DNA of 59,969 nt from Muribaculaceae bacterium (GTDB taxonomy: Bacteria; Bacillota; Clostridia; Lachnospirales; Lachnospiraceae), in the NCBI GenBank assembly GCA_023663465.1, contig JAMPHJ010000003.1:1-59969 (forward strand), given 5' to 3'. The position numbers and the translations under genes were made by a program. Position 1 is the stretch's first letter. Every line of letters begins with the position of its first letter. Below, one piece after another: positions 1 to 59,969 of the stretch. The notes beneath the pieces were generated by a model that worked only from the letters and a program-made list of their open reading frames with translations, had not been told where the DNA came from and did not search any database.

Positions 1-55
1 CGCTGCGTTTTTCACGGAGCGAGAGCGTGCCTTTGCGGGATTTCTATCTGTCCTG
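1..55 (+). repeat. Edge fragment related to the intergenic repeat family
   Basis: The first ~50 bases carry a core, GCTGCGTTT followed by GAGCGAGAGCG and a C-rich segment, that resembles the right half of the full repeat copy at 18959-19165. Similarity fades after about base 50, and the flanking GTTGTACA arm is not seen. The copy is cut by the window edge, so its limits and membership are uncertain. Confidence 0.35.
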
Positions 56-116
56 TCCCTCAATACCTAAATGCTGACTGAAAATTGATTTCCGCACATT
101 ATCATTATAAACACTT

Positions 117-144
117 TAAGACTCCGCCCAAGAACGGAGTCTCA
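117..144 (-). terminator. Probable terminator of the HtrA gene
   Basis: An 8-bp perfect stem (AGACTCCG / CGGAGTCT) with an 8-base loop lies about 50 bases past the protease stop codon. On the minus strand it is followed by TTAAAGTGTTTATAA, a T-rich but interrupted tract, so termination may be incomplete. Confidence 0.5.
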
Positions 145-194
145 AAATGTAAATATCTATATGCACATGCTTTGGATTATATAAATATCGCGTG

Positions 195-1877
195 TTATTG
201 TTCCACTCTGTTGCCCAGTGTAACGCTTACGGTCTTACTCTGATAGCCGTCGTTGCCGACCGTCATGATTTCCACTTCCACGGTATCGCCTATTGCCGCA
301 TATTCCAGTAATCTCTGCAATTCATCCATCGAAGAGACGCTGTCGCCATCGAAAGCCGTAATGATATCGCCTTTCTTCAGACCTGCCGCCGCGGCTGCTG
401 TACCGTCGTATACCTGCGCGATATACACGCCTTTCGGCATTCCATAAGCAGAGGATACTTCTGCAGTAACGCTGATACCGGATATACCAAGGAAACCTCT
501 TTCATCTTCTGCGACTTTATTCTTTGTCTCTTTTAACATCAAATCTGCGATAATCGGGCTTGCTGCCGATATCGGAATCGCATATCCCATACCCTCAATG
601 ACGCTGCCACCGATTTTATTGGAATTAATACCGATAACCTTGCCTTCGATATTCAGCAGGGCTCCGCCGGAATTACCCGGATTAATCGCCGCGTCCGTCT
701 GGATAAACGTGCCTGTACTGCCGTCTTCCAGCTCCATTTCCCTATCCAGTGCACTAATAACACCTGTTGTTACTGACTGCCCATAGCCAAGGGAATTGCC
801 AATTGCAATCGCAGGTTCCCCGATTTTCAAGGTATCGGAATCGCCCAGTGTGGCGATAGAAATCTGATTTAATGTGGAAGAGGAAATATTGTCTAAAGGC
901 ACTGCAATGATAGCAAGATCCATATCTGCGTCCGTACCTTTGACAGACGCTTCCGCTTCGCTGCCTTCCACAAACTGGACGCTCAGCTTATCCGCATCTT
1001 CAATCACATGATAATTCGTGACAATCAGAAGCTCCGTATCGTTTTCTCCCACGATAATACCGGAACCGCTCGCTTCCGCCTCGTTGGTCATCGCCTGTCC
1101 GAAATAGGACAATGTCTGGGTATAGGTATTGCTGATAGATACTGCCGCCGGCATCACTTCGGAAACCACTTCCGATACATCGGATACGACTGTAGAAACC
1201 GTCTTCGTCTTCTTCACATCCGTCTCGTCCGTCCCATGCGCCACGGAATCCGAGGAAGCCGTCTTCGTCTTGCCGCTTCCGGCATCAGTGTCTGCAATGC
1301 TGCCCGCATCTTCATGAACTGCCGTATTCACTGTTTCCGAATCCTTATCCAGCATTCCAGTTGCCGCCTCTACGGCATAGAGCCCAATGCCTGCGCAGAT
1401 ACCGAAAAACAGTCCCAAAGAAACGCTCACTAGAACTTTCTTAAAATATCCGCTGCCGGTCTTTTCTTTTTTCTCTCTTTTATCCTTCTTTTTCTCTGCC
1501 TTCTCATATCCTGCGCTATAACTGTTCGGATAGGTGTTTCCGTATTGATAACTATTGTTATTTTGTCCATAATTGGTACTCTGCCAGGTTGTACCGTAAC
1601 TGCTGCCGTTCTGGCTGTAGTAGCTATTGGAACGTACCGGCGTATTCTGTAAATCTCTGCCGGTATTCCCATTTATTCCTACACCAGCTGCAGCGGAAGT
1701 TCTTTCTGCGTCAGTGTTCATGCCTGTATTTGGCGTGTCCGTACCTGTACTATTTACACTATGATAAGTATCCTGCGGCGTCTGCTGGCTAAACCTTCCT
1801 ACCGCTCCTGACTCCGCCGGATATTCGCCGTTTTCCTGTTTCTGTCCATACACATTTGGATTCTGATTTTCAAACAT
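195..1877 (-). CDS. HtrA/DegP-like membrane-anchored serine protease
   Basis: The 560-residue protein has a cytoplasmic Asn/Gln/Tyr-rich N-terminus (about 1-130), a Lys-rich stretch, one membrane segment (about 147-170), a Thr/Ser/Asp-rich stalk, a trypsin-like domain and one PDZ domain (about 465-550). The catalytic triad is readable as His in TNYHVIEDA, Asp in DMDLAII and Ser in NPGNSGGAL. Such proteases degrade or process misfolded exported proteins on the outer face of the membrane. The start has a clear AAAGGAG eight bases upstream. The gene lies just beyond glmS on the same strand, in the last position of the glycan locus. The low-complexity cytoplasmic head is typical of Clostridia homologues. 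The family call is firm; the exact substrate is unknown. Confidence 0.93.
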   Translation of the reverse strand: MFENQNPNVYGQKQENGEYPAESGAVGRFSQQTPQDTYHSVNSTGTDTPNTGMNTDAERTSAAAGVGINGNTGRDLQNTPVRSNSYYSQNGSSYGTTWQSTNYGQNNNSYQYGNTYPNSYSAGYEKAEKKKDKREKKEKTGSGYFKKVLVSVSLGLFFGICAGIGLYAVEAATGMLDKDSETVNTAVHEDAGSIADTDAGSGKTKTASSDSVAHGTDETDVKKTKTVSTVVSDVSEVVSEVMPAAVSISNTYTQTLSYFGQAMTNEAEASGSGIIVGENDTELLIVTNYHVIEDADKLSVQFVEGSEAEASVKGTDADMDLAIIAVPLDNISSSTLNQISIATLGDSDTLKIGEPAIAIGNSLGYGQSVTTGVISALDREMELEDGSTGTFIQTDAAINPGNSGGALLNIEGKVIGINSNKIGGSVIEGMGYAIPISAASPIIADLMLKETKNKVAEDERGFLGISGISVTAEVSSAYGMPKGVYIAQVYDGTAAAAAGLKKGDIITAFDGDSVSSMDELQRLLEYAAIGDTVEVEIMTVGNDGYQSKTVSVTLGNRVEQ

Positions 1878-2000
1878 ACTAAAGACTCCTTTCTTATCAG
1901 TTTCTTTCCTTCGCTGTGAATAAAGTTAGTATACTGATAAAATGTGTATAAACTGTGATAAAAATTTTTACTTTTTGTGTTTTTTATAGCAATAACGAAA

Positions 2001-3827
2001 CTACTCGACCGTTACCGATTTCGCCAGATTCCTCGGCTTATCCACGTCGCAGCCTTTTCCTACCGCCACATAATAGCCAAAAAGCTGCAGCGGAATAATC
2101 GCAAGCGAATTGGCAAAATAGGGGTTGGTTTCCGGGATATAGATAACGTAGTCGGATACTTTCTCAATTTCTTTATTGGCTTCACAAGTGACCGCCAGCA
2201 CGAACGCGCCCCTTGCTTTCACTTCCACCATATTGCTTATTGTCTTCGCATACAAATCCGGCTGGGTGGATACCGCCGCCACCAAGGTGCCGTCTTCAAT
2301 CAGGGAAATCGTGCCGTGTTTTAACTCGCCGGCGGCGTAAGCCTCGGAATGAATGTAAGAGATTTCCTTCAACTTCAAAGAGCCTTCCAGCGATATCGCA
2401 TAATCGATTCCGCGTCCGATGAAAAAGACGTCTTTCGCGCCGATATAGCGGTTGGCAAATTTCTGGATTTTCAGTTTGTTATTGAGCAATAACTCTATCT
2501 GATCCGGCAGACATTTCAAATCTTCCAACAGGGAAGCAAACTGTTTTTCTTTTATTTTTCCCCGCACTTTCCCAAGCTTCATTGCCAGAAGGTATAAAGC
2601 AATCAATTGGGCGCTGTATGCCTTGGTAGTCGCCACCGCGATTTCCGGTCCCGCCCAGGTGTACATGACATTGTCCGCTTCCCTGGCGATGGAGCTGCCT
2701 ACCACATTGACGATGCCCAGCACTTTGAAACCTCTGTTTTTCGCTTCCCGGAGCGCCGCCAGCGTATCGGCGGTTTCCCCGGACTGGCTGATGACAATCA
2801 CCATAGCGCCCTCTTCCAGAATCGGGTCGCGATAGCGGAACTCGGAAGCCAGATCCACTTCTACCGGAATCCTTGCAAGACCTTCCAGCACATATTTACC
2901 GGTCATCCCCGCATGATAGGCGGAACCGCAGGCTACGATATGAATTTTACTGACTGCCCTGAGCTCGTCATCCGTCATATTCAGCTCGTCAATCACAATA
3001 TCGCCATTTTTGACCCGTGGAGTCAATGTGTCGGAAACCGTTTTGGGCTGTTCATACATTTCTTTCAGCATGAAATGTTCATAACCCGCTTTTTCTGCGG
3101 CGTTTTCGTCCCAATCGATGACGCTTGGCTCTTTTGCCAGCTCTTCTTCATCCACTGTATAAAAATGCATGTGGTCTGCTCGCAGCCTTACCACTTCTTG
3201 ATTGTCTACATAGTATACTTTTCTCGTATATTTCAAAATCGCCGGCACATCAGAAGCGATAAAGCAGCCGTCCTGATTCTGTCCTACAATCAAGGGACTG
3301 TCTTTTCTTGCCGCAAAAATCTGTCCTGGGCAGTCAGCGAAGACGATTCCCAACGCGTAAGAGCCTTCTACCCTGTGCAGCACTTTAGAAACCGCTTCCA
3401 GCGGATTGCCTTTATAATAATAGTCCAGCATATGCGCCAGCACTTCCGTATCCGTATCCGAGGCAAACTGATAGCCCCTGTCTGTCATTTTCTTGCGAAG
3501 CTGCATATAATTCTCAATAATGCCGTTATGTACGACCGCAATCGTTTCCGCCGTATTAAAATGGGGATGGGCGTTGGTATCGTTGGGCGCACCGTGGGTT
3601 GCCCACCTTGTATGCCCGATACCGGAAAATCCGGGCATCGTTGCCCCATCGTGGGTCAGATTTTCCAGAATTTTCAACCGTCCCGCCGATTTCTGGATAT
3701 GAATCTTTTCCCCGTCAAAAACCGCCATCCCCGCAGAGTCATACCCCCTGTACTCCAGTTTGGACAATCCTTCCAAAATAATCGGCGCCGCCTGTCTGGT
3801 TCCGATATATCCTACGATTCCACACAT
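2001..3827 (-). CDS. glmS: Glutamine--fructose-6-phosphate aminotransferase (isomerizing)
   Basis: The 608-residue length is normal for GlmS, which makes glucosamine-6-phosphate, the first committed step toward UDP-GlcNAc for peptidoglycan and surface glycans. The N-terminal glutaminase begins MCGIVGYIG with the catalytic Cys2. Two SIS isomerase domains follow, with SQSGETADT and TTKAYSAQ motifs, and the usual C-terminal KSVTVE. AAAGGGAAAAGG precedes the ATG. The glycosyltransferase gene upstream ends only 53 bases away, so there is no room for the glmS ribozyme that usually precedes this gene in Firmicutes. Expression is probably by read-through from upstream genes. Confidence 0.97.
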   Translation of the reverse strand: MCGIVGYIGTRQAAPIILEGLSKLEYRGYDSAGMAVFDGEKIHIQKSAGRLKILENLTHDGATMPGFSGIGHTRWATHGAPNDTNAHPHFNTAETIAVVHNGIIENYMQLRKKMTDRGYQFASDTDTEVLAHMLDYYYKGNPLEAVSKVLHRVEGSYALGIVFADCPGQIFAARKDSPLIVGQNQDGCFIASDVPAILKYTRKVYYVDNQEVVRLRADHMHFYTVDEEELAKEPSVIDWDENAAEKAGYEHFMLKEMYEQPKTVSDTLTPRVKNGDIVIDELNMTDDELRAVSKIHIVACGSAYHAGMTGKYVLEGLARIPVEVDLASEFRYRDPILEEGAMVIVISQSGETADTLAALREAKNRGFKVLGIVNVVGSSIAREADNVMYTWAGPEIAVATTKAYSAQLIALYLLAMKLGKVRGKIKEKQFASLLEDLKCLPDQIELLLNNKLKIQKFANRYIGAKDVFFIGRGIDYAISLEGSLKLKEISYIHSEAYAAGELKHGTISLIEDGTLVAAVSTQPDLYAKTISNMVEVKARGAFVLAVTCEANKEIEKVSDYVIYIPETNPYFANSLAIIPLQLFGYYVAVGKGCDVDKPRNLAKSVTVE

Positions 3828-3880
3828 TTTTCTTACCTTTTCCCTTTCCTAAACTGCCCGGTTTGCAAGCTAACACGAAA

Positions 3881-4906
3881 TTACAGCGCCTTCATGCTCT
3901 TTCTACGATTCATCTCTTCCTCCGACCTGCCATATCCTTTCGTCGGGTCTATCTTACTGCCTGCCGTAATCAGATAATCGCGCTCCCAGTATTCCTTGTT
4001 GGAAGAGAATTTTACTACAAGCCTCTTAGGCAGCTTCTTATAGTGTTTTCCTGCCAGATAGCCCATATATTTAAAACCACTGTTTACAATCACGCCGGGA
4101 ATCTGTCTTTTCATCTTCTGCGCGCTCAAATGGGCAATCGTCATGCGGACAAGCTTGATTCCTTCCGATTCAGAAGCCACCTGGGCAAAAATTTCCGGGT
4201 GATCTGCCTGGGAAACGCCCAAGTCAAAATTTCTGCAAAACTGCTCCCGGTTGCCGTAATTGTGGGCATGATAGACTTTCGCGCCCGGCTGGTAAGCGAC
4301 TGCATAACCGGCATTCACCGCATTCGCCGCATAAATCATATCCTCATTAAATATAGTATGTTTGATGAATCCGCCCAATGAATCAAAAATATTCCGTTTA
4401 TATGCGGCACAGACATTGGAGCAGAAAAATGTCTTGACCCCCATCCGGGGAATGTCCTGTTTGGTTTTTAACATTTTTACATCAGGATAATTAAAATTTC
4501 TCGTAAACCGTTCGGCTTCCGTAACCGTATCGTCCGCCAGTTGTCTGCCGTAAGAAACCGCTGCCTGTTCCGGCTTTAAGCCCTCTAGCAGCTCTTCCAC
4601 CATATATTCATCCGCGGGCACAGCGTCCTGCGTCATCATGATAAAAACTTCCGCGTCCGAATAGCCGACGCCTTTGTTTCTGGTGCGTCCGTGGTCATAC
4701 TCCCGTTTGGACAGATGCTTCACTAAGATGTTCTTATATTTTTCGGAAAAAGAAGTCCCGTAAATCAGACGGTCAAAATATTTCTGCTCCGTATTCATAA
4801 TGATAATCTTCTGAACCGGCACTGTCTGATGCTCCAGTTTCTCTATCAATTGTAAAAATTTCTTATCCGGCTTATAAGTCGGGATGATGACATCCACCTT
4901 TTTCAC
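3881..4906 (-). CDS. Family 2 glycosyltransferase, rhamnosyltransferase-like
   Basis: The 341-residue cytoplasmic GT-A enzyme begins with VDVIIPTYKP and carries MMTQDAVP at the position of the DxD motif, a feature of rhamnosyltransferase-type GT2 proteins, followed by NEDMIYA. It probably adds one sugar (possibly rhamnose, given the rfb genes in the same locus) to a lipid-linked glycan. The start is GTG: AGGGGGA lies seven bases upstream, and the nearby ATG at 4910 is out of frame. It lies between the LCP gene and glmS. The donor and acceptor cannot be read from the sequence. Confidence 0.85.
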   Translation of the reverse strand: MKKVDVIIPTYKPDKKFLQLIEKLEHQTVPVQKIIIMNTEQKYFDRLIYGTSFSEKYKNILVKHLSKREYDHGRTRNKGVGYSDAEVFIMMTQDAVPADEYMVEELLEGLKPEQAAVSYGRQLADDTVTEAERFTRNFNYPDVKMLKTKQDIPRMGVKTFFCSNVCAAYKRNIFDSLGGFIKHTIFNEDMIYAANAVNAGYAVAYQPGAKVYHAHNYGNREQFCRNFDLGVSQADHPEIFAQVASESEGIKLVRMTIAHLSAQKMKRQIPGVIVNSGFKYMGYLAGKHYKKLPKRLVVKFSSNKEYWERDYLITAGSKIDPTKGYGRSEEEMNRRKSMKAL

Positions 4907-4932
4907 CCATTTATCCCCCTGAAAATAGCATG

Positions 4933-4959
4933 AAAGGACCAGAAAGACCGGTCCCCTTT
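4933..4959 (-). terminator. Hairpin between LCP gene and downstream glycosyltransferase
   Basis: An 8-bp stem (AAAGGACC / GGTCC-CTTT, one bulge) lies just past the LCP stop codon. The minus-strand sequence after it is only moderately T-rich, so this could be a leaky terminator that lets some transcripts reach the glycosyltransferase and glmS. Confidence 0.4.
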
Positions 4960-4987
4960 GCTTTTCTTTCTATTTTTGTTTCTCTTT

Positions 4988-6163
4988 CTATTTCAAATAA
5001 GTATTTCTATCCGCTTCAATCTGTCTGCTGCATTCCTCTACCATCGTAGACGGTGTGTAATTGTAATCGTCAAATAAGAACTGATGCAGCCATTTGACAT
5101 TTTCACTCAAATCCGTCGGGATAACGCAGGAACCTTTCGAGCCCATCGTCCCGGTCGTCCGGTTCTCTTCCCGTGGAAATCCCGCGGTTTCCGTAATGCT
5201 GTAGCTCGTGACGTCTTTTAACAATTCCAGAATTTCCGCCAAATCCAGCGACGTATAAACTTCACCAAATACATCGTTCGCTGCCTGTGACAACGCTGTG
5301 GGCGAAGCTTTTTTCGCCTGGTCTGCGATGGCGCTAAGTACGGTTCTCTGACGCTCTGCACGTCTGAAATCATCACCGCCGCCATAACGCACACGGCAGT
5401 AACCTGTTGCCTGAAGTCCATCCAGAAGCTGATTCCCCGCCGATGTTACCGGATTATAAGAACGTTTCAAATCTTCCGCCATACACAACTGGTAGTTGTT
5501 CAGATGCAGAATTTCCCCTTCCGTTACATCAATATAAACGCCTCCCAGTGCATCAATCGTATCGGAAAGTCCGGCGAAACCTACTGTCACAAAATCCGTG
5601 ATATTCATATCCAGATTTTTATTCAGCATATTGATTGCCATTTCCGGTCCGCCCTTGGCATAGGCTGCATTACATTTATTGTAGGTATCGTTACTCAGAT
5701 TCAGATAAGTATCGCGGTATACGGACACTAACTTGCATTCCCCGGTATCCTGATTGATGGAAGCAATCATGATACTATCGCTTCTCGTATTCTTCGACAA
5801 TGCGCCGGTCGTAGAATCCACACCGAAGAGCGCAATATTGCGATACCCTTTCATCGTCGTCTCTTCCGCCTCTTTGACGGTATCGTTGATAACGATTTTT
5901 TCCTCATTGACCTCTACATGCCCCGCTTTTTCCCCTTTCAGGACTGCCCATAAAACAACTACCATCAGCAGCAGCACAAAAATTTCCAAAATAAAGAGGA
6001 TGATACGCATTCTCTTCTTTTTCGCCTGCTCTTTCTTACTCATCTTCTTGCCGGATGGCTTCTTTTTCCCTGTAGACTTGCCGCCAGAAGACGTCCCTTT
6101 TGAAGATTTTCTGGCGGGTCTTCTTTCTTCTTCATCATATGCATCTCTATTATTCTTTGTCAT
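4988..6163 (-). CDS. LytR-CpsA-Psr (LCP) family glycopolymer ligase
   Basis: LCP enzymes transfer lipid-linked wall polymers to peptidoglycan on the outside of the membrane. The ~391-residue protein has a Lys/Ser/Gly-rich cytoplasmic head, one membrane segment (about residues 55-75) and an LCP domain with FGVDSTTG, the Arg/Asp pair in NTRSDSIMIAS and the RYGGGDDFRRAERQR motif that binds the pyrophosphate lipid. The chosen ATG at 6163 has AAGGGAGT eight bases upstream; a longer reading to 6217 lacks such a site. A promoter lies 65 bases upstream of this start. Its place among polysaccharide export genes suggests that the exported glycan is fixed to the wall. Confidence 0.93.
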   Translation of the reverse strand: MTKNNRDAYDEEERRPARKSSKGTSSGGKSTGKKKPSGKKMSKKEQAKKKRMRIILFILEIFVLLLMVVVLWAVLKGEKAGHVEVNEEKIVINDTVKEAEETTMKGYRNIALFGVDSTTGALSKNTRSDSIMIASINQDTGECKLVSVYRDTYLNLSNDTYNKCNAAYAKGGPEMAINMLNKNLDMNITDFVTVGFAGLSDTIDALGGVYIDVTEGEILHLNNYQLCMAEDLKRSYNPVTSAGNQLLDGLQATGYCRVRYGGGDDFRRAERQRTVLSAIADQAKKASPTALSQAANDVFGEVYTSLDLAEILELLKDVTSYSITETAGFPREENRTTGTMGSKGSCVIPTDLSENVKWLHQFLFDDYNYTPSTMVEECSRQIEADRNTYLK

Positions 6164-6229
6164 ATCCCGTACTCCCTTGATTTCTGTTTTGAACTCTGCC
6201 ATAACTAAATAAGGCAATTACCCTTTAAA

Positions 6230-6257
6230 ATTATACTACATCTTGTAATAATTGCAA
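6230..6257 (-). promoter_or_regulatory. Promoter of the LCP gene
   Basis: Minus strand: -35 TTGCAA (6252-6257), 16-base spacer, perfect -10 TATAAT (6230-6235). Transcription would begin near 6222, about 60 bases before the preferred ATG. Confidence 0.65.
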
Positions 6258-6370
6258 CCTTATTGCGGCATATTTCGCAACTCTTTTTTCATTCTTTATC
6301 AAATTTTAAGATTTTACGCGGAAAATGAAACAAGAAAATTGCTCTTTTCACCATCTTTAGTAGTATGACT

Positions 6371-7780
6371 TTAATAAGCGTTTTTATTTATAAAACCTTT
6401 AAATATCGTCAAAAACATAATCTTAATATCAAAGGACAGGGTCCAGTTTTCAATATAAAAAATATCATGCTCAATCCGGCGTTTAATCGAAGTATCGCCC
6501 CGGTATCCGTTAATCTGCGCCCAGCCGGTCAGCCCCGGTCTTACCTGGTGTTTGACCATATATCTTGGGATTTCTTCTTTAAATTTCTCTACAAACTGCG
6601 GTCTTTCGGGTCTGGGTCCAACCACGCTCATATCCCCTTTTAAAATATTAAAAAGCTGGGGAAGCTCGTCCATGCTTGTTTTGCGCAACAGCTTACCCAC
6701 CCTGGTCACGCGGGGGTCGTCCTTCACGGTCCAGCCTTTTTTCTCCGTTCCCGGCTTCTGCACTTCCATCGTGCGGAATTTATACATTTCAAAAGGCTTA
6801 TTATGCAGACCGATGCGTTCCTGCTTGAAAATGACGGGACCTTTGCTGCTGCATTTAATCGCAATGGCGGATAGAATCATAATCGGGGAAAAAGCCACCA
6901 GCCCCACCAGCGAGACGACGATATCCACGGCGCGTTTCGTCACCCAGTTCAGTGTATTGGTCAAGGGCACATAGCGGATATTGACGACGGCAAGCCCCAT
7001 CAAATCCTCGGTATAGGGCCTGCTTGGGAACAGACTGTTATAATCGGGAATAAACTTCGTATGCACGCCCGATTTTTCACACATATCGACAATATATTCC
7101 AGCCGGTCATAATCATTCAAAGACAGGGTAATCGCAATCTCATCCAGCTTATTTTCGGGCAGGATATAAAGCAGGTTGCCGATGGAACCCACGACTTTTA
7201 CGCCTTTATACACCGTCCCCCTAGGCACGGAATCGTCTAAAATGCCGCGTACCACATAACCCCACTGGGGATTGGCGTTGATTCTTGTAATATATTCCTC
7301 CGCCGCCCTCGAATAACCGACTAACAGGATATATTTCAGATTATAACCTTTGCGCCGGAAATATTGGAGCAGGGTACGAATCAGCGAACGGCTTATCGTC
7401 GTAAAAAGAATGTTGATGATGTAGAATAATCCCATCATGGTACGGGAAAAGTCGTTCTGTTTTATAATGTACCAGCCCGCCATCAACAGGATGATACCTA
7501 CGGTATTTGCCTGAAAAATATTGAAAATCTCATATTTATGGACGGTTGCTCGTTTCGGAGTATACAGGTTGAAATAATAATATAGAATCACATAGCCCGG
7601 AACGATAAAATAGAGCAGCTCAAAATACGTCTGCATGGTCAGAACCCCTACATTCGGGGGAATATCGGTAAAAGGGCTGTCGAATTTCAAATACCACGCA
7701 AGCACATAAGAAATAGCCACGACAACCGCGTCTATTAAAACATGCAATCTATTAAAATATTTCTGGTTATCTTTTATCAT
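6371..7780 (-). CDS. Polyprenyl glycosylphosphotransferase (exopolysaccharide initiation)
   Basis: This 469-residue membrane protein should start glycan synthesis by moving a sugar-1-phosphate from a nucleotide sugar to undecaprenyl phosphate. It has four or five N-terminal membrane segments (within about 1-135), a Rossmann-like CoA-binding-3 domain (about 140-250), another membrane segment near 275-295 and the C-terminal bacterial sugar transferase domain. The hallmark motifs are KRAVDIVVSL, FKQERIGLHNKPFEMYKFRTM, DELPQLFNILKGDMSVVGPRPE and PGLTGWAQINGYRG. It is the WbaP/CpsE type with the full N-terminus rather than the short PglC type. GAGG lies nine bases upstream of the ATG, and the gene has its own promoter at 7870-7899. 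Donor specificity (glucose, galactose or an amino sugar) is not visible. Confidence 0.94.
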   Translation of the reverse strand: MIKDNQKYFNRLHVLIDAVVVAISYVLAWYLKFDSPFTDIPPNVGVLTMQTYFELLYFIVPGYVILYYYFNLYTPKRATVHKYEIFNIFQANTVGIILLMAGWYIIKQNDFSRTMMGLFYIINILFTTISRSLIRTLLQYFRRKGYNLKYILLVGYSRAAEEYITRINANPQWGYVVRGILDDSVPRGTVYKGVKVVGSIGNLLYILPENKLDEIAITLSLNDYDRLEYIVDMCEKSGVHTKFIPDYNSLFPSRPYTEDLMGLAVVNIRYVPLTNTLNWVTKRAVDIVVSLVGLVAFSPIMILSAIAIKCSSKGPVIFKQERIGLHNKPFEMYKFRTMEVQKPGTEKKGWTVKDDPRVTRVGKLLRKTSMDELPQLFNILKGDMSVVGPRPERPQFVEKFKEEIPRYMVKHQVRPGLTGWAQINGYRGDTSIKRRIEHDIFYIENWTLSFDIKIMFLTIFKGFINKNAY

Positions 7781-7869
7781 AGACTATGCCTCGCTATCCG
7801 GCGCTTCTGTGCTGACCGGTTCACTGCCTGCTATTGTTTACGATTCTGCCCGATACCTTATTGATTGTA

Positions 7870-7899
7870 ATAGTACAATAGGATGGAATTAATTGTCAA
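7870..7899 (-). promoter_or_regulatory. Promoter of the glycosylphosphotransferase gene
   Basis: Minus strand: perfect -35 TTGACA (7894-7899), 18-base spacer, -10 TACTAT (7870-7875). It lies in the ~190-base gap between this gene and the upstream GT2 gene, giving a leader of about 80 bases. Confidence 0.6.
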
Positions 7900-7974
7900 G
7901 ACAAGTGTTATCTTTTGCACGGCTCACGCGGGAAGAAAGCTGCGTATTCTTCCGCATCGTCGAGCAGTTTTCTA

Positions 7975-8928
7975 TTACAGAAATAATCGCAGGACGTTCG
8001 CCCAGAGCTGTAACTGTATCCGGCAATAATCTGAAAAATGCGCCCGGACATAGGGGACTTTGCACGCCCTGCCTTCTGGGGAAGCGCAGAGCCTGACGCC
8101 CTTGACAATGCCCTGTAAATAGTCGCCGCCCAATCCTTTTTTTAGGAAAAACAGGGCTTTGATGACAATTCCTGCAAGCAATAGCGGCGCATTTAAGAGT
8201 ATCTGGCAAAGGGGCATGTTTTTATAAATCAGATACAGACTATTCTGCGCGGAAAGCCGTACCTTAAACGGATTGTGACGTGAACCGGAAGACGCGCTCC
8301 CGGCATGGTATACGCGGGCTCTCGGCACAAATACATTGCGGAAGCCGTAAATCTGCGCCCGGTATCCTAAGTCGATATCTTCCAGATAGGCGAAGTGATT
8401 TTCATCTAACAGCCCGATTTGCGCCAATATACCTGCCCGGTAAATAGCGGCGCCGCCGCAGGATGCAAACACAAAACGGCTTTTCCGGTAAGCGGTTTCC
8501 GGTCTGCCTTTGCCGATGGCATACGCCCAGCCGAGGGCGCAGTATAAATCTCCGGCATCGTCGATTTTCTCTTTTTCCCACATGGAAAGCATCTTCGCAG
8601 AGCCGGAAAAAATACGCTCATCCCTTTCCATGACAGCTTCCAGCTCCCTGACAAAGCCCGGACAGACCACGGTATCATTGTTCAGAAAAATAACGTACTT
8701 GGTGGAAGCCGCCCGAATACCGGCATTCACCGCTTTGCAAAATCCCGTATTTTCCAAAAAGCGAATCACCTTTACCTGCGGAAACTTCTCGCGCACCATC
8801 TCATAACTGCCATCCGTAGAACCGTTGTCCACTACGATGATATGCGCCCGCTCTTTTTCGAGGGAATGCAGACAATTTTCTAAATAACACATGCCATTTA
8901 AATTCGGTATGATGATTGTAGAGTCCAT
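7975..8928 (-). CDS. Family 2 glycosyltransferase (rhamnosyltransferase-like)
   Basis: The 317-residue GT-A enzyme opens with STIIIPNLNG. It has VVDNGSTDGS, the metal/nucleotide site FLNNDTVV (DxD region as NND) and YLEDIDLGYRAQIYG, the usual acceptor-side motif of the WbbL-type rhamnosyltransferase subfamily. A hydrophobic stretch near residues 240-265 may touch the membrane. GGAG sits nine bases before the ATG, and the stop of the upstream GT2 gene is 19 bases away, so the two are probably co-transcribed. It probably adds one residue of the exported polysaccharide; rhamnose fits the rfb genes but is not proven. Confidence 0.88.
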   Translation of the reverse strand: MDSTIIIPNLNGMCYLENCLHSLEKERAHIIVVDNGSTDGSYEMVREKFPQVKVIRFLENTGFCKAVNAGIRAASTKYVIFLNNDTVVCPGFVRELEAVMERDERIFSGSAKMLSMWEKEKIDDAGDLYCALGWAYAIGKGRPETAYRKSRFVFASCGGAAIYRAGILAQIGLLDENHFAYLEDIDLGYRAQIYGFRNVFVPRARVYHAGSASSGSRHNPFKVRLSAQNSLYLIYKNMPLCQILLNAPLLLAGIVIKALFFLKKGLGGDYLQGIVKGVRLCASPEGRACKVPYVRAHFSDYCRIQLQLWANVLRLFL

Positions 8929-8947
8929 TTATTAAATCTCCATTTAA

Positions 8948-10432
8948 TTATTTGGCATTTTTTACCGTTTTTACTGTGATTCCAGGATTCCAGACTATCA
9001 GATAACCTGCCTGTGCAACCGCCTTGCCAAGCGCCATACTCAACTTCTGATATCCCGCTTCATCGCAGGATATCCCGGATACATCGGCGATGCCAAGGGG
9101 CGTCGTCTCTCGGTATGTAACGCCTGTTATTTCTTTGAATAGCGGTTGTAATTCCTGCCGGAGCCTTAGACAGCGGATATCTACGGCTGCGCAATCCTGC
9201 ACCAACGCCGCGCGATGGGTTCTGCCCCCGCTATATTCTTTATAAACTCCCTGATATAATTTTTCGCCCTTCTCATTATATATACCAGATGTTATTTTAT
9301 TCTGTTTATCCAATACCCTGCCGCCAATCATCCCGACTTCCGGGCGCACCGTAAACATATCCGGCAGATATGCTATCTGGTAAAATCCCCTGTGCAGAGA
9401 ATGGGATACCTGTACCTTCCAGCCCCGCTTCTTACAGAAATTTTCCAAAGCCGCCTTGCCCGCCTCGTAGGCGTAAGCCTTGCTTGCCGTGCTTGCCGCC
9501 GTGGAAGCTTCATGTTTCCGCCAGTGATAGAGCGCTTTGGGGACGTGCAGTATTTTTTCCCCAAGTTCCCCTGCGTTTCTCAGATCCCCCGAAGAAAGCA
9601 GGTAATTGACGGTCCGCAGCGCCAAATCATAATCCTGCGCCCCGTCGTATGTCCGCCGGAGTTTCAGTTTCTTTAATAATCCGGCTTCCATCATCATAAA
9701 ATGACAGATGTAATTATTTGATAGAAGCAAGTCCAGGTTAAAATCATACTTCCGGTTCGGTTCCAGATAATGATAACTGCGGCGCTTTGCAACAAATTTA
9801 CCCTCAGCAGATTCTACTCCTGCGGATTTGCCGCTAACAGCTTCCGGCTCCGCTTCTATTTTATCCTCATCCGAGTAAATCAGCGCGGGGTGTTTTCCTT
9901 CCTGCTGCGCCTGTGCAATCGCCGCCGCCATCTCGTATAAAGCATCCGGCGCAAGCACATCATCATGATCCAATAGCCCGATATATTCCCCGGTGGCTTC
10001 TGCCAATCCCACATTGGTATTCTCAGAAATTCCCCGATTTTCCACCAGACGAAGATAACGGATACGCCTTTCCTGCTTATTTTCCTGATACCATGTCACG
10101 ATATCCTCCACCTGAGTCCCGCTGCCCGCATCGGCGATAATCAGCTCCCATCTCTCATAACTCTGGGCTCTGATGGAATCGATTAACTCATATAAAAATT
10201 CTTTCCGGGTCTCGTAGGCAGGTACGACGATGCTAAAACGATAGGGAAACTGTTTCCACCCCTCCCGCTGCGCCGCCAATACTTCCTGTTCTGGTTCCTC
10301 GTAAAGATATTGTTCTCCTCTTTCTACTTCTATGCGCTCTTTCGCCGCATAATAGGCATGTTTTACACCGTTATTTCGTAAATATCTAATTGTTTTATTG
10401 ATATTTTCAGCCCTTAAAATACGTTTTCCCAT
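8948..10432 (-). CDS. Family 2 glycosyltransferase with degenerate C-terminal half
   Basis: The 494-residue protein has one intact GT2 domain (about 65-310) with SIVVPAYETR, ENRGISENTN, the DxD-type LLDHDD, and YDGAQDYDLALR. Its C-terminal ~170 residues look like the remnant of a second GT2 domain (VGMIGGRVLD matches the GAVGAKL position of the intact neighbours) but lack a DxD motif. The two giant paralogues at 12266 and 14368 have similar layouts. It belongs to the same run of glycan assembly genes and lies 61 bases downstream of the phosphosugar mutase. It may be a single-activity polymerising transferase derived from a two-domain ancestor. Confidence 0.85.
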   Translation of the reverse strand: MGKRILRAENINKTIRYLRNNGVKHAYYAAKERIEVERGEQYLYEEPEQEVLAAQREGWKQFPYRFSIVVPAYETRKEFLYELIDSIRAQSYERWELIIADAGSGTQVEDIVTWYQENKQERRIRYLRLVENRGISENTNVGLAEATGEYIGLLDHDDVLAPDALYEMAAAIAQAQQEGKHPALIYSDEDKIEAEPEAVSGKSAGVESAEGKFVAKRRSYHYLEPNRKYDFNLDLLLSNNYICHFMMMEAGLLKKLKLRRTYDGAQDYDLALRTVNYLLSSGDLRNAGELGEKILHVPKALYHWRKHEASTAASTASKAYAYEAGKAALENFCKKRGWKVQVSHSLHRGFYQIAYLPDMFTVRPEVGMIGGRVLDKQNKITSGIYNEKGEKLYQGVYKEYSGGRTHRAALVQDCAAVDIRCLRLRQELQPLFKEITGVTYRETTPLGIADVSGISCDEAGYQKLSMALGKAVAQAGYLIVWNPGITVKTVKNAK

Positions 10433-10449
10433 ATTCCCCCGATAATATG

Positions 10450-10477
10450 GAATCGCCCCGAATACTCAGGACGATTC
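10450..10477 (-). terminator. Hairpin between phosphosugar mutase and GT2 genes
   Basis: GAATCG-TCC pairs with GGGG-CGATTC around a 9-base loop just after the mutase stop. No T-run follows on the minus strand, so it is more likely a processing or attenuation hairpin than a full terminator. Confidence 0.35.
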
Positions 10478-10493
10478 TGATATTTATTATAAA

Positions 10494-12218
10494 TTATTCA
10501 ATCACTGCCTTTAAATCCTGCGTAAGCTGTTTCAGCTTCGCATCTGCATCTTCCAGATTGCTTCCTTTCACACCCATATAGAATTTAATCTTAGGTTCCG
10601 TTCCCGACGGACGGGCGCAGCACCAGGAATCATTGGTCAAGTCAAAATAGAGTACATTGGACTGCGGAAGCCCTGTCGTTCCGGTTTCACCTGTTTCCAG
10701 ATTCTGGGTCTTGCCGGTATCGTAATCCCTAAATTCTTTCACCTGTAACTCGCCAAAATTCTTCGGCGGATTGCTTCTGAGTTTATTCATTAACTCCTCA
10801 ATCTGCTTCGCGCCGTCTATGCCCTTCATCGTAATGGAATACTGGCTTTCTTTATAATAACCGTATTTCTCATACAAGGTAATCATCTGATCCCATACGG
10901 TTTTACCATTCTTCTTACACCATGCCGCCATCTCGCAGAGGCACATAACCGCGACAATCGCGTCCTTGTCCCTCGCATGGGTTCCGGCAAGGCAGCCGTA
11001 ACTTTCTTCCAGACCGAATACATAATTGTTAGAGCCGGACTGCTCAAACAGTTTAATCTGCTCCCCGATGTATTTGAAGCCGGTCAGCACTTCGATAAAT
11101 TTTACATTATAATCTTCGGATATCGCCCTTGCCATGTTCGTTGTAACAATCGTGGTAACAAGCGCCGGGTTGACCGGCATCTTCCCGGTCGCCGTTCTCT
11201 CTCTCAGAATGTATTCCGCAATCAGCATTCCCGACATATTTCCGGTAAAAGGAACATATTCCCCGCTCTTCGTATCCAGCGCATAAATGCCCAGCCTATC
11301 GGCATCCGGGTCGGTAGCCAGCACGATATCGGCATTTCTTTCTTTTGCCAGCGCCAATGCCAGCGTAAACGCTTTGGGATCTTCGGGATTCGGATATGCC
11401 AGTGTGGTGAAATCCGGGTCCGGCATTTCCTGCTCCGGCACTACATACACATTCTTAAATCCGATTTCATCCAGAATCCTTCTGACTGGCAGATTTCCGG
11501 TTCCGTTGAAAGGCGAGTAGACGATTTTAATATCCTCCGCCACTTCTTTGATAATTTCCGGATGGATAATCTGTTTCTTCAGTTCTTCCATATATTTATC
11601 GTCGATTTCTTTCCCGATAACCTGATACAGACCCGCCTTGACGGCGTCAGCCTTCTCCATCGTCAGAACGTCGTGGTAATCCGTCACCTGATTGACTTCT
11701 GCGATAATGTCTTTATCCCTGGGAGCCGTAACCTGCGCGCCGTCTTCCCAATAGCACTTATACCCGTTATATTCCGGCGGATTATGGCTTGCCGTAATCA
11801 CGATACCGGAAATACAGCCCAATGTCCGCAGTGCAAAAGACAACTCCGGCGTCGGTCTGAGAGAATCAAAGACATAAGCTTTGATACCGTTCGCCGCCAG
11901 ACAAAGCGCCGCCTCGTCTGCAAATTCGGGAGACATCCTTCTGGAATCGTAAGCGATTGCCACACCTTTTTCTTCTCCACCCTGTTTTTTGATGTAATTA
12001 GCGAGCCCTTGCGTCGCCTTACGGACAGTATAAATGTTCATCCGGTTCGTACCTGCGCCGATGACGCCCCGAAGTCCGCCTGTCCCAAATGCAAGCTCCT
12101 TGTAAAAACGGTCTTCGATTTCTTTCTCATCCTGCCCGATTGCACGGAGTTCCTCTTTCGTGCCTTCATCAAAATAGGAATCCTCCAGCCAAAAGTCATA
12201 CTGTTCTCTGTAGCCCAT
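10494..12218 (-). CDS. Phosphoglucomutase/phosphomannomutase (alpha-D-phosphohexomutase)
   Basis: The ~574-residue enzyme interconverts hexose-6-phosphate and hexose-1-phosphate, supplying glucose-1-phosphate for dTDP- and UDP-sugars. The active-site phosphoserine loop TASHNPPEYNGYK, the metal-binding loop DPDADRLG, the sugar-binding loop GLEESYGC and the phosphate-binding RPSGTEPKIKFY appear in the normal order. The longer reading from 12233 begins with an ATG that overlaps the ribosome binding site GGAGGGAAG, so the second Met (MGYREQ) is the better start. RfbA in the same locus uses glucose-1-phosphate, so the gene belongs here metabolically. Confidence 0.95.
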   Translation of the reverse strand: MGYREQYDFWLEDSYFDEGTKEELRAIGQDEKEIEDRFYKELAFGTGGLRGVIGAGTNRMNIYTVRKATQGLANYIKKQGGEEKGVAIAYDSRRMSPEFADEAALCLAANGIKAYVFDSLRPTPELSFALRTLGCISGIVITASHNPPEYNGYKCYWEDGAQVTAPRDKDIIAEVNQVTDYHDVLTMEKADAVKAGLYQVIGKEIDDKYMEELKKQIIHPEIIKEVAEDIKIVYSPFNGTGNLPVRRILDEIGFKNVYVVPEQEMPDPDFTTLAYPNPEDPKAFTLALALAKERNADIVLATDPDADRLGIYALDTKSGEYVPFTGNMSGMLIAEYILRERTATGKMPVNPALVTTIVTTNMARAISEDYNVKFIEVLTGFKYIGEQIKLFEQSGSNNYVFGLEESYGCLAGTHARDKDAIVAVMCLCEMAAWCKKNGKTVWDQMITLYEKYGYYKESQYSITMKGIDGAKQIEELMNKLRSNPPKNFGELQVKEFRDYDTGKTQNLETGETGTTGLPQSNVLYFDLTNDSWCCARPSGTEPKIKFYMGVKGSNLEDADAKLKQLTQDLKAVIE

Positions 12219-12265
12219 TCTTCTTCCCTCCATTTTTTTCTAACAACTTCTTTTATCTTACCACA

Positions 12266-14335
12266 CTATGCGTTCATTTTCAAAGCAAAGTCACTTCTAT
12301 CCAGGGAAAAATTTGGATTATAATAGGGATCGCCCTTATCCAGCACATTTCGCCATTTTTCCCGGAAGCGCTCCGACTCCTCATTATAGCGCTGCGCCTT
12401 CTTCCCTTCCAGATCCGAGCCTCTGGATATCGACTCAAAATGATACAGCTCTGCAAAAGGGGTAAAAACATTCAAATACCCGGCGTCCCTCAGCCGCAGA
12501 CAGAAATCCACATCGTTTAAGGATACCGCAAATGTCTCATCCAGCCCCCCTAATTCTTCATAGAGCCTTTTTTCTACCATCAGACAGGCTCCTGTTACGG
12601 CGCTCACATTCTGGGCATAGCAAAGTCTTCCCATGTATCCTAGATTGTTACTACTGACACGGTAATGGGTGTGCCCCGCCGTCCTGTGCGCGCCCAGCCC
12701 GATGACGACGCCTGCGTGCTGAATGGTCCTGTCCCCATAATAAAGTTTCGCGCCTACCGCGCCCACATCTTCCCGCTGGGCATACATCAGAAGCTCTTCC
12801 ATCCAGTTTAACGTAATCACTTCCGTATCGTTATTTAGCAGAATCACATAATCGCCTGTGGCCTTGGAAACGCCCAGATTATTGATGCGGGAATAATTGA
12901 AATCGCCCTCATAGGTGACGATGCGAATCAGCCCGTTTTTACCTAGTTCCTCGTAATATCTGAAAATTTCCCCGGAAACGCTGTTGTTTTCCACAATAAT
13001 AATTTCATAATTGTCGTAACTGCTTTTTTCCAGAATGGACGTGACACACCGCTTCAAATCCCCGTAATGGTCTTTATTCGGAATCACGATGGAAATCTTC
13101 GGATTGCCCTGCAGCCCATATCGAATGCGGAAAATGGTTTCAAAGGCTTTCGTAGAAGAGATTTCAAAGTTCTCAAAGCCCTGACTCCGCAAATGGTCCG
13201 CCACCGCGCCCTTAGCGGCGTCTATAGCATAGCTCTTGGCGTTGATATCGGACGCCACGCTGCCCTTATGGGAACGCCAGTAGTATAACAGCTTCGGAAC
13301 GTGCACGACCTTTTTGGCTTCCGCGGTCAGCCGCAGTATCATATCGTGATCCTGGCTGCCGTCAAATTGGGAGCGAAACAACTGCGTCCCTTCCAGCAGT
13401 TTTCTGTCAAATACGCTAAAATGACAGATGTAATTATTCGCGCGCAGATTATCCACCGCAAAATCCGGCTTGAAATGCAGCGTAATCATGGAATCCACGC
13501 TGCCGCCATGAAATGTCGTCTCGTCGCAATAGACATAGTCTGCGCCCTCATCGCAGATTGCCTTCATATATTCAAACAAAACTGCCGGATGTAAGATATC
13601 GTCATGGTCAAAAAGCCCGATGTACTCCCCGGTCGCCATAGCAAGACATTGATTCGTATTTTCTGAAATGCCCCCGTTTTTCTCAAGTTTCCGGTATAAA
13701 ATGCGACCTTTTTCTCCCACAAGCTCCCTAAGCGCCGGATGGGCTTCTAAATAGACCGCGTCTTTTTCCACATAAGACCTGCACACCTGCTCCACATAAG
13801 TATGCTCCCCATCCGAGCCGTCCGCCAGACACAGTTCCCAATTTTCATAAGTCTGCGCAAGCACGGAATCAATTGCCTGTATCAGAAAATTCTTAGGCGT
13901 ATTGTATAGTGGCACCAGAATACTAATCTTTACCTTTTTTGGAAAAACGGCATTTCTCTGGCTTTCCCGCTCTTCCGGCGTAGGAAAACTTGCCGTTCCA
14001 TGCTGTTTCCTCGCTTTTTTCTCGATTCTTTTCGCATCTAATTTCCTGGCAATGCCTTTGATGCTGCCATAATAACCGATGCGCTCTTTCGTCCGCTGCA
14101 CCCAATGCACCGCAGCCCGAAGCGGCTTCGACAATTTCCAGAAAATGCTGCCCTTAATCCGGTTAAGCTTCCCCTCTAAGTCCGTCACCCGCCCCTGCGC
14201 GTCCGCCAGCTTCCCCGCCAACACCCGGCTCTTCTGCCGTTCTCTTTCGTATGCGTCTTTATAATATTGCAGGGAATCCTGCTGCCCTTCCTTCGGTTCC
14301 ATTTCTGTTTGCACTGCCTCTTCCTGCTTATCCAT
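12266..14335 (-). CDS. Giant two-domain family 2 glycosyltransferase
   Basis: The ~689-residue protein starts with a coiled-coil segment ending in the motif GSIFWKLSKPLR (shared with the next gene upstream). The first GT2 domain (about 145-400) has ISILVPLYNTP, NGGISENTN and LFDHDD. The second GT2 domain (about 425-690) has ISIVIPNKDH, YVILLNNDTEV, GAVGAKLYY and SLNDVDFCLRL. Two catalytic sites in one chain suggest a polymerising enzyme making a repeating disaccharide or alternating linkages. The preferred ATG at 14335 has GGAAGGAG about ten bases upstream, giving a 32-base gap after the upstream gene instead of an overlap. Linkages and donors are unknown. Confidence 0.9.
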   Translation of the reverse strand: MDKQEEAVQTEMEPKEGQQDSLQYYKDAYERERQKSRVLAGKLADAQGRVTDLEGKLNRIKGSIFWKLSKPLRAAVHWVQRTKERIGYYGSIKGIARKLDAKRIEKKARKQHGTASFPTPEERESQRNAVFPKKVKISILVPLYNTPKNFLIQAIDSVLAQTYENWELCLADGSDGEHTYVEQVCRSYVEKDAVYLEAHPALRELVGEKGRILYRKLEKNGGISENTNQCLAMATGEYIGLFDHDDILHPAVLFEYMKAICDEGADYVYCDETTFHGGSVDSMITLHFKPDFAVDNLRANNYICHFSVFDRKLLEGTQLFRSQFDGSQDHDMILRLTAEAKKVVHVPKLLYYWRSHKGSVASDINAKSYAIDAAKGAVADHLRSQGFENFEISSTKAFETIFRIRYGLQGNPKISIVIPNKDHYGDLKRCVTSILEKSSYDNYEIIIVENNSVSGEIFRYYEELGKNGLIRIVTYEGDFNYSRINNLGVSKATGDYVILLNNDTEVITLNWMEELLMYAQREDVGAVGAKLYYGDRTIQHAGVVIGLGAHRTAGHTHYRVSSNNLGYMGRLCYAQNVSAVTGACLMVEKRLYEELGGLDETFAVSLNDVDFCLRLRDAGYLNVFTPFAELYHFESISRGSDLEGKKAQRYNEESERFREKWRNVLDKGDPYYNPNFSLDRSDFALKMNA

Positions 14336-14367
14336 CCTGCCCTCACTCCTTCCTGTCAGAGCCTTTT

Positions 14368-16851
14368 CTATCCCTCTATCCTCATCCACACATCCGACCA
14401 GCCCAAAAACTTCCGATGACTAACGACATGCTCCGCCAGCATCCCAATTTTCCATACCCCGGAAGGCAGTTTTTCTTTCGGAAAACGCACGACAAAACCG
14501 GATAATGATATATTGACTTCATTAGTCAATATATCTTCCACGTCTGTCCGCAGCCAGGGAAAAGGATGAGCCGTATAAAATGTACCATCCTCACTCTGCA
14601 AAAGAATGCTCCTTTCATAGACGGCATTATCCATTCCCGGCAGGTAAGCCCAGCCTGTAATCGCCGCCAGTTCCGTATCTTCTTCATGGATTTTATGCTG
14701 CGCTCCGGCGCTGTCGATGGTGAGTTGCAGCATGCCCTGTATCGCACCCGCAAGACTGCTCGGATTCCCTGGCATGATATCCAGCGTTTTATCGCTCCGG
14801 TTACAATCCGCCTTAAAATTACAAGTGTATTTTAATCCGTCATCCAGCAGATTTTTATGATAAAACCTGTCCGCCCCTTTCATCGCAGGATGCTTGGCAT
14901 ACAATCTTTCCTTTTCCTGTAACAGTCTGCTCCACTTGCCCGTATCTTCCTCATCCAGTCCTCTGCTTAACGATTCATGATGATACAGTACCGCGTCGTT
15001 ACGCTGCACATTATAATATCCCGCCTCAATTAACTGAAAACAAAAGTCCACGTCGTTATAGGCAATCTTCATGGTCTCGTCCATACCGCCCACTTCCCGG
15101 TATTTATCCGCCTTGACAAGCAGACATGCCGCGGTAACGCCTATCATATCATAGGCAACCAGATTTCGTCCATAATAATAATTCCTATCATCCGCCAAAG
15201 ACGCCAGTTTATGCGACGGTCCAATCTCTAAATTGGTAATCCCCGCATGTTGAATGATTTCCGTGCCCGCATACCAGAGTTTGGCGCCCACCGCCCCTAC
15301 ATGGGGCTGCGCCGCCTGTCCAACCAGAATCCGCAGCCAGTCTTTCTGGAAAATCTCAATATCATCATTCAAGAGCAGCAGATACTCTCCCTTTGCCCTG
15401 CTTGCGCCTAAATTACACATGGCGGAAAAATTAAATTCCATCGGCTCATAGAGGTAACAAAACCCATATTCCTGCTGCAATAGCTCCATCCGCTTTTTAT
15501 TTTCTAAATTACTACCGTTATCTACTACAATCCACTCGTAATTGTCATAGTCTGTTTTTTCCCGAAAAGAAGAGAGGCACTCTTCTAATATGTCGGGGTG
15601 GTCTTTAGAAGGGATGATGACAGAAACCAGACCTGCCTTTCCCACACTGACACTACTGTCACAATTATTATTAGCAGCACCAAAACCGCCATTTTCACCT
15701 TCCACCTCATAAACCACATGATAAATATCTGAATCAGCGCCGGTTTCTAAATGCGCCCGGATTCCCCGCCGCTCTAACGCCGCTTCCCGCACGGCGCAAA
15801 ATGCGCTGCCGCTGCCTGTAAAATCATACCCTTTATCAAGGGCTTGCGATAATTGCGCTTCTACGGCTGCCAGAATGTCGGTGTCTGGCTGCCCTTCCCT
15901 CACAGCCGCCAGAGTTCCGCTATCCGGCTGCCCTTCCTTCTCACCTGCCCCTGACGCGCGCGTGCCCGGCTGTTCCAGAAGTTTCTCAGGTTCATAACGA
16001 TTGTGAAATAACACTTCTTCCATATGTCCGACCCGACGCTGTAGACGCGCCGCCAGTTCTTCCAGACGCAGACATAAATCATAGAAATCCTGATAGGTTC
16101 CTTTCTGATAACGTGCCTGTTCTATCAATTCATTGCATAACGATTGTTTTGCAATAAGCACATGCCCGATGTAACAGAAAGACAATAATGTGTCCGGCGA
16201 CCAATCGGGTTTATACCAAGGGCACATACGATTGGACAAATCCTGCCAGTAATAGTCCTCGTCACCGTAGGCAAACAGGCAATTTTCGTTTTTGTTAAAC
16301 CATGATTTGACATTTTCCGCCATTTGGGCGTCGAAAACACCATTTCCGCATAGAATCACGGTTAAGTCAGCGTCTGTCCAGTCTATTCTATGCCAGCCGT
16401 TGATTTCTATTTCAGAACGACTGTTTTCTTTCAGAGAACAACTGTTTTCTTTCAAAGAACCATCTGGTGCATTACGCTCGTTATTTTTATTTTCTTCCAA
16501 AGCGCGTGCATTCATTCCTTCTTCTGCCTCAATCCATTGCAGATAAGGGTGTCTCTGGGCAAATACTTCCTGCTGATAGTCCCGGATAGCCTGCACCGCT
16601 TTTTTATCCGCCTCGATATCGGGTTTTACCCTCTTTTTGCCAGTGAGCGCATAATAACATTTTCTCGCCGGGGCGGACAGTTTCCAGAAAATATTCCCTC
16701 GAATGCGCTCTAAGCGCAGCGCAAGGTCGGTTTCTTTCGCTTCCATGTCCGCAAGTTTCCCCGCCAGAACGATATTTTTCTTCTTTTCCTTTTCATAAGC
16801 AGCCCGATAATAGGACGCCCAGTCATATGCAGACGGTTTTTCTTTCATCAT
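14368..16851 (-). CDS. Giant glycosyltransferase with degenerate first domain and C-terminal beta domain
   Basis: The 827-residue protein has a coiled coil ending in RIRGNIFWKLSAPAR, an N-terminal GT2-like region (about 155-310) without a clear DxD, an intact GT2 domain (about 405-650: VSVIIPSKDH, LLLLNDDIEIF, GAVGAKLWY, AYNDVDFCFQL) and a ~120-residue C-terminal beta-rich domain (TGWAYLPGMD onward). Between the GT domains lies a hypervariable linker with two in-frame tandem repeats: a 21-base unit near 16423-16464 (KENS repeats) and a 14-residue unit near 15850-15935 (EGQPD repeats). The start ATGATG overlaps the upstream stop by four bases, so it is translationally coupled to the methyltransferase-kinase gene. 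It probably works on the same growing chain. Confidence 0.88.
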   Translation of the reverse strand: MMKEKPSAYDWASYYRAAYEKEKKKNIVLAGKLADMEAKETDLALRLERIRGNIFWKLSAPARKCYYALTGKKRVKPDIEADKKAVQAIRDYQQEVFAQRHPYLQWIEAEEGMNARALEENKNNERNAPDGSLKENSCSLKENSRSEIEINGWHRIDWTDADLTVILCGNGVFDAQMAENVKSWFNKNENCLFAYGDEDYYWQDLSNRMCPWYKPDWSPDTLLSFCYIGHVLIAKQSLCNELIEQARYQKGTYQDFYDLCLRLEELAARLQRRVGHMEEVLFHNRYEPEKLLEQPGTRASGAGEKEGQPDSGTLAAVREGQPDTDILAAVEAQLSQALDKGYDFTGSGSAFCAVREAALERRGIRAHLETGADSDIYHVVYEVEGENGGFGAANNNCDSSVSVGKAGLVSVIIPSKDHPDILEECLSSFREKTDYDNYEWIVVDNGSNLENKKRMELLQQEYGFCYLYEPMEFNFSAMCNLGASRAKGEYLLLLNDDIEIFQKDWLRILVGQAAQPHVGAVGAKLWYAGTEIIQHAGITNLEIGPSHKLASLADDRNYYYGRNLVAYDMIGVTAACLLVKADKYREVGGMDETMKIAYNDVDFCFQLIEAGYYNVQRNDAVLYHHESLSRGLDEEDTGKWSRLLQEKERLYAKHPAMKGADRFYHKNLLDDGLKYTCNFKADCNRSDKTLDIMPGNPSSLAGAIQGMLQLTIDSAGAQHKIHEEDTELAAITGWAYLPGMDNAVYERSILLQSEDGTFYTAHPFPWLRTDVEDILTNEVNISLSGFVVRFPKEKLPSGVWKIGMLAEHVVSHRKFLGWSDVWMRIEG

Positions 16852-18905
16852 TCAAATAATCCTTTTCTATGCATATGTTTCCCTGTCTCTGCCGGTATGC
16901 CCGTCACCTGCATGGACACCGTAAGCAGATTTTCCTGCCGCTGCTCTAAGTCCGATAACTGCAAGGTGATATTAGGGTCGTTAGCGGCAAACACATAGAC
17001 ATCTTTTCCGGTTTTCATACCATTTGTTATGATTCTTTTTCCCCGCAGGACAAGCGGCGTATCGTTCCATTTGATTTCCCGCAGCCAGACGATACAGGGG
17101 TCGTCGCCGGGGTCAATCCGAAGCGCCTTTCGCCCTTTCCCGACAGTAAGCTGAAATTCCTGCATGTTCTCTAAAGCTGCATCCTGCTCCAGGAAAAAGG
17201 ACTGTTCCTCCGTAAATCCATCGCCCGTATCTTCATAAATCTGTATCTGGTTTTTCTGTTGCTTTTGCATTACACCTGTTATTAATTCTTCTACCGTATA
17301 TACAGGCTGATTGATTGCCTCTCTGATTTCCGCCAATGCCATACGCTTTCCGGTAACATATTTCTGGAATTTCATTTCCTGTTCCCGGTAATGCTGCGCA
17401 TCTTCTTGGGTTACGCCCAATTTATGCAAAATTAAATCTAAATTTAATTTATTTCGTTTTTCATCCTCCAAAAGGTAACAATATACGGCACGAAAAGCGA
17501 TTTCCCTTGTTTCCACGGGCTTTTCATACGTCCATTCATAGTCTGTCACATGCCATTTTCCATCGTCAGATATGAGGATATTCGAGAAAACCAAGTCATA
17601 ATCTGTCACCGGCATCTCATCATGATACGCTATTTTCTCCAGATATTCGTCAAATAACGCATGAAATTTATCTATATCATTCCGCTCCAAGCACGCATCT
17701 AAGAGCTCCTGCAAGGTCGTTCCTTCTATATATTCAAAAGCCGCGTATGCGCCGTCCCCCTCTGGCAGACTACACCGGTTGATTTGTATCGCACCGCCCG
17801 CAAAGCGCTCTTTCAGCTTCTCATAATTCTGATAGAGCTGCCGGATATGACTGTGCGCTTCTTCTGATAACGCATGTTTTTCTATTTGCAGCATTGTCTT
17901 TCCCTCCGACTCCCGTTTCGTCAGAAGGGTCTTGATTTTATAAGCGTCCGTCCTGTCATTAGAATAGCGGGCATATTTCACCTCATGCTCCGTTCCCAAT
18001 ATCATCATATAAGAATTGGAAAATAAGGGAAAACAGCCTTCTTTGATAATCGTATCAAAAACGAGTTTTTCATTAAATAACAGTAGTCTTTCTCTATCAA
18101 AGTTCCGCAGATTAGACGACAGCTCGCCGGGTCTGGGCAGCCGCTCGTCCGAATACAGCGTCGTCATAAATTTGTAATCGGGATAGGGATAATACATAGA
18201 AATGTCTGAAAAGCCGCATTCCTTGGCTATCTTCATAAGACCGTCCTTCGTAAAAGTCCTGACAACGCCGCCTTCTGGATAATCTTCCAGACCGCTGAAA
18301 TAACTCCCTAGGTGGTCTTCTTTACAACCCGCCCAATATTTCAAGCCAAATTTATTCTCAATGGCAATCGCGATATGCCCTTCTTTCTTCTTATGTTTTG
18401 CGATAATCCGCAGAAAATCCTCATAAGGATGGGGAGAGTCAATATACGCCTGTCCATATTCAAAAACGCCAATCAGACAGATATAATCATAATCGCAGGG
18501 CAAATCCGGCTCGATATCCTGAAAATTGCCAACATGAATCGTCACATTCCCACAATCCATATGTCGATAGGCATTAATCATGCTTCTTTTCTTCGACAAG
18601 TCGATACAGGTCACTTCCCCCGCCTTCCTTGCCAAAGCCCCCGTAATCGCCCCGCAGCCAGAGCCGATTTCCAGCACTTTCATACTTTTATCGATGGGCA
18701 GCCATTCTATGATATTTTCCCGGAAAGTGGAAAGATGATAAAGAACTTCCCAGCTCTTTCTTTCCTCTATGATACGCGGGTATTCCACTTCGGCGTAGTT
18801 TCTGGCAATCTCAAGCAGATCGTCCTCCACGTCCCCGTCGCAATACTTATCCTCCCCCGGATAATGCTCCAAATCCAATTTGATTTTTCCAATTTCCTCT
18901 ATCAT
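16848..18905 (-). CDS. Methyltransferase-kinase fusion, WbdD-like glycan chain terminator candidate
   Basis: The 685-residue protein joins a class I SAM methyltransferase (about 45-240; SAM-binding VLEIGSGCGAITG, then CIDLSKK) to a protein-kinase-like/aminoglycoside-phosphotransferase-like domain (about 310-500). The kinase part has VTDYDLVFSNILI, which matches a catalytic loop with Asp and Asn, and VTDYEW at the DFG position. A helical segment rich in Gln/Lys and a beta domain (FQLTVGKGRKALRIDPGDDPC) follow. In E. coli O9a, WbdD has methyltransferase and kinase domains plus a coiled coil, and caps the glycan to stop growth; Wzt then recognises the cap. This gene sits next to wzt/wzm and overlaps the next glycosyltransferase by ATGA. 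Function by analogy is inference; AAAGGA precedes the ATG. Confidence 0.75.
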   Translation of the reverse strand: MIEEIGKIKLDLEHYPGEDKYCDGDVEDDLLEIARNYAEVEYPRIIEERKSWEVLYHLSTFRENIIEWLPIDKSMKVLEIGSGCGAITGALARKAGEVTCIDLSKKRSMINAYRHMDCGNVTIHVGNFQDIEPDLPCDYDYICLIGVFEYGQAYIDSPHPYEDFLRIIAKHKKKEGHIAIAIENKFGLKYWAGCKEDHLGSYFSGLEDYPEGGVVRTFTKDGLMKIAKECGFSDISMYYPYPDYKFMTTLYSDERLPRPGELSSNLRNFDRERLLLFNEKLVFDTIIKEGCFPLFSNSYMMILGTEHEVKYARYSNDRTDAYKIKTLLTKRESEGKTMLQIEKHALSEEAHSHIRQLYQNYEKLKERFAGGAIQINRCSLPEGDGAYAAFEYIEGTTLQELLDACLERNDIDKFHALFDEYLEKIAYHDEMPVTDYDLVFSNILISDDGKWHVTDYEWTYEKPVETREIAFRAVYCYLLEDEKRNKLNLDLILHKLGVTQEDAQHYREQEMKFQKYVTGKRMALAEIREAINQPVYTVEELITGVMQKQQKNQIQIYEDTGDGFTEEQSFFLEQDAALENMQEFQLTVGKGRKALRIDPGDDPCIVWLREIKWNDTPLVLRGKRIITNGMKTGKDVYVFAANDPNITLQLSDLEQRQENLLTVSMQVTGIPAETGKHMHRKGLFE

Positions 18906-18958
18906 CCTGCCATCCTTTATTTAACACCCGTTTTTATTCCTACTGTAAAAATATTCCC

Positions 18959-19165
18959 TAAATAATTGCGAAACTTGCATGAAAGAATGTGTAGTTGTAC
19001 AAAAGATACAACTCCATAAGCAGGTACTGTGAAAACGCCGGTACTTAGATGCCGCCCTTTGGCATCTTATGTACCGCTGCGTTTGAACCGTAGCGAGAGC
19101 GGGCCTGCGTTGGATTGTATCTTCTGTACAACGGACGCCCTCAACAACTTACCCTCGCAATCCTA
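18959..19165 (+). repeat. MITE-like intergenic repeat, copy A (full length, ~207 bp)
   Basis: The element lies between wzt and the methyltransferase-kinase gene. Its ends are related to those of copy B (TAAATAATTGCGAAAC at left; CGCAATCCTA at right, read inward as TAGGATTGCG). Inside are long inverted arms, GTTGTACAAAAGATACAA (18994 onward) against TTGTATCTTCTGTACAAC (to 19132), and an inner hairpin GGTACTTAGATGCC / GGCATCTTATGTACC. There is no coding capacity. The last three bases (CTA) are the stop codon of wzt on the minus strand. Copy B at 29369-29577 lies in the opposite orientation. Confidence 0.75.
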
Positions 19166-20431
19166 CCGCACCTGAATCCTCGTATTCATATCATAAAACC
19201 CAACCGTATCCTTATCCGATATCACCGTCAGGTTCATCACATCATACAACCGATGATACACCGTAAAATCATCGCCCTCATAGCCGGTCACACCAAGGGA
19301 CAGCAGATACTCGCCCCCCTGCAGGTTCATTTCCTGGGTAAAAGTGATTTCTTTGTGCTCGCCCGCCTTCACCGGATCCAAAAACGCCTTTTCAAACATC
19401 GTATTCGTTCCTGTAATTTCCGTGCCTTTGCTGTTTTTAATCGTAAAGGCAAAAACAGGAGCGGCGATATCTTCTACTACATCTACCATCATATGAATAT
19501 GAAACGTCGTGCCTTTTAATACGGCGGCGGTTTTCGTCCCCTTTTCATCCGTTATGAAATAATCGCTAATCACAGCTTTCTTGGAGCCGTATTCTAAGAG
19601 TTCAGGATTGACGTTTTTCCCTCCTGCTGCCAGAGCGCGTAACTGCTCATCTTCTAAAAGGCTTCCTTCGCTGCCATCTGGAATCGTATATTGCCCGACC
19701 AGCACCTGTTTATAAGCGTCAATCATTTCTTTTGGGTTGCCCTCCCCTAACTTGACGCCCTGATTAAGCAGCACGACTCTGTCACAGTATTTGCTGATAC
19801 TGCTCAAATCATGACTTACGAACACAATCGTCTTGCCCATCTGCTTAAATTCTTCAAATTTATGATAGCATTTTGCCTGAAAAAAAACATCTCCGACGGA
19901 AAGCGCCTCATCCACAATCAGAATCTCCGGGTCAATATTAATCGCCACGGCGAAAGCAAGCCGTACAAACATACCGCTGGAATAGGTTTTTACAGGCTGG
20001 CTGATATATTCGCCGATATCGGCAAACTCCAGAATCGCGTCCATCCTGTCGTCGATTTCTTTCTTGGAAAAACCAATCATCGTACCGTTGAGATAGATAT
20101 TCTCAATCCCGTTATATTCCATGTTGAAACCTGCGCCAAGCTCTAGCAGCGCAGAAATGCGCCCATTTACAGTCACGTTTCCTGCCGTCGGATTCAAAAC
20201 ACCTGTTATTATTTTGAGAATCGTAGATTTGCCCGAACCGTTTGTCCCAATGATGCCGACTGTCTCGCCCTGATGAATCGTCAGGTTCACGCCTTTTAAA
20301 GCATGGTGCTGCGTGTGGCGTTTCCCCCTGCCGAATCCCAGCGTTTCTTTCAGTCTGTCAGAAGGTTTGTTATATAATTTATATACTTTTTCCAGATTCT
20401 CTACCTGAATCGCAATCTTCTCGTCCGCCAT
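19163..20431 (-). CDS. wzt: Polysaccharide ABC exporter ATP-binding subunit with glycan-recognition domain
   Basis: The 422-residue protein powers export of lipid-linked polysaccharide. The N-terminal nucleotide-binding domain (about 1-245) shows Walker A GTNGSGKST, the variant signature YSSGM, Walker B ILIVDEALSV and the switch His in VFVSHDL. The C-terminal ~170 residues form a beta-sandwich Wzt-C domain, which in E. coli O9a/O8 binds the capped chain end. The cognate permease lies 12 bases upstream. The stop codon TAG is the first three bases, on this strand, of the repeat element A, so the insertion may have set the C-terminus (NTRIQVR). The neighbouring methyltransferase-kinase fits the cap-dependent version of this exporter. 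Confidence 0.93.
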   Translation of the reverse strand: MADEKIAIQVENLEKVYKLYNKPSDRLKETLGFGRGKRHTQHHALKGVNLTIHQGETVGIIGTNGSGKSTILKIITGVLNPTAGNVTVNGRISALLELGAGFNMEYNGIENIYLNGTMIGFSKKEIDDRMDAILEFADIGEYISQPVKTYSSGMFVRLAFAVAINIDPEILIVDEALSVGDVFFQAKCYHKFEEFKQMGKTIVFVSHDLSSISKYCDRVVLLNQGVKLGEGNPKEMIDAYKQVLVGQYTIPDGSEGSLLEDEQLRALAAGGKNVNPELLEYGSKKAVISDYFITDEKGTKTAAVLKGTTFHIHMMVDVVEDIAAPVFAFTIKNSKGTEITGTNTMFEKAFLDPVKAGEHKEITFTQEMNLQGGEYLLSLGVTGYEGDDFTVYHRLYDVMNLTVISDKDTVGFYDMNTRIQVR

Positions 20432-20443
20432 ATTGCTCTCCCA

Positions 20444-21481
20444 TTAAAGTACATCTGCAAAATGCACTCTCAGCTTTTTAAAAATCAGTGTCCCGATGCA
20501 GAAGAGGCTGATGGTAAAAATCCAGAAATAGGTGGAAGAATAAAAATGCTCCCAAAACCACACCTCTTCATAAATTGCGCTGCGATAGCCGTTTACGATA
20601 TATACCATCGGATTCAGCTTAAAAAGCGCTTTCATGGAATCTGTCGTCAACATAGAAATATCCCACAGAATCGGCGTTGCCCACATGCCAATCTGTAGGG
20701 CGATATTGATAATCTGTTGTAAATCCCTGATAAAAACAACAAGCGCACAGGTAAAATAACTCATTGCCAGCACCAGTAAAAATAAACAGAAACTATAGTA
20801 GAAAATCTGCAACGTATAGATGCTCGGATAATACCCGTACCCGATGGCTACCACCATCAGGATACAGACGAAAAACACATGGATAAAGGTCGCCGCAATG
20901 ACTTTGATAATCGGTAGGATACTGATATTGAAGACAACTTTTTTCACCAGATAATTATATTCTAACAGCGCCGTCGCGCCCTGGGTAATTGCCTCGGTAA
21001 AATAAAACCAGGGCACAAGCCCCGCCGTCAGATACAGCACATAGGGCACCTCTATCCCGCTCGCCACAAGCTGGCTCCTCGTATCGAACACCCTGTCAAA
21101 CACAATCCAGTACATTACAACCGTGACCACCGGCTGCGCCATCGCCCATACCACGCCCAGATAAGAACCCGCATACCGCTTTTTGAAATCATTTTTCGCA
21201 AGCTTCCAGATTAATTTCCGGCTCTGGAACAGCTCGATGGGAATCGTCGTCAGCCCATCGTAAAATAAGGCAAAAATCATACAGGTAAAAGCAATCAGAA
21301 GGCTTCCGCTGAATTTCTTCATATTTTCCGTCGCCTGGTCCGCCAACGGATTGTGATGTGTAATCAGCACAATCGCCAAAATCAGACCAAGCCCCCAGAA
21401 TATCGCGATTGCTGCGGGCTTTGGAAAAGATTTCCGTTTTTTATTATTATCTTCTTGTGTCACCGTATCCTTTGCGCTCAT
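20444..21481 (-). CDS. wzm: Polysaccharide ABC exporter permease
   Basis: The 345-residue protein has a non-standard extra N-terminal membrane pair (about 24-80), then the ABC-2 type core: KLIWKLAKNDFKKRYAGSYLGVVWA, the cytoplasmic gate helix of this family, and about six membrane segments. It forms the channel through which the lipid-linked glycan crosses the membrane. It stands between rfbC (22 bases upstream) and wzt (12 bases downstream), all in one transcription unit. The extra N-terminal segments make it roughly 80 residues longer than typical Wzm. Confidence 0.92.
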   Translation of the reverse strand: MSAKDTVTQEDNNKKRKSFPKPAAIAIFWGLGLILAIVLITHHNPLADQATENMKKFSGSLLIAFTCMIFALFYDGLTTIPIELFQSRKLIWKLAKNDFKKRYAGSYLGVVWAMAQPVVTVVMYWIVFDRVFDTRSQLVASGIEVPYVLYLTAGLVPWFYFTEAITQGATALLEYNYLVKKVVFNISILPIIKVIAATFIHVFFVCILMVVAIGYGYYPSIYTLQIFYYSFCLFLLVLAMSYFTCALVVFIRDLQQIINIALQIGMWATPILWDISMLTTDSMKALFKLNPMVYIVNGYRSAIYEEVWFWEHFYSSTYFWIFTISLFCIGTLIFKKLRVHFADVL

Positions 21482-21502
21482 ACTCTAAGAACTCTCCCGC
21501 TT

Positions 21503-22066
21503 CTATTTCCGGTATTTCTCAGTATATTCTGCAATGCCGCCCCATTCTTTATCTTTCTGGGACTGAATCAATTCCATTCCATCCTCTATGGGCCATTCGA
21601 TGCCAATCTCTGGATCATTCCAGAGGATTCCCCCCTCGTCGTTGGGATGATAAAACTCTGTACATTTATAAGCAAACTCGGCATAATCGGATAAAACAAG
21701 GAAACCGTGCGCAAAATTCTTCGGCACGAAAAACTGCTTTTTATTCTCTGCGGAAAGCAGTACGCCATGCCATTTTCCATAGGTTGCAGAACCCGGACGC
21801 AAATCCAGCGCCACATCATATACTTCCCCCTGCAGCACCCTGACAAGTTTATCCTGAGGATACTGAATCTGGAAATGCATTCCGCGTAAAACGCCCTTCA
21901 CCGATGCGGACTGATTATCCTGTACAAATACCTTATCGATACCCGCCGCTTTAAAATCCTCGTACTGATAGGTTTCCATGAAATAACCTCTTTCATCCTG
22001 GAAAACCTGCGGGGTGATAATCTTCAGCCCTTCTATTTCGCATGTTTCCACCGTTATTTTTCCCAT
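21503..22066 (-). CDS. rfbC: dTDP-4-dehydrorhamnose 3,5-epimerase
   Basis: The 187-residue length is typical for RmlC, which epimerises C3 and C5 of dTDP-4-keto-6-deoxyglucose on the way to dTDP-L-rhamnose. The cupin core shows FVQDNQSASVKGVLRGMHFQ with the catalytic His, YDVALDLRPGSATYGKWHG and the substrate-loop FAHGFLVLSDYAEFAYKCTEFY. It lies between the small GH25 gene and wzm on the same strand. RmlA and RmlB are nearby; RmlD (the reductase) is not in the window. Confidence 0.96.
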   Translation of the reverse strand: MGKITVETCEIEGLKIITPQVFQDERGYFMETYQYEDFKAAGIDKVFVQDNQSASVKGVLRGMHFQIQYPQDKLVRVLQGEVYDVALDLRPGSATYGKWHGVLLSAENKKQFFVPKNFAHGFLVLSDYAEFAYKCTEFYHPNDEGGILWNDPEIGIEWPIEDGMELIQSQKDKEWGGIAEYTEKYRK

Positions 22067-22107
22067 TTTACCGCAATACTCCTTCCCGTTTCCTTATCTT
22101 TTAGATT

Positions 22108-23475
22108 TTACTCCGCTTCCACCGGCGTATTTCCCGTATCCCCGTTGACGACCCCGGTATACCCACCCGAAGCTGCCGAGTGATCTACAGAAGTATCAAT
22201 ATTCAGATAACATAAGTTCAAATCCACGTTTGTTGAAATTCCTTCGATTTTCCCTTTCGACGTGTACTGCCACATATCATAATATCCCTCGTATGTGGGA
22301 ATGTCCGCATACTGCGCAAGCCATGTACGGTAATTGGACAAAGCGCTCATCTCCACTTCGCTCACAAGCCAGTTGGCGGAGCCGTAGATACCTGCCTGGT
22401 ATCCTGCAGAAGCGATGGTTTCCAGAAACGTCTTATGGTTCCTCGTCCGCTGCTCTTTCGCCAGTCCGTCCGCCCGTCCGCTGCCGCCCGTACTCTCGCT
22501 GTCTAGAAATACTGGATAATCTACGTCATATTTCCGAATCAGGTTAATCACCATACTCGCTTCTTCTATCGCTTCCACTTCATTGACTGCCTGCGTGAAA
22601 AAGTATACGCCGACTGGAATCCCCGCCTGAATTGCCCCCTCAATATTTTCGATATAAGTGGGGTCAATAATCAGCGCGCCGCTGGACAATCCACGATAAC
22701 CGCAGCGGATGATGGCAAATTCCACGCCGTCTGCTTTTACCGCTTCCCAATCGATGGTTTTATTCCATTTGGAAACGTCGATTCCCCTTCTGGCATTCTC
22801 ATGGGAATTGTCAAAAGAAGTATTTTCCGTGCCATCGGCTTCCTCATCCGCCTCTTTGGACGTCGTATCTTCTTTGGACGCATCTACATCCTGCTCGGTC
22901 AGCATCAGATATTCCACATCATCCAAAACCCGGTATTCCATTTCCTGTTTTACTTTAATGGTCGTCACCGTATTGGGCACTTTATAGCCTTCTATTTCAT
23001 TTAAATAAATGCTGTATTCGCCGGCACGGAGCTGGTCGATATAAATAATGCCGTCCTTATCCTTGTCGGTAAACTCCCCGACGCCCTGAATCGTCACTGT
23101 AAAAGCCGCCCCTGTTTCCAGCTTCCCGCGGCTGTTGACTATCATAATACGCAAATCTTTGGCTACCGAGCTCATGACAAGCGAGACCACTTTGCCGGAA
23201 TAGGTTTCAATACTCTTATAGCGGACTTCCGCATCAAAAAAAGTCTCATCCTGCATAAACGCAGAAAGATTATTTCCAAGCTGCCGCTCCCCGGTCATGG
23301 TTTCCACCGCTTCGGGCATTGTCCCGTCAGTTTCGCCCGCCTCTTCCGGCGCACCTGTATCAATGCCTAATTTTTCCAATACCGTTTCCCTATTTGCCGC
23401 AAATATAACGCCTGTTATTACAAGAAACATCAGCACGACGGCAATTAGAGTATTCCGTAATTTTTTAGAGTCCAT
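22108..23475 (-). CDS. Membrane-anchored GH25 muramidase-like protein (small)
   Basis: The ~455-residue protein has a short cytoplasmic head, one membrane segment (about 8-27), a ~110-residue beta domain with the phrase [20 protein letters not shown] (SpaA/carboxypeptidase-regulatory-like), an acidic linker, and a GH25 domain (about 235-435). The GH25 active site is intact: GIDVSKWN at the first strand, the D-x-E pair in VFLDSES and MWQYTSKG near the end. It should cut the glycan strand of peptidoglycan outside the membrane. The ATG at 23475 has AGAGG six bases upstream and overlaps the end of rfbA by 11 bases. It shares its beta domain and GH25 with the large protein at 25492. Confidence 0.9.
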
Positions 23476-24334
23476 TCGCAACCTCTACCAGATATTCTCC
23501 GTAATGTGTCTTCAACAGCGGTTTAGCAAGTTCCAACAGCTGCTCCCTGCTGATAAATCCTCTTTTATACGCAATTTCTTCAATACAGGAAATATAAAGC
23601 CCCTGCCTTTTCTGGAACGCCGCCACGAAATCCGCCGCATCTAACAGGGAATCATGGCTTCCCGTATCCAGCCATGCAAACCCCCGTCCCAGCGTTTCCA
23701 CCCGCAGGGTTCCTCGCCTCAGATATTCGTTGTTAATGCTGGTAATCTCAATTTCCCCGCGCGCCGAAGGTTTGACAGCCGCGGCAATTTCCACCACATC
23801 ATTATCATAAAAATAAAGCCCCGGAACCGCATAATTGCTCTTGGGATGCTCCGGTTTTTCCTCAATGGACAAAGCCACGCCGTTTTCATCAAATTCCACG
23901 ACGCCGTACTCTCTTGGGTCTCTGACATAATATCCAAAGATGGTCGCGCCTTTTTCCCTTGACGCCACTTCCCTTAACACCCTGGAAAAACTCTGTCCAT
24001 AGAAAATATTATCGCCCAGCACCAATGCCACGCTGTCTTTTCCGATAAACTCCGCGCCAATGATAAACGCATCCGCCAGTCCTCTCGGCGTTTCCTGCAC
24101 TGCATATTCGATGCGCAGCCCTAACTGTTCTCCCGTTCCGAACAATTCCCGGAAAGAGGGCAAATCCCTCGGCGTCGAAATAATTAGGATTTCCCGGATA
24201 CCTGCCAGCATCAGCGTCGATAGCGGATAATAAATCATCGGTTTATCGTACACCGGCATAATCTGCTTGGAAACCGCTTTCGTCAGCGGATACAGCCGCG
24301 TCCCGGAACCCCCTGCCAATATAATTCCTTTCAT
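23465..24334 (-). CDS. rfbA: Glucose-1-phosphate thymidylyltransferase
   Basis: The 289-residue enzyme makes dTDP-glucose from glucose-1-phosphate and dTTP. The signature [18 protein letters not shown] is the true N-terminus, with GGGAGAT just upstream; an upstream in-frame reading to 24376 is not supported. [21 protein letters not shown] and [10 protein letters not shown] follow as in RmlA. The gene lies 50 bases downstream of rfbB and overlaps the start of the small GH25 gene, so the three are one operon. Confidence 0.97.
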
Positions 24335-24384
24335 ATATAATCTCCCATTCTTACTCAGTCTGCGAATCCAGACCAACTTTCCCC

Positions 24385-25467
24385 TTACTTTCCCCGGTAC
24401 ATATCCTCATAATACTTCTGATAATCGCCGCTGGTTACATTCTTCATCCAGTCCTCATGTTCCAGATACCACTGAATCGTGCGCCGGATGCCTTCTTTGA
24501 ACATCGTTTCCGGCTCCCATCCGATTTCCGCGCTGATTTTATCCGGCGCGATGGCATATCTTCTGTCATGCCCTTTCCTGTCCTCTACATAAGTAATCAA
24601 ATCGTCGCTGACAAGCGCTTTGCGTGAATCATCGTCCGCCAACACTTCCCGCAGCGTATCTAAGATAATATGAATAATCTCAATATTCTGCTTTTCGTTA
24701 TGGCCGCCTATATTGTAAGTCTCATACAATCTGCCCTTTTCCTGCACCATGTCAATGGCTTTGGCATGGTCTTCCACATACAGCCAATCACGGACATTCT
24801 TACCGTCCCCATAGACCGGCAGTTTTTTCCCCTGCAGCGCATTGTTAATCATAAGCGGTATCAGCTTCTCCGGGAATTGATAGGGTCCATAGTTATTGGA
24901 GCAGTTCGTGATATTGGCGGGAAAGTGGTAAGTATCGATATAAGCCTTTACAAGCATATCGGAGCCCGCTTTGCTTGCCGAATACGGACTATGGGGCGCA
25001 TAGGGCGTGGTTTCGTAGAAATACTCCCCATCTTTTTCCAGGGAACCATACACCTCGTCCGTAGAAACATGCAAAAATTTCTTGTCTTCTTTGTACGCGC
25101 CGCCCGGCAGTTCCCATGCCGCCTGCGCACAGCTTAGCATGACCGCCGTGCCAAGCACGTTAGTCTGCACAAATACTTCCGGGTTTTTGATGCTTCTGTC
25201 CACATGGCTTTCCGCCGCAAAATGTACCACTCTGTCAATTTCATACTCCGCAAAAATCCGGCTGATAGCCTCTTTGTCGCAGATATTGGCCTTGATAAAA
25301 ATATAATTCGGTCTTTTCTCTACGTCCTCCAGATTCTCTAGGTTTCCCGCATACGTCAGTGCATCTACATTGATGATTCTGATTTCGTCACCATATTTCC
25401 CAAACATGTAATGAATATAATTGGAACCGATAAACCCGGCGCCGCCTGTTACAAGATAAGTTCTCAT
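24385..25467 (-). CDS. rfbB: dTDP-glucose 4,6-dehydratase
   Basis: The 360-residue extended short-chain dehydrogenase has the NAD-binding [13 protein letters not shown] at the N-terminus, [12 protein letters not shown], the catalytic STDEVYGSL and YSASK (Tyr-Lys pair), and [14 protein letters not shown]. It converts dTDP-glucose to dTDP-4-keto-6-deoxyglucose. It begins 24 bases after the large GH25 gene ends. The product can go to rhamnose (via RfbC and RfbD) or to other 6-deoxy sugars. Confidence 0.97.
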
Positions 25468-25491
25468 TGCCGCCTCCTGTCCGTTTTCGGA

Positions 25492-28400
25492 CTAATAATT
25501 CATATAACTGATGTTCATATCCACATTTCCGCTTATGCCGCCTACTTTTCCTTTGGAAGAATACTGCCACATATCATATCTGGTCGCGGTATAACTCGGC
25601 GTTGCGGCATACTGTGCCAGCCATATTTTATAGCCGGTCAGGCTGCCCGTATTGATGCGGGAAGTAAGCCATGTCTTATTGGCGTAAATGCCCGCCGCAT
25701 AACCCGAATTTTGCACGGTTGCGCAGAAAGCCTTGCAGACCGCCGTCCTTGTCGCCGTATCTATCTTGTCGCCCCGTCCGCCGCTGTCTTCCACATCCAG
25801 GAAAATAGGATAATTCAGTCCATAGCCTTTTACGAGATTCAACGCCATCGACGCTTCCTCAACGGCTTCCACTTCATTGACTGCCTGACTGAAGAAATAG
25901 ACCCCGACCTTGAGTCCCGCCGCCCTTGCGCCTTTGATATTGCTTGCAAACTTAGGGTCTTCAATCAATGCTCCCGTAGAAGAACCCCGATAGCCACAGC
26001 GGATAATCACATAGGATATCCCTGAATTTCTGACCGCGTTCCAGTCAATCGAGCCGTTCCACTTTGATACGTCGATGCCAAGGGATCCTGAACCGGAAGA
26101 AAGCCGTCCGTCGCTGCCAAACGTATATCTGGCTCCCTGAATGACCTGCTCCCCGGTCACATAATTGCCGTTTTTATCATAGAAATAAGTATATCCGTCT
26201 ATTGTCTGCCACCCGGTATAGCGGTATTTCGCAGTCTTGCTTTTCAGATAAAACTTCTGGCTTTTGTAGTAATCCGCATAAGTTGCTTCCACAAATTTAC
26301 CGTCACTGTTTTTGACATATACCTGATTGCCGCTCTTATCCTTTAATTTTGTTTTATTATCGGAAGAAACATCTTTTTCTTTTGTGACAGTTACTTTCCA
26401 TGTATTTTGGACATTCGCGCAGACGCCGGTAATGGTCGCCGTTCCCACTGACACGCCTGTCATATTTCCACTGCCGTCTATTTTTACAATCTTCTCATCG
26501 CTGCTTGTCCAGGTAACGATGCCCCCCGCCGGATCCGTCGTTCCTTTGACGGAACCTGTTTTTCCAACCTGTATCGTAGCGCTGCCCGTTATCGTCAGGG
26601 ATTTGTAAGTCACTTCTTTTTCCACGACTGTAACGGAACATTCTTTATAGTCGCCGCTGTTGCTCGTGCCACGGATAAGCGCGGTCCCAACTGACAGACC
26701 TGTCACAATTCCTTTTGCATCTACCACGGCTATATTGGTATCGCTGCTGGTCCATGTAATGACGCCGCCTTCCGGCTCTGTCGTTCCCTTGACATTGCAG
26801 CTCTTGCCAACCTGTATCGTCCCGCCGCCTTCGATGCTTTTGATACGATATTCCTGGTCTGGATTCGTGGGCTTTGCCGGATCTGTCGGATCTTTTGGTT
26901 TCTCCGGATCCGCCGGATTATCTGGCTCTGCCGGAGCAGCCGCCCCGCCCCCGGTAACGTGAACGGCACAGGTAATTTGTTTAGAAGCTGCTGATTCCGG
27001 GTTCTCACCTACTGTAATCGTTGCCGTAATCGTAGCGTTACCGCTTCCTACCGCCGTAACGACGCCGCTGCTGACGCTTGCTACAGAAGTATTACTGCTT
27101 TCCCAGCTAATCTGATAGGATAAGCCCGACGAAACGGAAACCGAAAGACTCACGCTTGCCGCCTTCGACATATCTATCTCTACAGAAGATGGCTCCAACA
27201 CCGGATTCAGCGCTTCCAATCTCTTCTCATTGCGCTCCTTGTCCGTCATTTCTTCCACTTCCGCGGAACCTGTCTCACTTGTCACAGTGGCGACAAGCTT
27301 CCTAAAACCGCTCAGCTTCCCGATTGTAGAAGGGTCGGGAATATCCGCTTTATTCATTTCCTTATAATTTTCTTCGGATTCTATCTCCGTCTTGGTAGAT
27401 TCCACCCATTCCACAGTATCCGTCAGTGCGGATTCCGTTTCCACCGGTTTCGCCGTATCTTCCGCCGCCGCATTGACTTCCGCTTCCGACTTAATTTCGT
27501 CGGCAACATCTACTTTCTTATAGGCAATCTTATCCGTAACCTTGACGGTATTTCCCTGCGTCGGCAATTGGTATTTCCGGTATTCTTCACCTTGCAGCGC
27601 AACTACTTTAACCGTATAAGTATCTGCATCAACATCCGTCTGATAAATGATACCATCCTTATCCTCATCTATCAAATGGAAAGTCTTGTTTCCGCTTCCG
27701 TTAACTTCCACTTCAAAAGGCACGCCGCCAATCAATTTTCCTGTCTTGACGTTCACGAACTTGATTTTCATATCCGACAGGATAGAAGTAATGTTCATGC
27801 CGACCTCTATGGAAGTATCCTCTACCACTTCTTCCGGTTTATCTTCCGGCTCTTCCTGCTCTGTATCCATCATATGGGACAATCTTGCCGCTTCTGCATT
27901 GGAAACCGCCAGAAGTCCGCTCTCGCCGATTACGCCGATATTTTCTATTTCCGTTCCCACTTCCGCAAAAGCTTCCAGCTGCTTAGATTCCGACTTCGAT
28001 CCGAAATAAAGAACACCCGTTATCACCGCCGCTATCAGGATAAAACAGCCGAATAATGCAACAGCCCTGTCAAGCGCACTCATATCTGCGATAAAATTAC
28101 CTATGCGGGCAAAGATATTGTCTGAGGCATACTTATCATATTCGTATTCTTCCTCATCTTCGTACTCGTCGTCCTCATATTCTTCATCTTCGTCGTACTC
28201 GTCTTCTTCATATTCTTCATCTTCGTCGTACTCGTCTTCTTCATATTCTTCGTCTTCGTCGTACTCATCTTCTTCATATTCTTCTTCGTCGTCGTACTCG
28301 TCTTCGTATTCCTCGTCCTCGTCGTACTCATCGTCCTCGTATTCCTCGTCGTCGTACTCGTCGTCCTCATATTCTTCTTCGTCGTATTCCTCGTCTTCTA

Positions 28401-28569
28401 ACTCCTCTAAATCTTCTTTCCGTTCCCGATAAGAAAAAGAGGTCTTATGATTATACTCCTCAATCACCTCATCGCTCAAATCCAGAAACTCCAATGTATC
28501 ATCCAGACGCTCCTGTCTTCCCTTACTGCTTCCGCTGCGATTTATCTTATTTTTATCTATTTTTTTCAC
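25492..28569 (-). CDS. Large membrane-anchored GH25 muramidase with acidic tail and Big2 domains
   Basis: This ~1025-residue multidomain protein heads the rfb operon. In order (numbered from 28632) it has a basic head, a ~95-residue Asp/Glu/Tyr repeat tail (about 73-167) on the cytoplasmic side, a membrane segment (189-210), the same DKDGIIY beta domain as the small GH25 protein, a Thr/Glu-rich linker, three bacterial Ig-like (Big2) domains, a Pro/Lys/Asp spacer, a choline-binding-type cell-wall repeat (YTGWQTIDGYTYFYDKNG) and a C-terminal GH25 domain with GIDVSKWNG and FLDVED. No ATG fits the N-terminus. GTG at 28569 (VKKIDKNK) is preferred, though its ribosome site is not ideal; GTG at 28632 has none. 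It probably hydrolyses peptidoglycan near the site of glycan attachment. Confidence 0.87.
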   Translation of the reverse strand: MKKIDKNKINRSGSSKGRQERLDDTLEFLDLSDEVIEEYNHKTSFSYRERKEDLEELEDEEYDEEEYEDDEYDDEEYEDDEYDEDEEYEDEYDDEEEYEEDEYDEDEEYEEDEYDEDEEYEEDEYDEDEEYEDDEYEDEEEYEYDKYASDNIFARIGNFIADMSALDRAVALFGCFILIAAVITGVLYFGSKSESKQLEAFAEVGTEIENIGVIGESGLLAVSNAEAARLSHMMDTEQEEPEDKPEEVVEDTSIEVGMNITSILSDMKIKFVNVKTGKLIGGVPFEVEVNGSGNKTFHLIDEDKDGIIYQTDVDADTYTVKVVALQGEEYRKYQLPTQGNTVKVTDKIAYKKVDVADEIKSEAEVNAAAEDTAKPVETESALTDTVEWVESTKTEIESEENYKEMNKADIPDPSTIGKLSGFRKLVATVTSETGSAEVEEMTDKERNEKRLEALNPVLEPSSVEIDMSKAASVSLSVSVSSGLSYQISWESSNTSVASVSSGVVTAVGSGNATITATITVGENPESAASKQITCAVHVTGGGAAAPAEPDNPADPEKPKDPTDPAKPTNPDQEYRIKSIEGGGTIQVGKSCNVKGTTEPEGGVITWTSSDTNIAVVDAKGIVTGLSVGTALIRGTSNSGDYKECSVTVVEKEVTYKSLTITGSATIQVGKTGSVKGTTDPAGGIVTWTSSDEKIVKIDGSGNMTGVSVGTATITGVCANVQNTWKVTVTKEKDVSSDNKTKLKDKSGNQVYVKNSDGKFVEATYADYYKSQKFYLKSKTAKYRYTGWQTIDGYTYFYDKNGNYVTGEQVIQGARYTFGSDGRLSSGSGSLGIDVSKWNGSIDWNAVRNSGISYVIIRCGYRGSSTGALIEDPKFASNIKGARAAGLKVGVYFFSQAVNEVEAVEEASMALNLVKGYGLNYPIFLDVEDSGGRGDKIDTATRTAVCKAFCATVQNSGYAAGIYANKTWLTSRINTGSLTGYKIWLAQYAATPSYTATRYDMWQYSSKGKVGGISGNVDMNISYMNY
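28132..28416 (-). repeat. Tandem coding repeat for acidic Tyr-rich tail
   Basis: Inside the large GH25 gene, short units of Glu, Asp and Tyr codons repeat. The clearest block is an 11-residue, 33-base unit (EYDEDEEYEED type) present about three to four times between 28190 and 28290, flanked by diverged copies. Such arrays change length by slippage. Confidence 0.8.
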
Positions 28570-28635
28570 AATCTTCCGTAACCTTTCGTTGTATTTTATG
28601 TGAGATGCGTAATATACGCTTCTCACATACACCCG

Positions 28636-28684
28636 GCAAGAATTACAACGTAATTCTTGCGGCGCAAACTTTTAAGTTTGCGCC
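28636..28684 (-). promoter_or_regulatory. Tandem perfect hairpins in the leader of the GH25-rfb operon
   Basis: Two adjacent hairpins follow the promoter. One has an 11-bp stem GGCGCAAACTT/AAGTTTGCGCC with a 2-base centre (28661-28684); the other has an 11-bp stem GCAAGAATTAC/GTAATTCTTGC with a 3-base loop (28636-28660). Transcription would start within or next to the first, so both would be at the 5' end of the mRNA. They could stabilise the message, bind a regulator, or act as a DNA operator. There is no T-run, so they are not terminators. Confidence 0.6.
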
Positions 28685-28685
28685 T

Positions 28686-28714
28686 ATTATAGCATACTAT
28701 CTGCGAATCAGCAA
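28686..28714 (-). promoter_or_regulatory. Promoter of the GH25-rfb-wzm-wzt operon
   Basis: Minus strand: -35 TTGCTG (28709-28714), 17-base spacer, perfect -10 TATAAT (28686-28691). A 14-base palindrome GAAAATCAATTTTC lies 22 bases further upstream (28736-28749) and could be an operator. Confidence 0.7.
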
Positions 28715-28833
28715 GAATATCCGCACTGCCCGCACGAAAATCAATTTTCAATCAGCCCGTTGATGTTGAATTGCCAGAACACGCGATATTTTACATCGGT
28801 TTTTTGCTATTTTCTGCCTTAATCCGCTTGACT

Positions 28834-28861
28834 TTGCCTTCCGAAACTGACACAATATAAG
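28834..28861 (+). promoter_or_regulatory. Candidate promoter of the zinc-ribbon gene
   Basis: Plus strand: TTGCCT (28834-28839), 16-base spacer, TATAAG (28856-28861), about 45 bases before the ATG. It diverges from the GH25 operon promoter. Confidence 0.45.
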
Positions 28862-28910
28862 TGCAACATTACAATTTCAACACATTAGATTGAGAAAAGG
28901 GGAATTTTTC

Positions 28911-29231
28911 ATGATGTATATGCATTATTGTAAGCGTTGCAATCGTATCCATATGCTGAACGGGCACAAACGGTCCTGTCCTGGCTGTAATGAAAGCATC
29001 ACCGAACTGAAGCTCCCATACATGGAATATGTATCCATGAACCGGGAACAGAGGGACATTCTTCTGAATCGTCTTTCAGATGATGCGCAGCTACGGGAAT
29101 TAAGCACCACCTATCGTATGTACAAATACAGCAAGTGGTACAAAGAGCTCCAGAATCAACTTCCTGGAAGCCCTATCATTACTTACACCTTAACAGGTGA
29201 AACCAAAATGGACCATGCGCTATCGGTCTAA
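28911..29231 (+). CDS. Small zinc-ribbon protein of unknown function
   Basis: The ~106-residue protein has CKRC and CPGC, a four-cysteine zinc ribbon at its N-terminus (about residues 6-28), then a helical, Arg/Tyr-rich C-terminal region with no recognised family. AAAGGGGAA lies about six bases before ATGATG, so this start is better than the upstream ATG at 28890. It has its own strong terminator and is therefore a separate transcription unit from the surface-glycan genes. It could bind nucleic acid or a protein partner; nothing in the context decides this. Confidence 0.8.
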   Translation: MMYMHYCKRCNRIHMLNGHKRSCPGCNESITELKLPYMEYVSMNREQRDILLNRLSDDAQLRELSTTYRMYKYSKWYKELQNQLPGSPIITYTLTGETKMDHALSV

Positions 29232-29246
29232 GATACGCAATTGCAG

Positions 29247-29293
29247 CAAGAAAAAGCACTGCCGGCGTAATAGACGCAGACAGTGCTTTTTCT
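29247..29293 (+). terminator. Strong bidirectional terminator of the zinc-ribbon gene
   Basis: A perfect 14-bp stem (AAGAAAAAGCACTG / CAGTGCTTTTTCTT) with a ~19-base loop lies 16 bases past the stop codon. The lower stem doubles as A-tract and T-tract. Confidence 0.85.
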
Positions 29294-29368
29294 TACGAAT
29301 TTCTTAAAATTTTTGTGAAGGAATAGATTTTTCCTTTTATTCATAGTAAAATATGGTAAGCAATAGGA

Positions 29369-29577
29369 TAGGCAATTGCAAAACTAAGATTTTACAGCCG
29401 TCCGTTGTACAGAATATACACTCCAACGCAGGCACGCTCTCGCTACGGTTCAAACGCAGCGGTACATAAGATGCCAAAATACGGCATCTAAGTACCGGCG
29501 TTTTCACAGTACCTGCTTTTGGAATTGTATATTCTGTACAACTACACATTTTTATACTTTAGTTTCGCAATCGCCTA
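29369..29577 (-). repeat. MITE-like intergenic repeat, copy B (full length, 209 bp)
   Basis: The terminal inverted repeats are TAGGCAATTGCAAAACTAA at the left and TTTAGTTTCGCAATCGCCTA at the right, perfect in the outer TAGGC/GCCTA. Inner arms GTTGTACAGAATATACA and TGTATATTCTGTACAAC pair, and a central hairpin carries the same stem as copy A with a different loop. The element is flanked by TAAGCAATAGGA (29357-29368) and TAAGCAGTAGGA (29578-29589), 11 of 12 matching, which look like a target duplication. It fills most of the gap between the zinc-ribbon and SGNH genes and is inverted relative to copy A. Confidence 0.75.
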
Positions 29578-29609
29578 TAAGCAGTAGGAAAACCAAAAGG
29601 AGGATATCC

Positions 29610-30617
29610 ATGAGTCAGAATATTACAGAAAATACATCCGCCGAAGAACAGAAGCCGCAGGAAAAACCCCGCTTCCACATCAATCCGCATATTGTCATTC
29701 TGTCCGTAATCGCAATCGTTTTTATCGTGATTGCTTATAAACTTTATAAATGGGACAAGGGAGTCCCGTCCGACTATGACCCCGATTATCAGACTTCCGA
29801 GTTTGATATCGAGGTACTAGACACCATCATTCCGCTTGCACCGGATAAACTCGAAGGGCATGAGGATGACGGCGTCACCACCATCCTCTGTCTTGGGGAC
29901 GACCCTTTTGCAAGAGGCAGGGACGAAGCTTCCGGTCTGGCAAACCAGATTGCCGCTAAATCCGGGGCAACCGTCTACAACGGCTCTTTTGAAGGCTCGA
30001 CCATAAGCGCCGTCAACGCTTCCTATTATGAAGCCTACTGGCGGGACGCTTTCTGTCTGCCTTATCTGGTCAACACACTCTGTACGGGAAATTTTACCGA
30101 GATTACGACGGCGGCACAGTACAGCGAAAATGAAGATTATCTGCAGACAGTGGAAATGCTTGAGAAACTGGATATGAACACAGTCGATATCCTCTGTATC
30201 ATGTACGATGGCATTGACTATGTGGAAAAGCGCACCAGCGACGACCCGAATGACCCTTATTCCGTCATCGCCTATACCGGCGCCCTGCGCAGCGCGATTA
30301 CCCAGATTCAGGAAACCTATCCGTTTATCCGGATCGTCATGATGTCCCATACGTTCTGCTGCAGCATCAACGACGAAGGCAATTACCAGAACGGTGACAG
30401 GGCGGACCTTGGAAACGGCACATTGAGTCATTATCTGCGCAAAGCATTAGACGTAACGGGGGACTGCGGCGTTTCCCTTATCGACAACTTCTATGGCTCT
30501 GTCAACGAAGATAATTATCTGGACTATATGGTGGACTATATCCACTTCAACGAAGCGGGACAGGAACTGCTTGCAGAGCGTTTCGTCGAATGTATCCTGC
30601 CGGATAAATCGGAATAA
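29610..30617 (+). CDS. Membrane-anchored SGNH-fold protein lacking the nucleophile Ser
   Basis: The 335-residue protein has an N-terminal membrane anchor (about 28-47) and an extracellular SGNH/GDSL-like domain. Block I reads ILCLGDDPFARG, with Asp where the catalytic Ser of GDSx should be; block V keeps D-x-x-H (DYIHFNEAGQELLAERF). The enzyme may thus be inactive as an esterase, act as a binding protein, or use another residue. AAGGAGG sits six bases before the ATG. It converges on the MBOAT/SGNH pair at 30680-33228, with an AT-rich hairpin region between. The SGNH fold call is moderate to good; the role is open. Confidence 0.75.
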   Translation: MSQNITENTSAEEQKPQEKPRFHINPHIVILSVIAIVFIVIAYKLYKWDKGVPSDYDPDYQTSEFDIEVLDTIIPLAPDKLEGHEDDGVTTILCLGDDPFARGRDEASGLANQIAAKSGATVYNGSFEGSTISAVNASYYEAYWRDAFCLPYLVNTLCTGNFTEITTAAQYSENEDYLQTVEMLEKLDMNTVDILCIMYDGIDYVEKRTSDDPNDPYSVIAYTGALRSAITQIQETYPFIRIVMMSHTFCCSINDEGNYQNGDRADLGNGTLSHYLRKALDVTGDCGVSLIDNFYGSVNEDNYLDYMVDYIHFNEAGQELLAERFVECILPDKSE

Positions 30618-30650
30618 CATTTGTTATTTATAATAACACTTGCTATTATA
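30612..30650. terminator. AT-rich inverted repeats between convergent genes
   Basis: Two similar palindromes, ATAACATTTGTTAT and ATAACACTTGCTAT, follow each other, and TGTTATT/AATAACA (30622-30638) can pair between them. They sit between the convergent genes ending at 30617 and 30680 and may act as a weak bidirectional terminator. Confidence 0.4.
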
Positions 30651-30679
30651 TTGTGGTAATGGTCTAAATAATCAATAAA

Positions 30680-31735
30680 TTAGTATTCTACAGAAAACAA
30701 TTCTTCAAAATCAAAAGCATCGATGATCAGGCGCATTTGTTCCAGCGCCTGTTTCATTTCTGCTTCCGAGGTAATCTCACAGCTCCCATCCGCAAAACAC
30801 TGCGTCATATAATAGTTGATATCTTTATGATAATGGCTGTAATCCGCATAGTTGTTTAAATCCGTCACTATCCACTCTTGATTTGGGAAGAAAAAGAGTC
30901 TCACATTGTCATAGGCAAGCAGCCTGTCTGCAATGTATTGATACTCCGTCATGGTAGCTTCCAAATGGTTTTCCTGTATCACATCGTTCCAATACAGAAT
31001 ACTATAAGGCGGGAAAAAAACGTAGAAAACCGTTTCCGCATTTTCTTCGATATAAGGGCAGATATTTACGGCAAGATTCTGTTCCAGATTCTCAAGATAA
31101 GCATCCGCCGGTGTCTCTTCCTCTACTTTCTGGGGCCGCACATAATTGTGCATGACCCATTGTTTATTATAATATTCATCCGTCCACCAGCTCTCATAAA
31201 CCGTGGCAAGGTCCGTTTTTTCCGGATCTGCAAGCGGTCGCAGGATATAATTCAAAAACACATCCTTATTCAGCAGATACTGGATATCATTCACCCCATA
31301 CCCGTCATAGAGATAGGCTGGAATCGGATACTTGGTTTCCTCTACGCCGCTTGTATAAGTCATGACATCAATTCCAAGAAACACCGCCTCCACCCGGTTA
31401 TCGCTCTCAAAAATAATTTTCATAATATTGGACTCATCTCTCGGATAAGCGCCGCTGTAGCTTAATTTCATGGTGCGGCGTTTTAGCAGCTCTTCAAACC
31501 AGCGCGTGTTAAAATTCACCGTCATGGACGACCCGAGGATAACGCTGTCATATTCCATATTTTTCGCCATGCCCGGATTCTGACTGAGCTGATTGTCCAC
31601 CAGATAGGGAAACTCTTCAAGCGGCGCATGATAGTGAAAAAAAGGGTCCACATAGAAGACAATCCCCGCCACTATAAAAAGTGACATCAGTGTCACTGCT
31701 ATGCCAATGCAAAAATATTTTTTAAAAGAATCCAT
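30680..31735 (-). CDS. SGNH (AlgJ/DltD-like) partner of the MBOAT acyltransferase
   Basis: The 351-residue protein has an N-terminal membrane anchor (about 7-30), a block I motif VILGSSMTVNF with the candidate nucleophile Ser, and a C-terminal D-x-x-H in DYSHYHKD. Proteins of this kind work on the outside with an MBOAT protein to move acyl groups onto a cell-surface polymer (compare AlgI/AlgJ/AlgX and DltB/DltD). The MBOAT gene ends 20 bases upstream on the same strand, so the two are a pair. The coding strand carries a TGACAT-CA-GTGTCA palindrome at 31682-31695. The glycan acceptor is unknown. Confidence 0.82.
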   Translation of the reverse strand: MDSFKKYFCIGIAVTLMSLFIVAGIVFYVDPFFHYHAPLEEFPYLVDNQLSQNPGMAKNMEYDSVILGSSMTVNFNTRWFEELLKRRTMKLSYSGAYPRDESNIMKIIFESDNRVEAVFLGIDVMTYTSGVEETKYPIPAYLYDGYGVNDIQYLLNKDVFLNYILRPLADPEKTDLATVYESWWTDEYYNKQWVMHNYVRPQKVEEETPADAYLENLEQNLAVNICPYIEENAETVFYVFFPPYSILYWNDVIQENHLEATMTEYQYIADRLLAYDNVRLFFFPNQEWIVTDLNNYADYSHYHKDINYYMTQCFADGSCEITSEAEMKQALEQMRLIIDAFDFEELFSVEY

Positions 31736-31755
31736 ATCCCCAAGCCACTCTCCTT

Positions 31756-33228
31756 TTAAAAATTAAAATACAAAAACGTGCTGACCTGCGAAAATGACAG
31801 AATGCACCAGACAAAAACGACGCCAAATAAAACTGCCGAAAACGCCCTTCCCTTCACATGCTCCGCAATCCCTGCTGCATTGCGCCCGCACATCGCAAGC
31901 AAAACGCTGACGACAAGCATGAAAATCATCAGAAAATAGCCGCTATAGGGCGCCTTGTCCAGATGCAGCGCCTTTATGACATACCAAAATTCATCCAGCC
32001 GGAAACATTCCGCCAAAGATAGCGATACTTTCTGCACATTCCCGCGAAGCGCCACAAGCAGCAGCCGGTTCGCCTGCACGATATTTTCCGCCCTAAAATA
32101 GACCCACGCCACACTCACATAAAGAAACAGGCAAATTCTTGACACCCATGTTGACACAAGTGTCACTTTTATGGAAAAGCGTCCCTGCCACCATCTTGTC
32201 ATCACATACAACACACCATGCAGCATTCCCCACAAGAGGAAATTCCAGCCCGCTCCATGCCATAATCCGCTAAGCAGAAACACCAAAAGAAGATTGACAT
32301 ACATCCTGCCCTTTCCTTTGCGGTTTCCCCCCAGCGGGATATAGACGTAGCGGGTAAAAAAACGATTCAGCGTCATATGCCAGCGTTTCCAGAAATCCAC
32401 GATATTGACCGCCTGGTACGGTGAATTGAAATTTATGGGGATTTCCATGCCAAGCATACTGCCGACGCCCCTTGCCATGTCGCAATAACCGCTGAAATCA
32501 AAATACAGCTGCAATGTATAAGACAGGATGACGATTAGCGCATCCGCCCGCCCCAGCAGCCCGATATGAAGATAGCCGTAATCCACGCCGGCTCCAAGCG
32601 TATCCGCCAGAATGACCTTTTTAAACAGCCCTAAGACAAATAAAATCCACCCTCTTGCAAAACGCTCCCATTGGAATTTCTTTTCCGTCATCGTCTCAAA
32701 CTGTCCAAGCATTTCCGCCTGACTTACAATCGGTCCGGCAATCAATTGTGGAAAAAAAGAAACAAACAGCGCATAGGGAATCAGACCGCAGTTTCTGATT
32801 TCCCCCCGGTAAGTGTCTGCCAGAAAACCAATCTGCTGAAACGTAAAAAAACTGATTCCCAAAGGCAGCAGCACATGTCGCAGCGCATAAGAACTGCCTG
32901 TCGCCGCATTCAGACTTGTGATGAAAAAGTCATAATATTTAAAATAAAAAAGCACGGATAAATTCGCTGCCACAGCGCCAAAAAGAAGCCATTTCGCCGC
33001 AGCCTTAGACAACTTTCGTGACAGCAGCTTATGAAACAGATAATTCCCGGCAATGCTGACAACCATAATCAGAAGATATTCTACCCGGAAATAACCGTAA
33101 AACCAGAAAGACATCGCTATCAGAAAAAGCTGCGCCCCCTGCTTCTGTTTCCAGTGCACCAGAGCATAATATCCTATCAGACATATGGGGAAAAATAGAA
33201 ATACAAAAATATAGGAATTAAATAACAT
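31756..33228 (-). CDS. MBOAT family O-acyltransferase (AlgI-like), first copy
   Basis: The 490-residue polytopic protein begins MLFNSYIFVFLFFP, typical of the AlgI/DltB subfamily. It has about 11 membrane segments, NFNSPYQAVNIVDFWKRWHMTLNRFF, RYVYIPLGGNRKGKGR and the catalytic His in SGLWHGAGWNFLLWG. It should pass an acyl group (often acetyl) across the membrane to its SGNH partner. GGGAGAAACAC precedes the ATG. The upstream gene encoding a polytopic protein ends 12 bases away. A perfect TGACAC-AA-GTGTCA palindrome lies inside the gene at 32152-32165. Confidence 0.92.
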   Translation of the reverse strand: MLFNSYIFVFLFFPICLIGYYALVHWKQKQGAQLFLIAMSFWFYGYFRVEYLLIMVVSIAGNYLFHKLLSRKLSKAAAKWLLFGAVAANLSVLFYFKYYDFFITSLNAATGSSYALRHVLLPLGISFFTFQQIGFLADTYRGEIRNCGLIPYALFVSFFPQLIAGPIVSQAEMLGQFETMTEKKFQWERFARGWILFVLGLFKKVILADTLGAGVDYGYLHIGLLGRADALIVILSYTLQLYFDFSGYCDMARGVGSMLGMEIPINFNSPYQAVNIVDFWKRWHMTLNRFFTRYVYIPLGGNRKGKGRMYVNLLLVFLLSGLWHGAGWNFLLWGMLHGVLYVMTRWWQGRFSIKVTLVSTWVSRICLFLYVSVAWVYFRAENIVQANRLLLVALRGNVQKVSLSLAECFRLDEFWYVIKALHLDKAPYSGYFLMIFMLVVSVLLAMCGRNAAGIAEHVKGRAFSAVLFGVVFVWCILSFSQVSTFLYFNF

Positions 33229-33239
33229 GTGTTTCTCCC

Positions 33240-34016
33240 TTACTTGCCAATTTCTGCATCTTGGTAAATGAGATAGGTATCCGTCTGCGCATACAAATCA
33301 AAGCCGTAATCCGTCAGCGGTTCCTGAACCTGTCTATCTTTTTTCAGGATGACATAATTGCAGCCATACTTCCTCGTCAGCTCCACGAAAGATTCCGTCT
33401 CTATCTCTTCGGTCTGCTCCATCGCTTCATACATGTCGTTATAATAATCCCATCTTGCAATCAACATTTCCCTGCCATAAGGCATATTGATTCTTGTGGA
33501 ATACTGCCGGATATAATAGATGAGATCCGCCGGAACCAGCGCCGTCACGCGCCCCTCTTCCGGGTCGATTAACCTGGCCACTTCCACCGCTTCCCCCGGC
33601 AAATGGTACGGATTTTCCGCTTTCGTAATATGCTCGCTCTGATATACCAGCCTGCCGCATACCACAATCGTAAAACACATCAGCACAAGTCCGATTCTTC
33701 TGCCCCATTTATGTTCTCCGCAAAGCTTCAAAGCCCCATAGGCGCTGATAATGCTCATCGGCACCAGCCAGAGCAGACGGTAATACGTTTCCACATCGTT
33801 TAAAAGCCGCACAAACCCTTTCCGAAACAGGGGGCAGAAGAAACAGAAAAGCAGAAACGTCGGCAGATAAACAAACAGCGCGCGGCAAAGTTTGTCCTTT
33901 TCCTTCATCCACAGATAGAATAGAAAAAACAAAAAAATGCCGAACAGATATTTATTTTCATGATATCCTACATAATTTTGGAAAATCACCAGACTTTCCA
34001 GAAAAATACCCCACAT
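33240..34016 (-). CDS. Polytopic membrane protein, C-terminal half of a DUF6077-like protein?
   Basis: The 258-residue protein opens directly in hydrophobic segments (IFLESLVIFQNYVGYHENKY...) and has about five membrane helices, then a hydrophilic ~90-residue C-terminal domain (ALVPADLIYYIRQYSTRINMPYG). The gene at 34080-35183 lies directly upstream on the same strand and looks like the matching N-terminal half: large clostridial DUF6077-type proteins, as I remember them, have both parts in one chain of about 600-700 residues. AAGGAAAGG lies 11 bases before the ATG, so separate translation is possible. The two ORFs are in different frames, with stop codons between. Confidence 0.6.
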   Translation of the reverse strand: MWGIFLESLVIFQNYVGYHENKYLFGIFLFFLFYLWMKEKDKLCRALFVYLPTFLLFCFFCPLFRKGFVRLLNDVETYYRLLWLVPMSIISAYGALKLCGEHKWGRRIGLVLMCFTIVVCGRLVYQSEHITKAENPYHLPGEAVEVARLIDPEEGRVTALVPADLIYYIRQYSTRINMPYGREMLIARWDYYNDMYEAMEQTEEIETESFVELTRKYGCNYVILKKDRQVQEPLTDYGFDLYAQTDTYLIYQDAEIGK

Positions 34017-34079
34017 AACGCCGTCCGCCTTTCCTTGGATTTCGCGTAACTATTCAACAAGCTGAATCATTATGATTTT

Positions 34080-35183
34080 TCAATGTAATAACGCCAGATA
34101 AAGCAACACATACACTGCATTCGGTATACAGGACAATCCCAGTTTCAGCAGTATTTTCCAATCACGCTCCGCCACCGCCAGACAGAGAGCCGCTGCCGCC
34201 AGAAGAATCGTTATCAGAAAAACAGCCAGGGAACTGCTCGCCCCCGCCGTAAGATTCAGGCAGACAAGCAGCGCCCACAATCCCGCACTTTTTCCCTTTT
34301 TATCCTGTTTCCTGCCATAAATCCATAAGAGCAGCAAAACCGTCATCGGCGCCACAAAATTACCCATGACAGATTTCCCCTGCCATGTCCTTGTTAAGAA
34401 AAAGGTCTCATTCGTATAAATCGACACATTTCCAAACATCTGAAACATCGCCATCAGAATGAGGAAAAAGGGAATTTTCTGCCGCCCGGAAGGAAAAAGC
34501 GCTTTGCCGATTTCATAAAAAATAAGGTAAGTAAGCGGTATCAGCACAAGCGGCATGACCACATGGGATACGATTGTCGCATGAAGGTCTGCCTGTACTG
34601 CCACAAACGCAATCCACATCGGAAAAACCGCCATCGCATGCCGCACGTCCAGACTCGAAGAAATGCCTGTATACGGAAGATTCCGATACATGGCGCCGCT
34701 CTGCTGCGCCATCAGGGAATGCACCACATAAAAAGCGTCGTCCCCGTCAAAGGAAGAATAAGTCAGCGCCATATAAAGCTGAAATCCCAGCAAAAGAAAG
34801 AACAACAGCCACGCTATTTTCGTTTCGATATCCAGCCCGCGCCAGTCGATGTCCGAAAGCCGGAACCAGACGGTCTTCTTTTCCACGCTTTCCGTCCTTT
34901 TCTGCGCCAGATACCACAATATGATTCCCAGCGCGGCAAGCAGAATCGCCAGCACGGTAAAGATGCGCAGGACAACCAGGAAGTTATCATACTGAATCCA
35001 TAACACCGCCGGAACCGCGACAACTTCAAAAACCGCCCACATGACAAGATATCCGGCAAGCAAAATGACGCCCGGATTTTTTTTCGGAGCCACGGTAAAA
35101 GAAAGCGGAATGATGCCGATACAAAATGGGATGGCCAGGAGCCAGAATAGGAGGGATATTAGGGATATTATTGAAATTATCAA
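34080..35183 (-). CDS. Polytopic membrane protein, N-terminal half of a DUF6077-like protein?
   Basis: The 367-residue protein has about ten hydrophobic segments. It starts with a signal-like helix (LISLLFWLLAIPFCIGIIPL) and contains a soluble loop with YSSFDGDDAFYVVHS, an acidic Asp-rich motif reminiscent of GT-C-type membrane glycosyltransferases (the resemblance is inference). It ends abruptly inside a hydrophobic stretch (VYVLLYLALLH). The next gene continues with more membrane helices after a 63-base gap. I regard the pair as one gene that has been split, or two subunits derived from such a gene. It lies upstream of, and probably co-transcribed with, the MBOAT/SGNH pair. Confidence 0.6.
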   Translation of the reverse strand: MIISIISLISLLFWLLAIPFCIGIIPLSFTVAPKKNPGVILLAGYLVMWAVFEVVAVPAVLWIQYDNFLVVLRIFTVLAILLAALGIILWYLAQKRTESVEKKTVWFRLSDIDWRGLDIETKIAWLLFFLLLGFQLYMALTYSSFDGDDAFYVVHSLMAQQSGAMYRNLPYTGISSSLDVRHAMAVFPMWIAFVAVQADLHATIVSHVVMPLVLIPLTYLIFYEIGKALFPSGRQKIPFFLILMAMFQMFGNVSIYTNETFFLTRTWQGKSVMGNFVAPMTVLLLLWIYGRKQDKKGKSAGLWALLVCLNLTAGASSSLAVFLITILLAAAALCLAVAERDWKILLKLGLSCIPNAVYVLLYLALLH

Positions 35184-35203
35184 TTTGAGGACTGCCTTTC
35201 TTA

Positions 35204-35286
35204 TAGTTTGTGGTTTATAATTTGTAGTTCATAGTCTGAGTTCATAGTTTGTAATTTATAATTTATGGTTCATAGTTTATGGTCCA
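35204..35286. repeat. AT-rich compound tandem repeat (28+13+28+14 bases)
   Basis: Four units begin with TAGTTT or TAGTCT and end with GTTCA or GTCCA: 35204-35231 (28), 35232-35244 (13), 35245-35272 (28) and 35273-35286 (14). The long units share the core TTTATAATTTRTRGTTCA. The result is about two copies of a 41-42 base higher unit. It occupies the gap upstream of the polytopic gene and ends about 85 bases before the promoter of the B-repeat protein. Confidence 0.75.
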
Positions 35287-35370
35287 TTTCTAAATTCACA
35301 TGGCTCTAGTTTACCGCAAATCCCGCAAGATGTCCACTCCAATCCGGCTGGATATCACGCAAAATTATAA

Positions 35371-35399
35371 TTGACATAATCCCACAATTTCTATACTAT
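35371..35399 (+). promoter_or_regulatory. Promoter of the B-repeat surface protein
   Basis: Plus strand: perfect -35 TTGACA (35371-35376), 17-base spacer, -10 TACTAT (35394-35399). A perfect 7-bp inverted repeat ATACTAT-G-ATAGTAT (35393-35407) covers the -10 region and could be an operator. The leader is ~190 bases long and AT-rich. Confidence 0.6.
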
Positions 35400-35596
35400 G
35401 ATAGTATGATAGTAACAATATGAATTGAGTAAAAACTGATTCCACGATTCAGTTCAAATAGCACATGTTATTTTTCTATTTATACCATCTCAATTTTCTA
35501 GATCACTATTAATTTTTATTTTTACTATCTAATATTTCCACCTTTTAACACCTTTACACTATTAACACTTTCAACATGACAAGGAGGATGTTACTT

Positions 35597-38500
35597 ATGA
35601 GTTTTAAGAAAAAGAGTGTGGGCAGAATGTTATCTACATTCCTTGCCGCAGCAGTAATGGTCACCTCCGTGCCACAGTCTGTCCTGACTGTGAATGCAGC
35701 AGAAACTGCGGGAGCAGAAATTACCCCCCCCCAGTCAATAATTGCCACGGATACTGACACGCCAGACACAGAGCTTCCGACGGGAAATGATCCTCAAGAA
35801 GCGTCCGACCAAGGCGGTACTTCAGACACAGACGCCGGTACAGAAACCCCCGCAGAAAATTCGTCTGCGGATACAGCGCCGGATACAGATACTCCGACAG
35901 ATACGACCATCAATACGGATACTCCGGCTGATACGGCTACGGATATCCCGACTGATGCAACTACTGACACGGATAGTTCTGCAGATACGAATACTGACAA
36001 GGATATTCCAACAGAGCTTACCCCGGATACGGATACCCCGGCGGCTGATGAACCGACGACGTTTGTCGTCAATTTTGATGATAACGGGCATCCAGACGCC
36101 CACGGCGACGGCGAAAAACCTCAAATGAACAAATATGTTACGGCAGGCAGCAAACTTGTGGAAAGCGAAATGCCGAAACTTATCGATGCGGGATTCGTCT
36201 TAGACGGCTGGTACAAAGACCAATTATGCACCGAGCCGTGGGATTATGAAAATGATACGGTGACATCGGATATAACGCTGTATGCGAAATGGACAGCGGT
36301 TTATACCATTACTTTTGATTTGTACGGACATGGCATAACCGAAGAAACCGAAAAAAACGATGGGAAAATCATCAAAGAAAATATTCCCGCTGGCAGCAAG
36401 CTTATCGAAAGCGAAACGCCGATACCGACCCAGGCAGGATTTTTCTTTGAAGGCTGGTATAAAGATGAATTATGGACCGAACGGTGGGATTATGAAAATG
36501 ATACCGTAACAGAGGATTTGACCCTGTATGCATTATGGACTAAAAATTGTACCGTTACCTTTGATTTTGGCGAACATGGCGTTAAAGAAGGCGCCGACGG
36601 CACCCCTGAAAAAATCGGCACAATCATCAAGAAAGATATCCACTCCGGCGATCTGCTTGAACAAACCGACGATTTAAAACCCACCGAGGATGGATGGAAT
36701 TTTGAAGGCTGGTACAAAGACGAAACATTCACGCAGATATGGGATTTCAAGAAAGACTATGTAATAGAGGATATGACGCTGTATGCGAAGTGGGAAGATG
36801 TCGCTGGAAAATTTGTCGTTACCTTCAATTTATCAGGGCATGGTGTAAACTTCTTCCAATATATATCCTCTGACACCACTGACAATAAAATCGAGAAGCC
36901 GGAAACTCCGACTGCCTTTGGATACCTTTTTGAAAACTGGTACAAAGAAGAAGCTTGTACCACACCTTGGAATTTCGAGACAGATACAGTTACCGCGGAT
37001 ATTACTTTATACGCGAAATGGGACGAACGCTTCTATGACGTGACCTTCCAGTCAGAGCATGGCACTGTTCCTTCCCAAAAACAGGTCAAGGAAGGTGCAC
37101 TGATTGAACAAAGCGCTGACTTGCAGCTAACAGAATCTGGATTTAGTTTTGAAGGCTGGTACAAAGACGCCGAGCTGACCCAAAAATGGGATTTTGAACA
37201 GGATACGGTTTTGGAGCCAACCACCTTATACGCTAAGTGGTTAACGCTTTACACTGTCACCTTCAACCTGTCGGGACACGGTGAGGATATCATAAAGACT
37301 GATATCAAGGCTGGCAGTCTCTTAGACCCGGCTAGTATCTCTGTGCCCGCGGTAGATGGTTTTCACTTTGAAGGCTGGTATAAAGACGCCGAATTTAAAG
37401 AACAATGGAATTTCTATACAGATACGGTACAGAATAACATCACCCTATATGCGAAGTGGGAAGATGTCGCTGGAAAATTTGTCGTTACCTTTGATTTAAG
37501 AGAGCACGGTATGAATTTCTACAGCTATGTCAAGGCAGACAGCTTAGTGGAAAAACCGGAAGCCCCCACGGACGACGGCTGGATTTTCTTAGACTGGTAC
37601 GGCAACGAGGACTACACGGAAAAGTGGAATTTTGAAAAAGATAAGATAACGGAAGACACGACGCTGTATGCGAAGTGGAAAGAAGAAGAAACGCTCCAGG
37701 TTCAGCCGATAGAACCGCTGACCTATACTGGAAAAGCGTTAAAACCGACTGTCACCGTCTATATCGGCAATGAAGAATCACAGATGTTATTAAAAGCGGG
37801 CAAAGACTATAAAATCACCTATAAAAACAACAAACAGAGCAATGCCGCCACAGCAGAACAACTGAAAGCAAAAGGGGACTGGCTGGAAGATGTGGATACT
37901 CTGGAAGGCGGCAGCAGCGCCACGGGCGAGAGAGTTGCGGGCGGTTTTAACCCGTTGCTGCCCTATGTCCTCATCGAAGGCAAAGGAAACTATGAAGGGA
38001 AACTCTATGTGAATTTCGTCATCAGCCAGGTTGTCATCGGTGGGGTTGTCATTGATAATAACGGTAATGAAATCTCTCAGGAAGCCGCTGGCATTACGCT
38101 GAAATACAATGACCAGTTTGCTACCGGCAACTACAAAAAAGACCAGAAAACCATAACTTCCCTCAAATATAAGGCTGCCTTAAAAGAAGGCGCCGACTAT
38201 ACGGCAAGCATAGAAGGAGAAGGCGTAACGACCAACGGTTCCCTCATACCCAAAGACGCTCCAATCTTTAATACAGAGGACGGCGGCGGCACGCTCACGC
38301 TGACCATTACCGGCATCGGTAACTATACGGGCACGATTGTAAAGACTATTCTGGTAGGCGCCCAAAATCACCTGATGAAAAATGTCAAAATATCTCTGGG
38401 CAGCAAGTGTAAATCTAAAGTCTTCGATCCGACAGCATATCCAGAAGGCGTCAAGCTGACACCGGCATGGCAGGAAACCATAGAGGAACCAAAAGAAGAT

Positions 38501-40405
38501 AAAGACGGAAACCCTGTCGAGGATAGTAATGGTGATTACGTCATGGTCAAGAAGACCTACTATAAGCAATGGATTGACGGTCAGTGGGTGACAGCATCAG
38601 ACCTTGACTCTGAGGACCCAGAAACCGGCAACCTCATCAAAGGAAAACTTGACAAAAACAATGCCTATACCGTAAAGCAGGGAAACAACTGGCTTCAATA
38701 CGACGTGGACTTTGACGTCAGATATCTTAATAACACCGGCACAGGCACCGCTACCATGATTCTGGAAGGGAAAAATGGCTACATCGGCACGAAGAGCGTT
38801 ACTTTCAAGATTACCGGCAAAGCGTTCAACGGCAATACCGTAAAGATTGCCACCGATGAGGACGGAAACGGATGGGTTTCCAAAATGACCTATGACGGAA
38901 CCGAAAAGACCCAGTCTGTAACGCTGGTAACGAAAAAAGGCACTACGAGTTATGGCTGCGGTCTCGAAGCGGGCGAAGAGGAAGATGTATGGGATGACAA
39001 AAAAGATGATTATGTGACAAAAAAGCACAAACACAGCAAAGACTGCGACCCAACAGTAAATCCCGACCGTGTCTTCACGGAAGGAGCAGAGGGGGATTAT
39101 ACCGTCTCATACAAGAACAACGTAAACCGCGGAACCGCTACCGCCATTTTCACCGCAAATCCTTCTTCTGGTTATCAGGGCAGCTTTAAGAAAACCTTTA
39201 AAATCGTGGGTATCGACATGGCGGAGTTTATAAACTTTGAAAGCACAGAAGGCTCAATAGGACCGCAGTATACGGATAAAACCAGCGGAACGGATGAATA
39301 TGGGGATCCTATCACCATACCAGTCCTTCAGGGAACCCGATATTTGGAAGAAGACTTTCCGGTGCCTTATACAAGACTTGGTGCGACTTTCCATAATATT
39401 ATCCTGACGCATAAAGATACCAATGCCACCCTGACGTTGAACCAAGATTATACGATAAAGTATTCCAATAACAAAACCATTACGCCTGATAAAAAAACTC
39501 TACTATATAAAGAAAAAGTAGAGGACGACTGGGATGAAGATGGAAACGTAACAAAATGGCATTGGGAATACGAATATGAATATTCCCCGGACAAAGCCAA
39601 AATGGGCGTCCTAACCATCACCGGAAAGGGCAACTATACCGGGAAACTCACCATAAAATATGTCATTAGCAAAGGGGATTTTGATAATGAACACCTGCAG
39701 GTAGAGGTAGCACGTTCGGCATACAATCCGAATACAGCTTCCTATAAGCCCAAGGTCACCGTCAAAACTGAGAAAGATGGAACGCTTTCCGCTAAAGAAT
39801 ATACTGTTGAATATCACAACAATAAGAAAGCTGAAGTCAACGCATGGTGGAATGACCAAAATGGCAGCGCGCCAGCGCCCTATGTCACCGTCTCAGTCAA
39901 GAGTTCTTCCAAGTATGAAGACCTGACCAAAGACGAGGATGGCGAATACAATGCGCCTACCCAAAATGCAGACATGGAATTTTATAAAAACAAGCTGACG
40001 GCCAATAATCTCTATATTATCATTGATAATGATAATCCAAAAGAGCTTGTCTATACCGGCAGCCAGGTAACGAATGTCAGCGCGCGGGTTTACTACGGCG
40101 CCCCGGCAGCTGTTAAACAGGCAAAGAAAGCCAAAGTAACCAATAACCGGCTCCTTACTGCCCCTGTACCTGAAAACGGTGATTACAGCGGCGGATACGG
40201 ACTCACTCTGCTGACAGAAGCCACAGAAGGAATTGACGGAAATTACACAGTCACCTACGGTAAAAATAATACCGTCGGCAAGAACAAGGGAAGCATCACG
40301 ATTACCGGTCTGGGCGAATACGGCAGCAGCGTCACACAGAAATTCACGATTTACAAGAGCCCTGTTTCTTATCGGGTAACGCCGCTTGCAGAGCCGGAAG
40401 AATAG
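35597..40405 (+). CDS. Large secreted InlB B-repeat surface protein
   Basis: The ~1602-residue protein has a signal peptide (MSFKKKSVGRMLS..., cleavage near VNAA), a ~100-residue Thr/Asp/Pro-rich low-complexity stalk, seven InlB-type B-repeats (about residues 155-700; units of ~75 residues starting with VTF and ending in TLYAKW), and ~900 residues of Ig-like repeats (KPTVTV, DYTVSYKNN, GNYTGK motifs). One segment has a Cys...His-x-His...Cys arrangement (YGCGLE...KHKHSKDC). No LPXTG, SLH or choline-binding anchor is visible, so retention at the surface is unexplained. ATG at 35597 has AAGGAGG nine bases upstream; the earlier ATG overlaps that site. A run of nine C lies 127 bases into the gene. 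Probable role: adhesion or cell-cell contact. Confidence 0.88.
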   Translation: MSFKKKSVGRMLSTFLAAAVMVTSVPQSVLTVNAAETAGAEITPPQSIIATDTDTPDTELPTGNDPQEASDQGGTSDTDAGTETPAENSSADTAPDTDTPTDTTINTDTPADTATDIPTDATTDTDSSADTNTDKDIPTELTPDTDTPAADEPTTFVVNFDDNGHPDAHGDGEKPQMNKYVTAGSKLVESEMPKLIDAGFVLDGWYKDQLCTEPWDYENDTVTSDITLYAKWTAVYTITFDLYGHGITEETEKNDGKIIKENIPAGSKLIESETPIPTQAGFFFEGWYKDELWTERWDYENDTVTEDLTLYALWTKNCTVTFDFGEHGVKEGADGTPEKIGTIIKKDIHSGDLLEQTDDLKPTEDGWNFEGWYKDETFTQIWDFKKDYVIEDMTLYAKWEDVAGKFVVTFNLSGHGVNFFQYISSDTTDNKIEKPETPTAFGYLFENWYKEEACTTPWNFETDTVTADITLYAKWDERFYDVTFQSEHGTVPSQKQVKEGALIEQSADLQLTESGFSFEGWYKDAELTQKWDFEQDTVLEPTTLYAKWLTLYTVTFNLSGHGEDIIKTDIKAGSLLDPASISVPAVDGFHFEGWYKDAEFKEQWNFYTDTVQNNITLYAKWEDVAGKFVVTFDLREHGMNFYSYVKADSLVEKPEAPTDDGWIFLDWYGNEDYTEKWNFEKDKITEDTTLYAKWKEEETLQVQPIEPLTYTGKALKPTVTVYIGNEESQMLLKAGKDYKITYKNNKQSNAATAEQLKAKGDWLEDVDTLEGGSSATGERVAGGFNPLLPYVLIEGKGNYEGKLYVNFVISQVVIGGVVIDNNGNEISQEAAGITLKYNDQFATGNYKKDQKTITSLKYKAALKEGADYTASIEGEGVTTNGSLIPKDAPIFNTEDGGGTLTLTITGIGNYTGTIVKTILVGAQNHLMKNVKISLGSKCKSKVFDPTAYPEGVKLTPAWQETIEEPKEDKDGNPVEDSNGDYVMVKKTYYKQWIDGQWVTASDLDSEDPETGNLIKGKLDKNNAYTVKQGNNWLQYDVDFDVRYLNNTGTGTATMILEGKNGYIGTKSVTFKITGKAFNGNTVKIATDEDGNGWVSKMTYDGTEKTQSVTLVTKKGTTSYGCGLEAGEEEDVWDDKKDDYVTKKHKHSKDCDPTVNPDRVFTEGAEGDYTVSYKNNVNRGTATAIFTANPSSGYQGSFKKTFKIVGIDMAEFINFESTEGSIGPQYTDKTSGTDEYGDPITIPVLQGTRYLEEDFPVPYTRLGATFHNIILTHKDTNATLTLNQDYTIKYSNNKTITPDKKTLLYKEKVEDDWDEDGNVTKWHWEYEYEYSPDKAKMGVLTITGKGNYTGKLTIKYVISKGDFDNEHLQVEVARSAYNPNTASYKPKVTVKTEKDGTLSAKEYTVEYHNNKKAEVNAWWNDQNGSAPAPYVTVSVKSSSKYEDLTKDEDGEYNAPTQNADMEFYKNKLTANNLYIIIDNDNPKELVYTGSQVTNVSARVYYGAPAAVKQAKKAKVTNNRLLTAPVPENGDYSGGYGLTLLTEATEGIDGNYTVTYGKNNTVGKNKGSITITGLGEYGSSVTQKFTIYKSPVSYRVTPLAEPEE
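35724..35732 (+). repeat. Nine-base poly-C tract in the 5' coding region
   Basis: A (C)9 run encodes Thr-Pro-Pro just after the signal peptide of the B-repeat protein. Runs of this length are prone to slipped-strand mispairing; any change other than a multiple of three would end translation early. Confidence 0.7.
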
Positions 40406-40425
40406 AGAAATAAGTAAAGATATCC

Positions 40426-40462
40426 TAATCCCCGTTTGTCCGCAAAAGGCAGACGGGGATTA
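40426..40462 (+). terminator. Strong hairpin after the B-repeat gene
   Basis: TAATCCCCGT pairs with ACGGGGATTA (with a G-T-containing extension) around a short loop, 20 bases after the stop codon. The base sequence after it is AAAACTG on the plus strand, without a T-run, so it may protect the 3' end or terminate poorly. Confidence 0.5.
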
Positions 40463-40544
40463 AAACTGCGCTGTACAACAGCCGCCAAACATGTTAAGAT
40501 AATGAATATAGCAAAAGATATCGCATACAAGAATCGAGGTTTCT

Positions 40545-42101
40545 ATGAAAAAAATATTGATTATCGGCGCAGGTCCCGCCGGTCTGACCGCTGCCTACGA
40601 ACTACTGAAACAAAGCAAAGAATACGAAGTCGTTGTTTTTGAAGAAAGCGAAGCCATGGGCGGCATTTCCAAAACGGTAAACTATAAGGGCAACCGCATG
40701 GATATGGGCGGACACCGCTTTTTTTCCAAAGTGCCAGAGGTCAATGAATGGTGGAACAATATGCTGCCACTGCAAGGCGCTCCCACTTATGACGACATCG
40801 TTTTAGGGCGCGAAATGACGCTGACTCCCGGCGGTCCCGACCCGGAAGAAGTAGACAGGGTTATGCTCCGCAGACACCGGGTATCCCGTATTTATTTCAA
40901 CAAAAAGTTTTTCGACTATCCGATTTCCTTTAAATTTGAAACGTTTAAAAACATGGGTTTAATCGCTACGCTGGAAGCCGGATTCAGTTATCTTGCATCG
41001 CTTTTACACAAGCGCAAGGAAAATTCCTTAGAGGACTTCTACATCAACCGCTTCGGCAAGAAGCTTTACTCCATGTTCTTTGAATATTACACGGAAAACC
41101 TCTGGGGCAGACACCCCCGTGAAATCGCTCCCGACTGGGGCACACAGCGCGTAAAAGGGCTTTCCATTCTGACGATTATCAAAGACGTGTTCGGAAAAAT
41201 GCTGCCCGGCAAAGAAAACCGGGAAGTAGAAACCTCTCTGATTGAAGAATTCAGCTACCCCAAGCTGGGACCGGGGCAGTTATGGGAAGTGACCGCAGAA
41301 GAAATCAGGAAACTCGGCGGCGTCATCCTCACCAACAGCAAAGTTACCGGCTTTCATAAAAATGCGGACAACCAAATTACGTCCCTGACCTATGAAAAAG
41401 ATGGGGAACAAATCACAATGGAAGGCGATATTTTCATCTCTTCCATGCCCATCAAGGATCTGGTTGCCGGTATGAACGATGTGCCGAAACGCCCCGCACA
41501 GATTGCCGCCGGGCTTCCTTACCGCGACTATATGACCGTAGGCGTCCTGCTTCCGAAGCTGAATCTGAAAAACAAAACAAAGTTTAAGACCATCGGCAAC
41601 ATCGTGCCCGACTGCTGGGTTTACGTCCAGGACCGCTCCGTACAACTGGGACGTTTCCAGATTTATAACAACTGGTCCCCTTATATGATTAAAGATTTGA
41701 CGCACACCGTCTGGATTGGTCTGGAATATTTCGTCAATGAAGGGGATAAATACTGGAACATGTCCGATAAGAAATTTACCGCTTTCGCCGTCAGGGAAAT
41801 GGTAAAAATGGGCTTAATCGATAGTCCGAAAGACGTGCTGGACTCCCATGTGGAACGGGTGAAAAAAGCATATCCCGCTTATTTTGACACTTATAAAGAT
41901 ATCGACGTCTTAGTAGATTACTTAAAAACCATCGACAATCTCTATTGTGTCGGACGCAACGGGCAGCACCGTTACAACAACATCGACCACTCCATGATGA
42001 CTTCTTTTGAAACCGTCAAAAATATCCTTGGCGGCGTCAAGAATAAAGATAATATCTGGAATGTCAATACGGAAAAGGGATATCATGAGGATAATAAGTA
42101 G
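40545..42101 (+). CDS. FAD-dependent amine-oxidase/UDP-galactopyranose-mutase-like oxidoreductase
   Basis: The 518-residue protein has the FAD/NAD dinucleotide motif [15 protein letters not shown] at the N-terminus, [13 protein letters not shown] and GGHRFFSK, which is the pattern of the COG1232/flavin-containing amine oxidase group that includes UDP-galactopyranose mutase-like proteins. The C-terminal [21 protein letters not shown] forms the flavin-proximal region. It may rearrange or oxidise a nucleotide sugar or lipid-linked sugar used by the neighbouring glycan genes. GAGG lies five bases before the ATG. It is flanked by terminators, so it is a single-gene unit. The substrate is not known. 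Confidence 0.8.
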
Positions 42102-42106
42102 AAAAA

Positions 42107-42136
42107 GAAAGCGTGGGTGAAACCACCTGCGCTTTT
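42107..42136. terminator. Bidirectional terminator between convergent genes
   Basis: AAAGCG...GGTG pairs with CACC...CGCTTT; TTTTTAT follows on the plus strand, and TTTCTTTTTC on the minus strand. It lies between stop codons at 42101 and 42146. Confidence 0.75.
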
Positions 42137-42145
42137 TATATGCCC

Positions 42146-43174
42146 TTATCTAACCCCTTCTTCCAACGCCGCCTCTATCACTTCCTCAACCAGCTTCATC
42201 CCTTCCGGCTTAAAATGCACACCGTCCGTAATATATTGATGCATATTCTCAATCGTAATGCCGCACTCCTCCAAGTCGATGACAGCACAGTTTTTTGCTT
42301 CGGCAATGATTTTAATCTGTCTGCTGTAATCTTCCGCTGTCATGCCTAGTTTATTTTCAAGCGTTACAAAGGGCTGCTTGTCATTTCCCCAATCCCCGAT
42401 TTGGGTTAACGTACAACAGAAAATCTGGGAACTTGGATACTGCGCCTGCAGCTTATCCAGCATCAGGCAATAGGCGTCGCTAAAATTCTCGATAACGCCC
42501 TCTTCCACGATATCCGTCCCGTCATTGTCCCCTATCGGCACGCTTATGAGCAAATCATTGGTTCCCATATAGACGATGATGATATCCGGCCAGACCCCGC
42601 CGCCGCACAAATCGCCGATGCGGTAATCGCTGCACCCATACTTAGGGTCGTCCGTACTCAGGGAATCCCCCACACAGGTGCTTCCGGCACTGGAACCATT
42701 TACACATAGCTCCAGACCCGTATGTTTCAAGAGGATATCCCACCAAGTCTGACTAATGTCCGTCAATTCCCCGTTTCTCGGAAAAAAGTCTACATATCCG
42801 CCCGGAATCCAGCCTTCGTAAGTAGAAAGGCTGTCCCCTAAGATAGAGAGGGTCTTTCCTGCCATTTTCTCTGTTATTTCCTCCCGCTGCGTCTGATTCG
42901 TCTGCGATGCATCTTCGCCATCGGCATTCTTTTTCTGACTACCGTCCGAAGCGCCATCGGTATTTCCTTCTCCACTGCTTTCCAAACCGCCGTCAGCACT
43001 TTCCGACGCAGACAACTCTTGCGCCTGTGTTCCATCCTCTGTCTGCGCCTGCTCCGTATCATTTCCCGCCGTTTCTTCCTGTACGCCGCACGCCGATACC
43101 GCAAAACATAAAAGAATTCCCAGCAAGGCACAGCAACATTTACAGCATTTTCTTCTGATTGTATTTTTCCTCAC
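42146..43174 (-). CDS. SGNH/GDSL-family lipoprotein
   Basis: The 342-residue protein has a lipoprotein signal (hydrophobic stretch, then lipobox VSAC at about residue 27-30), a Glu/Ala/Asp-rich stalk (about 32-105) and an SGNH hydrolase domain. Block I ILGDSLSTYEGW has the nucleophile Ser, VYMGTNDL is block III and DGVHFKPEGM carries the D-x-x-H pair, so all catalytic residues are present. It is probably an esterase or acyltransferase acting on surface sugars. The start is GTG with AGGGG eight bases upstream. It lies 30 bases downstream of the radical SAM gene, likely in the same transcript, and ends at a shared terminator. Confidence 0.87.
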   Translation of the reverse strand: MRKNTIRRKCCKCCCALLGILLCFAVSACGVQEETAGNDTEQAQTEDGTQAQELSASESADGGLESSGEGNTDGASDGSQKKNADGEDASQTNQTQREEITEKMAGKTLSILGDSLSTYEGWIPGGYVDFFPRNGELTDISQTWWDILLKHTGLELCVNGSSAGSTCVGDSLSTDDPKYGCSDYRIGDLCGGGVWPDIIIVYMGTNDLLISVPIGDNDGTDIVEEGVIENFSDAYCLMLDKLQAQYPSSQIFCCTLTQIGDWGNDKQPFVTLENKLGMTAEDYSRQIKIIAEAKNCAVIDLEECGITIENMHQYITDGVHFKPEGMKLVEEVIEAALEEGVR

Positions 43175-43204
43175 GGTGATAACCCCTGTCCCTTTCGCAA
43201 CCGC

Positions 43205-44191
43205 CTATTTTTTCTTCTTGAATACGGACTGTCTTGCACCATGCATCTTCTCGTGATGCTTGAGCACATCGTCCACTGCGTCCATCCGCAGTCCGGCATC
43301 TATGAAGTCGCAGTTTTTACAGAACGGATAATTCTGTCTGCCATCTTTTACCGCATCCCGCAGCTCCTGATATTTCTGACTGTTCCAGCCTTCTTTCAGG
43401 GGCACTTCATGTAAATTGGCGAGGTCGGTCACTTCAAAATTGTCACAGCAGCAGATACCGAGTTTTCCATTCGGCATAATCCACATATCCGTATAAGGCA
43501 TCAGACAGGTTTCTTTGATGATTTTCCCCTTCGACTGCTTATTCGGCGCACTTCCCGCCCGGTTGGTCAATACTTCTTTCAGATACCGTATCTGTATCAG
43601 GATATCCACATCTTTGAACTCTTCCGGGTGTTTCATGACGTATTTATAAATCTTCTGGATATTCTCATGCAGCTTCATATCCAAACAATAGTTATTGATA
43701 ATCAGCTGGTCGATATAAGGCACAATCGCCTTGACTTTGGGGATATCCAGCAGCAATCCGTTCGTAGACATGAAGATAAAAGCGTCCGGCAGCTGCTCCC
43801 TGGCATACTTATGAAATTCCACAATTCGCTTATCCAGCCACGGTTCGTTATTGCCATACAGCGTAAGATGCCCTTTATATCCCCAATCCCGTAACTGATC
43901 GATGATGGAATAATAAATCTCATCCGGCATCTTCATATAAGGACGTTTTTCCGCATGGATATTGGCAGTACAAAACTCGCAGGTACTGTTGCAGCGGTTT
44001 ACCGTCTCCAAATTAACGATAAGCGGATGGGGCGCTTCTTTCTGACTGTAAAAATAATCGATATACTGTTTCTGCTGTTTTCTCCTCGTCAGAAACTGTA
44101 ATTTCAAATAGCTCTCGGTTGACAGTCTAGGCAGGTATTTTCTGGCGTTCCAGCCAAGCGCTCCTCCAAAATTGTGTACTCTGATTGGCAT
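43205..44191 (-). CDS. Radical SAM/SPASM-type enzyme
   Basis: The ~328-residue protein has the 4Fe-4S cluster motif CNSTCEFC (Cx3Cx2C), YGNNEPWLDKR and a C-terminal cysteine-rich region (CLMPY...GICCC...CKNC) that resembles a SPASM/twitch auxiliary cluster site. Such enzymes perform radical chemistry on sugars, peptides or lipids. AAGGAGAG lies seven bases before the ATG at 44191, better than the longer reading to 44218. The stop codon TAG at 43205-43207 is the outer end of a sequence matching the MITE-like repeat tip. It lies between the DUF6044 gene and an SGNH lipoprotein and may modify a polymer precursor; the true substrate is not evident. Confidence 0.83.
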   Translation of the reverse strand: MPIRVHNFGGALGWNARKYLPRLSTESYLKLQFLTRRKQQKQYIDYFYSQKEAPHPLIVNLETVNRCNSTCEFCTANIHAEKRPYMKMPDEIYYSIIDQLRDWGYKGHLTLYGNNEPWLDKRIVEFHKYAREQLPDAFIFMSTNGLLLDIPKVKAIVPYIDQLIINNYCLDMKLHENIQKIYKYVMKHPEEFKDVDILIQIRYLKEVLTNRAGSAPNKQSKGKIIKETCLMPYTDMWIMPNGKLGICCCDNFEVTDLANLHEVPLKEGWNSQKYQELRDAVKDGRQNYPFCKNCDFIDAGLRMDAVDDVLKHHEKMHGARQSVFKKKK

Positions 44192-44229
44192 AATATTCTC
44201 TCCTTTATCCTTGTTCAATTATCCTTAAT

Positions 44230-44302
44230 TAGATAATTACAAAACTATGATTTGCAGCCGTCCGTTGTACACATTCTGGAGCTTTCGTTTTGCAATTACC
44301 TA
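44230..44302 (-). repeat. MITE-like repeat, copy C (internally deleted, 73 bp)
   Basis: Both termini of the family are present (TAGATAATTACAAAACTATG at left; TTTTGCAATTACCTA at right) together with GCAGCCGTCCGTTGTACA from the left arm, but the ~130-base core is missing. It lies between the DUF6044 and radical SAM genes, ending ~40 bases before the radical SAM ATG. Confidence 0.65.
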
Positions 44303-44330
44303 CTATCCCTAACAAATTTCCCTACTAAGT

Positions 44331-46091
44331 TCAACTCTGATAAACATAAATGGTATAACTTCCATCCTCAGAAGTATACTGATTTAGCAGCAAAAGTCCC
44401 GCTTCCTCTGCATTATCAAGCTCCAGTCTGGAAAAAATATACTTTCCTCCAAGCGCCCGGAAGCTGTCTGCGTCGATATAGATATCATAATCCGTGACAG
44501 GAAGCGTCTTGACGGCGCCCACGATGCTTAAATCGGTCCCGGAATACAGATACGCCCGCGCACCCCAGTCGTCATAATAGATCCGGGTTTCTTCCACCCG
44601 CGCCAGCGCCGGGGCGATAATCTTGCGAAACTCCTCTTTATACTGCTGCGTATAGAAACCAAGATAGCCATCCAGGGTCGCAATATCGTTATATTCCAGA
44701 ACGGCGGGGTGCATTCCGTAAGCAGCGGACCATTCGCCGCCGTATCCGATATCCTCTTTGATTTCCTCAAATAACTCCGTGGCATAAAACTGTTCATAGT
44801 CCAGCCCGTCCACTTCCGTCCCATGAAAAAATTCATACGCCCGATAATAGCATGTGTAATAAATATCATTATATCTTGTCGGCGTTAAAATAACAACCAG
44901 AACTGCTGCACAAATCACTAAATTTGCAAGCCATGTCCGCCAGATACCCGCCTCATAGAGCCTTTTTAGAATCAGAAACAAGGCGCTGTACCATAGAAAC
45001 GGGTTAAAGAAAACCGTCCGGTTAAACTGAAACCCTTTTAACGGCGGAAGCAGCGTTTCCACCAAGGAACGGACAGGACCGCAGTCGTAAAGACCATACA
45101 CCACACTGTTGAACACCAGAAACAGCATACAAAAGTTAAATGCATCATGCCAGATTTCACGCGTCTGCTTTTTCCATATATAACATGCGTTATTAAATAT
45201 AAAATAGAGCATACAGACAGGCAGCACTACTTTCGTATGTACGCCGTCCGCATGAAAAATACCCTCTTTCCACACAGTACCTATCTCACGAATGATTTCC
45301 GGCAGGGATAAACTGGCGTTGACCATCGTAGAGCGTATCGTCTCTTCACTGCCAAAGAGCATCTGCCCAAACAGACGGTATTCGCAGACCACATAGCCAG
45401 ACGCCAGCACAAATAACGCCAGCACAAGCCGCCACGCCGGTTTCTTATCTTTGATAGAAAGCCATAGGATCGCAATCACCAGATACCCCAGGATAAAAAT
45501 ACCCATATAAGAAAAATAAGATACCAACGGATACAGAAACAACGCCGCATACAGCCCTTTCGAGGGTTTGCGGTAGATTCTGATAAACAGGTACGCCGCA
45601 AGCGGCATGGACGCAAACGCAAAGCCATACGCGGGGAAAACGTTCAGGATACCGTAAACAAAGCCCGTCATATAGACAATGGGACGAAGCTCTAAGTACT
45701 TTTCCGGATACAGCTCTTTGATGAGAAGCCGGAAGGAAAAAATAGCAATGGCAATTTTAAGCAGCAGTCCCAGCACATATGCCGTAAACGTAGGAAAAAT
45801 CATGTATAACGCGCTGTAAAGTGACAGCTCTGTCGGTAAATTATCCCTGCTGATTCCGCCGAGAAAAGGCACGTCCACACCATGCTTCCAGAAGGAACCC
45901 GTATTTTTTAACATCTGGTACTGCGCCAGAAACAAGTCCATGTTATCATGCACCGCAATATAGCTTCTTTCCCCATAATAAAGAAAAACGCCGGCTTCCA
46001 ACAGCACAAAACCCGCTATCGGAAACAAAAACCAGTATCTGGTCAGCCATAGAAACCATTTCTGCTGTGTCAGTTTTGCCAATTTCGCCAT
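44331..46091 (-). CDS. DUF6044/YkoS-like polytopic membrane protein
   Basis: The 586-residue protein has roughly ten to twelve membrane segments, with the first hydrophilic loop carrying VHDNMDLFLAQYQML and then FLGGISRDNLPTELSL, features that I associate with the DUF6044 family (Bacillus subtilis YkoS). The acidic Asp pair in the first external loop suggests a GT-C type glycosyltransferase using a polyprenyl-phosphate sugar. It follows a GtrA gene by 31 bases, as GtrC-type proteins do in O-antigen modification clusters. AAGGGA lies about eleven bases before the ATG. The family recognition is moderate; the catalytic role is inference. Confidence 0.72.
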   Translation of the reverse strand: MAKLAKLTQQKWFLWLTRYWFLFPIAGFVLLEAGVFLYYGERSYIAVHDNMDLFLAQYQMLKNTGSFWKHGVDVPFLGGISRDNLPTELSLYSALYMIFPTFTAYVLGLLLKIAIAIFSFRLLIKELYPEKYLELRPIVYMTGFVYGILNVFPAYGFAFASMPLAAYLFIRIYRKPSKGLYAALFLYPLVSYFSYMGIFILGYLVIAILWLSIKDKKPAWRLVLALFVLASGYVVCEYRLFGQMLFGSEETIRSTMVNASLSLPEIIREIGTVWKEGIFHADGVHTKVVLPVCMLYFIFNNACYIWKKQTREIWHDAFNFCMLFLVFNSVVYGLYDCGPVRSLVETLLPPLKGFQFNRTVFFNPFLWYSALFLILKRLYEAGIWRTWLANLVICAAVLVVILTPTRYNDIYYTCYYRAYEFFHGTEVDGLDYEQFYATELFEEIKEDIGYGGEWSAAYGMHPAVLEYNDIATLDGYLGFYTQQYKEEFRKIIAPALARVEETRIYYDDWGARAYLYSGTDLSIVGAVKTLPVTDYDIYIDADSFRALGGKYIFSRLELDNAEEAGLLLLNQYTSEDGSYTIYVYQS

Positions 46092-46122
46092 TTTAATAAC
46101 GATCCCTTCCCGGCTCTGCAGC

Positions 46123-46578
46123 CTAATTTCCTCTGTTTTTCCGGGTCTTGCGGAATACGAAAAGTTTCTGCCCGAAGAAATTTAGGAAAACAAACAATAC
46201 CATGCCAAGTATCATGGCAATATTCTCTACAACCGTAACGGAATAAGCGCTTAAAACATGCCGTACAAGCGGCTTCGCCACGCCATAAGCAATCAGGTAA
46301 CAGAAGATGATATTGATTGCAAACCGCCATGGCAGCCCTTTATCTTTTTCATTCTCTTCCACTTTAAACGTCACTTTGGAATTGGCATGGTAGGAAAAAA
46401 CGCTGCCGATAAAATAAGAAATGCCGCTGGAAAGCCAGTAATTCCAATGAATCAGATTGTACAGCGCCTCCATGATGCCCACCCCCATCAGCGTATTGCA
46501 TACGCCCACGATGCCAAAATGTATCACTTCCATAACAAATTCTTTGTTTTGCTCATAAAGCGCTTTTATCTTGTTCAA
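46123..46578 (-). CDS. GtrA family membrane protein
   Basis: The ~151-residue protein has four membrane helices and the GtrA features FGIVGVCNTLMGVGI, NYWLSSGISYFIGSVFSYHANSKVTF and the C-terminal Phe-rich helix. GtrA proteins are thought to move polyprenyl-phosphate sugars across the membrane. Only a TTG codon at 46578 (LNKIKALYEQNKEF) has a good ribosome site (CGGAGG, six-base spacing), and it matches where GtrA proteins normally begin. A longer reading to 46779 would add 67 residues unlike any GtrA and would cover the 5' leader. Confidence 0.9.
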   Translation of the reverse strand: MNKIKALYEQNKEFVMEVIHFGIVGVCNTLMGVGIMEALYNLIHWNYWLSSGISYFIGSVFSYHANSKVTFKVEENEKDKGLPWRFAINIIFCYLIAYGVAKPLVRHVLSAYSVTVVENIAMILGMVLFVFLNFFGQKLFVFRKTRKNRGN

Positions 46579-46791
46579 CCCAAACCTCCGTATCAAATCA
46601 AAAAAATGCCAACGAAACGTAACATGCAAACGAAAACAGTATTCCAACAAAAAGAATCCGCGAATGACAAAATACCCGATTTCGGATATTGCCATGAAAA
46701 ACAATTTCCTGTACAATATTTGTGCAGACGCTGTCAGCGTTCTGACGCCAATTTTCAATCTAATTCTCCATGCTGCCAATATCCTGCGATG

Positions 46792-46855
46792 TTTGTGCCG
46801 GACGTTGCAGACGTCAGCACAAACTCGCGGTTGAAAAATCTTTGATTTTTCAACC
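46792..46855 (-). promoter_or_regulatory. Tandem hairpins in the leader of the gtrA operon
   Basis: Two hairpins follow the promoter in the ~280-base untranslated leader: a perfect 12-bp stem GGTTGAAAAATC/GATTTTTCAACC with a TTT loop (46829-46855), and TTTGTGC...GCACAAA with an inner GACGT/ACGTC stem (46792-46823). The layout is like that before the GH25-rfb operon (28636-28684). Confidence 0.6.
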
Positions 46856-46863
46856 TATACTCT

Positions 46864-46892
46864 AATATACACAATCTAAGTGAATTTATCAA
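46864..46892 (-). promoter_or_regulatory. Promoter of the gtrA operon
   Basis: Minus strand: -35 TTGATA (46887-46892), 17-base spacer, -10 TATATT (46864-46869). It lies close to the translation start of the divergent VOC gene. The 46579-46791 stretch between it and gtrA contains no gene. Confidence 0.6.
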
Positions 46893-46907
46893 GAAGAGAG
46901 GTAAGAT

Positions 46908-47303
46908 ATGCTAACATTAAAAGTTCACCACATCGGGTATCTCGTAAAAAAAATGAATGTTGCCATCCATTCTTTTCAAACCCTTGGGTATCAGATTACG
47001 CAGGAACCCATCTACGATACTATCCGCCAGGTCGATATCTGCTTTTTAGAAAAAGACGGCTGCTGCGTAGAGCTGGTCTGTCCTGTTTCTGACACATCTG
47101 TCGTTTCTGGGCTGATGAAAAGATTCAAAAACAGTCCCTACCATATCTGCTACGAAGCCGCCGACTTTGAAAAAGATCTTGCAGAGCTTACCGCAAACGG
47201 TTTTTTTGCCATCGATACGCCGACTCCCGCTCCCGCCCTGCAAAACCGCGAGGTCGTCTTCCTGTCCAATGCAGCCATCGGAATGATAGAATTAATCAGA
47301 TAA
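46908..47303 (+). CDS. VOC (glyoxalase/epimerase-like) small protein
   Basis: The 131-residue protein has a two-module vicinal oxygen chelate fold: HHIGYLVKKMNVAIHSFQTLGY near the N-terminus, CCVELVCPV, YHICYEA in the second half, and the ending AIGMIELIR. His and Glu residues at the expected metal positions are present (HHIGY, VELV, YHICYE, IELI). It is nearest to methylmalonyl-CoA epimerase-like or similar VOC proteins associated with sugar-biosynthesis clusters; the substrate is unknown. GAGAGGTAAG lies close before the ATG. It diverges from gtrA and converges with the SGNH gene at 47328. Confidence 0.82.
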   Translation: MLTLKVHHIGYLVKKMNVAIHSFQTLGYQITQEPIYDTIRQVDICFLEKDGCCVELVCPVSDTSVVSGLMKRFKNSPYHICYEAADFEKDLAELTANGFFAIDTPTPAPALQNREVVFLSNAAIGMIELIR

Positions 47304-47327
47304 TTTCCAACACCCTGCAATGCCGGC

Positions 47328-48431
47328 CTATTCGGTGGGGTAGAAGTCCGCGAGAATCATTTTAATAATAGGTTCCGCATAGGTTCTTCTGCCCGCGGCT
47401 GATAGATGAATGCCATCCTCCAGATATTCATCCGCTGTATAGGCGTTGATGCCGCTCTTCTCTAAAGCGTCATAGAGAAGCACATTTTCCTGCTTATGCT
47501 GTTCATACACATAGTCGCACAATCCGCCGTAAGACACAAGCGGGCCATAATCATTGTTCATGGAATAACTGTCGCCCACGAAAACTTCCGCATCAAAAAA
47601 CTGGCAATAATGCGGTCTGCATATGATAATTTTCGCATCGGGGAAACTCCCATGCAGCAAGGTAACCGCCAGCTCCAGGGCGCCCACATAAGTATGCGGC
47701 TCATCCGCAATCCTTGTCTCACCGTCCGATAAATAACGGTTATTCGGCAGCTTGGAGAAAAAGTCATTGATACCGTACTCAATAATGAAATAATCCGTCT
47801 TGGAAAAATCGCATTCCTCTAAAACTTCACCGGCACGATATCCTTTCAGACAGCTTCCGTCAATATTCCCGACAATCGCGTTGACCACGCCCAGCAGGGA
47901 GCAGGAATTCCACTTATTGAAATCATACCGTTCATCCGGCAGAAGCGCCGCCGTCGTTCCGCCTATCGCCATATTATAGGTCTGCGCATTGCAGCCGGCG
48001 CCGATTAAGTCTGCAACGCCGCCGTCTCCTCTGGCATTGTCCAGAATACTGTCGCCCATAAAGACAATCTGCATATCATATTGTCGATTATTGTCTTCTG
48101 CTGACTCCTTGGTAGTCTCCGGGGTTTCTTCCTGCACGCCGGCTACATCTTCTGAAAGTTCGTTTCCACTCACCGTCAAATGATCCGGTTCCTCCTGCAT
48201 TTGATTGCCCGCTTCCCCCTCGTCCGGCTCTTCGATGAGAATTTCTTCCGGGGCATCTAACGTCGCAGCATTTTCCTGTTCTGTAAGCAGCTCAAGCTGC
48301 TTGCGCGCGGCTTGCAGCTGCACTCTTCCATAGATGATTTCTATCAGCGCAAGAATACAAAAAACAATCATAATTGCAAACAATATGATTTTTCCGTTAA
48401 TTCCCTTCCCTGCATTGTTTTTATTTTCCAT
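47328..48431 (-). CDS. Membrane-anchored SGNH/GDSL hydrolase
   Basis: The 367-residue protein has one N-terminal membrane segment (about 13-33), a Glu-rich stalk (about 45-120) and an SGNH domain with VFMGDSILDNARG (nucleophile Ser), YGINDF (block III) and DGIHLSAAGRRTYA (D-x-x-H). It should act outside the cell on acyl esters or as an acyl transferase. Upstream on the same strand are a GtrB-like glycosyltransferase and an MBOAT gene, which suggests that the three genes serve one modification pathway, although a 254-base gap separates this gene. Confidence 0.85.
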   Translation of the reverse strand: MENKNNAGKGINGKIILFAIMIVFCILALIEIIYGRVQLQAARKQLELLTEQENAATLDAPEEILIEEPDEGEAGNQMQEEPDHLTVSGNELSEDVAGVQEETPETTKESAEDNNRQYDMQIVFMGDSILDNARGDGGVADLIGAGCNAQTYNMAIGGTTAALLPDERYDFNKWNSCSLLGVVNAIVGNIDGSCLKGYRAGEVLEECDFSKTDYFIIEYGINDFFSKLPNNRYLSDGETRIADEPHTYVGALELAVTLLHGSFPDAKIIICRPHYCQFFDAEVFVGDSYSMNNDYGPLVSYGGLCDYVYEQHKQENVLLYDALEKSGINAYTADEYLEDGIHLSAAGRRTYAEPIIKMILADFYPTE

Positions 48432-48477
48432 TCTATACCATACTCCCTTCTATAGCCGCAATTACCTATCCGCGTCT

Positions 48478-48486
48478 ATCATATCA
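48478..48486 (-). promoter_or_regulatory. Candidate extended -10 promoter of the SGNH gene
   Basis: Minus strand TG-A-TATGAT (-10 at 48478-48483). No convincing -35 is seen; an extended -10 may suffice. The rest of 48432-48685 holds the hairpin at 48645-48672 and no gene. Confidence 0.35.
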
Positions 48487-48644
48487 CAAATTCCGCCCCC
48501 AAAAACAAATATCCCTAATTATTAAACAAACCTTTCGTTTTTCTTAATATTTCCATGCTGCCTGAAAGCATGCCAACCCGTAGCGCCCTTTCCGACGTCC
48601 TGACCCTATTATTATTATATAACCAAAAATAACCAAATATGCCA

Positions 48645-48672
48645 GAAGCGCAGACCATGCAGTCCACGCTTC
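48645..48672 (-). terminator. Hairpin after the GtrB-like gene
   Basis: GAAGCG/CGCTTC closes an inner GAC...GTC stem, 13 bases past the stop. TTTGGTTATTTTTGG follows on the minus strand a few bases later, so weak termination is plausible. Confidence 0.45.
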
Positions 48673-48685
48673 CCGCATCCTGAAC

Positions 48686-49630
48686 TTATGCTTTTTCTTT
48701 ATCCGCATTCGCACGCCTCATGACCAATGCATAGCGGTATTCAAAATCACGTCTGTTTTTCAGCGCAAGATTGGACAGGATAAGCCCTGCAAAAAAGGAC
48801 TGTACCGCTGCAAGCCCTGTAAAGCCGCAGACAAACAACGTGGGAAACCGTAACACCAGCCCGGTCTCGATATAGGAAAGCAGAATCGGGATAAACATGA
48901 CGACTGCGATAACCGCCAGAATCGCCGCGCACATGCCGAAGAACACGAAAGGCTTATAATCCCTGTAAAGCTTCACGATGGTATGCAGCACCTTGAATCC
49001 ATCCGAAAACGTATTCAGCTTGGATTCGCTGCCTTCCGGGCGGTCCCTGTAATCCACGATAACGTTTTCAATCTGTAGATTATTATAAACCGCGTGAATC
49101 GTCATTTCCGTCTCAATCTCAAATCCCGTGGAAAGCACCGGAAAGGTTTTGACAAATCCATAGCTGAATGCCCGGTAGCCCGTCATGATATCCTTGATAT
49201 TGCAATGAAAAAGCCGGTTGATACTGCCCCGGACAATCGTATTTCCGAAATTGTGAAAAGGGCGCTTATTCTCCGTAAAATAAGTGGAAGAAAGCCTATC
49301 TCCTATGACCATGTCCGCATTGTGCTCCAGAACCATGTCCGCCATAGCCCTTGCCTTATCCATCGGATAGGTGTCGTCGCCGTCCACCATGATATAGCAT
49401 TCCGCCTCAATTTCACGGAACATGCGGCGGATAACATTTCCTTTTCCCTGCATATACTCATGCCGTATCTGTGCGCCCGCTTCCCTGGCAAGCTCTATCG
49501 AACGGTCGCTTGAGTTATTATCATATACATAAACAACTGCTTCCGGCAACGCCTCTTTTGCGTCTCTTACCACCTTGGCAATCGTTTTCTCTTCATTATA
49601 ACAAGGTATCAAAACCGCTATTTTGTCCAT
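48686..49630 (-). CDS. Polyprenyl-phosphate glycosyltransferase (GtrB/dolichyl-P-mannose synthase-like)
   Basis: The 314-residue protein has a GT2 domain (about 1-225) with IAVLIPCYNEEKTI, VYDNNSSDRS, VDGDDTYPMD (the DxD motif) and MTGYRAFSYGF, then two C-terminal membrane helices (about 230-300). These enzymes make sugar-phospho-polyprenol on the inner face for use by GT-C transferases outside. A GtrA flippase and a DUF6044 polytopic protein are encoded a few kilobases away, so the three may be a Gtr-like set. It lies 58 bases downstream of the MBOAT gene on the same strand. Confidence 0.9.
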   Translation of the reverse strand: MDKIAVLIPCYNEEKTIAKVVRDAKEALPEAVVYVYDNNSSDRSIELAREAGAQIRHEYMQGKGNVIRRMFREIEAECYIMVDGDDTYPMDKARAMADMVLEHNADMVIGDRLSSTYFTENKRPFHNFGNTIVRGSINRLFHCNIKDIMTGYRAFSYGFVKTFPVLSTGFEIETEMTIHAVYNNLQIENVIVDYRDRPEGSESKLNTFSDGFKVLHTIVKLYRDYKPFVFFGMCAAILAVIAVVMFIPILLSYIETGLVLRFPTLFVCGFTGLAAVQSFFAGLILSNLALKNRRDFEYRYALVMRRANADKEKA

Positions 49631-49688
49631 CGATACTCTCCTTGTATTTTGCAGTCTGTGAAATTATAGTACCATAAAAAAATCCTCT

Positions 49689-51230
49689 TTAAAAGCCTTG
49701 ATAGATAAATTCCGCTGCACTGTATTCCGGTCCGTAGCAGCCAAACAGAATCACATAAAATAACAGTGCATACCAGATTACCCACCGGACCGGCAGAATC
49801 CATTTTGCAATCAAATCCCGCACGGACGTCTTCTGCTGTATCAGGGAAACCATAAAAAGCAGCAGCAGTGAAAGGATGGCTATGAAAAACTCCACCTTGT
49901 CCAGTCCCAAAGTAAACAGGGAACCGTCCCATAAAATCTGTGGATTCCAAGCCGAAACAGCCGATTTCAGTATATGAAATGCTGCATTCACCGACTTGGC
50001 GCGGAAAAACAAATCGCCGATACATACCAGGAAAAACGTCCGCAATATGCGCAGCGCATTGACGCCTTTTCCATCCCTGCGAATATGCAGTTTATCCAGA
50101 AGCTTCCCGCAGGGTTCTTCCAGTAGCTCTTCCATCACGATATAGAACCAATGCAGCAATCCCGAACCTATGACGTACTTCCATTCGCCGCCATGCCATA
50201 TTCCTACACTGAACCAGAGGATGAACATCGCCGCAAACGTCGTATACTGCTTCCCTCTTTTTTTCCCAAATTTCTTCTTCCATGACTTCCCCAGATTAAC
50301 AAAAAAACGGGAACGCAGAAGCGGATAAAACACATAATCTTTCATCCACACGCCCAGCGTAATATGCCATCTGCGCCAATACTCTGAAATGCTTCTGGCA
50401 AAAAAGGGCGTCTGAAAATTTTCCGGTAAAATGAGCCCCAGACTTTCCGACAGGCCCAGCACGATATCCATACAGCCTGAAAAATCCGTATACAGCTGAA
50501 AGGCATAGAAAATCGTCGCAATCCATACAAACGCCCCCGGATAATCATAATACCGCTCATAGACGACGCCTACAAAAACGCCCAGTCTTTCGGCGATGAC
50601 CAGCTTCTTAAAAAATCCCCAGAGCATTCTCTGTAAGCCTTTGGTCAACTGATTATAATCCAGAAAATGCGGTTTGAAAAACTGCTCCCCGCACTCCCGG
50701 TATTTCAGAATCGGTCCTGAAATTACCGCCGGAAAATACATGCCGTATAACGCCAGTTTTGCCGGATTCGGCTGGGACTCTGCAATCCCGTAGTAAACGT
50801 CGATTACATAGCCAAGCAGCGAAAAAGTATAAAAAGAAACGCCCAGCGGAACTAACAGCTCCATCCGTTGAAATACCTTATCGGGATAACCGAAAAAGGC
50901 GGCGATTCCATTTACCGTATGAATGCCGAAATTGATATATTTCAACAATACCAGAATGCCCAGATTCACCGCCAGCGTCGCCAAAAGCGCCAGTTTCTTC
51001 TTGCCGGGCGTCTCTGATGCCGTAATCGTTCTTGCGCCAAGATAACAGGCTGTTACAGAAACAATCGGATAAAGAATCAGTATTCCGTTATCCGTCAGCA
51101 GATAATAGGCGATGCTGCACAACAATAAAAACCCCCACTGCCATTTCTTAGGGATACTATAATATAGAATTAGAATCAAGGCAAAAAAACATATAAAATA
51201 AAAGGATGTAATACCCATTCTCGTTTCCAT
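49689..51230 (-). CDS. MBOAT family O-acyltransferase, second copy
   Basis: The 513-residue polytopic protein has FYTFSLLGYVIDVYYG, FYAFQLYTDFSGCMDIVLGLS, FFARSISEYWRRWHITLGVWMKDYVFYPLL and the catalytic His in SVGIWHGGEWKYVIG. It is longer than the other two copies and lacks the GGNR motif after YPLL. The start is either METRMGI at 51230 (very close to AAGGAG) or the second Met at 51218 (better spacing). It heads a minus-strand unit with the GtrB-like gene and possibly the SGNH gene at 47328, and diverges from the third MBOAT gene. It probably acylates a surface glycan different from that of the other copies. Confidence 0.9.
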   Translation of the reverse strand: METRMGITSFYFICFFALILILYYSIPKKWQWGFLLLCSIAYYLLTDNGILILYPIVSVTACYLGARTITASETPGKKKLALLATLAVNLGILVLLKYINFGIHTVNGIAAFFGYPDKVFQRMELLVPLGVSFYTFSLLGYVIDVYYGIAESQPNPAKLALYGMYFPAVISGPILKYRECGEQFFKPHFLDYNQLTKGLQRMLWGFFKKLVIAERLGVFVGVVYERYYDYPGAFVWIATIFYAFQLYTDFSGCMDIVLGLSESLGLILPENFQTPFFARSISEYWRRWHITLGVWMKDYVFYPLLRSRFFVNLGKSWKKKFGKKRGKQYTTFAAMFILWFSVGIWHGGEWKYVIGSGLLHWFYIVMEELLEEPCGKLLDKLHIRRDGKGVNALRILRTFFLVCIGDLFFRAKSVNAAFHILKSAVSAWNPQILWDGSLFTLGLDKVEFFIAILSLLLLFMVSLIQQKTSVRDLIAKWILPVRWVIWYALLFYVILFGCYGPEYSAAEFIYQGF

Positions 51231-51354
51231 GCTCCTTATCTGTTATATTCTACCATAAAGGATAAATTTGTGCATCATCTTATTCTTTTTTGGTCCAATT
51301 TGTGGTAAACTCTTAGAAGGGTTTATGCAAACTGCCCAGATTGGAGTTTTCATT

Positions 51355-52800
51355 ATGCTTTTTAATTCCATGACCTTTGGCGTTTTTTTAGTCATTGTGT
51401 TTCTTTTTTATTATATCGTCCCGCACAAATACAGATGGGCTTTTCTGCTGCTTGCCAGCTATGCCTTTTATATGAATCTGCACTTATGGTACGGCATTTT
51501 ACTTTTCCTGACGACCCTGATTACTTATACGCTGGCGTTATCCTTAGAAAAAGCGCAGTCCGCCCGGCAAAAGAAAAGGACTCTGTTTTTCGGTATCCTG
51601 CCTTTTCTTCTCGTGCTTCTCTTTTTTAAAACTGCGAATCCGCTGATAGCGCTGTTTAATCAGAAACTTGCCACGGGTAGTACGTCCGCCTTGGGATTTT
51701 CCCTGGCGCCTCTCACATTAACGATTGTGCTGCCGGCGGGCATATCCTTTTATTTCTTCCAGTCCTTAGGCTATCTGATTGATGTGTACCGGGGGCAGCA
51801 GAAGGCGGAAACCCACTTCGGTTATTATGCCCTTTTTGTCTCTTTTTTCCCACAGCTTCTTTCCGGTCCCATCGGGCGGGCGAAAGACCTGCTGCCCCAA
51901 TACAAAAAAGAGCGCCCTTTCCAATACGACACAGTTACTTACGGACTCAAACTGATGGCATGGGGTTATTTTAAGAAACTTGTCATCGCTGACGTTTTTG
52001 CGATAACTATCAACCGGATATATCACAATGTCCATAGCTATGTGGGTCTTGCTTTTATCATCGTGACGGTTATGTTTGCCATCGAGATTTACTGCGATTT
52101 TTCGGGATATTCCGATATCGCCATCGGCTGCGCGAAACTGTTTGGCATTGATTTGATGACGAATTTCAAAAGCCCCTACTTTTCTTATTCCATCAAAGAA
52201 TTTTGGAGCCGGTGGCATATTTCCCTTTCCTCCTGGTTCCGCGATTATGTCTATATCCCCCTCGGCGGCAACAGGGTCTCTAAGTGGCGGCACTGTCTGA
52301 ACCTGCTTATCACCTTCTTAGTAAGCGGCTTCTGGCATGGCAGCGCCCTTACCTATATCGTCTGGGGCGCGCTGCATGGTCTGCTCCAGATAGTGGAAAC
52401 CTTCCTTTATCCCAAAGGAAAACAGCGCAGGAAACATTTCTGGCAGCTGCCTGTGACGTTTCTTCTGCTGTGTTTTACATGGATTTTCTTCCGCGCTGAG
52501 AGCATGGGGGACGCTTTCTGGGTGATTTCCCGCCTGTTCTGGGACGCTTCCCGCCCGCTCAATTATCTGAAAACCGCCGTTATCTGTCTGGACTTATCTT
52601 ATGTGCAGGCAATGGGAATGGGACTTGCCGTATTATTACTTGGGATTTATGATTTCTTTTCGTTAAAATATGACGTTATCCGGGTGATTTCCCGGCAAAA
52701 ATGCTTTATCCGCTGGCCCGTCTATACGCTTTTGCTCATCATCATCGCACTGTTTTCGGCAAAAGGCGTCGCCACGGAATTTATCTATTTCCAATTTTAA
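51355..52800 (+). CDS. MBOAT family O-acyltransferase, third copy
   Basis: The ~481-residue protein begins MLFNSMTFGVFLVIVFLFYY, like the first copy. It carries DFSGYSDIAIGCAKLFGI, NFKSPYFSYSIKEFWSRWHISLSSWF, RDYVYIPLGGNRVSKWR and the catalytic His in VSGFWHGSALTYIVWG. The ATG at 51355 has GGAG eight bases upstream and matches the usual N-terminus; a reading from 51268 adds 29 unlikely residues. The SGNH partner starts 54 bases after its stop. It should feed acyl groups to that partner on the outer face. Confidence 0.92.
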   Translation: MLFNSMTFGVFLVIVFLFYYIVPHKYRWAFLLLASYAFYMNLHLWYGILLFLTTLITYTLALSLEKAQSARQKKRTLFFGILPFLLVLLFFKTANPLIALFNQKLATGSTSALGFSLAPLTLTIVLPAGISFYFFQSLGYLIDVYRGQQKAETHFGYYALFVSFFPQLLSGPIGRAKDLLPQYKKERPFQYDTVTYGLKLMAWGYFKKLVIADVFAITINRIYHNVHSYVGLAFIIVTVMFAIEIYCDFSGYSDIAIGCAKLFGIDLMTNFKSPYFSYSIKEFWSRWHISLSSWFRDYVYIPLGGNRVSKWRHCLNLLITFLVSGFWHGSALTYIVWGALHGLLQIVETFLYPKGKQRRKHFWQLPVTFLLLCFTWIFFRAESMGDAFWVISRLFWDASRPLNYLKTAVICLDLSYVQAMGMGLAVLLLGIYDFFSLKYDVIRVISRQKCFIRWPVYTLLLIIIALFSAKGVATEFIYFQF

Positions 52801-52854
52801 TTTTTGACTAACCTCTCGCATAAATGGTCCGCGTGAAAGGAGCACGGTTATTTT

Positions 52855-53943
52855 ATGAAAAAGCAAAAAGTTTATGATATCCTGCGTTTTGCGCTCAAAT
52901 GTATCCTGATTCCGGCAGCCGCCGTATTAATCATCTACTGCCTGAACAAATCTTACCGCAGAATTGACGCGCAAAAATATCTGGACGTTTCTAAATTCAT
53001 TACGTTGAAAGCAGAGTATGAAGAAGTCCAAATCGGCAATATCGGCAGCTCTCATGGCGCCTATAATTTTGATTACAGCGCGCTTACTGCGCTTGGATAT
53101 TCCTGTTTCAATTTTGCCAACGCGAGCCAGAGTTACAACTATGACTATGCCATTTTAAAAGAATACGGGCACTATATGACGCCGGGAAGCGTTTTATTTA
53201 TCCCGGTATCCTATTTTTCCTTCAATAACGAGGTGGTAAACGATACGGAAGCCCAGGCGATGAGTCTGCGCTATTACCACTGCCTCTCGCCGGAAAACAT
53301 TCCCGACTATGATTTTTATGTGGATATCATCACCAACAAACTCCCGATTCTTTCCGCCGGGGAAGAAATTCTGAAACTGCTGCCCGATTTCAAACTTTCC
53401 ATGATTGCGCTGGCAGCCGAGGAAGAAACTTCTGAAAATGCGCCGGCAGCGGAGGACACTGATACAACAGCCGATGATGCGCCGGCAGCGGAGGACACTG
53501 ATACAACAGCCGACGATGCGCCGGCAGCGGAAAGCATCGATATCGCGGCGTTTGCCGAGCGGGCCAAAGCGCGTTACAGCCGGCATTTCGATAACAAGGA
53601 AGAATATTTCATGCCCGAAAGGATAGAAGAACTGAGAGAAATTATCGATTATTGTAAGGAACGCGAGATTACGCCGGTTCTGATTACAACGCCTTTTTCC
53701 AGGTATTACTATGAACTCGTGCCCCAGGATTTCCTGGAAGAATTTCATGACACGGTTGACGCCATCATTTCTGACACAGGTGTCAACTATTATGATTACT
53801 CCTGTGACGCCCGTTTCCTAGAGCATCTGGAATACTTTTCAGACTGCGACCATCTCAATGACAAAGGCGCTGCTTATTTCATGGACATATTGATGGAAGA
53901 AGTGGAAGAATTGTCCGCGCTATCCTTCCAACGCCCCCTTTAA
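52855..53943 (+). CDS. SGNH (AlgJ/DltD-like) partner of the third MBOAT
   Basis: The 362-residue protein has an N-terminal membrane anchor (about 10-28), block I IGNIGSSHGAYNF with the likely nucleophile Ser and C-terminal D-x-x-H in DCDHLNDKGAAYF. Between lies a repeat-bearing loop (about residues 190-225; APAAEDTDTTADD units) that is absent from the partner at 30680. AAAGGAG precedes the ATG. It pairs with the MBOAT gene just upstream. A perfect TGACAC-AG-GTGTCA palindrome lies inside the gene at 53772-53785. The acceptor is unknown. Confidence 0.83.
   Translation: MKKQKVYDILRFALKCILIPAAAVLIIYCLNKSYRRIDAQKYLDVSKFITLKAEYEEVQIGNIGSSHGAYNFDYSALTALGYSCFNFANASQSYNYDYAILKEYGHYMTPGSVLFIPVSYFSFNNEVVNDTEAQAMSLRYYHCLSPENIPDYDFYVDIITNKLPILSAGEEILKLLPDFKLSMIALAAEEETSENAPAAEDTDTTADDAPAAEDTDTTADDAPAAESIDIAAFAERAKARYSRHFDNKEEYFMPERIEELREIIDYCKEREITPVLITTPFSRYYYELVPQDFLEEFHDTVDAIISDTGVNYYDYSCDARFLEHLEYFSDCDHLNDKGAAYFMDILMEEVEELSALSFQRPL
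53440..53531 (+). repeat. 39-base in-frame tandem repeat
   Basis: Two full units (53440-53478 and 53479-53517) differ by one base, and a partial third follows. Each unit encodes 13 residues rich in Ala, Asp and Thr in the SGNH protein. Near-identity of the units suggests recent expansion. Confidence 0.85.
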
Positions 53944-53947
53944 AATC

Positions 53948-54943
53948 TCATTTCCCATAATAGGCAAGATACCACTCCACAAATTTATCCAGACCCTCTT
54001 CTATCGTCGTATCCGGTTTGAAATCAAAATCCCGCATCAAATCAGATACGTCTGCATACGTCCGGTGCACGTCTCCCGGCTGCATTGGCAGAAATTCTTT
54101 GACTGCCGTTTTCCCCAGACGTTTTTCCAAGGCTTCGATGAAATCCATCAGCTTCCTTGACTGATGATTCCCGATGTTGTACAGCTTGTAGCAGATGCCT
54201 TTCTCATTGGCAGCGGGGGGATTGCATAGAATATTTTCCATTCCTTTTACAATATCGTCTATATAAGTAAAATCACGATACATATCGCCATGGTTATAAA
54301 TCTGAATCGGTTCCCCGTTCATGATTTTTTCCGTGAATTTAAAATACGCCATATCCGGTCTTCCAAAGGGTCCGTACACGGTAAAAAAGCGCAGCCCCGT
54401 CGTCGGGATTCTATAAAGTTTACTATAGGCATGTGCCATCGCCTCATTCGACTTCTTGGTCGCCGCATACAGACTGACCGGCTCGTCCACTTTATCTTCC
54501 ACAGAAAAAGGAACTTTGCCGCTATCGCCGTAAACGGAGCTGGAAGAGGCGAATATCAGATGCTCTACAGGGAAATACCTACAACCCTCCAGCACATGGA
54601 AAAAACCCATGACATTAGACTGCATATACGCATCGGGATTGTCGATGCTGTAGCGGACGCCCGCCTGCGCGCCAAGATTCACGACGATATGCGGATGATA
54701 TTCCTGAAACAGACTAAACACATCTCTTTTATCGGCGAGATTTCCTTTTACAAAGGTATAATTCTTATATTTGCGTAAGATTGCCAGCCTGTCTTCCTTC
54801 AAAGACACATCATAATAATCGTTGAGATTATCGAAACCGACGACTTGTGCGCCCTGCTCCAATAAACTTTTAGATAGATGGAACCCGATAAATCCGGCTC
54901 CGCCCGTGATTAAATATGTTTTGCCAATATCCAGCGCCCTCAT
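53948..54943 (-). CDS. NAD-dependent UDP-sugar epimerase (UDP-glucuronate 4-epimerase-like)
   Basis: The 331-residue extended short-chain dehydrogenase has GGAGFIGFHLSKSL, then FDNLNDYYDVSLKEDRL, a signature of UDP-glucuronate 4-epimerases of the GAE/CapI group, then SSSSVYGDS and the Tyr-Lys pair in YAATKKS. It would turn UDP-glucuronate into UDP-galacturonate. UDP-glucose dehydrogenase, which makes UDP-glucuronate, lies nine bases upstream. TTAGGAGG precedes the ATG. It is the last gene of its unit and converges with the SGNH gene, with only four bases between stop codons. Confidence 0.9.
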   Translation of the reverse strand: MRALDIGKTYLITGGAGFIGFHLSKSLLEQGAQVVGFDNLNDYYDVSLKEDRLAILRKYKNYTFVKGNLADKRDVFSLFQEYHPHIVVNLGAQAGVRYSIDNPDAYMQSNVMGFFHVLEGCRYFPVEHLIFASSSSVYGDSGKVPFSVEDKVDEPVSLYAATKKSNEAMAHAYSKLYRIPTTGLRFFTVYGPFGRPDMAYFKFTEKIMNGEPIQIYNHGDMYRDFTYIDDIVKGMENILCNPPAANEKGICYKLYNIGNHQSRKLMDFIEALEKRLGKTAVKEFLPMQPGDVHRTYADVSDLMRDFDFKPDTTIEEGLDKFVEWYLAYYGK

Positions 54944-54951
54944 ATACCCTC

Positions 54952-56262
54952 CTAACGTCCGATGCTGTAATACTCGACTCCCGCATCCTTCATCTCCTGT
55001 ATGCCAAATACATTTCTTCCATCATATACAAGCGGAATTTTCATCAGCCGTTTAAACTCCGTGGCCGGAATGGATTTAATTTCCGCCCATTCTGTAAAAA
55101 TGAAACAGATATCCGCGTCCTGCAGCGCCTCTTCGGGCGTGTCCATATAATAGATGGCGCCGTCCTCATAATCACCCTCCGGAAATCTTTTCTTAAAGTT
55201 TTTGGCCGCTGCCGGGTCATAGGCGTAAAGATGCGCGCCGTCTTCCAGCAAAAGTTTGATATTTTCCACGGAAGGAGCTTCCCGCAAATCATCCGTCCCC
55301 GCCTTGAAGGCAAGACCCAGAATTGCAATCCGCAGATTCTTAAACGTAATCATCCTATCGCTCGCTTTATGATACAATTTCGTTTTCTGTTCCTCATTCA
55401 CCTCTACCGCAGCTTCCACCGTACGCAGATGATAGCCGTGCTGATTGGCGATATAGCGCAGCGCCTTGGTATCTTTCGGGAAACAGCTTCCGCCATAACC
55501 GATTCCGGCGCGTAAAAAGCGGGAACCAATCCGCTCGTCATAGCTCATTCCCTGGGCAACCGCATCAATGTCCGCACCCACCAGCTCGCACAAATTGGCA
55601 ATATCATTCATATAGGAAATCTTCAACGCAAGGAAATCATTGCAGGCATACTTAATCATTTCTGCGGAACGTCTGTTTACGGACACGATTGGCAGCCCGA
55701 AAGGTTTATAAATCTCTTTTAACATTGCTTCCGCTTCTTCACTCTCTGTTCCGATGATGATTCTTGCCGCATGAAGCGTATCGTGCACTGCAGACCCCTG
55801 CGCCAGAAACTCTGGATTAGAAGCCACTTCCACTTTAACGTCCCGGACTAAGAAATCATGAATAAACTGCTCCACTTTGTCATTGGTTCCTACCGGAACC
55901 GTGGATTTCACGACAACTAAGCAGTCTCTTTCCACCGACTCCGCAATCTGCCTGGAAACGGTGGCGATATAATCCAGGTTGGCGGAACCGTCCGGCTGCT
56001 CCGGCGTTCCCACCCCGATAAAAATTGCTTCCGCGTCCTTATAGGCGCTTTGATAATCCGTGGTATAATGCAGTCTGCCCGCAGCGTTATTTTTCTGCAT
56101 CAGTTCCTGCAGCCCCTCTTCATAAATCGGCGTTATGCCGGATTCCATCATCTTCACTTTTGCCTCGTCTACGTCCACGCAGGTCACGTCATGCCCTTTT
56201 TGGGCAAAACAGACCCCCGCCACCAGACCTACATATCCTGTTCCTGCAACTGATATTTTCAT
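54952..56262 (-). CDS. ugd: UDP-glucose 6-dehydrogenase
   Basis: The ~436-residue enzyme oxidises UDP-glucose to UDP-glucuronate with two NAD. The N-terminal MKISVAGTGYVGLVAGVCFA, VGTPEQPDGSANLDYI, the catalytic Cys in GIGYGGSCFPKDTKAL, and LGLAFKAGTDDLREAPS are all present. MKISVAG is the expected N-terminus (56262); a start four codons earlier is also possible. It supplies the epimerase gene downstream and, with the two glycosyltransferases upstream, probably makes a uronic-acid-containing glycan. Confidence 0.96.
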   Translation of the reverse strand: MKISVAGTGYVGLVAGVCFAQKGHDVTCVDVDEAKVKMMESGITPIYEEGLQELMQKNNAAGRLHYTTDYQSAYKDAEAIFIGVGTPEQPDGSANLDYIATVSRQIAESVERDCLVVVKSTVPVGTNDKVEQFIHDFLVRDVKVEVASNPEFLAQGSAVHDTLHAARIIIGTESEEAEAMLKEIYKPFGLPIVSVNRRSAEMIKYACNDFLALKISYMNDIANLCELVGADIDAVAQGMSYDERIGSRFLRAGIGYGGSCFPKDTKALRYIANQHGYHLRTVEAAVEVNEEQKTKLYHKASDRMITFKNLRIAILGLAFKAGTDDLREAPSVENIKLLLEDGAHLYAYDPAAAKNFKKRFPEGDYEDGAIYYMDTPEEALQDADICFIFTEWAEIKSIPATEFKRLMKIPLVYDGRNVFGIQEMKDAGVEYYSIGR

Positions 56263-56358
56263 CTTAATAACCATGCCTTTCTCTCAGCCTGAGATATTTA
56301 TCCTCTTGTTTCTTAGACTGCCAGATTGGTGTCTTGGCGTCTTGTCCAGTATACCATA

Positions 56359-57243
56359 CTAAAGTTTCTTTTTCCACATATGATATAATATGCCCCCCGG
56401 CAGGTAACTAAGCAGCCAGAGCCCCTTATTCCCGACCCCTGCCCAGAGCTTCCTATTTCCCATGCCCGCAAAGCGTCCATATATCTGATAAAGCAGCATC
56501 ATCTTGCATTTCACTTTCAGACAGGTATCTTTATTTTCCAGATAAATCTGCGAACGAAGCATCATTCCCCGCGGGGACAATATCTTCATTTTCCTGCCCG
56601 TCCGGGTCAGTCCGCCGTCCAGATAGTCGCATATATAGACGTTCTGGTTAATATGGACCATCTGATAAGGACCCGACATTCTCATCCATACGACGTCCTC
56701 CGGCATATATTTTTCACCCTCATACACCGGAAACGGATATTGTTTCAGAATTTCCGTATAAAAAACTTCCGCCTTATCCCCTCCGATATTTCCGTTGATT
56801 CTGACCGCCAGATAAGTATCTATTTTCTCATCTTCCGGGAAGTACGCCGTGTTGACCTGTCCGTCAGCGTGGCACCTTAGAAAACTGTAACCGCACAGAT
56901 TCGGCGTCCCGCGATATTTGCGATGATAAGAAAGAATGATATCCACGGCGTCCGGCGGCAGATAGTCGTCGCTGTCCACGATAAAAGTCAGCTCCGATGT
57001 AATCTGCGCAATCCCCCGGTTCAGCGCAGTATGCTTCCCGGCGTTTGCCTGTTTCTCATAGGATACCTTGATAGCGCCCTCCTCAAGATAGCCGTGCACT
57101 AACTCCTGCGTATCATCCTGACTGCCGTCGTCAATGACCATCCACTCAAAATCATGATTGGTCTGCTCTAACAAACTCTGATATAACTTCGGCAATAATT
57201 TCGCCCGGTTATAGGTGGGCGTTATGATGGTAATTGTACTCAT
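56359..57243 (-). CDS. Family 2 glycosyltransferase
   Basis: The ~294-residue GT-A enzyme has ITIITPTYNRAKLL, VIDDGSQDDT, GIAQITSELTFIVDSDDYLP (DxD as DSDD) and EDVVWMRMSG. It resembles the TagF/EpsJ-like group that adds single sugars. ATG at 57243 has GGAAG eight bases upstream; the longer readings to 57258 or 57285 are less likely because they lie in the duplicated leader. It is probably expressed with the uridine-sugar genes downstream. The sugar is unknown. Confidence 0.85.
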   Translation of the reverse strand: MSTITIITPTYNRAKLLPKLYQSLLEQTNHDFEWMVIDDGSQDDTQELVHGYLEEGAIKVSYEKQANAGKHTALNRGIAQITSELTFIVDSDDYLPPDAVDIILSYHRKYRGTPNLCGYSFLRCHADGQVNTAYFPEDEKIDTYLAVRINGNIGGDKAEVFYTEILKQYPFPVYEGEKYMPEDVVWMRMSGPYQMVHINQNVYICDYLDGGLTRTGRKMKILSPRGMMLRSQIYLENKDTCLKVKCKMMLLYQIYGRFAGMGNRKLWAGVGNKGLWLLSYLPGGILYHMWKKKL

Positions 57244-57277
57244 AGATTTTACTTCCATAGTCTTTACTTTATGATTA

Positions 57278-57334
57278 TGACACATGTATCATGCTTTCCG
57301 CAGTCCTTACTTTGCAATTGTGACACTCGTGTCA
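57278..57334 (-). repeat. Diverged tandem duplication with two TGACAC-N2-GTGTCA palindromes
   Basis: Two ~43-base units in the gap between the GT4 and GT2 genes each start with the palindrome (TGACACTCGTGTCA at 57321-57334; TGACACATGTATCA at 57278-57291) and continue into similar AAAGTAA-GACT-GGAA sequence, as read on the minus strand. The first palindrome includes the stop codon of the GT4 gene. Confidence 0.6.
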
Positions 57335-58390
57335 TTTTATTGTTATCCCCGCTGCTTCCAGAAACTTCTTCGCTATGCTGGTGATAGAATATTTATCCTT
57401 TATTTTAACTGCATTGACAGACAGTGTTTCCGCCAGGGCGTCGTCGGACGCAATCCTGGACATCGCTTCCGCCAGCGCAGCCCTGTCGCCTACAGGGACG
57501 AGCAGACCGCTTACGCCTTCCTCCATATAAATCCTTGCGCCGCCAATCGGGCAGTCCGTGGAAATGGTGGGAATCCCCATCGAAAGCGCCTCCAACATGG
57601 AATTGGAAATTCCTTCAAAGTCCGAGGATAAGACGAACATTCGGGCATCCCGTATCTCTTTTTTTACATCTTTGCAAAAACCATGCCACACTACTTTATC
57701 CTGAATGCCCAGCTTGTCCGCCCTTTTTTTCAATTCCCCTTCCAGCTCGCCCTGCCCGTATAGATGCAGCTCATATTCCGGGAAACGTCTGGAAAAATCT
57801 GCGAAAGCGTCCAGCAAAAGTGCATGGTTTTTCTGCTTGTGCAGCCTTCCCGCGGTAACTACTTTAAGAACACGCTCCCCCTCATACCTATCCGGCACGG
57901 AAGCGTCCACCGGGTTTGGGATGACTACCGCCTTCTTCGCTATCTCCTTTGGAAAATAAGCAATGCCGTCCGAGGTCTGGAAGGTAATCCTGTCGGCGCG
58001 CCGATACGCCCAGTTGCGCAGCTTCTTCACATTACAGCTCTCCGGGCTGTTCCGCTCTCCCACAAGAAGATAACGTTTGAGTCCCATGCTTGCTATAACG
58101 GAAAATACCGCTCCCATAACGGCGAATGCAAAAATATAACACCCTGGATTCTGTTTAAAATATCGCCGCATATTAAGAAACCTTTTGACTAAAACAATCG
58201 GGTTTCCGTTCGATTGGGGGGCAACGCTGAAATCTTCCACCTTTTCATTCAATTCGTAGGCATGTTCATATCCTGCAAACTGCATGATGGCGACGTCAAT
58301 TCCCATCTTGATATATTCATTCGATAAAAGCGAAATCACGCGTTCCGTGCCTCCGCCCGTCATATTCGGAATGACAAACACTATTTTCAT
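57332..58390 (-). CDS. Family 4 glycosyltransferase
   Basis: The 352-residue GT-B enzyme has the N-terminal IPNMTGGGTERVISLLSNEY, the C-terminal VVTAGRLHKQKNHALLLDAF and the E-x7-E donor motif in FEGISNSMLEALSMGIPTI. It resembles transferases that add GalNAc or related sugars to lipid-linked oligosaccharides. GGGGGA lies ten bases before the ATG. It is the first gene after the kinase terminator and probably leads the unit that ends with the epimerase. The sugar is not determined. Confidence 0.9.
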   Translation of the reverse strand: MKIVFVIPNMTGGGTERVISLLSNEYIKMGIDVAIMQFAGYEHAYELNEKVEDFSVAPQSNGNPIVLVKRFLNMRRYFKQNPGCYIFAFAVMGAVFSVIASMGLKRYLLVGERNSPESCNVKKLRNWAYRRADRITFQTSDGIAYFPKEIAKKAVVIPNPVDASVPDRYEGERVLKVVTAGRLHKQKNHALLLDAFADFSRRFPEYELHLYGQGELEGELKKRADKLGIQDKVVWHGFCKDVKKEIRDARMFVLSSDFEGISNSMLEALSMGIPTISTDCPIGGARIYMEEGVSGLLVPVGDRAALAEAMSRIASDDALAETLSVNAVKIKDKYSITSIAKKFLEAAGITIK

Positions 58391-58412
58391 CGATACGTTA
58401 TCCCCCGGAAAG

Positions 58413-58455
58413 CAAAAAAATAAGATAAAATTCCTAATAGAAATTTTACCTTATT
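58413..58455 (-). terminator. Terminator of the sensor kinase gene
   Basis: AATAAG-TAAAATT pairs with AATTTTA-CTTATT over about 15 bp, followed on the minus strand by a seven-T run (58414-58420). It lies just past the kinase stop codon. Confidence 0.8.
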
Positions 58456-58471
58456 TTGGGTTTTTATGCAA
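58443..58471 (-). promoter_or_regulatory. Candidate promoter of the GT4-GT2-ugd-epimerase unit
   Basis: Minus strand: TTGCAT (58466-58471), 17-base spacer, TAAAAT (58443-58448). It overlaps both the kinase 3' end and its terminator, so the fit could be partly fortuitous. Confidence 0.4.
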
Positions 58472-59810
58472 TGACGGATTCCTGCTCCCCCGAAACGGGC
58501 AGAAGAATTTTTACCCGGTACCTGTCGCCGGTTTTGGAACACTCCATGATACCTCCATATTTCTTGACGCTCTCTTGCACGCTCTCTAAGCCAATTCCAT
58601 GCTTATCGCCGATTCGCCCTCTTTTCCTGGGGACATGCCCCTCCTCAGGCGCCTTCCCCAGAAAACTGTTTTCCACCTGAATGACGATATGTCTGCCCTC
58701 TCTCGCCATCCGCATCTGGCACAAAATCCCTTCCTGCTTCGCGGCATGTTTTTCCGCTTCTATCGCATTATCCAGAAGATTTCCCATCAGCGTAATCAAA
58801 TCCAAATCGTCTATTTCCTGTGTAAAAAGCGGTTCTTTGATTTCCAACAGCAACGAGACATTCTGGCTGTCTGCGTATTCTTTCCGCTCCGACAGCAGCG
58901 CGTTTAAAATTTTATGGCTGCAAACCGCCTTCTGCTCCAGGTTGCGCAGATATTCCCTTTTTTCCATGACAAGATGTTCAATTTCCTCAAAATTTTCTTC
59001 TTTTGACAAAACCGTTATCGTTCTCATCAAATGCCTGATATCATGCAGGAAAATATCATACTGTTCATGTACCTCTTCCATTTCCCGGTAATGCTTTTCC
59101 TCCAGCCGGAAACGGATACCCTGCAGCTCTAAGCGGTTAATCCTTCCAAAAATATCCGTTAATCTGCCAAACAGACAGACCATCGCCACACTGATTGCCA
59201 GAGAAACAAGGCTGCCGGCTATCAGCCATCCGCCCTGCCCTTCCGTGGCTACCCCGACTCCCAAAACGCAGATTCCTACCATAAAAATATAGGATACTGC
59301 CACAACCGCACAAAGCAAAAGACTAAACGGCAAATCCGTCTGCGACTTGACTACAAACGATTTTCCTCTGGAAGCTGTCTTTATCAAAATACCATACAGG
59401 AAAAGCAATAAACACCTTTCCATCAGAAGAAGCAGCAGCCCTCCAGACGTTCCGCCCATCGGATTGCCCCCAGACAGACATATCCACGACGCCTGAAAAA
59501 GAACGTCCGCCGATACGACAATAACTTCATTCGCTGCAACATAGAAAAAGAGTCTTACCTGTCTGTCATGAAAAAGCCAGAAAGCACAAAGCAGGGAGCA
59601 TCCCAGCCCAAATATCATGCCAAACGCCACGTTCCCGAAACTGTCCCCATAATATCTAAGCGCTGCAAGACACAATAGCGCCATTAGGACTACTTTATTA
59701 TTCCTGAATTTTTTCTCTGAAAATGCCCTGAGCCAGAAATAGAAAAAAAGTGTTTCCGACACATATGTCACAAATTGCATAAGAATATAGTTAAGGTCAC
59801 TTCCTGCCAT
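58464..59810 (-). CDS. GHKL-domain sensor histidine kinase (AgrC-like)
   Basis: The 448-residue protein has six or seven N-terminal membrane helices (about 1-210), a coiled region, the phospho-acceptor motif HDIRHLMRTI, and a GHKL ATPase with the N box NLLDNAIEAEKH and G box HGIGLESVQESVKKYGG. It belongs to the group that pairs with LytTR response regulators and often senses peptides. The ATG has AAGGAGG seven bases upstream. The cognate regulator is not in the window; it may lie just beyond the right edge. The repeats at 59879-59908 suggest that the regulator controls this gene. Confidence 0.92.
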   Translation of the reverse strand: MAGSDLNYILMQFVTYVSETLFFYFWLRAFSEKKFRNNKVVLMALLCLAALRYYGDSFGNVAFGMIFGLGCSLLCAFWLFHDRQVRLFFYVAANEVIVVSADVLFQASWICLSGGNPMGGTSGGLLLLLMERCLLLFLYGILIKTASRGKSFVVKSQTDLPFSLLLCAVVAVSYIFMVGICVLGVGVATEGQGGWLIAGSLVSLAISVAMVCLFGRLTDIFGRINRLELQGIRFRLEEKHYREMEEVHEQYDIFLHDIRHLMRTITVLSKEENFEEIEHLVMEKREYLRNLEQKAVCSHKILNALLSERKEYADSQNVSLLLEIKEPLFTQEIDDLDLITLMGNLLDNAIEAEKHAAKQEGILCQMRMAREGRHIVIQVENSFLGKAPEEGHVPRKRGRIGDKHGIGLESVQESVKKYGGIMECSKTGDRYRVKILLPVSGEQESVIA

Positions 59811-59878
59811 ACCCGTGCCTCCTTATTATTTCCTATGCATATCATGACGCAAAAAATACAAATTTCGCGTTTATTTGC

Positions 59879-59908
59879 CTAAACTGTTGTTTTTTTGTAC
59901 TAAACTGC
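59879..59908 (-). promoter_or_regulatory. Candidate LytTR response-regulator operator
   Basis: On the minus strand two 9-base repeats, GCAGTTTAG (59900-59908) and ACAGTTTAG (59879-59887), are separated by exactly 12 bases (21-base period). AgrA-type LytTR proteins bind direct repeats close to ACAGTTAAG with a 12-13 base spacer. The site is 69-98 bases upstream of the kinase ATG. The rest of 59811-59969 has no gene. Confidence 0.65.
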
Positions 59909-59969
59909 ATCGAAAACCTCAAAAAAGGTCAAATTTTGTGCTTTTCATGCCATTTAGTATCGAATTTCC

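What the first reader, a model, noticed from the sequence alone, without database searches (positions are those of the whole stretch)
16848..20431. A WbdD-like methyltransferase-kinase next to a Wzt with a recognition domain in a Gram-positive locus
The gene at 16848-18905 fuses a SAM methyltransferase (VLEIGSGCGAITG) with a kinase-like domain (DLVFSNILI and TDYEW at the catalytic-loop and DFG positions). This is the layout of E. coli O9a WbdD, which caps the growing glycan; Wzt's C-terminal domain then reads the cap. Here it is followed by coupled giant GT2 enzymes and preceded by wzt with an extra C-terminal domain, with LCP and GH25 genes in the same locus. This would be cap-dependent chain-length control of a wall polysaccharide in a Lachnospiraceae-type bacterium, a system I do not know to be described. 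Function rests on analogy.
Basis: partly seen in the sequence, partly recalled or inferred. Interest (0 to 1): 0.78.

Follow-up and report, generated by a model that had tools for sequence, protein, structure and literature searches.

The report
Sugar-chain capping enzyme in gut bacteria
A gut bacterium of the Lachnospiraceae carries a two-part enzyme, related to one that a Gram-negative bacterium uses to cap and stop a growing surface sugar chain, next to the pump part that would recognise the cap; many relatives carry the same pair, which suggests that capped wall sugars are common there, though no activity has been tested.

Summary
The nearest characterised relative is not WbdD but Klebsiella O7 ORF6 (JBC 2024), which makes a methyl-phosphate cap on terminal rhamnose. 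I lacked its sequence; the link runs through a Pseudomonas protein that has all six published SAM-site residues at identical numbers and matches P0001 over residues 21-658 (25%, E 1e-36). In 200 Lachnospiraceae genomes 100 of 103 carriers also have Wzt_C; 96 of 100 high-scoring Wzt_C lie within 8 kb of the enzyme, 1 of 36 low-scoring ones. R-x-Y-D stands where Aquifex Wzt stacks a Trp on its methyl cap: 79 of 79 linked domains, 15 of 16 more, 1 of 36 low-scoring. Best reading: a methyl-phosphate cap on a wall rhamnan licenses export. Not shown: any activity, the cap, length control, wall linkage. No coiled-coil ruler was found; outside the family only 3 of 8 carriers have Wzt_C beside the enzyme.

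The parts
16848..18905 (-). Methyltransferase-kinase-beta-domain protein (P0001, 685 aa; MTK), proposed chain terminator
18006..18905 (-). Methyltransferase domain, residues 1-300 (boundary approximate)
   Evidence: Pfam above cut-off within 64-235; coordinates
17316..17993 (-). Kinase-like domain, residues 305-530 (boundary approximate); D437 at 17595-17597, N442 at 17580-17582, D455 at 17541-17543
16896..17273 (-). C-terminal domain, residues 545-670, candidate carbohydrate-binding module
   Evidence: BLAST alignment to the P. asturiensis protein runs on to residue 658; fold not tested
19163..20431 (-). wzt, ABC transporter ATPase with C-terminal Wzt_C domain (422 aa)
   Evidence: Pfam Wzt_C E 1.3e-40; best solved relative Aquifex Wzt 8dku
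19184..19618 (-). Wzt_C cap-recognition domain; HRLYD (R394) at 19241-19255
20444..21481 (-). wzm, ABC transporter permease
   Evidence: Pfam ABC2_membrane
14368..16851 (-). GT2 glycosyltransferase (827 aa); start overlaps terminator stop by 4 nt
12266..14389 (-). Two-module GT2 glycosyltransferase (707 aa); 37% over 559 aa to the GT half of the fused Pseudomonas protein
21503..22066 (-). rfbC/rmlC
   Evidence: Pfam dTDP_sugar_isom
23465..24376 (-). rfbA/rmlA
   Evidence: Pfam NTP_transferase; gene name recalled
24385..25467 (-). rfbB/rmlB
   Evidence: Pfam GDP_Man_Dehyd/Epimerase; gene name recalled
22108..23481 (-). GH25 muramidase-family protein
25492..28632 (-). Large GH25 protein with acidic repeats and Big_2 domains
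6371..7780 (-). WcaJ-type undecaprenyl-phosphate sugar transferase (initiation)
   Evidence: TIGR03023 above cut-off
4988..6217 (-). LCP transferase (attachment to peptidoglycan)
   Evidence: Pfam LytR_cpsA_psr; TIGR00350 above cut-off

Best explanation
P0001 is a Gram-positive relative of the Klebsiella O7 ORF6 chain terminator. A rhamnose-containing wall polymer is started by the WcaJ-type transferase and grown by the GT2 enzymes on the lipid carrier in the cytoplasm. The kinase domain then phosphorylates the terminal sugar and the methyltransferase methylates the phosphate. This cap stops growth, and Wzt_C binds it so that Wzm-Wzt exports only finished chains, which LCP attaches to peptidoglycan. 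Shown here: domain homology, conserved catalytic residues, operon order, co-occurrence with Wzt_C. Inferred: cap chemistry, cap recognition (R394 as phosphate ligand), length control, wall attachment.
For: Profile-profile match to a set of eight sequences led by the Pseudomonas asturiensis MT-kinase-GT2-GT2 protein, E 1.1e-80 over residues 20-572; the Pseudomonas protein alone matches residues 21-658 at 25%, E 1e-36. Kinase part alone 98.9% probability, E 2.9e-17; 20 column-shuffled controls at 0.4% or less. SAM residues published for ORF6-O7 (Y28, Y66, G91, G93, E112, Y158) fall at the same numbers in P. asturiensis and at Y21, Y56, G81, G83, D102, Y150 in P0001; D441 corresponds to D443 and D437. 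The order rml genes, wzm, wzt, MTK occurs on a Citrobacter plasmid, with a transposase gene between rml and wzm, and wzm-wzt-MTK on the Pseudomonas plasmid. wzm-wzt(Wzt_C)-MTK in 72 of 74 readable loci. Wzt_C in 100 of 103 carriers against 18 of 97 non-carriers. R-x-Y-D in 79 of 79 linked Wzt_C, 15 of 16 more and 1 of 36 low-scoring ones. rmlD lies elsewhere in the genome. LCP, WcaJ-type transferase and GH25 are in the locus.
Against: No activity is shown and the fold could not be predicted. The ORF6-O7 sequence itself was not available; the link is through a Pseudomonas protein and published residue numbers. The Citrobacter relative has Glu in place of the second Asp. No coiled-coil ruler in P0001 by a crude scan. 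Carriers without Wzt_C beside the enzyme: three Lachnospiraceae genomes (G076, G186, G188), and five of the eight other Bacillota: one with a 258-aa Wzt, one with a 481-aa Wzt without a Wzt_C match, three without any Wzt seen in the stretch fetched. LCP was seen in only 1 of 57 fully flanked loci, but in the window it lies just over 10 kb from the enzyme, outside the flank looked at. Operon co-inheritance could give the correlation without cap reading.
Confidence: 0.66

Rival explanations
1. The enzyme adds methyl-phosphate or phosphate as an ordinary decoration inside the polymer or on side chains, and Wzt_C reads the polymer itself; there is no cap-gated export.
For: In G076, G186 and G188 the enzyme occurs in genomes without a Wzt_C match, beside other glycosyltransferases, and five of eight other Bacillota carriers have no Wzt_C beside it. 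No coiled-coil ruler in P0001.
Against: The enzyme is next to Wzt_C in nearly all Lachnospiraceae carriers, and its characterised relative acts on the non-reducing end.
Confidence: 0.17
2. The kinase domain is inactive or serves only as a scaffold; the cap is a plain O-methyl group, as in E. coli O8 or Geobacillus WsaE.
For: Pfam Pkinase stays below its cut-off, and only 3 of 40 members match it at E 0.01. The Citrobacter relative has Glu at the second Asp. Plain methyl caps exist in related systems (PMC3482155, PMC2943079, passages).
Against: The catalytic Asp, Asn and Asp are kept in 80 of 80 loci and in 18 of 20 further loci that I chose. An Arg takes the place of the methyl-stacking Trp in linked Wzt_C.
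Confidence: 0.1
3. The association is only genetic hitch-hiking: a conserved operon for a wall rhamnan in which the terminator and Wzt_C have unrelated roles.
For: Correlation within an operon cannot prove interaction. RmlA, RmlC, Wzm and GH25 are just as constant (57 of 57 loci).
Against: The order wzm-wzt-MTK is shared with Pseudomonas and Citrobacter plasmids, and it is the high-scoring Wzt_C kind, not Wzt_C in general, that sits beside the enzyme.
Confidence: 0.07

Closest known systems
Klebsiella pneumoniae O7 ORF6 terminator (PMC11231755)
   Same: Methyltransferase, then kinase, then a proposed CBM; corresponding SAM and catalytic residues; ABC-transporter pathway with rhamnose
   Different: ORF6 is one polypeptide with a coiled coil and two GT2 modules; here the terminator is separate, no coiled coil was found in it, the GT2 modules are in the next genes, and the locus is Gram-positive with LCP and GH25
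E. coli O9a WbdD with Wzt-C (PMC3482155, passages)
   Same: Order methyltransferase-kinase; partner Wzt with a C-terminal recognition domain
   Different: Its kinase is described as different from the O7 type (PMC11231755); WbdD has a C-terminal coiled coil and recruits a mannosyltransferase; WbdD was not among the 60 of 94 PDB matches shown
Geobacillus stearothermophilus WsaE with Wzt (PMC2943079, passages)
   Same: Gram-positive, rhamnan, terminal modification proposed to stop growth and be read by Wzt
   Different: 2-O-methyl cap; the passages describe a methyltransferase and two glycosyltransferase domains, no kinase; S-layer protein glycan. Sequence not compared here
Xanthomonas WxcB (PMC4878081, passages)
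   Same: Similarity to methyltransferase and kinase domains of WbdD, in a poly-rhamnan O-antigen locus; an Xcc mutant lacks O antigen
   Different: Gram-negative; function called obscure, a polar effect was not excluded, and a mutant of another Xanthomonas showed no LPS change; sequence not compared here
Aquifex aeolicus Wzt-CBD (PMC9445017, passages)
   Same: Closest solved Wzt by sequence; Asn313 corresponds to N343, conserved in at least 95%
   Different: Trp362, which stacks on the methyl cap, corresponds to R394 here

Membership tests
Klebsiella O7 ORF6-type terminator | Methyltransferase with the published SAM-site residues | tested here: met
   Y21, Y56, G81, G83, D102, Y150 correspond. 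Y21, Y56, G81, G83 and Y150 are invariant in the 40-sequence alignment; in the 14-sequence one Y21 and G83 are at 90% or more, and position 102 is D or E
Klebsiella O7 ORF6-type terminator | Kinase-like domain with catalytic Asp (D441) | tested here: met
   D437 by homology through P. asturiensis D443; activity and fold not tested
Klebsiella O7 ORF6-type terminator | Ig-like CBM after the kinase | tested here: inconclusive
   Sequence match to P. asturiensis continues to residue 658; fold not tested
Klebsiella O7 ORF6-type terminator | Coiled-coil ruler in the terminator | tested here: not met
   None found in P0001 by a home-made heptad scan; the scan is crude and found a coil-like stretch in only 5 of 8 fused relatives
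Klebsiella O7 ORF6-type terminator | GT2 polymerase modules joined to the terminator | tested here: not met
   Separate here; P0003, two genes on, is 37% identical over 559 aa to the GT2 pair of P. asturiensis, and other Lachnospiraceae have fused forms. The ORF6 paper says some orthologues end after the coiled coil
Klebsiella O7 ORF6-type terminator | Makes methyl-phosphate on terminal rhamnose | not testable with these tools
   needs enzyme assay and NMR
E. coli O9a WbdD | N-terminal methyltransferase followed by kinase | tested here: met
E. coli O9a WbdD | Kinase of the WbdD type | tested here: inconclusive
   94 PDB matches, 60 shown, none named WbdD; WbdD sequence not at hand for a direct comparison
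E. coli O9a WbdD | C-terminal coiled coil | tested here: not met
   crude scan
Cap-reading Wzt (Wzt_C) | C-terminal Wzt_C domain fused to the ATPase | tested here: met
   Pfam 139.2 bits, cut-off 30.4
Cap-reading Wzt (Wzt_C) | Binds the terminal modification | not testable with these tools
   R394 and N343 are candidates only

The most novel reading that the evidence does not exclude
About half of Lachnospiraceae genera make a wall rhamnan whose chains end in a methyl-phosphate cap that both stops growth and opens the exporter. Its Wzt_C has an Arg that reads the phosphate where Aquifex Wzt has a methyl-stacking Trp, and the ruler has been moved out of the terminator polypeptide. Within the searches made here this would be the first methyl-phosphate-capped, quality-controlled wall polymer of Gram-positive bacteria.
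Probability: 0.42. Interest if true: 0.8.

Novelty: new variant of a known kind. Interest (0 to 1): 0.6.

Why it matters
If true, a quality-control step known from Gram-negative O antigens is a common feature of wall polysaccharides in a large gut family. It names a terminator, a reader and a testable residue (R394), and it would let the chain length of a gut commensal's surface glycan be studied through one gene. It would also give a function to a gene that no curated family model names as a whole and that half of the sampled genera carry.

Tried and rejected
Tried without result: structure prediction (switched off), so no fold search was made. E. coli genomes hold no near match to the Citrobacter wzm-wzt-MTK-GT stretch. 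Eight literature searches (open-licence PMC papers only): as far as the listed titles, abstract beginnings and the passages I opened show, none reports an O7-type methyltransferase-kinase in a Gram-positive wall locus. Subscription papers and preprints were not covered.

An apparent Wzt-terminator fusion in L053 looked like direct evidence of coupling. Its sequence has N at the junction and two close relatives (L042, L044) have a stop there, so it was rejected.

Rows dropped. The co-occurrence count used matches at about E 3e-10 or better; nine genomes with weaker matches (2e-9 to 8e-4) were left out. With them, 103 of 112 carriers have Wzt_C over cut-off, and six of the nine do not. One of the nine, G081, has the enzyme in a 1141-aa fusion. 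Secondary segments of a match and seven Wzt_C rows below the Pfam cut-off were left out too.

Of the 36 low-scoring Wzt_C, the one with R-x-Y-D (L146) scores as the linked kind (167 bits) and lies about 3 kb from an enzyme gene. At the single column of R394 (labelled one too low) 25 of 36 were gaps and 3 of the other 11 had Arg, so the four-residue pattern over whole sequences is the count I use. Among 16 further linked Wzt_C, L130 lacks R-x-Y-D. The match of R394 to Aquifex Trp362 was read by eye from the alignment, whose chain numbers run one above the paper's.
Full report
Observation. The gene lies at 16848-18905 on the minus strand and encodes 685 aa. Within residues 64-235 several methyltransferase families match above cut-off; residues 314-456 match Pkinase weakly, below cut-off. 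Reading 5' to 3' the block is: large GH25, rfbB, rfbA, GH25, rfbC, wzm, wzt with Wzt_C, this gene, GT2 (827 aa), two-module GT2 (707 aa), phosphoglucomutase, two GT2, WcaJ-type transferase, LCP, GT2, glmS-like (translations; families; some gene names recalled). I saw no rmlD in this run of genes; a strong RmlD match is on another contig (E 1.9e-94), so L-rhamnose synthesis looks complete.

Is it a kinase? The fold could not be predicted. A profile of the kinase region from 40 sequences finds eukaryotic-type kinases in the PDB, best GCN2 E 4.1e-5, with the catalytic loop aligned. The Asp-x4-Asn...Asp-x-Glu-Trp pattern is present in 80 of 80 named loci: 77 by pattern, and the other three with a longer insertion. 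The Citrobacter relative has Glu for the second Asp.

What family? The library held one decisive paper, PMC11231755 (passages, section 11 part 1). Klebsiella O7 ORF6 is methyltransferase, an unannotated kinase with Asp441, a CBM, a coiled coil and two GT2 modules; it was shown there to make methyl-phosphate on O3 of terminal rhamnose. Its authors call the kinase quite different from WbdD's and name orthologues from alpha- and gammaproteobacteria and cyanobacteria. I could not obtain its sequence. tblastn over plasmids with P0001 found two records: a Pseudomonas asturiensis protein of 1457 aa (25% over residues 21-658, E 1e-36) and a Citrobacter braakii protein of 649 aa (residues 21-253, E 3e-28). 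The Pseudomonas protein has tyrosines at 28, 66 and 158, glycines at 91 and 93 and Glu112, the same numbers as published for ORF6, and an Asp at 443. Its GT half matches P0003 of the window at 37% over 559 aa. The Lachnospiraceae profile aligns with a set of eight sequences led by this protein (it, Citrobacter and six other Bacillota) at E 1.1e-80 over residues 20-572. The kinase part alone gives 98.9% and E 2.9e-17, against at most 0.4% in 20 column-shuffled controls. So P0001 plus P0003 looks like a split form of an O7-type terminator-polymerase. In several other Lachnospiraceae and in one other Bacillota locus terminator and GT2 parts are fused.

Co-occurrence with Wzt_C. In 200 Lachnospiraceae genomes (compared) 103 carry the enzyme at the cut used, 118 carry Wzt_C over cut-off, and 100 carry both; 18 have Wzt_C only, 3 the enzyme only, 79 neither. 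The genomes are related, so the Fisher value of 1.3e-33 is only a guide. Of 100 Wzt_C domains above 130 bits, 86 have the enzyme immediately downstream and 96 within 8 kb. Three of the other four have it on another contig and the last, G081, has a fused form. Of 36 domains at or below 130 bits, none has it immediately downstream and one has it within 8 kb. In the capped list of Wzt matches, eight have reading frames under 320 aa, and none lies within 8 kb of an enzyme match (checked by eye). In 80 named loci, 74 had enough upstream DNA: 72 are wzm-wzt(Wzt_C)-enzyme, one has a GT gene inserted, one is an assembly artefact. In 57 loci with full 10-kb flanks RmlA, RmlC, Wzm, Wzt_C and GH25 occur in 57, RmlB and phosphoglucomutase in 52, the WcaJ-type transferase in 37 and LCP in 1; in the window LCP is just over 10 kb away, so this flank cannot judge it.

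A clue to what Wzt_C reads. In Aquifex the cap is a 3-O-methyl sugar and Trp362 stacks on it (PMC9445017, passages). The alignment, read by eye, puts R394 of this Wzt at that Trp and N343 at Asn313. Arg-x-Tyr-Asp is present in 79 of 79 linked Wzt_C, two of them from Pseudomonas and Citrobacter, and in 1 of 36 low-scoring ones. In 16 further linked ones it is present in 15. An Arg there would suit a methyl-phosphate; this is inference.

Limits. Across 398 Bacillota genomes drawn evenly, 12 have a match at E 1e-10: four Lachnospiraceae and eight from seven other families. Of those eight, three (G409, G418, G581) have Wzt_C beside the enzyme. One has a 258-aa Wzt (G348), one a 481-aa Wzt without a Wzt_C match (G249), and three show no adjoining Wzt in the stretch fetched (G398, G510, G516; G510 on a 6-kb contig). 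In the family G076, G186 and G188 have the enzyme and no Wzt_C match. In such cases the enzyme may decorate rather than cap. No coiled coil was found in P0001 by a crude scan; coil-like stretches were found in 5 of 8 fused relatives and in the Pseudomonas and Citrobacter proteins.

Novelty. Cap chemistry and cap-gated export are known in Gram-negative O antigens; a methyl cap read by Wzt was proposed for a Geobacillus S-layer glycan (PMC2943079, passages). What appears new, within the eight searches listed above, is an O7-type terminator with its reader in Gram-positive loci, here with LCP and GH25, in about half of the Lachnospiraceae genera sampled.

Noticed in passing
25492-28632: A 1046-aa GH25 protein with a long acidic repeat (28084-28449), Big_2 domains and a choline-binding-type repeat; GH25 genes are present in 57 of 57 fully flanked homologous loci.
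   Followed up: partly
18906-19162: A 257-nt gap between wzt and the terminator gene inside an otherwise tight operon.
   Followed up: no
L190, L191, L192 (G076, G188, G186): The methyltransferase-kinase occurs where the genome has no Wzt_C match, beside other glycosyltransferases; it may have a non-capping role there.
   Followed up: partly
L163, L166: Two unlinked Lachnospiraceae Wzt_C domains have a Cys-Trp pair near the position of the Aquifex methyl-stacking Trp; they may read a plain methyl cap.
   Followed up: no
L053:8570-12094: Apparent Wzt-terminator fusion, an artefact of ambiguous bases.
   Followed up: yes
31756-33228, 49689-51230, 51268-52800: Three proteins that look by eye like MBOAT acyltransferases, with SGNH-like neighbours; recalled resemblance, no family search made.
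   Followed up: no
L145: The C-terminal beta-domain profile also matches two other proteins of this locus, so the domain may be shared by several glycan enzymes.
   Followed up: no
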